The translations under genes and the position numbers were made by a program. From NCBI GenBank assembly GCA_013373085.1, contig JABXIM010000146.1, forward strand, positions 1-32,697: 32,697 nt of DNA. Direction: 5' to 3'. Below, one piece after another: positions 1 to 32,697 of this stretch. The notes below the pieces were generated by a model. The model did no database searches, was not told the DNA's origin, and saw only the letters and a program-made list of their open reading frames with translations. The stretch comes from Oceanospirillaceae bacterium. GTDB taxonomy: Bacteria > Pseudomonadota > Gammaproteobacteria > Pseudomonadales > Balneatricaceae. Position 1 is the stretch's first letter; each line of letters opens with the position of its first letter.

Positions 1-40
1 CTGGATAGAGCGCGTCCCTCCGGAGGCAGAAGTCATCGGA
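1..40 (+). pseudogene. tRNA-Arg fragment (D arm to anticodon arm), chimeric
   Basis: The window opens inside a tRNA-Arg-like sequence: a D arm followed by an anticodon loop with CCG. The two sides of the anticodon stem do not match (CGTCC on the left, GGCAG on the right), and after base 40 the sequence no longer resembles a T arm. A chimeric stem is what a crossover in the anticodon loop between two different tRNA-Arg copies would leave. It contains the palindrome CCTCCGGAGG at 17-26. The 5' end lies outside the window, so its full extent is unknown. Confidence 0.55.
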
Positions 41-89
41 AATATGGGCACTGAGGGTAACAGTCACAATTAGTAGGTTGTTTTATTGA

Positions 90-166
90 CCGCCCTTAGC
101 TCAGCTGGATAGAGCGTGCCCCTCCGGAGGGCAAGGCCAGAGGTTCGAATCCTCTAGGGCGGGCCA
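90..166 (+). tRNA. tRNA-Arg (anticodon CCG)
   Basis: A complete 77-nt cloverleaf can be folded by eye. The acceptor stem pairs CCGCCCT with AGGGCGG, followed by discriminator G and an encoded CCA. The D stem is GCTC/GAGC, the anticodon stem TGCCC/GGGCA with loop CTCCGGA (anticodon CCG), and the T stem AGAGG/CCTCT with loop TTCGAAT. All stems are perfect, so this is the functional copy. The island lies on its 3' side, the usual arrangement for tRNA-targeted integrases. Confidence 0.93.
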
Positions 167-193
167 TTTCCCCTTTTTTGATCTCTGCCCCAA

Positions 194-251
194 GTGCCCA
201 AAAAATCGCTGGTTTTGGCTCTGTGCCCAAATTGTGCCCGTGTGGTGCCCA
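194..251 (+). promoter_or_regulatory. Phased GTGCCC repeats, candidate integrase arm-type sites
   Basis: Four copies of GTGCCC(A) lie just inside the island next to the tRNA, at 194, 223, 234 and 245. The last three are exactly 11 bp apart, one helical turn. The same hexamer occurs inverted at 46-51 and 30896-30901 and direct at 30747-30752, close to the other tRNA copy. Short phased repeats at both ends of a tRNA-inserted element are typical of tyrosine-integrase arm sites. The integrase at 13777-14976 is the natural candidate binder, but that link is inferred. Confidence 0.5.
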
Positions 252-310
252 AGTATTTTTAGCACCATCACTCAATATGCAAAAAATGACCTCTACCCTA
301 AATTGATCAC

Positions 311-1015
311 TTATCGACTTTCTTTCCATTTCACGAACAGAGTTCGATTCTTTTCATACCACTGAGTTAAAACTAAGAACTGCCGACCATTAACTATAAT
401 CGGATTTTGTGTAGACCAGCGGTTATAACCATTTATACGCGCGTACTCTCGAAGCTCTTCGATGCTCGCATTCAAAGGCGTTTCTTTTAGTACAGAAAAA
501 TGAACTCCAAATATTCGGCGACAATACTCTGCAGACAATAAATTAACTATTACATTTGAAGGCAGACTAGGTACATTTTCCCGCAAATAATTGGTTATGT
601 CTGAATTAGTAACTATGCAATTATTCACTTCATCTTGTGAAGCTTCAGGACCTTCTACTGATGAAGTCGTTCTAGGCTGGTTACCAGAGTTATCGTATTG
701 GATATGACACGGGCGACATAACGCTTTAATGATTTTATCTATTGGCTCATGCGCGGTTATTAGGCGAGATTCAAACACGTCTAAATCAACGGTTATTACT
801 TCACCATTTATAAAATCGCTCAGCACTTCCTCAATAATAACTGGCCGCTCTCTGCCAGTGACATGGGCTGCTTCTAGTATTGCATCAACCGAACCGCAGT
901 GCTCGCATTGGCCAACTTCGGCTTTATAGGCTCTAGAAAGGCCATTAATGACGTTTTTAACCCTTGGATTTATATATTTAATGAACTCATCAAGTGTTCC
1001 AACAAACGAAGCCAT
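311..1015 (-). CDS. HNH nuclease-like protein at the end of the restriction operon
   Basis: This 234-aa protein has an HNH-type zinc/catalytic pattern: CEHC at residues 37-40, the motif AAHVTGRE with His51, and CRPCH with Cys100, Cys103 and His104. The C-terminal 65 residues form a separate small domain rich in aromatic residues (YNRW, QWY, VKW) that may contact DNA. The frame is open back to 1201, but that extension overlaps the hsdR end and looks non-coding, so I start at the ATG at 1015, 49 bp after hsdR. No strong ribosome site is visible. As the last gene of the hsd operon it may be an accessory nuclease. It could instead be an unrelated passenger, since it looks more AT-rich than hsdR. 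Confidence 0.65.
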   Translation of the reverse strand: MASFVGTLDEFIKYINPRVKNVINGLSRAYKAEVGQCEHCGSVDAILEAAHVTGRERPVIIEEVLSDFINGEVITVDLDVFESRLITAHEPIDKIIKALCRPCHIQYDNSGNQPRTTSSVEGPEASQDEVNNCIVTNSDITNYLRENVPSLPSNVIVNLLSAEYCRRIFGVHFSVLKETPLNASIEELREYARINGYNRWSTQNPIIVNGRQFLVLTQWYEKNRTLFVKWKESR

Positions 1016-1064
1016 AAAACTACCCAACAAACCTAACAATCTATTTTTAGATATACCTAAATAC

Positions 1065-4000
1065 TTAACTATATATAGGAGACGGCAATTCAGGATAAGC
1101 CCTATATATGTGAAGAAACACCCTTTCTGTGATATCTGAAATCTCATCCTCTCCATATTGCTCAACGGGTAACCCTGTTCTTTCATCATAGAGAAAATCA
1201 AATATCTGCTGCTTCACCGCGTCGCGAGTCGATTCTTTCTGCTGCCAGTTCGCAACTTTCAGCCGCTCTTCTTTTAGCGTTGCCAACAAAGTAGTCGCGA
1301 CTTGTTTGATCTTGGCAATCTCTTTTGGCAGCAAATTCGGCTTATTTAACAGATCAAACAATACCAAAGACTCCTCGTCTAGGCCTTCCCGGATTGCGCG
1401 CTTCTCTTCATGCGAAAGCTCTTCATTCAGCTTTAACAGAGCCTCAAAGGTTTTTTCAATAACAACGCGATCCTTTTCCTGGTTATATTCCTTAACCAAT
1501 TTTTCGTAGTGCTCTTGATAATCGGTACGTAACGGGTTCTGCATCATGAGCCGGGCTAGCTTCTTCTCAACCGCATGCTTGAGCGATTGCACTGTAGTAT
1601 TCTTTCGCTCTGATCTAGAAAACTCTTGGCGGAGTCGTTCAAAATCGATCTTGCTGATATCGTAAATTCGCTCACCATCCGGTTTCGGCTCTTTGACTTT
1701 ATGTGTGGTATCGATACTACCGTCAACAATTTCGTACAGTTCTTTCATGATGTCGGAGATGTCGGCTTTTTCTTTGTCTGCCTGTAAACTCTTATAAAGT
1801 ACGCTGATGGCATCGCGCAAATCACGATAACCATTAACACCCGGCACGTTAATACAGGCCTTGAATTTGTTGAACACCTCTCTGGCCATTACCTCGAAAC
1901 GTTTACGTGTTTCGTCATTTTGATTAATTACTTCTTTTGCCTGAGCAATCGCAGCATTTTTAGCAAAACCTGTTTCTGTAATAATCCGGCTTAGCTCAAA
2001 ATCATGCTTTCGCAAAAACTCCGCAACAAAACTGATCGATTCGTTCAGACTTTCCAACAACTCTTCATTGGGCTTGGCGGGTTCATTTTCGCCCTCACCT
2101 CCGCCATGACCCTCGTCGCCGGCACCGGCGAAGGTTGCCAATGCTTTACGCAGGTTTTTCAGTATCCCGCAGTAATCCACTATCAAACCATTGTTTTTGC
2201 CTTCCGCCACGCGATTTGCCCTAGCAATGGCCTGCATCAAGGTGTGCGCCTTCAAAGGCTTGTCTAAATAAAGGGTGGAAAGTGTTGGCACATCGAACCC
2301 GGTTAACCACATGGCACACACGACAGCCACTCTGAATGGGTGCTCGCTGGATTTAAAGGCTTCTTCCATGTCCAGTCGAGAGCCATCAGCCAGTTCAAAT
2401 CCGGCTTTAAGCAACTGGCGGTGAGGTTTTATATCCAGCCCCCATTTTTCGAACTTGGCAACTTCACCTTGCTCCTCACTGACTACAACCGCCATCAGCG
2501 TTTCTTTCATCCACGCCAATTGGCGCTCTCGCCAGGCCAAGTCCTGCTCGTCCGTAGCCGACGCAAGTGCTTTTTCTTTGGTTTTAATTTCCAGTTGCCA
2601 GTAAAAATCAATCAACTTGTGCATCCGTACACAAGTGATCTTGTCGAGACACACAAACATCGCCTTGCCGGTTTCCCAAGCGTTGGCATAGTGGGCCACA
2701 AAGTCACGCGCTATCTGATCCAGTCGGCTGGTTGCAGTGATAATGTGATAATCACGCTTCAGCTCTCGCTCCAACCTTTGCTGAACGTCTACATCCTCAA
2801 TTTCCAACTCATCCAGCTTTTCCGCTATACGCTCATTGATGCCTTTGGGGTCCGCAACCGTGTGCTCGTTGCCATCTTCGTCGGTAAATACCAACTCTTC
2901 ACCACGGGCGTCGTAGTACAAGGGTACTGTCGCCTTATCCTCGACAGCCCGCTGAAAGTCATAGGTAGAGATGTAATCACCAAAAACTTTCTTGGTTATC
3001 TCATCATCTTTGAATAGTGGCGTTCCGGTGAAGCCGATAAAGCTGGCATTGGGCAAGGCGTTGCGCATGTTTAACGACAAGGTGCCATATTGCGTGCGGT
3101 GAGCTTCGTCGGTGATGACGATAATGTCGTCGCGCTCGGAATAAGGCTTTTTAGGGTCGACCTTTTCATTAAACTTTTGAATGAGGGTGAACAAAAAAGC
3201 TTTTTGTTGGCCGATCAGCGCCTTAAGGCCCTTCCCGCTATCTGCACGGCAAGGGTCTTTGTCGTTATCGACCAAGCCACAACCTGCAAAGGTTTTATAA
3301 ATTTGCGTGTCCAGATCCTCACGATCCGTTAACACCACAAAGGTATAGTTACCACCCAACTTTCGATGCACCATCTGGGCGAAGAATACAATCGAATACG
3401 ACTTTCCTGAGCCTTGGGTATGCCAGAAAACCCCCAACTTACCCAACCGTTCACCTCGATTAACAACGGCATCAATGGCACGGATAACACCGAGGTATTG
3501 GTGATTGCGGGCAACGATTTTCACCAAGCGGCCAGAGCTTTGGTCAAAAAGGGTAAAGTTTTCAAAGATGTCCATAAGGTTAGTTTTGGAACAGGTTCCC
3601 TTAAGCAAAGTTTCCATATCCACCACGCCTGGCTCACTCTCTTTCAATCGCTTCCAATCATTGAAATGCTCAAACTTACTGGAAACGGAGCCAATCTTGG
3701 CGTCAATGCCATTGCCCAAGATAATAAAGGCATTGTGATAAAACAGGTGCGGAACTGTGTCTTTGTAGTCCGCAAGGTTTTGCTCATAGGCAGCACGGAT
3801 ATCCTTATGAACGTTTTTCACCTCCATAAATAACAGAGGAATGCCATTCACAAACCCGACAAGGTCTGCTCTGCGACGATAAATATCGCCTTTGATCCAA
3901 AACTCTCTGACCAGCAAGAAGTGATTGTTTTCGTAGTTGTCAAAATCAAACAGGCGAAGCCGCTTCTTTTCCCGCTCACCTTTGTCGTTGTGGAAACTCA

Positions 4001-4307
4001 CCTCTACGCCATTCTTATGAAGGGAGTATTTCTCCTTATTCACAGCAACAATATTGGTGGATGCTGGCATCTCACAAACCAAACGCAATGCCTCTTGGTA
4101 GGCGACATCCGGCAAGCCAGGGTTGAGCTCTATCAGTTTTTCTCCCAAATAGCGGGTTAACACCACCTCTTGCTCTGAAAGCCGACCTAAATCACCCTCC
4201 TTGCCCAGCTTTTCATACATGCCCAGGACAGATTCATCCCACTGCAAGTGATTCAGCAAGTAGTCTGCAGTGACCTCCTGAACCAGGGTTTCTTCAGTCA
4301 TGGCCAT
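1065..4307 (-). CDS. hsdR: Type I restriction enzyme, motor/nuclease subunit HsdR
   Basis: This 1080-aa protein cleaves DNA after ATP-driven translocation when its HsdM/HsdS partners meet an unmethylated site. The N-terminal PD-(D/E)xK nuclease is seen as RADLVGF followed by MEVKN near residues 145-163. The superfamily 2 motor has Walker A GSGKS near residue 299, the DEAH box (TDEAHRTQYG) near 399, GFTGTP shortly after, and an ANRVAEG motif VI. The C-terminal helical part would bind the methylase. The length is normal for the family and nothing is disrupted. The start at 4307 is preceded by GAGG about 9 bp upstream. It is the fifth of the six genes after the leading HTH gene, separated from hsdM/hsdS by the RecQ and DprA-like genes. 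Confidence 0.95.
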   Translation of the reverse strand: MAMTEETLVQEVTADYLLNHLQWDESVLGMYEKLGKEGDLGRLSEQEVVLTRYLGEKLIELNPGLPDVAYQEALRLVCEMPASTNIVAVNKEKYSLHKNGVEVSFHNDKGEREKKRLRLFDFDNYENNHFLLVREFWIKGDIYRRRADLVGFVNGIPLLFMEVKNVHKDIRAAYEQNLADYKDTVPHLFYHNAFIILGNGIDAKIGSVSSKFEHFNDWKRLKESEPGVVDMETLLKGTCSKTNLMDIFENFTLFDQSSGRLVKIVARNHQYLGVIRAIDAVVNRGERLGKLGVFWHTQGSGKSYSIVFFAQMVHRKLGGNYTFVVLTDREDLDTQIYKTFAGCGLVDNDKDPCRADSGKGLKALIGQQKAFLFTLIQKFNEKVDPKKPYSERDDIIVITDEAHRTQYGTLSLNMRNALPNASFIGFTGTPLFKDDEITKKVFGDYISTYDFQRAVEDKATVPLYYDARGEELVFTDEDGNEHTVADPKGINERIAEKLDELEIEDVDVQQRLERELKRDYHIITATSRLDQIARDFVAHYANAWETGKAMFVCLDKITCVRMHKLIDFYWQLEIKTKEKALASATDEQDLAWRERQLAWMKETLMAVVVSEEQGEVAKFEKWGLDIKPHRQLLKAGFELADGSRLDMEEAFKSSEHPFRVAVVCAMWLTGFDVPTLSTLYLDKPLKAHTLMQAIARANRVAEGKNNGLIVDYCGILKNLRKALATFAGAGDEGHGGGEGENEPAKPNEELLESLNESISFVAEFLRKHDFELSRIITETGFAKNAAIAQAKEVINQNDETRKRFEVMAREVFNKFKACINVPGVNGYRDLRDAISVLYKSLQADKEKADISDIMKELYEIVDGSIDTTHKVKEPKPDGERIYDISKIDFERLRQEFSRSERKNTTVQSLKHAVEKKLARLMMQNPLRTDYQEHYEKLVKEYNQEKDRVVIEKTFEALLKLNEELSHEEKRAIREGLDEESLVLFDLLNKPNLLPKEIAKIKQVATTLLATLKEERLKVANWQQKESTRDAVKQQIFDFLYDERTGLPVEQYGEDEISDITERVFLHIYRAYPELPSPIYS

Positions 4308-4319
4308 GAGTAAATCCCT

Positions 4320-5672
4320 CTATTTCTTGTTCTTAACTTGATAGCGTACAGGGCGATTGAGCTTCTTTACTTGCTCATCATCAACAGCTCGTTTCAACCA
4401 TTCAGTTAACTGAGATTTATTAAGCTGAGTGCTTTCAATTAATTCTTCGACAGTAACTGGCTTCTCTGCCAAGCGCTGCAACTCGGAGATAAAAAGCAGA
4501 TAGAAATCGATAGGACCTGATAGGACAGCGTCGCTTTCGGCAGTTTGCTCTGAATTTACAACAATGTTTGCCTGATTTTCGTTAACGACACTTTCGGTCT
4601 CTGACTCAACAACTTCCTTTTTATGCTCAGGTTCAATCTTAGGGCCAGAGTCAGTCTCGGCAAACAACTCAGGCTGTGCGGACATGGATAACAGATCACC
4701 CATTTGCTCCTTCACCTGATTCGCACTGCCATCTTCATTGCTCATTAAATCTGCAACTTTGAAGGCTTCAATATCCGCCTCCAACCAACGACCGCCTTTG
4801 GCCACCAAATCGCTATTGGCTGCATCTTTATCCGTTGTCTGCTTAACCCACAGCGCTACCCATCCTTTTTTCAGATTTTCTTCTGCACCATTTAGCGTTC
4901 CGCCTTTTTTGCCCGAATGAATCACCAGAGAGCTGTCTGCCAGGCAATAGATGTATTTGTTGCGGGCCATGGCATTACCAGCATTGAATCCTGCCTCTGG
5001 ATAAAAAGGCGATACCAGCACAGCGTGATCATCCATCAAGCCTTTGCGCCACTTGGTGCTGGTCGCTGCTTTTAGCAGGCTATCGGCCATCACACCGATC
5101 ACCACACCGCCATGTTTCATAGCACCCAGCATTGCCGTTTCATCGACACCCCGAGCACCACCAGAGACAATGGCAACACACTCTTCTGCTGCTTTGGCAC
5201 CCACTTGGTCGGTAAAAGCCAAATCAGACTCGCTGGCATTGCGCGAGCCAATAACCGCCAAGCCTCCGGCATTCAACAAGGCTTTGTTACCACAACCAAA
5301 CAGCACAGGCGGGGAATCTGTTTTCAACCGCATCTTCAAGCGTTTTGGGTATTCTGGATCGGAACGAGTGACCACCCACAGGCCAGCCCGTTGCCATTTT
5401 TCCATGGCCAGTGCGAGGCTATGACCACGATCCAGCAACCCAATAATTCGCTCGGCACTGATACGCGCATCGTGCCAGCCTTGCAGCAAAGCTTTCGGGT
5501 CGGAAACCAACAGATCGGCTGGTGTGTTGGACTTCTCCTTTAACCATAAGGCAAAGCGGCCCCATTCCGTATTGCTCAGCGGTTTGGCACTTTCGCTACT
5601 GGCTTTCGAAAAATAGCTGGTCAGCAGCAAGGTCGCTTGCGCCGTAGGTGACAATAGAGTGGTTTCAATCAT
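4320..5672 (-). CDS. DprA/Smf-like nucleotide-binding protein paired with RecQ helicase
   Basis: This 450-aa protein has a DprA Rossmann-type core: AVIGSRN near residue 140, VSGGARGVDETAM near 172, and GKKGGTLNGAEENL near 255. Housekeeping DprA loads RecA on incoming single-stranded DNA. Here an acidic, low-complexity linker (about 320-385) leads to a C-terminal winged-helix-like domain (about 395-450). Its start overlaps the stop of the RecQ gene as TAATG, so the two are translationally coupled. This pairing matches the PsyrTA/RqlHI arrangement, in which a DprA-like protein accompanies a RecQ-family helicase and in PsyrTA is reported to act as antitoxin. The family is clear; the antitoxin or defence role is inferred from context. 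Confidence 0.85.
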   Translation of the reverse strand: MIETTLLSPTAQATLLLTSYFSKASSESAKPLSNTEWGRFALWLKEKSNTPADLLVSDPKALLQGWHDARISAERIIGLLDRGHSLALAMEKWQRAGLWVVTRSDPEYPKRLKMRLKTDSPPVLFGCGNKALLNAGGLAVIGSRNASESDLAFTDQVGAKAAEECVAIVSGGARGVDETAMLGAMKHGGVVIGVMADSLLKAATSTKWRKGLMDDHAVLVSPFYPEAGFNAGNAMARNKYIYCLADSSLVIHSGKKGGTLNGAEENLKKGWVALWVKQTTDKDAANSDLVAKGGRWLEADIEAFKVADLMSNEDGSANQVKEQMGDLLSMSAQPELFAETDSGPKIEPEHKKEVVESETESVVNENQANIVVNSEQTAESDAVLSGPIDFYLLFISELQRLAEKPVTVEELIESTQLNKSQLTEWLKRAVDDEQVKKLNRPVRYQVKNKK

Positions 5673-7780
5673 TAGTCATTCACCGAAGATGAAGCCAGGG
5701 CGACGGGATAAACCACCCCGCTGCCTGCTTGCTGTAATAGTGCCGCGATAACTGTCATCGTCCAACCTGAGTCAACGATATCATCAACGAGTAGAACCGG
5801 CCCATCAGAGAGTGATTCGGTAATTTCAAAAACACCATCAAGATTTCGGCATTGGTGATAGCGATTTTGCTGGCCTTTTTGCGGTTGATTGTCTTTTACT
5901 TTCCTAACTGCATCCACAAACGGCAGACCCAAGCGTGCAGCCAGCCGGCGAGCAAAATCAGGTACCAGTTCAGGATGATTACGCGACGGCACGCAGCACA
6001 CCCACTGCGGCGCAGGACTGGGTTGCCAACGCTGCTGAATCATTTCCGCCATGGCGCCAACCAGTTCATCACTGAAACGCCCGGCATGCTTGTTGTCGGC
6101 AACCGTTCGGCCCCAACCGGCATCACCCCAGCGGGATAAAACACGGCCTTCCTGTGCGCGAAGTTGCTGGGGTAGATTGCCTCTAAAACCGTATTCCAGA
6201 AAGGCATTGGCCGCCACCTGTGCTTTTGGGGCGATCACCATTTCCGCATGTTTGAGGAAGGTGCCTGCGCGATGCGCCAAAGCAGGATCAACTGGTACAT
6301 TGATCACGGGCCGCCCCAGGCAAGACGAACATTTACCGCATGGCGTAGGATCGTGATCGTCCAGCGCCCTTCGCAAGAAGGTCATTTTGCAGCCTGCATC
6401 ATTCAGATACGCCTGAACCTCCTGCCATTCCTGCACTCGCTGCCCGGTTAAGTGTGCAATTCGGGCATGATCCATTTGATAACGCACGGGCGTTCTAACC
6501 CAGCGGCTGCCGTCTTTGATGACAGGAGCCGGGTTTTCCACGCTCAGCAGCTTCAGCACTTTTTCAATTTGGCCATGACGCAGATTAGTTTGTTCTTCGA
6601 TGCTGCGAATCGACAACCCATCACTCTGTTCCAGAACCCACAAGATCTCATTCACGTGAGCTTCTGACGGAAAGGCCGATTCCCGGAAAAACTCGTGAAT
6701 ATCCTGATCTTCCACACCCGACATCAACACACCCACGGCATGATCAATACCACGCCCGGCGCGACCCACCTGCTGGTAATAGGCAACGATAGAACCCGGC
6801 GCCTGATAATGAACAACAAAGCTTAAATCCGGCTTGTCGTAACCCATCCCCAACGCTGTGGTGGCCACCAAGACTTTTAACTGGTTGTTGAGAAGCAATT
6901 CCTCAAGATGCTGGCGGTAGGTGTTACTGTTTTCAAAGCCGTCAGCTTCAACGCTGCCGTGGTATGCTCTAGCGTCTATGCCATTAGTACTTAACCACTC
7001 AGCGACTTGTTCGGCGTCTCGCACCGTTAAGGTGTAAACAATCCCCGTGCCAGGCAAGGTGGGGATCACCTGGGCTAACCAGGCCAAACGGGACGCCTGA
7101 TCTGGCAGCACCATGGTTTGCAATGCGAGACTTTCTCGGGTCAAAGGGCCACGATGAATTTGAATATTTCCAAGCTGAGTTTGAATATCGGCAACGACAC
7201 GGTTATTCGCCGTTGCCGTAGTACCCAGTACTGGTGTATTGGCAGGCAACTGGCGCAGAATGTTTACGATGCGACGATAATCTGGGCGAAAATCATGCCC
7301 CCAATCAGAAATACAGTGCGCTTCATCAATCACCATCAGAGCGATGCGGTCGGCAATGGGCTGTAATACTGTTTCAATAAAGTTGTCGTTGGCCAAACGC
7401 TCAGGGGAAATCAACAAGCAGTCGATTTGATTATTCAGAATGCGCTGGGTTACCGCCTGCCAATCGTTTTGATTGGTGGAGTTCATGGTCTCCGCAACAA
7501 TGCCCAAGCGCTGCGCCGACTCAATCTGGTTACGCATCAAGGCCAACAAAGGCGAAACAATAATAGTCGGCCCCATGCCGCGATCACGGAAGATTTTGGT
7601 GCTAATAAAGTAAACCGAGCTTTTACCCCAACCGGTTCGCTGCACCACCAGCAGTTTCTGCCGATGATTCACCAAGGCATCAATCGCTTCCCACTGACCA
7701 TCTCGGAATTCGACTGCGGGATTGGCTAGCGCGGTTTGCAGTAATTGATGGGCTTCCTGTTTTTCGGTATTGGGATTCAT
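5672..7780 (-). CDS. RecQ-family helicase fused to a C-terminal phosphoribosyltransferase domain
   Basis: This roughly 702-aa ATP-dependent 3'-5' DNA helicase has Walker A GWGKS near residue 54, DEAHCISDWGHDFRPDYR near 155, QVGRAGRG near 343, and a RecQ zinc region with CGKCSSC near 484. Past the zinc region it departs from ordinary RecQ. There is no clear HRDC domain; instead a ComF-like type I phosphoribosyltransferase domain ends the protein, with the PRPP loop LLVDDIVDSGWTM near 667. The start has GTG-ATG-ATG in tandem; I take the last ATG (7780), 5 nt after AAGGAG. It lies 14 bp after hsdS and overlaps the DprA-like gene. The helicase and PRTase calls are firm. The PRTase substrate is unknown. 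Confidence 0.9.
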   Translation of the reverse strand: MNPNTEKQEAHQLLQTALANPAVEFRDGQWEAIDALVNHRQKLLVVQRTGWGKSSVYFISTKIFRDRGMGPTIIVSPLLALMRNQIESAQRLGIVAETMNSTNQNDWQAVTQRILNNQIDCLLISPERLANDNFIETVLQPIADRIALMVIDEAHCISDWGHDFRPDYRRIVNILRQLPANTPVLGTTATANNRVVADIQTQLGNIQIHRGPLTRESLALQTMVLPDQASRLAWLAQVIPTLPGTGIVYTLTVRDAEQVAEWLSTNGIDARAYHGSVEADGFENSNTYRQHLEELLLNNQLKVLVATTALGMGYDKPDLSFVVHYQAPGSIVAYYQQVGRAGRGIDHAVGVLMSGVEDQDIHEFFRESAFPSEAHVNEILWVLEQSDGLSIRSIEEQTNLRHGQIEKVLKLLSVENPAPVIKDGSRWVRTPVRYQMDHARIAHLTGQRVQEWQEVQAYLNDAGCKMTFLRRALDDHDPTPCGKCSSCLGRPVINVPVDPALAHRAGTFLKHAEMVIAPKAQVAANAFLEYGFRGNLPQQLRAQEGRVLSRWGDAGWGRTVADNKHAGRFSDELVGAMAEMIQQRWQPSPAPQWVCCVPSRNHPELVPDFARRLAARLGLPFVDAVRKVKDNQPQKGQQNRYHQCRNLDGVFEITESLSDGPVLLVDDIVDSGWTMTVIAALLQQAGSGVVYPVALASSSVND

Positions 7781-7794
7781 CATCACTCCTTGAT

Positions 7795-9000
7795 TTACAC
7801 GGTCAGTTCGCCGCTCATAAGTTTGGGTAGCTGCAGGTCGCGGGCTTGGGAGAGCTTGCTGTTCTTAAGCAATAAAGTTTTAATTTGATTAAAAACCGGC
7901 TCACAAAAATCTTGAAATTCATCTAACAAACTGTTACTCGGAATAATCACATACATTGACTCAAACTTAGCCTTATTAACATTAGGCATAGTTGCTCCAC
8001 CGCCTATCGCTAGGAGTTTTGGCCTAAAGTCTTTCAGTGTGAAGTAGGAGTAATAAGTAAGGAATTTGTCCTTTGGTACTACTGCGTTTATTTGCTGATT
8101 GGTCTGACACTCAAACGCGTTTAGAGATACAACTCCTAACTTTGCTCCAATACAGGCAACTAAAACCGAATTGGGTGGTAACGTTTTATTCTTTTGGGAA
8201 TTCGCCCCTTTTTCAGACAAGTATTCTGACGGAGACAAAACAATTGAAGAGTCGTGCATATCTGGCGTTTTTATGAATGGTAGGTAATCCCCAAAGTTAG
8301 CTGAGTCTTTTGTTGATGGTGTTTTTCCAGTAATTACTAAACCTAAATCCCGCACCTTGGCTCGCTCCCACCCCTCCGGCACACCATCGGTAATCTTGAC
8401 TTGCTCATGACCGGGGAAGCGCAGGTGAACAAACCATTCCTGATACAGCAGGCGAGCGGATTCTTCCAGCAACTGAATGCGGCGGCGGTTGTTTTCGATG
8501 AGGTCGTCGTAGGTCGCGATAGAGTCGGCAATTCTCATCTGCTCTGTTACGTCGTCTGGCACCAAGAATTTCAATGCCAGCAGCTTTGCCTGACTCAGAT
8601 TATCCTGTGCGGCTCCTTGCGTGAATTGCCGATACTGCAACTTCAATACAGCATCAAAAAGGTATTTTACAAAACGGGCATCTGCTTTCTCTGGATCAGG
8701 GATAAACCCTATTACGCTATCAGGAAAACAGGCATCAATAGCCAGAATGGATGTATCTGCAATATTTGCGGCGATCGTTATACACAGAGTACCAACCGGC
8801 CATAACTTACTTTGAGCAAGCCCTTCTTCACTATAAGTTTGAGAGTAATCTGTTAAATACAGCCCCGCGTGCTTAACATCTCCTGTTTGCACAAACGGAT
8901 ACTGGCCACCATACAAGTGAGCGGCATCTCTTGGCCTGTGCCTGGATCGACCTCTAGATACAAACCCAAGCTGATCTAATGACTTTTCAGACCAGCTCAT
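7795..9000 (-). CDS. hsdS: Type I restriction-modification specificity subunit HsdS
   Basis: This 401-aa protein has two target-recognition domains, roughly residues 1-150 and 210-370, each followed by a long helical spacer (ending ARLLYQEWFVHLRFPGHE, and at the C terminus QLPKLMSGEL). These spacers are the conserved dimer and HsdM contacts. It sets the DNA sequence that HsdM methylates and HsdR cuts. The start codon overlaps the hsdM stop (ATGA), giving coupled translation. The stretch coding for the second recognition domain (about 7870-8340) is visibly more AT-rich than the spacers and hsdM, as expected if recognition domains are swapped by recombination. Both recognition domains look intact; the target sequence cannot be read from the protein. 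Confidence 0.93.
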   Translation of the reverse strand: MSWSEKSLDQLGFVSRGRSRHRPRDAAHLYGGQYPFVQTGDVKHAGLYLTDYSQTYSEEGLAQSKLWPVGTLCITIAANIADTSILAIDACFPDSVIGFIPDPEKADARFVKYLFDAVLKLQYRQFTQGAAQDNLSQAKLLALKFLVPDDVTEQMRIADSIATYDDLIENNRRRIQLLEESARLLYQEWFVHLRFPGHEQVKITDGVPEGWERAKVRDLGLVITGKTPSTKDSANFGDYLPFIKTPDMHDSSIVLSPSEYLSEKGANSQKNKTLPPNSVLVACIGAKLGVVSLNAFECQTNQQINAVVPKDKFLTYYSYFTLKDFRPKLLAIGGGATMPNVNKAKFESMYVIIPSNSLLDEFQDFCEPVFNQIKTLLLKNSKLSQARDLQLPKLMSGELTV

Positions 9001-11138
9001 ACCCCCAACTCCTCAAAGTTACGGACAATCTTTTCTGCCAACTCTACCGCTTCGGCATTTAAACCTTGCAGCTCAATATGGATATCACGCAGGGCTTCTT
9101 CAAAGTCGAACTCTTCATCCACCTCTTCCGGCGCTACACCCACATAGCGGCCAGGCGTCAGGCTCCAGTCGGCGGCTTCAATGTCTTTGATGTCTACCAG
9201 TTTGACCAAGCCTTCCACATTACGTAGCTTGCCTTCCGGGAAGCGGCTTAATAACCAATGGGCTTGCTTGTAGAAGTAGCGTACTTGTTTAATTTGTTCC
9301 ACGGCAAGCTTGCGGGCTTCATCGGCGGTTTTCTTTAAATTGCTACGGCCACGACCATTTAACAGCGTGTTATCCCAGAATTCGCTGTCTTTGGCGTCAT
9401 TGGCTTCGGCCAGTTCAATTACGCGGGTTGCCAACTTATAAGCCAGGTCGATTTCTTTGATCAGGTTTCGACTTTGTTCAGCAAGGTCTTTCAGGCAGGC
9501 ATCTTTATCGATAAAGTCGAGCAGGCTGGCTGCATCGTTATAATCGTTTTCATTCCACCATTTCTGCAGGTCGTTGGTCAGGATTTGAAACGCGGACCAA
9601 CCGCCTTCGACCGAGCCCTTGGCATTGAGGAAGTCAACATAGGGCTCAACATTCACGCCGTCTTGCTCCAGCTTGTCCATGAAAGGTTGAAAGGCTTGGC
9701 TGAATTTTCCCAACTGAGCTACAAAGTCTGGTATCGGCTCGCAGGCTAACGCCTCAGATTGTTCACAGGAGCGAGCTTCAAAAATTGACTTGTCGATATA
9801 CTGCTGCACCAGCTCAACAAAACGCTCGCCTTCGCCACGGTATAGCCAGACCACGGCAGTCAGGTTCTGTTGCTGCTCGGGGCTGAAGTCGTAAATCTTG
9901 CGGGTTACTTTGCGGTAGACATTGCGAGCATCCAGCATTAACACTTTATCTTTCAGATTTGCAGGCTTGTTTTTATTCAGAAACCACAACTGGCACGGCA
10001 CCGATCGCGTGTAAAAGAAATTGCCACGAATATCGACCATGATGTCCACATGACCGGTTTTGACTAACTGCTCGCGCACCTTGGCTTCGTCCCGCCCGGC
10101 GCTGGAGGCCTGAGATGACATGACAAAACCGGCTCGGCCCGTATCGTTCAGATAGCTATAAAAGTACTGAATCCACAGATAGTTAGCGTTGCTGACTTTT
10201 TTGTTTTTATTCACGCCAGGCAAACCAAATGGCAAGCGACGTTTATCCCCTTTGATTTTGTCGGCGTCGACTTCATCAACGTTAAAAGGCGGGTTGGCCA
10301 TCACATAGTCGACAGTGCCGAACAGACCTTCGTGAGGGTCGTTGTAGTAGGTAATGGCGGCTTCACCACCTTCCACATTGCCTTCCAGGCCATGCACCGC
10401 CAGGTTCATTTTGGCCAGGCGTGTGGTAACGCGGTTTTTCTCGTGCCCGTAAAAAGTCAGCTCGTGCGGGTCTTGCGCGTGACGCTCCATAAAATGGGCG
10501 CTTTGCACGAACATGCCGCCAGAGCCACAAGCTGGGTCAAAAATTTTACCGTGGTCGGGTTCAATCACATTAACCAATAACTGCACTAACGAGACCGGCG
10601 TGAAAAATTCACCACCATCGTGTGCGCCCTGGTCGGCAAACTGGGTAAGGAAGTATTCGTAGATGCGGCCAAAGATATCGCCTGTAGCCTTCTTTAACTC
10701 TTCCGGATTCAGGGTTCTTAGAAGAGTCCCCAATACTTCGTTGGGAATGTTGTTGTATTCCTGCTTTGGCAGCTGATTACGCAGGTTGGTGTAATCGGCC
10801 TCAATAGAATCCATGGCATGAATAATGGCTTCGGCGCGATTATCGGCATCCGTCAGGGCTATGAGGTAGTCAAACTGAGCTTCGGGCTTGAGATAGATGG
10901 CGCTCTTTTTAGAAAAGTCTTCTTTGGTGAGCTCACGGGTTTTGCCACCACGACTGGGCAGGGTGGCGACAATCTCGTCTTTCACCGATAGATAGCGGCT
11001 GTAGGCATGGCGTAGAAAGATCAGCCCCATTACCGGCAAAAAGTATTCGTTGCTGGCCAGCTCGGAGTTAGCGCGTAAGGTATCAGCCGATTTCCACAGG
11101 CGTTTTTCAATTGCTTCGATGTTTTCCAGTTGTGCCAT
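8997..11138 (-). CDS. hsdM: Type I DNA adenine methyltransferase HsdM
   Basis: This 713-aa N6-adenine methylase modifies host sites and forms the core of the RM complex. It has an N-terminal helical HsdM domain, the AdoMet motif FDPACGSGGMF near residue 203 and catalytic NPPF near 283. At 713 aa it is longer than many HsdM proteins (about 500); the extra C-terminal half is helical and charged. An odd 13-residue stretch (ARSCEQSEALACE, DNA 9737-9776) is encoded by a palindrome and looks like an in-frame insertion of a repeat. The gene starts 13 bp after the HTH gene stop and overlaps hsdS by 4 bp. Translation appears uninterrupted, so it should be functional. Confidence 0.94.
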   Translation of the reverse strand: MAQLENIEAIEKRLWKSADTLRANSELASNEYFLPVMGLIFLRHAYSRYLSVKDEIVATLPSRGGKTRELTKEDFSKKSAIYLKPEAQFDYLIALTDADNRAEAIIHAMDSIEADYTNLRNQLPKQEYNNIPNEVLGTLLRTLNPEELKKATGDIFGRIYEYFLTQFADQGAHDGGEFFTPVSLVQLLVNVIEPDHGKIFDPACGSGGMFVQSAHFMERHAQDPHELTFYGHEKNRVTTRLAKMNLAVHGLEGNVEGGEAAITYYNDPHEGLFGTVDYVMANPPFNVDEVDADKIKGDKRRLPFGLPGVNKNKKVSNANYLWIQYFYSYLNDTGRAGFVMSSQASSAGRDEAKVREQLVKTGHVDIMVDIRGNFFYTRSVPCQLWFLNKNKPANLKDKVLMLDARNVYRKVTRKIYDFSPEQQQNLTAVVWLYRGEGERFVELVQQYIDKSIFEARSCEQSEALACEPIPDFVAQLGKFSQAFQPFMDKLEQDGVNVEPYVDFLNAKGSVEGGWSAFQILTNDLQKWWNENDYNDAASLLDFIDKDACLKDLAEQSRNLIKEIDLAYKLATRVIELAEANDAKDSEFWDNTLLNGRGRSNLKKTADEARKLAVEQIKQVRYFYKQAHWLLSRFPEGKLRNVEGLVKLVDIKDIEAADWSLTPGRYVGVAPEEVDEEFDFEEALRDIHIELQGLNAEAVELAEKIVRNFEELGV
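9737..9776. repeat. Palindromic REP-like insert inside hsdM
   Basis: GCTCGC at 9737-9742 is matched by GCGAGC at 9771-9776, and an inner AGGC/GCCT hairpin follows the left arm. The 40-bp unit is in frame and codes for a Ser/Glu/Ala/Cys-rich peptide unlike its surroundings. Short palindromic repeats inserted in frame within genes are known in several bacteria. Whether this one is repeated elsewhere in the genome cannot be told from this window. Confidence 0.4.
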
Positions 11139-11150
11139 GGGGCCGGATTC

Positions 11151-11375
11151 CTAGTTATCTTCTGATTGACTGTTTGCTGATTTCATTGCTTCACTGACAC
11201 CGGCGCGGTTGTGCTGGGCCGCGATGTACTGCTCCAGCTCGCTGTGTTTGAATCGCCAGGAGTTACCCACTTTAAAGCCCGGTAGCTCACCATTTGCGGC
11301 CAGACGGTATATGGTCCGTTCATTCACCTTGAGGTAATCGGCCACGTCTTTGATGGTCAATATGGGGTCACTCAT
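11151..11375 (-). CDS. Small helix-turn-helix (excisionase/MerR-type) protein leading the hsd operon
   Basis: This 74-aa protein consists mainly of a winged-HTH of the excisionase type: TIKDVADYLKVNERTIYRLA, then GELPGFKVGNSWRF, which is the typical helix-turn-helix plus wing. The last 20 residues are polar and probably disordered. It is the first gene of the defence operon, 13 bp before hsdM. Proteins of this type either regulate transcription or help excision. At this position it most likely controls the hsd operon. It is unlikely to serve the integrase at 13777, which has its own excisionase-like partner. Confidence 0.85.
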   Translation of the reverse strand: MSDPILTIKDVADYLKVNERTIYRLAANGELPGFKVGNSWRFKHSELEQYIAAQHNRAGVSEAMKSANSQSEDN

Positions 11376-11425
11376 GACGAGATATCTCAGCTATGTCGGT
11401 GGTGTCGAAAAAGTACAATGTTGTC

Positions 11426-11453
11426 AATATATAGGACCTGAGAGAGAGATCAA
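11426..11453 (-). promoter_or_regulatory. Candidate sigma70 promoter for the hsd operon
   Basis: On the minus strand, TTGATC (11448-11453) and TATATT (11426-11431) are separated by 16 bp and point into the HTH-hsdM-hsdS operon, about 50 bp before its first ATG. It lies in the only gap (11376-11471) between this operon and the upstream PIN gene, where a promoter would be expected. The match is by eye. Confidence 0.4.
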
Positions 11454-11471
11454 GTAGAACGGTTTTCAGGC

Positions 11472-12023
11472 TTATTGGTCGCCAAACAGGCGCTGATAGT
11501 CGGCCTTGAAGTTGGCAGGCATGTCTGAAAAGTACTTCCAGAACTCGACTAGGCCATTGATGGTCTTCATGTCTGTATGGCCACAGTCCAGCATGATTCT
11601 GAGCAGCTCTAAGGTTGGCATGACCTGCGCATCGAAGGCTTTGGCCAAATCAGTCATATCCTGATCGTCCGTCACCACCGGTACACCCAACTCCAATGCA
11701 TAGGCGATATACCAGGCGTCTACACGGGACGGCCCGGGCAGTTCAGTTTGTACATGATCCCAGACGTATTCGAAGGTTTGCTGAATGGACTTCTTTTGTT
11801 TTTTGCCGATTTGGGGGAAGTGTTTGCGATTCTCGGCGAATTCCTCGTCATCCACCCAAGGGAACTTACTTTGAAGTTTCCTACCAGCGAGCTCGTCATT
11901 GAGTTCAGGCAGAATGTACAGGCAATACTCGTTGTCACCAAAGGGCACAAACAGTAAGGGGCGTACGGTTTTGGCCAACCTTAGGTAGGCGTTGGTATCA
12001 ACGAGGATTTTCGATTGCGGCAT
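11472..12023 (-). CDS. PIN-domain protein, probable ribonuclease toxin
   Basis: This 183-aa protein has the acidic set of a PIN nuclease: Asp9 in ILVDTNAYL, Glu40 or Glu44 in LPELNDEL, Asp102 in SRVDAWYIAYAL, and Asp119/Asp120 in VVTDDQDM. PIN proteins cleave RNA using metal ions held by these residues. It is longer than classic VapC (about 130 aa) because of an insertion around residues 45-90 and a C-terminal tail. The start overlaps the stop of the HTH-ImmA gene (TGATG), so the two are co-translated. The upstream partner would be the antitoxin or regulator. The toxin role is inferred from this pairing. Confidence 0.75.
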   Translation of the reverse strand: MPQSKILVDTNAYLRLAKTVRPLLFVPFGDNEYCLYILPELNDELAGRKLQSKFPWVDDEEFAENRKHFPQIGKKQKKSIQQTFEYVWDHVQTELPGPSRVDAWYIAYALELGVPVVTDDQDMTDLAKAFDAQVMPTLELLRIMLDCGHTDMKTINGLVEFWKYFSDMPANFKADYQRLFGDQ

Positions 12024-13168
12024 CAGGTCAACTCTGCGTGGATACTCCGTGCATCGAGGAGTGGCATATCCAGCACAGTTTGAACAAAGCCCGGCCCCTT
12101 ATCGTGCTCTTTCAGGTATTTCCGGAGCAAGTCGAAAAATGGGGTTTCGAAAGCACCTTCTGCCTTTTCAATATAGTCACGGGCGCTTGGGTGGCCGTGT
12201 TCGTCGAGCTCGGTATTGCCAAACAAGGCTTCGCTGAGGTTCTTATACTTTTTATTGAAGTTGGTCACCGCACCAGGGAAAGCCGATTTGCTGAGCTGTA
12301 TTTGAGACTGCCCTGCTGACTCGGCATATTTATTCACCTGCCCAATCACGGTCCAAGGCGATATGGTTAACTGATCAGCCAAACCGATGACATGTGCAAT
12401 TTTGGCCGCAGGAGAGACTTGCGACATGATTGAGGCGTATGCCTGCTTCGCCAAGTCATGAGGGTAAAGCAAGCTCGCGGCGAACGCATCGGCAAAATCT
12501 TCAGCATCATCACCCTCAAGGCTTGGCGAGAGACAGTGCCCCAACTCATGTGCCATCCAGAACTTGAAGTCATGGATATTGGTATCCAGATTCAGGTAAA
12601 CCCAAGTACTACCCGAGTCAGGGAGGTGTATGTGCACCGCATTTTCATGACGCTGCTTTGCCCCCCACATAACTGGGACCACAACGGCCTGTAATTCACT
12701 AAAGCGGCGAATCAAATGCGTGAAATCTACGCACTCCACCGGACCAAGATTAATACCTTCTCTGACTTTCGCTGTTACCGTGCGGAGGTAGTCATAATCA
12801 CAGCTCGGCGACTTAAGTACCGGCGGCATTTCAAAGGTGTCAAACGGCAGGTAGGGCACGAGGTGACGCAAAAAGCGACCAATCTCTTGCGCTTTTTCGA
12901 TATGGTGAGCCTTGGTTTTGGTACCGCGCATCTTACGGAATGCCACTTTCGGGGCGTGCGGATCTTCCTTGATGACCAAATCATCAAAAGCAAGATTTAG
13001 CAACTTGCCTAACTGAAGTAGCTTATTGGGGCGTGGAAAAGATTTGTGCAAAAGCCACTGGGAAACGGCTTCTTTGGTTACGCCTAAAGCATCAGCGACG
13101 GCAGTTTGGGTTAACCCTGCCCTATTGATCGCCTGCTGTGCTTTATCTGTATCTAGTCTTTTTTGCAT
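12023..13168 (-). CDS. HTH (XRE) - ImmA/IrrE metallopeptidase regulator
   Basis: About 381 aa. Residues 8-62 form an XRE helix-turn-helix (LTQTAVADALGVTKEAVSQWL). The C-terminal half is an ImmA/IrrE zinc peptidase with intact HELGH near residue 208 and a downstream acidic helix (DDAEDFADAFAASLLYP) that supplies the third ligand. Proteins of this build repress a toxin operon and can cleave a partner regulator. An upstream TTG at 13192 is possible, but the ATG at 13168 sits 6 bp after a strong -10 box, so I prefer it. The PIN gene follows directly. Autoregulation is likely because a direct repeat (ACTTGAC twice) overlaps its promoter. Confidence 0.85.
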   Translation of the reverse strand: MQKRLDTDKAQQAINRAGLTQTAVADALGVTKEAVSQWLLHKSFPRPNKLLQLGKLLNLAFDDLVIKEDPHAPKVAFRKMRGTKTKAHHIEKAQEIGRFLRHLVPYLPFDTFEMPPVLKSPSCDYDYLRTVTAKVREGINLGPVECVDFTHLIRRFSELQAVVVPVMWGAKQRHENAVHIHLPDSGSTWVYLNLDTNIHDFKFWMAHELGHCLSPSLEGDDAEDFADAFAASLLYPHDLAKQAYASIMSQVSPAAKIAHVIGLADQLTISPWTVIGQVNKYAESAGQSQIQLSKSAFPGAVTNFNKKYKNLSEALFGNTELDEHGHPSARDYIEKAEGAFETPFFDLLRKYLKEHDKGPGFVQTVLDMPLLDARSIHAELT

Positions 13169-13174
13169 GCGCGA

Positions 13175-13202
13175 AGTATAAGCAGCAGTCAAGTTTTGTC
13201 AA
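13175..13202 (-). promoter_or_regulatory. Strong sigma70 promoter predicting a leaderless mRNA
   Basis: Minus strand: perfect TTGACA (13197-13202), a 16-bp spacer and TATACT (13175-13180). The ATG at 13166-13168 begins only 6 bp after the -10 box, so transcription would start at or within a base or two of the start codon. The direct repeat ACTTGAC-AAA-ACTTGAC covers the -35 and spacer and may be an operator. Confidence 0.65.
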
Positions 13203-13222
13203 GTTCCGTATAACACAAGCCA

Positions 13223-13420
13223 TCACACCACCTCCAACAATTCACCTATTTCACACTCAAGATACACACACAGCTTCTCAAGCACATCAAAATCCACCCT
13301 CACGGCAGTCTCGTGATATAGACGCGTAATCGTCCCACGGTTGATGCCCGTGTCTTTGGCTACATCCGAAATCTTCAGTTTTTTTTCACCCATTAATCGG
13401 GATAAGTTGCATTTAATCAT
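13223..13420 (-). CDS. Small Cro/C1-type repressor
   Basis: This 65-aa protein consists of little more than one XRE helix-turn-helix (KISDVAKDTGINRGTITRLY) and a short helical dimerisation segment ending ECEIGELLEVV. It is divergent from the excisionase-integrase genes, with back-to-back promoters and two 17-bp inverted repeats between them. This is the layout of a lysogeny-type switch that keeps the integrase off. The start ATG at 13418-13420 has only a weak AGG about 11 bp upstream. Confidence 0.85.
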   Translation of the reverse strand: MIKCNLSRLMGEKKLKISDVAKDTGINRGTITRLYHETAVRVDFDVLEKLCVYLECEIGELLEVV

Positions 13421-13436
13421 CTTTATCAGACCTAAA

Positions 13437-13453
13437 TGATCTATAAGAGAGCA
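13437..13453. promoter_or_regulatory. Candidate operator O1 (17-bp inverted repeat)
   Basis: TGATCT-5 bp-AGAGCA, a one-mismatch copy of the inverted repeat at 13488-13504 with the same 5-bp spacer. It overlaps the likely -10 (TATAGA, 13440-13445) of the repressor's own promoter on the minus strand. Confidence 0.5.
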
Positions 13454-13460
13454 AAAAGAC

Positions 13461-13488
13461 TTGCAATAGATCTTTTATGGGTTATATT
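13461..13488 (+). promoter_or_regulatory. Promoter for the excisionase-integrase operon, sharing its -35 with the repressor promoter
   Basis: TTGCAA (13461-13466), a 16-bp spacer and TATATT (13483-13488). TTGCAA is its own reverse complement, so the same -35 can serve the leftward repressor promoter, whose -10 TATAGA lies 15 bp away at 13440-13445. Confidence 0.5.
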
Positions 13489-13504
13489 GATCTACAGGAG
13501 ATCA
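13488..13504. promoter_or_regulatory. Candidate operator O2 (17-bp perfect inverted repeat)
   Basis: TGATCT-ACAGG-AGATCA is a perfect inverted repeat overlapping the last base of the rightward -10 and the likely transcription start. A repressor bound here would block the excisionase-integrase promoter. The likely binder is the 65-aa HTH protein. Confidence 0.55.
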
Positions 13505-13550
13505 CTTTGGTTTCCAACAGCTGGTTTTATACTACTAGAGGATGATTTAT

Positions 13551-13784
13551 ATGTCACAAACTTATCTCACCACCCAAGAACTATCTGAGCGTATCAAATA
13601 CGATACTCGTACTATCCGTGAACGATTAAAGGATTCTGTGCTGCTAGAAGGAGTCCATTATTTTCGCCCATTTGGTGGTCGCAAAATCCTTTATATCTGG
13701 GAGGCTATTCAAGCAGACATGTTCAATAACATGCCTTCTAGCTTGGCGATTCCTATGGCAAACGGAGGTGTTTGTCATGGCTAG
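13551..13784 (+). CDS. Excisionase-like small DNA-binding protein
   Basis: This 77-aa protein has a winged-HTH opening (YLTTQELSERIKYDTRTIRERL) followed by the wing HYFRPFGGRKILYIWEAI, as in small excisionases and helpers encoded just before integrases. I start at the ATG at 13551, with AGAGGA 8 bp upstream; an ATG at 13542 overlaps that site. Its stop lies inside the first codons of the integrase, so the two are translationally coupled. Such proteins bend DNA to favour excision and often regulate the integrase. Confidence 0.8.
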   Translation: MSQTYLTTQELSERIKYDTRTIRERLKDSVLLEGVHYFRPFGGRKILYIWEAIQADMFNNMPSSLAIPMANGGVCHG

Positions 13785-14976
13785 TGTTCGCTCGCGAAAG
13801 GGCAGCAATAAGCTGTTTATGGATTTTCGGTATCGCGGCCAGCGATGCCGAGAGCTTACGGCTTTAGAAGATACGCCCGCTAACGTTAAAAAGCTCGAAG
13901 CGCTACTTAAAAGAATTGAAGCGGAAATCACTCTGGGGTCATTCGATTATGCCAAGTACTTTCCTGGTAGTGCGAACATCGCCAAGTTTCATCAACCTGA
14001 CCTAGGCACTTTAAGCTCTGAATCCTCCAAGCGCGGAAAGTCGACCCTGTTTAAGGATTTCTGTGAGGTGTGGTTTGGTGAAATGGAGTCCAGCTGGCGC
14101 CGGTCTTATCGCTCGACGGTTCGGGGGATTCTAGACCGCCAACTCATCCCTGAATTTGGCGATCTAGAAGTCAGTCAGATTAGCAAAGCAGATCTACTTC
14201 AATTCCGTGCGTCCCTCGCCAAAGTGAAACACGGAGATAAAGTGGGTTTCTCACCAGATCATATTAATCGCCACATGAAGATCATGAGGATGATTTTGAC
14301 TGAAGCCTCTGACCGCTTTGATTTTACGTGCCAGTACCGAAACATCAAACCTTTAAAGGTCCCTAAGACAGATGTTGATCCTTTTACCTTAGAAGAAATC
14401 CAACTCTTTCTTAAACACATCCGTCCAGACTTTAAGGATTACTTCACGGTGCGCTTTTTCACAGGGATGCGAACCGCTGAAATCGATGGTCTGAAATGGC
14501 GCTATGTGGATTTTGAACGCCGACAAATCTTGATTCGTGAGACCTGGGTTAAGGGGTTTGTGGAATACACCAAAACCGACGGTAGCCAGCGTGAGATCGA
14601 GATGTCTCAGCCTGTTTACGATGCCTTAAAACATCAGTATTTGGCCACTGGAGAACAGGAGTATGTGTTCTCCACCCTAAGTGGTGCGCCCCTTAGTAAC
14701 AACAATGTGACCAAGCGTGTGTGGTACCCGATGCTTGCTCATTTGGATTTACGCAAACGCCGCCCTTATCAAACCCGCCATACCGCCGCCACCTTATGGC
14801 TTGCCAGTGGTGAAAGCCCTGAATGGATTGCTCGCCAAATGGGGCACGCCAATACCGAAATGCTGTTCCGAGTGTATAGCCGATATGTGCCTAACTTAAC
14901 CCGCCGAGATGGTTCGGCCTTTGAGCGGTTATTAACCAGCAATTTTAATAATGAGGGGGCCGAGCATGCCGAATAA
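13777..14976 (+). CDS. int: Tyrosine-family integrase of the island
   Basis: 399 aa. The N terminus (MASVRSRKGSNKLFMDFRYRG) is the short arm-binding domain (DUF3596 type) common in gammaproteobacterial island integrases. A core-binding helical domain covers about residues 85-190. The catalytic domain has Arg in TGMRTAEIDGL near residue 231, Lys in KTDGSQRE near 266, the box PYQTRHTAAT (Tyr in place of the first His, as I recall for this family), MGH, and the nucleophile Tyr in RVYSRY near 365. GGAGG precedes the ATG at 13777. It probably recombines in the tRNA-Arg anticodon arm. Unusually, it lies in the middle of the window and not beside the tRNA, which hints at rearrangement or nested elements. 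Confidence 0.92.
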   Translation: MASVRSRKGSNKLFMDFRYRGQRCRELTALEDTPANVKKLEALLKRIEAEITLGSFDYAKYFPGSANIAKFHQPDLGTLSSESSKRGKSTLFKDFCEVWFGEMESSWRRSYRSTVRGILDRQLIPEFGDLEVSQISKADLLQFRASLAKVKHGDKVGFSPDHINRHMKIMRMILTEASDRFDFTCQYRNIKPLKVPKTDVDPFTLEEIQLFLKHIRPDFKDYFTVRFFTGMRTAEIDGLKWRYVDFERRQILIRETWVKGFVEYTKTDGSQREIEMSQPVYDALKHQYLATGEQEYVFSTLSGAPLSNNNVTKRVWYPMLAHLDLRKRRPYQTRHTAATLWLASGESPEWIARQMGHANTEMLFRVYSRYVPNLTRRDGSAFERLLTSNFNNEGAEHAE

Positions 14977-15262
14977 AACACTTGAATCTGTATTGGAAGA
15001 ACAAACAAAAGCCAAAGCACAAAAACGTGAATTCAGGATGTTAGCCACATTATTGGCCCATCAGTTTCATGTGTCCGTAGGGGATCACCTTGTCCCTATG
15101 ATTGGCAGCGGCACTGAACAAAATAACATCGAAGCCATTGCCTACTGGCTGGCCCAGCATGGTCATTACATAGAGGAGGCTAAAACCACCAAACTAGACC
15201 CTTTAAACCAACTGCATAATGAGCTGAACAAGCAGCTATTACGCTTAGAGATCGGGGGCTGA
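14966..15262 (+). CDS. Small protein of the integrase operon, unknown function
   Basis: This 98-aa protein is charged at the N terminus (EEQTKAKAQKRE) and otherwise helical, with no motif I recognise. The start ATG at 14966 overlaps the integrase end by 11 bp and has GAGGGGG about 6 bp upstream. It ends 2 bp before the next gene. It is thus part of one coupled operon from the excisionase gene to 16119 and may assist integration or island maintenance. Confidence 0.7.
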   Translation: MPNKTLESVLEEQTKAKAQKREFRMLATLLAHQFHVSVGDHLVPMIGSGTEQNNIEAIAYWLAQHGHYIEEAKTTKLDPLNQLHNELNKQLLRLEIGG

Positions 15263-15264
15263 CC

Positions 15265-16119
15265 ATGCCTCGTTACCTGTTGAATGTGTTCAACCTGCTG
15301 ATGCTCATAATGAGCATCAGCCTTATCCAGTGGCATTCAATCCAGTTTTGGATTGCTCATACCGGCAATATCGGTATCGCCTGGTCTCTCACCTTAGAAA
15401 TGGCCTGCATGTGGCTTTGGTGGCAAAACCGAAAACGCGTGGCTTTTGTCACCAGCTTGTTAGTCATAGCGGGGCCTATCGCATTTCAGGTATTACCTGT
15501 TATCGAAACGCTGGATCGAAATAATTTCGACGTATCAAAACACGCGGCAATGCTTGAGGCGGGTCATCGAAATATTTCGCAATTGGAACAAGCTCTTGAT
15601 TCCTACCTTCGAAATAGTGAAGAACGACTTGGCTGGGCAACCCGAATAGACGAAACACAGGCTGAAATCGAGCAAGCCAGGTCTGATCAACTCCGCTTGA
15701 TACAAGCCTCTCCCGCTGAAATTCATATTTCGAACGCTTTCGTAACCGTTTCGATTCAGGTTCTGGCCATTTCGATACTGTTCTTAACGCAGATATTAGT
15801 GATTGCACAATTTCGAAGTCTTTCAGCTGATCGAAATAATGTCGAAATACCTGAAATTATCGAAATCGATGTGGTGGCATCCGATGATGATTTCGAAGGG
15901 GAAGTCGAAAGAGTTTCGAAATGGCTTTTCAGCGCAATTCAAGAATCGGGAAAGACACAAGCTCAATGGGCTAAAGAGCATGGAATTTCAGCTAAGAGTA
16001 TTTCCTTACTGAAACACCATCAGACTCGAAAGAGCGAAGGGAAGGAATGCATATCGAGAAATGATCTCAGACACATATCAGAACAAATGCTCATAAAAAA
16101 TGACCCGCAATCAATCTGA
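15265..16119 (+). CDS. Membrane protein with coiled coil and C-terminal HTH-like domain
   Basis: This 284-aa protein has hydrophobic segments near residues 5-22, 36-53, 58-80 and 155-183. A charged, probably coiled-coil region lies between the third and fourth (about 95-145). A cytoplasmic tail follows, containing a helix-turn-helix-like segment (KTQAQWAKEHGISAKSISLL, about 230-250). This suggests a membrane-tethered DNA-binding protein, as in ToxR-like or replication/partition anchors, but I recognise no family. The gene carries two unusual DNA features: a perfect 25-nt palindrome at 15297-15321 and at least 17 TCGAAA/TTTCGA hexamers from 15503 to 16031. Its last 9 bp overlap the convergent gene at 16111. 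Confidence 0.75.
   Translation: MPRYLLNVFNLLMLIMSISLIQWHSIQFWIAHTGNIGIAWSLTLEMACMWLWWQNRKRVAFVTSLLVIAGPIAFQVLPVIETLDRNNFDVSKHAAMLEAGHRNISQLEQALDSYLRNSEERLGWATRIDETQAEIEQARSDQLRLIQASPAEIHISNAFVTVSIQVLAISILFLTQILVIAQFRSLSADRNNVEIPEIIEIDVVASDDDFEGEVERVSKWLFSAIQESGKTQAQWAKEHGISAKSISLLKHHQTRKSEGKECISRNDLRHISEQMLIKNDPQSI
15297..15321. repeat. Perfect 25-nt palindrome (12-bp arms, 1-nt centre)
   Basis: GCTGATGCTCAT, one A, then its exact complement. It begins 30 bp after the start codon of the membrane-protein gene and would form a very stable hairpin in mRNA or extrude in DNA. Confidence 0.8.
15503..16031. repeat. Dense array of TCGAAA / TTTCGA hexamers
   Basis: Copies start at 15503, 15516, 15525, 15567, 15609, 15728, 15749, 15770, 15811, 15831, 15842, 15860, 15891, 15905, 15914 (the double TTTCGAAA) and 16026. 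Chance would give well under one copy of either hexamer in 530 bp. Copies occur in all three codon phases (as CGA-AAT, ATT-TCG and GTC-GAA), so amino-acid choice alone does not explain them. This suggests sites recognised at the DNA level. Confidence 0.7.
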
Positions 16120-16500
16120 TTTTTTCATTATGGCAGCAGTGACCAGCGCCCCGAGTGCTGCAGCTCCAATCATAGCTGCACCTCCACCAGATTTCTTTTC
16201 GGCTGGAGCTACCTTCATTGAGCGAACAGTGACACCTTGAGACTTTAAGGCGTAAATAGCTTGTTCTGCCTCGCTCATAATCACGCTAGCATTAATGTTC
16301 AATGCCTCCGCAGCAATTATTAACTGCTCAACTGAAAGAGCACTCTCGCCTCGTTCAATTTTTGACCAAGTCGACTGAGTTACACCGACAGCAGTAGCCA
16401 TAGATGCCTGTTCCATACCCATCTCTTTTCGTATTTTCACAATAACTCGGCCAATAACTGATTGAATAGTCGTTTCTGGCTTCAATTGGTCTATTGACAT
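16111..16500 (-). CDS. XRE-family regulator with C-terminal membrane anchor
   Basis: 129 aa. Residues 17-72 form an XRE helix-turn-helix (EMGMEQASMATAVGVTQSTW, then SKIERGESALS). A short linker with Lys-Lys-Ser-Gly-Gly-Gly leads to a single hydrophobic segment (AAMIGAAALGALVTAAIM) ending in KKSD, which should anchor it in the inner membrane. It is convergent with, and overlaps by 9 bp, the membrane HTH-like gene. An inverted repeat at 16540-16562 upstream may be its operator. No good ribosome site precedes the ATG at 16500. Confidence 0.75.
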   Translation of the reverse strand: MSIDQLKPETTIQSVIGRVIVKIRKEMGMEQASMATAVGVTQSTWSKIERGESALSVEQLIIAAEALNINASVIMSEAEQAIYALKSQGVTVRSMKVAPAEKKSGGGAAMIGAAALGALVTAAIMKKSD

Positions 16501-16539
16501 ATATATACCACACTGCTAATTTTCATAATTAAGCATATA

Positions 16540-16562
16540 TTCACTACATGACTATATGTGAA
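16540..16562. promoter_or_regulatory. Candidate operator upstream of the membrane-anchored regulator
   Basis: TTCAC at 16540 and GTGAA at 16558-16562 form an inverted repeat with a 13-bp centre (containing CATG). It lies between the divergent XRE gene (16500) and the small gene at 16640. Confidence 0.3.
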
Positions 16563-16639
16563 TTTGACTAACTAATGATACCACCTTTGAAAAGTACAGT
16601 ATGCCTAGATTAGGTGGCTTAATATTCAAGGAATAGAAA

Positions 16640-16786
16640 ATGACTAAAAAAATAAAACCAAGTGATAACCAGGGTAACCAAGTTAACGCCAACAAAGGCA
16701 CTAGTGGAACCAATACGCAGTACGACCAAAACCAAGGAAATCGAGGTAAGCAGAAAAACCCTAATCAGAAGAAAGGAAGTAAATAA
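16640..16786 (+). CDS. 48-aa Asn/Gln/Lys-rich basic peptide
   Basis: An ATG at 16640 follows AAGGA by 7 bp. The product is 48 residues, strongly basic and rich in Asn, Gln, Gly and Lys, with no hydrophobic core (for example NQGNRGKQKNPNQKKGSK). It is surely disordered and probably binds nucleic acid or a partner. Its stop overlaps the next start as TAATG. The good ribosome site and coupling support a real gene. Confidence 0.65.
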   Translation: MTKKIKPSDNQGNQVNANKGTSGTNTQYDQNQGNRGKQKNPNQKKGSK

Positions 16787-16968
16787 TGATAGGCTCTAAA
16801 ATCGTGTGTGAGTTCGATGGAAAAGAGCATGTCTGTGAAGTTGCTTCCGAGCCACTAATTGATACGGAAGCAGCTAACATTTTGATTTACGTATATCACG
16901 ACAATAAATTCAAACCAATAGCATTTCATTTAGATGAGGACATAAAGGTTATTGCAAAGGTGGCCTAG
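16786..16968 (+). CDS. 60-aa small protein coupled to the 48-aa peptide, unknown
   Basis: The start overlaps the preceding stop (TAATG), with GGAAG inside the upstream gene as ribosome site. The 60-aa product looks like a small beta-rich acidic fold (IVCEFDGKEHVCEV, then ILIYVYHDNKF). I do not recognise a family. Acidic against the basic peptide before it, the two could form a complex. Confidence 0.6.
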   Translation: MIGSKIVCEFDGKEHVCEVASEPLIDTEAANILIYVYHDNKFKPIAFHLDEDIKVIAKVA

Positions 16969-16985
16969 TTACCTCTAAAAGATAT

Positions 16986-17018
16986 TTCATTAGCCCAAAT
17001 TAATTCTGGGCTAATGAA
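16986..17018. terminator. 12-bp perfect hairpin between convergent genes
   Basis: TTCATTAGCCCA pairs perfectly with TGGGCTAATGAA across a 9-nt loop. It lies between the plus-strand gene ending at 16968 and the recombinase operon ending at 17058, so it can serve as a terminator for both. The T-run after the stem is poor on either strand. Confidence 0.55.
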
Positions 17019-17057
17019 GAGGATAAATAGTGAGCCATTGCTTGGGATCATATCGGC

Positions 17058-20000
17058 TTAAAACGTCATACTGCATATCATGGACATGATAAAACTGTAA
17101 CGTTGAGCTAACCCTGAATGGCCTGATGTAGGATCGACAAGCTTGAACCCTAGCCAACCATTTTTTCCCATTGATACTCCATCTGTACCTCGAGTAAGCT
17201 GGAGTGGGTTATTGGTGGAAAAATCGAGCTGTTTCATCCAAGCCTTAAGCGATTTCTTAGCGTCATTATCGACCATAGATTGGCCAACGATCACACTAAA
17301 TTTCAACCAGTTTTCTGGTATTCCAAGCATTGAAAATAGTGCAATAAAGTTATTTGCTGTCTTGCTATCTTTGAAAACAACTAAATACTTTGTAGACCAT
17401 GCATTATTGATATATAAGTCCATCAAAGATCTATAATAATCATAATTCGTTTCCTTAAATTCATACAACCTATCACACAATTCTTTTGCCATTTCTATGT
17501 CATAACCATCAGTAGGCCGTGCTGGACATAAAAGTGCGTTATAACAATCAAATTTATCTTTATACTTCATCATTTTAAATTTTGGACTAGAATTTCTATC
17601 TTTTGAAGTAAAGGATAACAATTGATTGACGTTATTAATCAGCAAAGCAAATTCATTTTCTGTAATTTTGAAGCGATCCAAGAGATCCGTTTTTTCAATA
17701 TCTCTAGCTGAATATAAAAATAATAACTGCCAAGCATCTTTATAGATTTTATATCCAGAAAGTTTATGGCAATCTAAAGTAATTTTATTATTTATACGAA
17801 CATTATGTGAAATCGGGACGAATCCATTTACTATTCTTATTTTATTTAATAGTTTAAATGGTGAATCTAAAAATAATCGATACGCTGTTGATTGGGGCAA
17901 TTTAGATGCCGATATCAGTATATTCTTATTTGCTTTAAATCGATTTGAAATAATTTGTGAAGATATGATGTCAAGTGTGTGAATATAATGCTCTAAAGTC
18001 ACACTAGGAGATGAGTGCCCAAGTAAGAATGCAACTTGATATAGATGTCGACGAGTAAGCTCACTTCTAGAATAAAGCGAATCTCTAAACTCCTTGCTTT
18101 TTTCAAGCCACTTCAATGTATCAGCTTGATGATCAAATATTCCTACAGGAACGCCATGGTCAGCCACCATAAGTCTCAAAAGTGTTAATGAGGCGAAACT
18201 ATGCCTAAAGTGATGATACCTAAGTGAATCATCTCCAGTAGTTGCTCTCATGGCTGAATGTATGACTGGAAAAACGAGATCTTCCGAGATACAAACATAG
18301 TTCTTATCAGGTATTGAAAATAGATATTGTGAAAATGGATTAGTTTCCTCTTCTATTTTACGATCTTTCAACCATTCCTTTAATATTTCTAATTCATCCG
18401 CTTCAAGCAATACAGATAATGGTAAAACCCTTTTAGATGAGGCTGTTTTTAATCGTCTGTATTTAAATGGCCGTACCAACAACATAGGGTCACGAACGCC
18501 ATAGATATCAATCAATCTAAGTTTTAATGCTTCGCTACGTCGCAATCCACACCTGTATCCAAGAATTGCCAATAGCTTAGTCGCTGTAACAAGCTTAGGG
18601 TGATTTAGGATTAGATCAGAATCTTCTATAACTTGAAGTAGTTGATTAAATTCATCTATGAGTAAGATATTGGCATCAACTGGCGTAGGTCCATAGCTAG
18701 CACCAAGAACGGATCTATAATCTATTTCAGCAACATCATGATTATTTACAAGGAACTTATGAAAGCTGTATAACTGTTGGGAAAGTTTTTTTCTTAAGCC
18801 TTTAGAATCTATATCTTCTAGAAGCTCTAGATATATATCTTCTATTGTTCCAGTGTCTAGATCAATTAACCGCTCATCACCTAAACACTGATATAATCGA
18901 TTGCCAATAAGCCTAATATACCCTTTCACCGTATCGGCTTTAGGTGAATGTTTTCCTCTATTTAATAAGCTTTTCCCCCACTCAAAAAGAAGTATCAATA
19001 AGTCGTTTTCATCTTCAAGCATTGAAATTTTCGCATCTAATTCAAATTTCATCGCCTCCTTAGATAAACCAGAAGGAAGAGTTGGTAATTTAGGCAATAT
19101 TTCACCATGCTCTTTTTCATATTTAAAATCATCCTCATTTAACGCTGGCGAAGAAGTCCATCTCTCCAGTGATATGTCTTCAATAATATCCTGAGTGTTT
19201 AATTTAGGGTCAACCGATTCGATACGATTCCATCCCAATTGTCGAATCGAATGGGATAAATGCTTTCGCTGACAATAATTGGATATAAAAGGAGGTAAGA
19301 GTAAATCAAACTTAAGCGATACCGTATCCAAGAATGCGGAGATACTGGTTGGATGATCAGCTTTACCTAACCCAGCTTCTCTAAAAAACGATAATATATA
19401 CTTGAAAGTTACTTTGGTGAATTGGGTTTGATTAAATGTTGAGTAATCCACTATAACAGGCTGATTTTTATTTTTAATCCAAATCAAAATTTCTGTCAGA
19501 GGATCCATAAACCAACGGCGGCTTTCTGAACCTTGATGTCCAAGCCAAGATAACGATAAATCAAAATAGGCCCTATTATTAAAAATACTTGGTAATGAAT
19601 TCATCATTTTTAGCAATCCGGCTAAAAGGCTGGTACTTAGCAGACCACCATAAACGATTGATGATACGAGTATTTGTCCAATTTTAGCTTCTTCGCTTAA
19701 AGATATATCATATAAAATTGAGCTGTCTAATGTGTATCTCCATTTCTCGTAACAAGGTAGTGATGAAAATCTCTTGGGGGTAAATATTCCTTTCTCCCTA
19801 GCAGCTAAAATGGGAATATTAGGAATAGGTAAATCCCATATTTCGCTTTCATTACCTTTAATTACTAGATGACGAAGAACTGTTATTTGTTTATAGGCTT
19901 CATTTAAATTTTTAGGTTGGTCATTCACAATACGAAGTGTTAACTGATCGAAGTCGCAACTAGTAGGCTTTCGTTTCACATCTATTAGATACATTGATAG

Positions 20001-20135
20001 TAATGATCCAGAGGTTTTCAGCCATTGAATCAAATTTAATAATGAGTCGTTAAAGTCAAGACCTAATGAATCTTGAACTTGAAGCCAAATAGGTATCGTC
20101 TTATCTGATAAGCCTTCAAATTCAGCCATATTCAT
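17058..20135 (-). CDS. Large tyrosine recombinase (third gene of a recombinase trio)
   Basis: 1025 aa, far longer than ordinary integrases (about 400). A tyrosine-recombinase catalytic domain lies around residues 500-720: Arg in GYRCGLRRSEALKL near 530, Lys in FKYRRLKTASSKR near 565, HHFRH near 641, LLGHSS near 707 and the nucleophile Tyr in LEHYIH near 717. All catalytic residues are present. The long N-terminal region and about 300 C-terminal residues match nothing I know. The start overlaps the previous stop (ATGA). Context suggests it is the active recombinase of a mobile element, possibly of the gamma-mobile-trio or Tn554-like class. The whole operon is notably AT-rich. Confidence 0.85.
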   Translation of the reverse strand: MNMAEFEGLSDKTIPIWLQVQDSLGLDFNDSLLNLIQWLKTSGSLLSMYLIDVKRKPTSCDFDQLTLRIVNDQPKNLNEAYKQITVLRHLVIKGNESEIWDLPIPNIPILAAREKGIFTPKRFSSLPCYEKWRYTLDSSILYDISLSEEAKIGQILVSSIVYGGLLSTSLLAGLLKMMNSLPSIFNNRAYFDLSLSWLGHQGSESRRWFMDPLTEILIWIKNKNQPVIVDYSTFNQTQFTKVTFKYILSFFREAGLGKADHPTSISAFLDTVSLKFDLLLPPFISNYCQRKHLSHSIRQLGWNRIESVDPKLNTQDIIEDISLERWTSSPALNEDDFKYEKEHGEILPKLPTLPSGLSKEAMKFELDAKISMLEDENDLLILLFEWGKSLLNRGKHSPKADTVKGYIRLIGNRLYQCLGDERLIDLDTGTIEDIYLELLEDIDSKGLRKKLSQQLYSFHKFLVNNHDVAEIDYRSVLGASYGPTPVDANILLIDEFNQLLQVIEDSDLILNHPKLVTATKLLAILGYRCGLRRSEALKLRLIDIYGVRDPMLLVRPFKYRRLKTASSKRVLPLSVLLEADELEILKEWLKDRKIEEETNPFSQYLFSIPDKNYVCISEDLVFPVIHSAMRATTGDDSLRYHHFRHSFASLTLLRLMVADHGVPVGIFDHQADTLKWLEKSKEFRDSLYSRSELTRRHLYQVAFLLGHSSPSVTLEHYIHTLDIISSQIISNRFKANKNILISASKLPQSTAYRLFLDSPFKLLNKIRIVNGFVPISHNVRINNKITLDCHKLSGYKIYKDAWQLLFLYSARDIEKTDLLDRFKITENEFALLINNVNQLLSFTSKDRNSSPKFKMMKYKDKFDCYNALLCPARPTDGYDIEMAKELCDRLYEFKETNYDYYRSLMDLYINNAWSTKYLVVFKDSKTANNFIALFSMLGIPENWLKFSVIVGQSMVDNDAKKSLKAWMKQLDFSTNNPLQLTRGTDGVSMGKNGWLGFKLVDPTSGHSGLAQRYSFIMSMICSMTF

Positions 20136-22660
20136 ATAAATCTACTTTTTATTGGCTTAAACTTTAATTCTTCTAATATTTCCTCAATATAAACTTTTAA
20201 TACATCAATAATATCTACGACTGCAAGAGATGAATATTTACCCCAAGGCTCTTGTCCTCTGGACCAGTGTCCCATAAATGCATTGACTATTTCAGAGGGG
20301 CATCCGCGAGCTCGTAATTCTGTTCTTAGAAAGCGTCGATTTACATTTATCGGAAGGGGTAAATGATCTTTTAAAAGTGGAGATAGTGTTGAGGGCCTAA
20401 TATCATTAATACGATAATCATCCTCTAACAAAAATAATCTAGGTATGCTTTTTTCTTCTTGATTTAAAACAAGATAAGGGTGTCGACTGACAACACTCAA
20501 TAGAATTTTATCCCTATGCTGCATATAGTGATCTATTTGTTTTCGTACTGATTTAGGCACCCAAACAATACGGCTATTATAATAATCTTCACCGTCTTTA
20601 TCTGAAACAACCGCTAAACCTGTACTATCATCAATCTCAGAATCAATTGGAAAAGGATCAACTACTGCTCTATAGCCTGTTGAGTAGCTTATAAATAATA
20701 TTGTGTATAATGTATACCAATTATGATATTTAATAATCGCTGCATTGTACTCTTCATTTGGTTTACGTTTGATTTGTTCTTGTATCTTTATTACTAAATT
20801 CTCGACTGCATCAATAGTCGGACAAAGATTACTACCGACCACATGAGTAGATCTTATCTTTTCTGCTACTACCTTTGGAGCTTCACAAATATATCCTTCA
20901 GAATAGATACTAGAGATCACGTCTGATATAGCGTTAAGGTAAATCCCTTTGAGTCGCTCCTTATCCGGTGACGTATAATGCAGTAAAGTCTGTCCTAACG
21001 GGTGGTACCTACCAGTGATTAAAATGGCATCTGCTATATCACCTTCATGTTCTGTAGCGATTTTGTAAAATAAGTATCGTGATATCTTAAATTCATTTAA
21101 TCTGTGATCATGTTTAATATCACTTAAAAAATTGTTAAGTTCTTTTCTATATGTTGTTAGCTTTCTATTAAATAACCGATTCTTCGTATCGGAAAGGCGA
21201 TCATTCGGAAAAGCTTTAATGATATAAAGGCCAATTCGAAAAGGATCAGGTAACTCTAAGTGTTTATCTTTAACCCTACAGTATGATTTTTCTTTTTTCG
21301 TATTTACCCGCTTAGTATTTGGAACATGTGGTGAAATTAACCACTCACCTATATTACTATCTTCATTAAATTTATAACCCAGTATATCTTGACCCAACCG
21401 TTCATTTGACCCTAACCATCTAAATTTAGACTTAACAGATTTGATATCCGAGCCAGTCCACAGCATAATCATAACCATCGCAATCACTTCTAACCGAAGA
21501 TCCGTTGCATTCTCATCTCTTACTTGTTCACCACAAGCTTTCATCAAAATGGTAAGCTCATATACCGTTGCTTGTGTCCACTGATTGCGAAACATCTGAT
21601 TAGACATGATCACATGTCGTACTTGTGATCTTGTGAATAACCTGCCGGCTTTTTTATCCTTATTATTAATTAGTATTAAGTCTTCGTCGCCCTGGTTTTC
21701 GGAGGGGTCTAAATCCAAATCAAAAAATTCTTTGTGTCTCTCCTCATCTCCTTGAAACGGGCTAATTATTGTCAATGAGGAATCCTCTAAATCTTGTTTC
21801 TCATTTGATTGTCCCGAACCAAAACGAATGAAACCATCTGACCACCCATGAAATAATCGTTTATATCCCCCTCCACCCCCTCCTTTTTTTAGTTTCAAAC
21901 CTCGCAAACCTAAACCGAGTTCAAGGTAGCTACGTAGTACTCTCTTAGATTTAGGCTCAAGGTTTCCAATACTACTCATTGAATTTATAAGAGATTTAAA
22001 ATCTGACAAATCCAATAAATCACCCGGATTATTCCCCATTAGACTGTAATCACGCATAATCTTACTGGCATTTACTCCTGATGAAGTAGAACGGCCTAAA
22101 TAGCCACTTTCTGATTGATTTAATAGATAAGATTGAATATTGGATTTACTCACAACAAGTAAAGAATGCGAAAGAAAAACATAGCCTTGGAGTACTCGAT
22201 ATTCTTGTTGAATCTCAATATCCTCTGACTCATGGGAATTCATGAGCATCGCATATATATAATAATATTTAAATTTTCTACGCATGGGGTGTATCAACCC
22301 CCCATGTATTCCTTCATCAAATCTTTCTATTTCTTCACCAAAATACTCCAAAATTTCATCTTGATTTGTAAGTAAATGGTTAACAATTTTTTCCATAGAT
22401 TTTATATCAATCTCTTTTTCCTTTAATTCATCGATGAATTCAGATTCTAAGCGTTCTGAAAACTCTAAAAACACCTCACTTAAAGAATGTACAATATGGA
22501 AAAAATATCGAAGGTCATGAGGAGAATGAATAAAAGATAGTAATTTCACTAACAACATCTGAGATTCCCAACGTGTAAATTCGTCCTGGGGATTCTCACC
22601 AATCCAGTTAATGAGCTTTTCCACTTTAGTGCCAAGTACAGCCGATTGATTATTTTCCAC
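20132..22660 (-). CDS. Tyrosine-recombinase-like protein with altered catalytic box (second gene of the trio)
   Basis: 842 aa with a C-terminal recombinase-like fold: Arg in YSTGYRAVVDPF near residue 662, RRFLRTELRA near 777 where the usual HxxR has Arg for His, MGHW near 797 and Tyr in GKYSSL near 807. The Arg, the second His and the Tyr remain, so activity is possible but not assured. The first 600 residues are helical and unrecognised, with a Gly-rich run near 265. The start is GTG at 22660 with AAGGTG 4 bp upstream, overlapping the preceding gene by 11 bp. It probably forms a complex with the 1025-aa partner. Confidence 0.75.
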   Translation of the reverse strand: MENNQSAVLGTKVEKLINWIGENPQDEFTRWESQMLLVKLLSFIHSPHDLRYFFHIVHSLSEVFLEFSERLESEFIDELKEKEIDIKSMEKIVNHLLTNQDEILEYFGEEIERFDEGIHGGLIHPMRRKFKYYYIYAMLMNSHESEDIEIQQEYRVLQGYVFLSHSLLVVSKSNIQSYLLNQSESGYLGRSTSSGVNASKIMRDYSLMGNNPGDLLDLSDFKSLINSMSSIGNLEPKSKRVLRSYLELGLGLRGLKLKKGGGGGGYKRLFHGWSDGFIRFGSGQSNEKQDLEDSSLTIISPFQGDEERHKEFFDLDLDPSENQGDEDLILINNKDKKAGRLFTRSQVRHVIMSNQMFRNQWTQATVYELTILMKACGEQVRDENATDLRLEVIAMVMIMLWTGSDIKSVKSKFRWLGSNERLGQDILGYKFNEDSNIGEWLISPHVPNTKRVNTKKEKSYCRVKDKHLELPDPFRIGLYIIKAFPNDRLSDTKNRLFNRKLTTYRKELNNFLSDIKHDHRLNEFKISRYLFYKIATEHEGDIADAILITGRYHPLGQTLLHYTSPDKERLKGIYLNAISDVISSIYSEGYICEAPKVVAEKIRSTHVVGSNLCPTIDAVENLVIKIQEQIKRKPNEEYNAAIIKYHNWYTLYTILFISYSTGYRAVVDPFPIDSEIDDSTGLAVVSDKDGEDYYNSRIVWVPKSVRKQIDHYMQHRDKILLSVVSRHPYLVLNQEEKSIPRLFLLEDDYRINDIRPSTLSPLLKDHLPLPINVNRRFLRTELRARGCPSEIVNAFMGHWSRGQEPWGKYSSLAVVDIIDVLKVYIEEILEELKFKPIKSRFI

Positions 22661-23159
22661 TAAGCACCTTCGGGTTAATCTTCAGAGCCTTCGAATATGC
22701 AGATTTACTGTCACTCATATTTAATACTTTATATTTACTATTTTTTCTTACTAGTCTCCATACCTTATATAACCACGGCAGAATGGGGCTCTTACTTGGT
22801 TTAGTTTGAATTAATTGACTGCTAAGCAGTTCTGCTATTATCAATCGATCAAGTTGATCACCGCGTCTCCCTTCGTAAAATCTAACGGGAATAAATGTTT
22901 CCGAAAAAAGCTGATTACATGCAATCCTGTAATTGTAGATACCAGCGATGCAGTAGTTTTGATTTCTATACCTATGAAGCGTGATTGGAAATAAGGCAAT
23001 TGCATCAAGAAGAGCAGAATCTTCAAATGGCAGGTTGTAGCCAGAAGGTAGGTCGGCTCCAACATCATTGAATATTTGAATAATATTCGGGTGGATACCT
23101 TTAATATCTCCCAACTTGATGAATTTTACATCGCTTAATTTCAAGACGCTCCCTTTCAT
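22650..23159 (-). CDS. ParB-like small protein (first gene of the recombinase trio)
   Basis: 169 aa from the ATG at 23159, which follows the purine run GGGGAGGGGAGG; a longer frame to 23219 lacks support. Residues about 57-115 (FPITLHRYRNQNYCIAGIYN, then YRIACNQ, then FIPVRFYEG) resemble the N-terminal ParB/sulfiredoxin fold, where the pattern is a pI/V-hR-Y-aG-R-Aa-iPV series. The canonical ERR box is not present. The C-terminal 50 residues are basic. As the leader of an overlapping operon with two recombinases, it may be the DNA-binding accessory factor that guides them. The ParB resemblance is my reading and needs a profile search. Confidence 0.65.
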   Translation of the reverse strand: MKGSVLKLSDVKFIKLGDIKGIHPNIIQIFNDVGADLPSGYNLPFEDSALLDAIALFPITLHRYRNQNYCIAGIYNYRIACNQLFSETFIPVRFYEGRRGDQLDRLIIAELLSSQLIQTKPSKSPILPWLYKVWRLVRKNSKYKVLNMSDSKSAYSKALKINPKVLSGK

Positions 23160-23242
23160 CCTCCCCTCCCCAAAAAGAAAGCACAATAAAAGCGTAGTGC
23201 AGTATCTGCTAGTCAGCAAAAAGACTCTAAGTTTCCCTATAA

Positions 23243-23383
23243 CTGTCTAGGAAAAAAATCCAGATTGGAAAACATGGATATCTTGGGGTCAATGTTATTG
23301 ATGCTGATAGGGAATCCAGTGAAGCCTTTCTATTTGCCTTTACGCTGGCTTTGATTGCCTTATTCCATAAGATTAAAAAATAG
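23243..23383 (+). pseudogene. Open frame without a start, possible gene remnant
   Basis: This is an open frame of 46 codons ending at TAG 23381-23383 with no ATG. Its C-terminal part is hydrophobic (ESSEAFLFAFTLALIALFHK). A rho-independent terminator follows 60 bp later, which suggests the 3' end of a former gene whose start was lost. No family recognised. It lies in the 360-bp gap between the divergent trio operon and the cargo genes. Confidence 0.25.
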
Positions 23384-23442
23384 GCAGAATTTATAACTTT
23401 GCATAAAAGGTTATCTCATGAAATCTGCCGTCCTTAATTAAG

Positions 23443-23461
23443 GCGAAACACCCAGTTTCGC
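23443..23461 (+). terminator. Rho-independent terminator
   Basis: GCGAAAC-ACCCA-GTTTCGC is a 7-bp perfect stem with a 5-nt loop, followed by TATTTATTCTTTTT. It faces rightward and would end transcription of the remnant upstream before the cargo genes. Confidence 0.6.
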
Positions 23462-23518
23462 TATTTATTCTTTTTCTAGCATACAAAATTGGCTTCCTTA
23501 CTAAAAAAGGAGATCAAT

Positions 23519-23806
23519 ATGACCCTAATAAAGCACGTTACATTTCATTATATAAAAACCGTATCCATGGGCTGTGTGCCCATAGCTGTTATAAGCGCAG
23601 CCTTTGGAGATGCCGTTATTCACATCCCAATCCTATTGGATATTTGTGTCTTATATCAGTCAAACAACAACATAATCAGAACCGCACACACGTCCGCCGA
23701 TTATCTATCTAAATGCTACAGAATCGCCAAATCCAGTTCGAATATAACTGTGAAGAAGAAGATTCAGGAGCTAATTAAGAGTGTGCTCGATGACATAATC
23801 CTTTGA
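23519..23806 (+). CDS. Hypothetical 95-aa protein, first cargo gene
   Basis: An ATG at 23519 is preceded by AAAAGGAGAT at ideal spacing. The N-terminal half is hydrophobic (VSMGCVPIAVISAAFGDAVI) and could span or lie on the membrane. The C-terminal half is helical and basic (KCYRIAKSSSNITVKKKIQE). No family recognised. It is followed at 52 bp by another unknown gene in the same direction. Confidence 0.6.
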   Translation: MTLIKHVTFHYIKTVSMGCVPIAVISAAFGDAVIHIPILLDICVLYQSNNNIIRTAHTSADYLSKCYRIAKSSSNITVKKKIQELIKSVLDDIIL

Positions 23807-23858
23807 ATCAAACATTACACTCTAAAAAACCAAATTGAATTACTATAGTGAGTACAAT

Positions 23859-24299
23859 ATGAAAGAATTTGATATTAAGAAAGGTCAAGAAGAATATAAG
23901 AGCTGGTCTGAAACCTTCCCTTCTCCTCAGGACCAACTGATTGCTAGACGATTTGAAAAAGGTCAGGTCATTTCCATTAACGATCTATCATTTTTATCCA
24001 ATATTTTGTCTGGCTTCTTTAAGAATAAAACCCCCACATATCATTGTGAGTTCGTTTTAATTCCCACTGACAAAGGCTATGACCTGGAGCTCATAGATGC
24101 ATCTGATGATTGTTATATAGACTCCTGTGTAAATTCCATTCCCTGCTGGGTATTTACCTTATCCCTTAAAAGAATGGGTGTAACAGAACCCATATGCTTA
24201 ACAGCACAATGTATGGGTTTCGCATGGCGAACAGACAAAAAGCCGATTATGGAGTTATTCGACATTTTAATTGAGTTAGATGACTGGTCATTGAAGTAA
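23859..24299 (+). CDS. Hypothetical 146-aa protein, cargo
   Basis: I place the start at the ATG at 23859; an upstream TTG at 23835 adds eight residues. The product is soluble, acidic and mixed alpha/beta, with several cysteines around residues 85-120 (DDCYIDSCVNSIPCW). I recognise no family. It lies between the small membrane-like gene and the ImmA-like gene, all on the plus strand and AT-rich like the trio. Confidence 0.65.
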   Translation: MKEFDIKKGQEEYKSWSETFPSPQDQLIARRFEKGQVISINDLSFLSNILSGFFKNKTPTYHCEFVLIPTDKGYDLELIDASDDCYIDSCVNSIPCWVFTLSLKRMGVTEPICLTAQCMGFAWRTDKKPIMELFDILIELDDWSLK

Positions 24300-24487
24300 A
24301 CCGTCTATTGGGCTTTATTGAGAAATAGCAATTTTGATAGAGCCCATATCCGCTCTCAGATGCCACTATGAGTTATTTACAAGAGAATGCTCTTAATAGA
24401 ATGCAAAGCATTAGAAAGACAATATTTCTTGTGAATAAATCCATAGTCTTGGGAGTCATACCAATATCAAAAGATGAATAGAACCAC

Positions 24488-25075
24488 ATGAAATATCCAG
24501 ATCCTTATGAATTATTAGACTGGGCCTCTAATTTAGGTCTAGAACGAAAAATACCGGTTAACCTATCCGCTATTTGCACTAGCCTAGGTATCCATTTTAT
24601 CCAGAGTGAATTTACTGCTCTTGGCTCAATAGACATAAACGAGGTAGGGGAGATTGAGATAAAACTGAACTCAGAAATGGTTTGTAGCAAAAAGCGCTTC
24701 GTGACTGCCATGTTATTAGGGCATTACTGGCGCTATCTAGCTCAACCTAAGAGAGTCATTTTTTCGAAGACTGATTTACCTAAATATGAGGTAACACAAA
24801 TAGTCTATCCGTATCTCTCGTTTAAACATAGCTACGAAGAGTTTGCATACTCACTATTTGCTTCTCAATTACTTATGCCCTCTAAAGCAGTGAGTATTCG
24901 TCTAAGCCTAGGCAAGTATAAACAACCATCACTCATCAAGGTTATAAAATCCGCTAGTGATTTCAAAGTTCCGGTGAATGTTATGATCCAGCGTCTAGAG
25001 TCGTTAAGTTTGAACAGGGATACCTCAATATTTAATGCTTTATTGTTGAGATTACATAGGCTATTAAAGTACTGA
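24488..25075 (+). CDS. ImmA/IrrE-like protein with lost active site
   Basis: 195 aa. The segment RFVTAMLLGHYWRYL (about 76-90) aligns with the ImmA/IrrE helix RFTLAHELGHxxxH, but the first His and the Glu are replaced by Met and Leu, leaving only GH. The downstream acidic helix EEFAYSLFASQLLMP (about 118-132) is well kept and is diagnostic of the family. It is therefore probably a pseudo-peptidase that binds a partner without cutting it. No HTH domain is fused, unlike the copy at 12023-13168. The ribosome site is weak. It lies 102 bp before the DUF1778-like/HipA pair, which it might regulate. Confidence 0.7.
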   Translation: MKYPDPYELLDWASNLGLERKIPVNLSAICTSLGIHFIQSEFTALGSIDINEVGEIEIKLNSEMVCSKKRFVTAMLLGHYWRYLAQPKRVIFSKTDLPKYEVTQIVYPYLSFKHSYEEFAYSLFASQLLMPSKAVSIRLSLGKYKQPSLIKVIKSASDFKVPVNVMIQRLESLSLNRDTSIFNALLLRLHRLLKY

Positions 25076-25177
25076 CTTATCAAAGGCTATGTCTTACATT
25101 ATTAATTTCATCACTAAACGAATACTAAAAAATCTTATTAAGCTTAACGGTTATATTATCTCAAATTTGGAGTTGTC

Positions 25178-25441
25178 ATGATAAACCTTGATTTATCCAC
25201 ATTACCATCCGATGATGAGCAGCTGATCAAGCAAGGCTTCTCTCTCTCCGGATCTAAAACCATCGAAGTATTCGCAATTCAAGCAATGATTAATGAATCT
25301 ACAAGATTGCATCAAGATGCGAATAATACAACTCTAACTACTGAGGCTTATGAACGCTTTGTTAAAGCTTGTGAACACCCTGGTGAGCCCAATGAAAAGC
25401 TGAAAAACGCATTTAAAAGATGTAACACTTTTACAAAATAA
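25178..25441 (+). CDS. DUF1778/TacA-like antitoxin
   Basis: 87 aa. The N-terminal half (DLSTLPSDDEQLIKQGFSLS, then GSKTIEVFAIQAM) has the spacing of the ribbon-helix-helix domain of DUF1778 antitoxins. The C-terminal TTEAYERFVKACEHPGEPNE closely follows the toxin-binding tail of that family (usual form: L-s-x-E-a-F-x-x-f-l-x-x-L-d-x-P-x-x-P-N-x-x-L). DUF1778 antitoxins normally pair with GNAT acetyltransferase toxins; here the next gene, 32 bp away, is a HipA kinase. A ribosome site, GGAG, lies 6 bp before the ATG. Confidence 0.65.
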   Translation: MINLDLSTLPSDDEQLIKQGFSLSGSKTIEVFAIQAMINESTRLHQDANNTTLTTEAYERFVKACEHPGEPNEKLKNAFKRCNTFTK

Positions 25442-25473
25442 TGCTAAGTAATCTTTAGAGAGGGGCTTTAGGC

Positions 25474-26628
25474 TTGTTAAACAAACATTATTTTGACTTA
25501 CACGTGCAGCTTAAACCCGACCTAGTCATATTGGCTGGGGAAGTGTCACTCTATATTAAAGATAATGGCCGAATTGAATTTATCGACTTTGCATATACCG
25601 ACGAATATCTCTCCGTAGACCGCATAGAACCTCTGACACCTGCAGGCCCGCCGCTTTTAAATACCACACAAAGATATATGTCTGACGGCAGGAGCCTGCC
25701 TGGCTTTATTGATGATTTACTCCCTGACGACTGGGGCAAGCGTGTGATTGCATCTCAATTTAATTCAAAAGTTGCTGATAAACTACTCGTTTTAAATCAA
25801 TGCCATAAAGGTTGTGGCATTGGTGCATATAGGCTCTCACCTAAAGGTTTAAAGCCAAATTGGAGCCATGGAACAAAACTAGATAACTCATCTATTGATC
25901 GTTATTCAGAGAACTTAATAGACCTTAACATCGATCATGACATTATCGAATCAAGCTCATTAGTTGGAGGGGCTCAACCCAAAGGTTTAATCCAAATTAA
26001 CGGAAAACCTTATCTACTAAAACTTAATGCCGCAGTAAGCTCATCATATAATTCAGCTATCTTAGAGCATGCCGCCCTTGAGACTATAAGATCATCAGGC
26101 TTAAGAGCACCTAACTCTCAGGTTATTTCATTTAAACATGAGACTTATTCTCTACAAGGAATTCTCATTGAACGTTTTGATATCAAGCCCAATGGGTGCT
26201 TCAAACCTATGGTTTCTATCAACAGCCTTTTGAAGTCGACTTATACCCAAGAAGACCCAGCTAATGGTTCCTATGAAGATATTGCACGATGTATCAGAGA
26301 TTACAGCTGCCACCCAGTTGAAGACTTGAAACAATTGTTTTTCCAGTTATTGCTTAATGAGGCTATTGGCAATACAGATGATCACTTGCGTAACTTTGCA
26401 ATGATTAAAGAAGACTCTGGATGGCAGTTATCTCCAGCCTATGATGTAGTTCCCCAAGAGCATCTGCAGGCAGAACATGCTATCAGTTTTAATAAAAGCT
26501 TTATCCTGCCAAGGCTAGAGCTTGCTAGTGATACAGCCAAAAAACTAGGTTTAACTCTTGGAGAAGAGGTGAATTCAATTCAGCAAACGATCCAACGCAT
26601 TGATACCCATATCAACTCCTGCCAGTAG
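25474..26628 (+). CDS. hipA: HipA-family serine/threonine kinase toxin
   Basis: 384 aa. HipA kinases phosphorylate translation factors such as glutamyl-tRNA synthetase and cause dormancy. The N-terminal lobe has LPGFIDDLLPDDWGKRVI, then GGAQPKGLI near residue 165 (the usual GGArPK activation motif). The catalytic loop NEAIGNTDDHLRNF is near 297 and the metal-binding SPAYDVVP near 320. All key residues are present. The start is TTG at 25474, with AGAGGGG about 9 bp upstream. No HipB-type HTH gene is adjacent; the DUF1778-like gene takes that place. A second, decayed hipBA lies at 29860-30541. Confidence 0.9.
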   Translation: MLNKHYFDLHVQLKPDLVILAGEVSLYIKDNGRIEFIDFAYTDEYLSVDRIEPLTPAGPPLLNTTQRYMSDGRSLPGFIDDLLPDDWGKRVIASQFNSKVADKLLVLNQCHKGCGIGAYRLSPKGLKPNWSHGTKLDNSSIDRYSENLIDLNIDHDIIESSSLVGGAQPKGLIQINGKPYLLKLNAAVSSSYNSAILEHAALETIRSSGLRAPNSQVISFKHETYSLQGILIERFDIKPNGCFKPMVSINSLLKSTYTQEDPANGSYEDIARCIRDYSCHPVEDLKQLFFQLLLNEAIGNTDDHLRNFAMIKEDSGWQLSPAYDVVPQEHLQAEHAISFNKSFILPRLELASDTAKKLGLTLGEEVNSIQQTIQRIDTHINSCQ

Positions 26629-27427
26629 CCAGGTTGCTCGCATTTCCAAAAGCATCTACTCTAAGCGAGACACATATTTTCTGATCGCCTCAAAATAAAG
26701 TCACCGCTTTATCTATGTCTACCTTTACGTTGAGTGGCCACATCTTCAAATTAGATTTGTAGGATTCCGAGCCTCACTGACAATAATGTCTATTAAACAA
26801 TCAAAAACAGTCAAACCTGATCAAAATTAGAGCAATTTTCGTCACTCCACCAAAACACCCTACGAATGTATAGCTTCGACATAAACTGTATGATTTTTTG
26901 TACTGAACTCTTATATTCCCTGCCTATAACCCACTAACTTCTAGTCATGTTTATACCCGTCATACTTTAGACATGCCCTTCAGAGATCAGTAATTATCAT
27001 CACTCCACAGAAACGATCTACTATTGTTTAGTTAAAACCGTCATGTTTGAGTGTAGATTCTATGCCTTTGCAATAGAGGCAAGATTTAATTTGCCTCTTA
27101 ACTTGTGACCAGATTTAGTTGACCACTACACTACATATATTGACAAGTTGGGGGATATTGGACAGGTAAGATTGCGGTAACATAAAACGACCCGTAGGCC
27201 GTTTCTATGGCTTCCCGCCTACACGGCAAAGACTTGTTTAACGACGGATGTCAGACTTCCGACTTTTCAGTAATAAATCCTTATACCTTCAATCACTGTC
27301 TAGCTACAGATAAGGTTAAGATCCCCGTACACATCATTAATACGGTTAATCGGAGCTTATTGGCAAAGCTAAAAATGATTAAGTATTATGCCCCTTAATT
27401 CAAAATTAATACTATAAATTGCATTAC
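26629..27427. other. 800-bp gap without a convincing gene
   Basis: I see only short frames; the longest (27207-27398, 63 aa) has no ribosome site and no recognisable motif. There is an 8-bp perfect hairpin at 27075-27098 (AGAGGCAA/TTGCCTCT, 8-nt loop) without a T-run. An imperfect direct repeat, TCACTCCAC, occurs near 26840 and 27000. The stretch may be debris of lost genes or insertion sequences. Confidence 0.4.
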
Positions 27428-29770
27428 TTAGTTTTGGTTACAGCTACCATCAGGACTAAATCTTGTTTCAAATATTCTTTTTTCCGAATCGATATATGTA
27501 CACTGAGGAAGAAACGTATGTGCCGCCCAAGGATTATCTAGTCCGCCGTATAAGCTATTTCCGCTACATTTAATAAATACATTTCCGTTTGAATTACGTA
27601 TTTCATTATATGAAGGAGCTAAAATTGACTCTCCTTCATTTAGTCTGTCAGGGTTAGATTTTTTCAAAGTCCATTCATTTTTCATTCCATTAGCATTTAC
27701 GATAATTATCCCTGTGCCATCTTTAAACTTTTCAAGTGAGCAACCTGTTTTAGGCTCAGCTATATATGGGTTAGTATGATTGTTAATCTCCTCTGCTGTA
27801 GGAATATCATCGGAATCAATATCTGAGTATGCATCCTCTGGATTATATGGATCCATCCTATATTCAGATTCTAAATAATCTTTAATTCCATCGTTATCAG
27901 TATCAATATTTGAGTTGCATACGTCACTAGACTTTCTACCTTGGCTATTTAAAATATATTTTTCTGCAATAGAGTCACATGTGTACTCTTCCACATCAAG
28001 AATCTTTACAAATTCTGCAAATATATCTTCTTTATTTTTATGTTTAAATTTCAAATATATTTTAACTTTAACGTCTTTTACATAATATTTGTCATAAGTA
28101 TATTCACTATGGTATGTACCAAATGCACCGATTGTCCAAAATTTTGCAATATCTTCCGATAAAAATTTATCACCAGTAATTATATTTAAATTATCACTAT
28201 AGGCAGCATGACCTATTTCAATGTTTTCTCCTTTCATACTGATATTAGGGTGGATACCTATGTGTGAGCTATATTTTTCTCTTGCTTTGTAAAATACACT
28301 TTCAACTTGTGCAATACTAATATTCTGAAATGTCAATGGGGATAGTTCTTTGGTTTGCCCATACCCTAAATAATTTTGATAGGGTTTTGAACTTATAAGC
28401 CCTGATCTTGGCATCTTTTCTTTTGTATTTACCTCTAGATAAGGCATAATTTTTATCTCATCTAAAACCATATCACTATTAGGGTTAATCAAAATTGTAG
28501 GTCTTATTTCTGATAGTAATACACCAACTAAACCGTCGATTTTACTCCCATTCTCATGGTGGTAATAAGCTTGATAATAAACTGCAATTTCAGGTTTTTT
28601 TGTAAAATGAAATAACCCAAGAGCATTATTATAGCCATCTTTCTCTAACTCAGATTCATTGGCTTCTTCAATATGTTTTGAGTAAGGTACGCCAATAGCT
28701 CTATGATTTATTGCATATTGGCTGAAAATTGAACCTTTTAAATTGATTTCCCCATCCCCAAAACTTATCTTTGGAGATGATGGACTATTATCAAACGCCT
28801 TGATTAACGTAGCTGCTGCTGCAACATAACCAATTGGGCCTGAAACACTACCAACTGATTGAGCCACCCCTAGTAAGTTCAGGCCGAGTTCATAACGCTT
28901 TGTAGCTAAGTTTGGAGGGCCGTCATTAGGATCGTAACCAGAATCTTTTAACTCTTTATCGATCATAGCATTACCTTTTGTCTTTAAGTCAGAAGATAGC
29001 TCAGATACAGATGAGTAAGACTTCATAATATCATCAGCACTATCTAGTAATGTTTCAACAACTGACTTTTCTTTTGTTGACTGTACTTCCTCAATCTTAA
29101 ATTCAAAATTTCCTTCCATATTTAAAGCACTTTCTTCTATGCCATCTATATATATATTGAATTGGAGACCACTATCTGGGTGTTTATTAGGCTCATAGGA
29201 TAGGTATTTATCAAATATCAGCCATTTAGGTGCGTTCTCACTTAAACCATACGAAGGGAAAATCATTATTTTCCCTGTGTTCGTCTCTGTAGATTTTTCT
29301 TCATAAATAGTACTTTCATCATTATCATTAAGAAAAATTCCATAATCATGGCTATTACTTCCTTGGTCCATACTAAAGCTCAGCTGAACACGTTGCGTTT
29401 GTGGGACTCCTGAATCAACATAAAGAAAAAAACGAACTACACCTGTATGTATATTATAAAGAGCGAAGCGTGGTTTATATGAACCAGGGCGAGCTATGGC
29501 ACCTAAACACTCTTCAGTTGTGTAAAAGTCTGAGCATTTAAATTTCCTTGTCATCAAGCGCCACCCATTCTCATAACACATAGGGTTGTTAGTCATTGAT
29601 ATACCAATATGTGAATCTGAAAACCAAGGTTTATCCATATAGCGACCGTCAAAATCTTTGAAATCATCGGAATACCAATCCCAGACCCCTGTTTCTAGGC
29701 ACTCTTGGGCATATGCATAAGTTGAGTTTGAAAATATTAAAAGTAACGAGATTAATTTTATAAGTTTCAT
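27428..29770 (-). CDS. Large secreted protein with thrombospondin-3-like calcium repeats
   Basis: 780 aa beginning with a clear Sec signal (MKLIKLISLLLIFSNSTYAYA, cleavage near residue 21). Most of the mature protein is beta-rich and unrecognised. A helical region around residues 235-330 contains a small Gly/Ala segment (GVAQSVGSVSGPIGYVAAAA) that may contact membrane. Near residues 622-665, DTDNDGIKDYLE and DIDSDDIPTAEE are DxDxDG-type calcium loops as in thrombospondin type 3 repeats. The C-terminal 100 residues hold several cysteines, suggesting disulfides. No secretion or immunity gene sits beside it. It is a plausible exported effector or surface protein, but the function is unknown. Confidence 0.75.
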   Translation of the reverse strand: MKLIKLISLLLIFSNSTYAYAQECLETGVWDWYSDDFKDFDGRYMDKPWFSDSHIGISMTNNPMCYENGWRLMTRKFKCSDFYTTEECLGAIARPGSYKPRFALYNIHTGVVRFFLYVDSGVPQTQRVQLSFSMDQGSNSHDYGIFLNDNDESTIYEEKSTETNTGKIMIFPSYGLSENAPKWLIFDKYLSYEPNKHPDSGLQFNIYIDGIEESALNMEGNFEFKIEEVQSTKEKSVVETLLDSADDIMKSYSSVSELSSDLKTKGNAMIDKELKDSGYDPNDGPPNLATKRYELGLNLLGVAQSVGSVSGPIGYVAAAATLIKAFDNSPSSPKISFGDGEINLKGSIFSQYAINHRAIGVPYSKHIEEANESELEKDGYNNALGLFHFTKKPEIAVYYQAYYHHENGSKIDGLVGVLLSEIRPTILINPNSDMVLDEIKIMPYLEVNTKEKMPRSGLISSKPYQNYLGYGQTKELSPLTFQNISIAQVESVFYKAREKYSSHIGIHPNISMKGENIEIGHAAYSDNLNIITGDKFLSEDIAKFWTIGAFGTYHSEYTYDKYYVKDVKVKIYLKFKHKNKEDIFAEFVKILDVEEYTCDSIAEKYILNSQGRKSSDVCNSNIDTDNDGIKDYLESEYRMDPYNPEDAYSDIDSDDIPTAEEINNHTNPYIAEPKTGCSLEKFKDGTGIIIVNANGMKNEWTLKKSNPDRLNEGESILAPSYNEIRNSNGNVFIKCSGNSLYGGLDNPWAAHTFLPQCTYIDSEKRIFETRFSPDGSCNQN

Positions 29771-29859
29771 ATCTTTTCTAATTAATGATTTAATTTTATA
29801 TACTAAAATGGACTATATAATATATGCTATATATCTTCTTGTCATATAAAATAAAGTAA

Positions 29860-30210
29860 GGTGATACGATTAATGTCCCTGAAAAGTCTCGGCCTAGATA
29901 CGACAGTATTTGAAACTCATTATCCGAATGTACTTTCAAGCCTTGTGCGATTAGTGCTCTTAATGACCCTTCTGGCAGCACGTTGGACAGTATCGGATCG
30001 AGTTTATGCGATCTTACCCATGGTGTTTCCAAGAGCCTTTCTGACTGAGGAAAGTTGGGGTGAGGCGAGATTGAAGGCTGACCTGTTGGCATCCGCTTTA
30101 AAGGAATCGGCAAAGCTCAATACGTTCTTCCCGGCTTGATAGCCGATAAGGTAGCCAAGCAATCTTCCATGCAGCGTTAGTTTGAGCACCTGAATTTGAT
30201 CAGCATTCAT
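29860..30210 (-). pseudogene. hipA remnant, frameshifted and truncated
   Basis: The frame from the ATG at 30210 reads like a HipA N terminus (LTLHGRLLGYLIGYQAG, then FADSFKADANRSAFNLA). Near 30070 the homology continues in another frame (HPNFPQSERLLETPWVRSHK, then ILSNVLPEGSLRALIAQGLK, then LSYLGRDFSGTLI) and stops near 29860. The kinase domain is absent. One frameshift and loss of about three quarters of the gene make it non-functional. The 780-aa gene begins 90 bp further on, so its arrival, or a deletion, may have removed the rest. Confidence 0.75.
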
Positions 30211-30223
30211 AGCTCATCATCCT

Positions 30224-30541
30224 CTAATAGATCTTGCCAAGGTGCATCTGGGAGACTCTTGTTACACGATGCCTTTCCTCGACTGCGAGGCTAGATTCTG
30301 GTGATTCCAAAATCGCTCGAACAGCAGCCATTTTTTCAGCAGTGATAAGCATCAATTCAGAATTAAGGCCTTTAGCAACAAGCTCTAAAGTCCCCAGCCT
30401 TGGGTTACCTTTATGACGGGATACTCCGATACGCAGCAGCATATCATTTTGAGTCAGATTTAATTCTAAGCGACGTTTTTTGAGTTGTTTAAGCAATGAG
30501 CCGAAACAAAAGCCTGACAATGAAAATACAATAGGAGTCAT
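30224..30541 (-). pseudogene. hipB-like antitoxin with a deletion inside the HTH
   Basis: The 105-codon frame contains LLKQLKKRRLELNLTQNDML and IGVSRHK joined directly to GNPRLGTLELVAKGLNSELM. In HipB-type XRE proteins about eight residues (recognition-helix end and turn, of the form xIsRiExG) lie between these blocks, so DNA binding is probably lost. The frame is otherwise open. It precedes the hipA remnant by 13 bp, as in a normal hipBA operon. Confidence 0.65.
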
Positions 30542-30939
30542 TTAAGTTGCTTTATTGTTGCTTAGCAACTTATAGATTGCCTATAAGTGAGTGCAAAGTA
30601 ACATCAAGAAAACCAAAAATATCGGTTTTTGAGAGCCCTCTGACAGGCTGCTTTCTCTTGTAATAACAGCCTAAATGTTGTCATTAAGATCTAAATTTTA
30701 GATTGAGGGAGGAGGTCAAAAATGCATTTTTCATTTTCTCATTTTTGTGCCCTTAAATACGATAAAATGAGATTTCTTTAGAGGTTAAATGTTCTCGTGG
30801 TTTTTGTTAAATTCTTTATAAAACAACGATTTAGCCCGTTTTTAGTCTTTAATATACTTACGAAACCACTTACCGGGTTGCCCTCCGGAGGATTTGGGCA
30901 CTGAGAGCAACAGTCAAAAATGCTAGGTTACTTTTTAGA
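30542..30939. other. Gene-free right-end region with tRNA spacer duplicate
   Basis: No gene is seen. The stretch holds a GTGCCC repeat at 30747-30752 in an AT-rich segment with repeated CATTTT. It also holds the palindrome CCTCCGGAGG at 30882-30891 and then a spacer (GGGCACTGAG onward, 30896-30939) closely similar to 46-89 before the left tRNA. It looks like an attachment-site flank. Confidence 0.5.
30882..30891. repeat. Anticodon-arm palindrome remnant of tRNA-Arg
   Basis: CCTCCGGAGG without a recognisable D arm before it or T arm after it, followed by the same spacer as the left fragment at 17-26. It is a likely remnant of an attachment core. Confidence 0.45.
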
Positions 30940-31005
30940 CCGCCCTTAGCTCAGCTGGATAGAGCGGCGCCCTCCGGAGGGGTTCGAATCCTCTAGGGCG
31001 GGCCA
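30940..31005 (+). pseudogene. tRNA-Arg(CCG) copy lacking 11 nt
   Basis: The acceptor stem, D arm, anticodon loop, T loop and CCA are identical or near-identical to the tRNA at 90-166. However, the 3' half of the anticodon stem, the variable loop and the start of the T stem are missing (66 nt, not 77). It cannot fold properly and should be inactive. It marks the right boundary of the duplicated tRNA segment. Confidence 0.8.
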
Positions 31006-31044
31006 TCAACGTTTTTCATTTCAGCAAAATCTTTCGCTTCATCG

Positions 31045-31069
31045 AATCAAGGGGTCAGAGTACTTGATT
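31045..31069 (+). repeat. 25-nt REP-like hairpin element, copy 1
   Basis: AATCAAG-GGGTCAGAGTA-CTTGATT: a 7-bp stem and 11-nt loop. It is identical to the copy at 32654-32678 and inverted relative to 31841-31865. It lies downstream of the transposase stop. Confidence 0.85.
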
Positions 31070-31116
31070 TTTCAAAAACTCTAAAGACTTACGGTCTCCC
31101 CCATGCTCACTCCGGC

Positions 31117-31761
31117 TTACACCCAGCTTCTCTTGAATACGTTGTTTAAATCGATCATCCCCAAGTATCCATTCCTTTTGAAGCCTTCTCTGATTTCTTT
31201 CATATCCAAATCTGGCATGTGGCCTTGAAATAATTTCCGATAGGCTTTGCGTCTTTTCTCATGATTTTTATCAAGCCTCAAATATTCACCATGAGGCGTT
31301 ATTAAACTTACCTCTCGACCAGCACCGTTGTATTGAAAACTAGACCATGGATATTCACTTGCATGATCAACCATACCTGCTCGTACAGGATTCAATTCAA
31401 TGTATCGATAAACCGTTAATAAATACTGCTCAGTATCTACCACATTAGATTTAAACCTTCCTTCCCATAAAGTACCTGTTCTTTGATACATGGCATTAAA
31501 ATATCGAACATACTTCCGCCCTAAGCTTTGCATCATTCGACTTATATCACCATCACCAATAGGTGTAACTAGCATGTGTACATGATTCGTCATTAGAACG
31601 TAAGCGTGTATTGCCACGCTAAACATCTCAGCGGAATCTTTTAGAAATGTAAGATAGGTTGCATAGTCTTGCTCTGAATAAAAACAAGGTTCTCGATTAT
31701 TGCCACGTTGAACAATATGGTATGAACATCCTTTCAGATAGATACGAGGGAGGCGAGCCAT
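31117..31761 (-). CDS. REP-associated tyrosine transposase (Y1/HUH, RAYT)
   Basis: 214 aa from the ATG at 31761 (MARLPRIYL, the usual RAYT start); a longer frame to 31824 is not needed. It has the opening YHIVQRGNNREPCFY, the HUH motif TNHVHMLV, GRFKSNVV, and the nucleophile tyrosine in the helix QYLLTVYRYIELNPVRAGMV. Such enzymes cut and join single-stranded palindromic repeats. The gene is flanked by two inverted copies of a 25-nt hairpin, its likely substrates. The frame is intact, so it is probably active. Confidence 0.92.
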   Translation of the reverse strand: MARLPRIYLKGCSYHIVQRGNNREPCFYSEQDYATYLTFLKDSAEMFSVAIHAYVLMTNHVHMLVTPIGDGDISRMMQSLGRKYVRYFNAMYQRTGTLWEGRFKSNVVDTEQYLLTVYRYIELNPVRAGMVDHASEYPWSSFQYNGAGREVSLITPHGEYLRLDKNHEKRRKAYRKLFQGHMPDLDMKEIREGFKRNGYLGMIDLNNVFKRSWV

Positions 31762-31840
31762 CAGAAAATCCTTTTCCAAATAATATGCTACGCCTATAAA
31801 ATCAGTATAGCTTTCACCAATCAATCAGCAAAAAGTCTAA

Positions 31841-31865
31841 AATCAAGTACTCTGACCCCTTGATT
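31841..31865 (-). repeat. 25-nt REP-like hairpin element, copy 2 (inverted)
   Basis: Exact reverse complement of copies 1 and 3, 80 bp upstream of the transposase start. Copies 1 and 2 bracket the transposase as inverted ends. Confidence 0.85.
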
Positions 31866-31917
31866 GCTTGATTCTTATTTTACTTAGGATGGGTGTCTAT
31901 GTAGTCCTATAATGCGA

Positions 31918-32556
31918 TTATTTGTAAGGAGCTAAATCCTCTTCAAAGCCATATTTCTTTTGACACTTTAATTTGTAATAGGATTCCGTTGGTTCTTTTG
32001 ATTCAAATGAAACAAGTTCGTTATTTTCTGATATAGAGGAATAAGCTACAATTTGACCGAAACCATCTCTAAATGTCGCAATATTTTTATATACCAATAA
32101 AGCTCCATAGCTTCTTGCTATCCCATTAGGCCATACAATACTAGTATTAACATAAGGTTCAAATCCGCCACCAAATAGCACACCTCCATCAGGAAGCGGC
32201 TGCATATAATGTCCTCGTCCATCTCCTCCTAACGTAAAGAAGTAACACCCATCCATGTACAGATTGGAATCAACCACTTTGAATTCAGAAATAGGTGTTA
32301 AATATTTCTTCTGAACCTTTAAAAAATCTTCACCTGCCATAACCCAATCTTCTTCATCTGAAGATTGATATTCTTTTATACTTATTTTAAACGTATATCC
32401 CAATAAAGGCTTCCCTGTAGGATCCTCATCATCCAACACACCGCTATGAGATATTTTTAATTTAGCATTACTATCGCTCACTGAAACATATTGTAAATTT
32501 GCAAAGCTTACAAAGCTTACAAATAACAAATTTAAAAAAGGGACAACTTTTTTCAT
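31918..32556 (-). CDS. Secreted or periplasmic protein, unknown function
   Basis: 212 aa with an N-terminal signal (MKKVVPFLNLLFVSFVSFA, cleavage near residue 19). The mature part is beta-rich, with many Gly and Tyr (GGDGRGHYMQPLPDGGVLFGGG near the middle) and two cysteines. No family recognised. It lies between REP-like copies 2 and 3 and may be chromosomal, or a passenger carried with the repeats. Confidence 0.65.
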   Translation of the reverse strand: MKKVVPFLNLLFVSFVSFANLQYVSVSDSNAKLKISHSGVLDDEDPTGKPLLGYTFKISIKEYQSSDEEDWVMAGEDFLKVQKKYLTPISEFKVVDSNLYMDGCYFFTLGGDGRGHYMQPLPDGGVLFGGGFEPYVNTSIVWPNGIARSYGALLVYKNIATFRDGFGQIVAYSSISENNELVSFESKEPTESYYKLKCQKKYGFEEDLAPYK

Positions 32557-32653
32557 TATTCTACCGCCGAAAAGTGTAAGTGATCTCTATGAAATTTTAG
32601 AATTGATTGCCAATCTAGGTTTGAACTAGTTACAGTGTTTGCCGACAAACCGC

Positions 32654-32678
32654 AATCAAGGGGTCAGAGTACTTGATT
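32654..32678 (+). repeat. 25-nt REP-like hairpin element, copy 3
   Basis: Identical to copy 1. With copy 2 it brackets the 212-aa secreted-protein gene in inverted orientation. Confidence 0.85.
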
Positions 32679-32697
32679 ACTAATCGTTCACAAAAAA

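What the first reader, a model, noticed from the sequence alone, without database searches (positions are those of the whole stretch)
15503..16031. Cluster of TCGAAA/TTTCGA motifs inside a membrane-protein gene
At least 17 hexamers (both orientations, one as TTTCGAAA) occur in about 530 bp, where random sequence would give under one. They appear in all three codon phases, so protein composition does not explain them. Neighbouring genes of the same operon lack the cluster. Possible roles: binding array for the encoded HTH-like tail or the membrane XRE protein (self-tethering of the excised island to the membrane), a partition or replication site, or a regulatory array.
Basis: partly seen in the sequence, partly recalled or inferred. 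Interest (0 to 1): 0.75.

Follow-up and report, generated by a model that had tools for sequence, protein, structure and literature searches.

The report
Membrane protein gene carrying DNA address
A mobile-element gene for a predicted membrane-anchored DNA-binding protein has a dense set of one short DNA word written into its own coding sequence, and distant relatives in phage-like contigs keep that word at mostly different positions, which suggests that the protein binds its own gene and ties the element's DNA to the membrane.

Summary
In detail: 17 TCGAAA/TTTCGA in 529 bp of gene 15265-16119, against about 0.4 per 530 bp in a sample of the host genome; TCGAAAT occurs 12 times here and nowhere else in the window. 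Protein sequence plus codon use explain about 5 of the 17. The gene, third in an integrase operon, encodes a predicted four-helix membrane protein with a coiled-coil hairpin and a C-terminal helix-turn-helix (HTH) tail. Of 19 tailed genes compared (window included), 11 hold at least 5 copies of CGWAAY; 0 of 16 tail-less relatives do (maximum 3). A hexamer ranking without the window puts CGTAAC, CGAAAC and TCGAAA among its top four. A contig found by HTH tail alone then proved to carry 12 sites. Seven loci with related integrases but no such membrane gene found show no array. Best explanation: the sites are bound by the protein's own HTH, a self-encoded membrane tether, perhaps for replication or maintenance. 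Binding and function are inferred; 8 of 19 tailed genes lack the word, and a related integrase accompanies 7 of 11 carriers.

The parts
15265..16119 (+). Gene of a 284-aa membrane protein with C-terminal HTH tail; carries the array
   Evidence: ORF list; AlphaFold2 model mean pLDDT 89.4, helices 3-33, 36-54, 57-118, 125-147, 155-191, then five helices in 207-274; membrane helices read from sequence and model, no TM predictor run; no Pfam family
15503..16031 (.). Array: 17 TCGAAA/TTTCGA; 18 CGWAAY sites at 15504-15922
15504..15656 (.). First group of CGWAAY sites (gene positions 240-387), in codons of the hairpin between TM3 and TM4
   Evidence: mapped on the model
15727..15922 (.). Second group of CGWAAY sites (gene positions 463-653), in codons of TM4, the disordered linker and the start of the HTH domain
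   Evidence: model
15883..16086 (+). Codons of the HTH domain (residues 207-274), presumed DNA reader
   Evidence: model; weak profile hits (TIGR04111 E 0.016, phrog_2339 E 0.056); profile of 12 relatives against PDB chains: DBP48 E 0.002, 'ATP-dependent target DNA activator B' E 0.07
14951..15262 (+). 103-aa protein upstream, conserved in the island of genome G449 (63% identity), no array
   Evidence: no family; 1 CGWAAY site
13672..14976 (+). Tyrosine integrase (Arm-DNA-bind_2 + Phage_integrase), first gene of the operon (start codon uncertain), no array
   Evidence: 2 CGWAAY sites
16111..16500 (-). Convergent 129-aa XRE protein with a hydrophobic C-terminus (read from sequence); not shown to belong to the system

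Best explanation
The cluster is an array of binding sites, word YCGWAAY (here mostly TCGAAAT), written into the coding sequence of the protein that most likely reads it. The protein sits in the inner membrane by four helices and holds a cytoplasmic HTH; bound to about 18 sites in its own gene, many copies would tie the element's DNA to the membrane next to where the protein is made. In phages this would serve membrane-linked replication, in the island maintenance of the excised circle. Shown here: the array, its excess over chance, its recurrence in many tailed relatives with mostly different positions, its absence from the tail-less relatives examined. Inferred: binding by the own HTH (about 0.65), membrane tethering (about 0.5), use in replication or maintenance (about 0.4). 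The first figure and the overall odds were lowered slightly after searches showed that a related integrase accompanies most carriers.
For: Excess beyond protein and codon use. CGWAAY at 5 or more in 11 of 19 tailed genes, p<=0.05 by codon permutation in 10 of 19; 0 of 16 tail-less genes reach 5. Ranking of all hexamers over 16 tailed relatives without the window: CGTAAC, CGAAAC, GCCAGC, TCGAAA on top; GCCAGC is also high in tail-less genes. 82 neighbouring ORFs: 1 at p<=0.001, the primase next to the gene in L079. Prospective case: L136, found by HTH tail only, has 12 sites, all CGAAAY as its HTH type predicts, p=0.0002. The base before the core is a pyrimidine in 63 of 78 in-gene sites of nine relatives but in 60 of 118 same hexamers elsewhere in those loci. 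Non-RPAD HTHs go with CGAAAY 52:4, RPAD HTHs 16:24. L136 and L077, 48% identical, have 12 sites each, few at the same column. Seven loci with integrases 39-54% identical to the window's but no membrane gene found have no array (densest 600 bp holds 2-5 sites). Predicted fold.
Against: No binding was measured. 8 of 19 tailed genes (L002-L004, L013, L071, L096, L100, L105) lack CGWAAY and show no clear word of their own. A relative of the window's integrase lies in 7 of 11 carriers (window, L012, L076, L077, L079, L089, L136) and in none of the 24 non-carrier loci searched, so the array also goes with that integrase; in G883 the second cluster of sites overlaps the integrase gene (8 sites). Tail loss is one or two events on a tree with weak deep branches. 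In G887 (L089) another stretch holds more sites than the gene (6 against 5); G883 and G885 have second clusters of 8. L006/L012 hold only 5 and 7 sites. No helical phasing of spacings. Tail classes were set by eye and the HTH-type split was made after seeing the motifs, except for L136.
Confidence: 0.48

Rival explanations
1. The array is a replication origin inside the initiator gene, as oriλ lies inside the λ O gene; the protein is an initiator or helicase/primase recruiter held at the membrane.
For: Phage-like relatives sit near or next to primase genes (L075, L076, L077, L079, L080, L089) or among recombination, SSB, clamp and helicase genes (L090); λ precedent (passages of PMC4488673 and PMC5043065).
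Against: No AT-rich stretch flanks the sites consistently in nine genes (single 80% AT bins in L075 and at the end of L080); no replication family was found in the window proteins scanned with Pfam; sites are short and unevenly spaced, unlike the 19-bp λ repeats.
Confidence: 0.19
2. The array is regulatory: the membrane HTH protein or another element repressor binds inside the gene to block its transcription (autoregulation).
For: Sites inside a transcribed gene; HTH tail weakly similar to phage regulator families.
Against: In the window the sites start about 240 nt into the gene, not at the promoter; a roadblock would not need up to 18 sites; membrane anchoring is left unexplained.
Confidence: 0.17
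3. The word is read by another element protein, above all the arm-type integrase, or by a host factor, not by the own HTH.
For: A relative of the window's integrase lies in 7 of 11 carriers and in 0 of 24 non-carrier loci; integrases with arm domains bind repeated sites (recalled); the second cluster of G883 overlaps its integrase gene.
Against: Seven loci with closer relatives of that integrase (39-54%) but no membrane gene found have no array (in L063 and L068 the integrase lies at a contig end). L090 (40 kb searched) has 7 sites and no integrase family hit, L075 has 6 sites and no relative of the window's integrase. The word shifts with HTH type. Carriers span 30-61% GC.
Confidence: 0.14
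4. By-product of codon use or local composition.
For: Codon permutation keeps about 5 of 17 hexamers; CGA is the commonest arginine codon of the gene.
Against: 0 of 5000 permutations reach 17 (maximum 11); same word in distant relatives; 82 control ORFs.
Confidence: 0.02

Closest known systems
Phage λ O protein and oriλ
   Same: A mobile element's DNA-binding protein whose repeated binding sites lie inside its own gene (PMC4488673, PMC5043065, passages seen)
   Different: λ O binds through its N-terminal half to four 19-bp repeats with an A-T-rich side (PMC4488673 passages); here a predicted membrane protein with C-terminal HTH, up to 18 short sites, no consistent AT-rich side
φ29 p16.7
   Same: Membrane protein of a phage that binds viral DNA and organises replication at the membrane (PMC4974454, passages seen)
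   Different: p16.7 is described there as binding displaced strands/ssDNA and terminal protein; here a sequence word; no sequence link seen
RocS (Streptococcus) and the Par protein said to share domains with it
   Same: One protein with DNA-binding domain, coiled coil and membrane attachment (PMC11500499, abstract and outline; PMC13042908, search listing only)
   Different: RocS has an N-terminal DNA-binding domain and a C-terminal amphipathic helix; here predicted TM helices and a C-terminal HTH
parS inside spo0J of Bacillus subtilis (recalled, no call)
   Same: Cis site inside the gene of its reader
   Different: ParB family; no ParB or ParA domain found here

Membership tests
λ O-type initiator | repeated binding sites inside the own gene | tested here: inconclusive
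   array inside the gene shown; that the own protein reads it is inferred
λ O-type initiator | A-T-rich stretch beside the repeats | tested here: not met
   60-bp AT profile of nine genes: no consistent AT-rich side
λ O-type initiator | initiates replication with a helicase loader | not testable with these tools
   needs experiments
φ29 p16.7 | integral membrane protein with cytoplasmic DNA-binding domain | tested here: inconclusive
   predicted fold and sequence only
φ29 p16.7 | sequence homology to p16.7 | tested here: inconclusive
   no chain named p16.7 among 16 PDB sequence hits at E<=1; whether p16.7 is in that set was not checked
RocS/Par | N-terminal DNA-binding domain, coiled coil, C-terminal amphipathic helix | tested here: not met
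   order is membrane helices, hairpin, membrane helix, HTH in the model
ParABS | ParB/ParA domains | tested here: not met
   no Pfam family in the protein at E<=0.1
anti-phage defence system | match to a known defence protein | tested here: not met
   PADLOC: 0 families for the gene

The most novel reading that the evidence does not exclude
A one-gene DNA-to-membrane anchoring system: the protein is inserted into the membrane while its gene is being transcribed and translated, and its HTH at once grips the address written into that same gene. Gene, reader and address travel as one piece through phages and islands, and word and HTH diverge together, so each element tethers its own kind.
Probability: 0.28. 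Interest if true: 0.85.

Novelty: new variant of a known kind. Interest (0 to 1): 0.7.

Why it matters
If right, an unnamed protein family (no Pfam or PADLOC family, no NCBIfam hit above cut-off, only weak HTH hits) links mobile DNA to the membrane through a DNA address hidden in its own codons. It would give a very small segregation or replication-site module, a clear case of double coding under selection, and a natural set of reader-word pairs for studying how HTH specificity evolves.

Tried and rejected
Halomonas plasmid relatives have 10-12 GCCAGC in the gene, but that word is common in those loci and ranks high in tail-less genes too: not counted as an array. Helical phasing: mean vector 0.10 at 10.5 bp over 129 spacings. 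AT-rich element beside the array: none consistent. Own word in the 8 tailed genes without CGWAAY: best-hexamer p from 0.020 (L003) to 0.82 (L004), inconclusive. The best single-hexamer statistic by gene is weak for most relatives; the shared word needed a named or pooled test. Annotated phages: no relative with three queries. Genome-contig scan with a 3-row alignment: 1 relative. RPAD-tail scan and a last K-type scan gave only contigs already known. The ~95-aa genes upstream of the membrane gene are not one family by phmmer. Rows dropped before counts: L005, L010/L037 (interrupted copies), L078 (copy of L079), L082 (of L008), L087, L088 (of L086), L092, L033 (of L091), L070 (masked stretch and repeats); L006 left out of the pooled ranking as paralogue of L012; L057, L121, L122 weak, not examined. 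The group of 8 was chosen after seeing counts; the 16-gene group was not.

Full report
Observation. All 17 hexamers are present at 15503-16031 and lie in the 284-aa gene 15265-16119. A sample of the host genome (295 kb, GC 61.6%; the window is about 42%) has 0.40 TCGAAA per 530 bp and never more than 3; no hexamer of any kind exceeds 12 in 530 bp there. The better core TCGAAAT occurs 12 times in the cluster, 0 times in the rest of the window and 1141 times in the 5.78-Mb genome. Keeping the protein and shuffling its own synonymous codons leaves 4.8 hexamers on average, never more than 11 in 5000 trials; with neighbouring genes' codon use, 2.1, never more than 10. So a part of the cluster follows from protein and codon use, but not the array.

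What the gene is. It is the third gene of an apparent operon: tyrosine integrase, 103-aa protein, membrane protein. No Pfam, PADLOC or above-cut-off NCBIfam family fits. AlphaFold2 (19-row alignment, mean pLDDT 89.4) gives long helices 3-33, 36-54, 57-118, 125-147 and 155-191, a low-confidence linker near 192-206 and a compact five-helix domain at 207-274. I read four membrane helices from sequence and model; no TM predictor was run. The positive loop NRKR (residues 55-58) puts the C-terminal domain in the cytoplasm (inference). A profile of 12 relatives finds small chains in the PDB at weak E-values (DBP48 0.002, 'ATP-dependent target DNA activator B' 0.07).

Relatives. Close relatives are rare: 1 of 116 genomes of the family, the window's own; 7 of 390 of the order, own included (9 of 381 with a wider profile); 9 of 44 in the family of G449; 4 of 369 of the class, own included; 4 plasmid records; 1 in genome contigs; none in annotated phages. 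Scans of IMG/VR gave 18, 23, 7, 2 and 2 loci, overlapping; one gave none. Genome G449 holds two copies, one with the full integrase-103aa-membrane operon (51%, 63% and 37% identity). Of nine IMG/VR records searched, six have a tyrosine integrase domain; L075 also has portal and terminase genes. In L075, L076, L077, L079, L080 and L089 the membrane gene is near or next to a primase gene, in L090 among recombination, SSB, clamp and helicase genes.

The array is shared. CGWAAY on both strands in the gene, with codon-permutation p: window 18 (0.0002), L006 5 (0.015), L012 7 (0.0006), L075 6 (0.020), L076 10 (0.0002), L077 12 (0.001), L079 8 (0.0002), L080 11 (0.0004), L089 5 (0.06), L090 7 (0.0004), L136 12 (0.0002). 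The other 8 tailed genes (L002, L003, L004, L013, L071, L096, L100, L105) have 0-2. The 16 tail-less relatives have 0-3; one of them, L036, has 3 at p=0.014. Tail or no tail was judged by eye from the translations; whether the tail of L105 is an HTH is unsure. In 82 neighbouring ORFs one reaches p<=0.001, the primase directly after the gene in L079. Ranking all hexamers over 16 tailed relatives without the window puts CGTAAC, CGAAAC, GCCAGC and TCGAAA first; over the 8 with K-type, RPAD-type or similar HTH (chosen after seeing counts) CGAAAC, CGTAAC, TCGAAA; over the 16 tail-less the top four are CCAGCG, CAGCGG, CAGCGC, GCCAGC.

Signs of selection on DNA, not protein. Sites fall in all six codon registers over ten genes. 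Positions are mostly not shared: 52 of 323 site comparisons fall within one alignment column, 37 expected by random placement beyond residue 78 (9 of 500 trials as high), a mild excess; L136 and L077, 48% identical, have 12 sites each with few in common. The base before the core, not used to find the sites, is a pyrimidine in 63 of 78 sites of nine relatives, but in 60 of 118 copies of the same hexamer elsewhere in those loci. In the window the sites start at gene position 240, after the conserved first three helices, and crowd in hairpin and linker codons. In five of six phage-like contigs the densest 600-bp stretch is at the gene; the exception is G887/L089, and G883 and G885 have a second cluster of 8 (three of the six contigs lacked their last 49-1344 bases).

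Reader. Two proteins of the window's operon recur in carriers: the membrane protein itself and, at 25-51% identity, the integrase: 7 of 11 carriers, window included, and 0 of 24 non-carrier loci of 7-18 kb. For the integrase as reader this is a point in favour, and in G883 the second cluster overlaps the integrase gene. Against it: seven loci with closer relatives of the integrase (39-54%) and no membrane gene found have no array, 2-5 sites in the densest 600 bp (in two the integrase is at a contig end); L090 has 7 sites and no integrase family hit in its 40-kb record, L075 has 6 sites and an integrase domain but no relative of the window's integrase. For the own HTH: non-RPAD recognition helices (window, L012, L077, L090, L136) go with CGAAAY 52:4, RPAD helices (L075, L076, L079, L080, L089) with 16:24; sites within a gene are not independent and the grouping was post hoc, except L136. 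L136 is the one prospective case: found with the HTH tail alone, it has the membrane part and 12 of 12 CGAAAY sites; it also has an integrase relative. The tree spreads array carriers over several branches, deep ones weakly supported, and needs 2 changes for the tail-less genes, so loss of tail and array is few events.

Mechanism. I infer that the HTH binds the array and that, because the protein is in the membrane, this ties the DNA to the membrane. The array's place in the own gene makes reader and address inseparable, as in λ, where the origin repeats lie inside the O gene (passages of PMC4488673, PMC5043065). Membrane anchoring of phage replication has a precedent in φ29 p16.7 (passages of PMC4974454), and DNA-membrane linking by one protein in RocS (abstract of PMC11500499). 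I could not separate tethering for replication, tethering for maintenance, and autoregulation. Against an origin of λ type: no consistent AT-rich side and no replication family among the window proteins scanned.

Novelty. Paper searches on membrane-anchored HTH/centromere, sites within the own gene, RocS-like proteins, p16.7, λ O, P2-like membrane HTH proteins and motifs embedded in coding sequence listed nothing that, from titles and abstract starts, describes this family; the library is open-access papers only.

Noticed in passing
17058-23219 (-): Three genes of 1025, 842 and 189 aa, the first with a Phage_integrase domain, resembling the three-integrase GInt islands (PMC5385486, abstract and outline seen); in an Aeromonas record (L072) a relative of the 1025-aa protein also lies convergent to a relative of the window's integrase.
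   Followed up: partly
311-11138 (-): Type I restriction-modification genes with a PsyrTA-type pair between the restriction and specificity genes.
   Followed up: no
11200-13205: HTH protein and PIN-like protein, 92.5% identical at DNA level to a stretch of E. coli plasmid NZ_OX030731.
   Followed up: no
16111-16500 (-): A second small HTH (XRE) protein with a hydrophobic, possibly membrane-spanning C-terminus, overlapping the end of the array gene by 9 bp.
   Followed up: no
whole window: The window is a complete contig (C128 of 249) of about 42% GC in a genome sampled at 61.6% GC: an acquired island or a foreign contig.
   Followed up: partly
L079 6945-9659: Primase gene next to the membrane gene holds 10 CGWAAY where 2.5 are expected by codon permutation, as if the array extends into it.
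   Followed up: partly
L127 372-1436 (contig G883): The integrase gene of this carrier holds 8 CGWAAY sites in 1065 bp; integrase genes of five other carriers hold 0-5. Unexplained.
   Followed up: partly
L070 (genome G605): A relative whose segment after TM4 is encoded by a tandem repeat with 13 CTGTTCC; part of it is masked.
   Followed up: no
25178-26628 (+), 29796-30541 (-): TacA-type antitoxin followed by a HipA-like gene, and a HipA-N and HTH pair on the other strand.
   Followed up: no
15265-16119: CTGAAA occurs 8 times in the gene (codon permutation mean 1.8, 0 of 1000 reach it); the same word is the top hexamer (8) in tailed relative L100. Unexplained.
   Followed up: no
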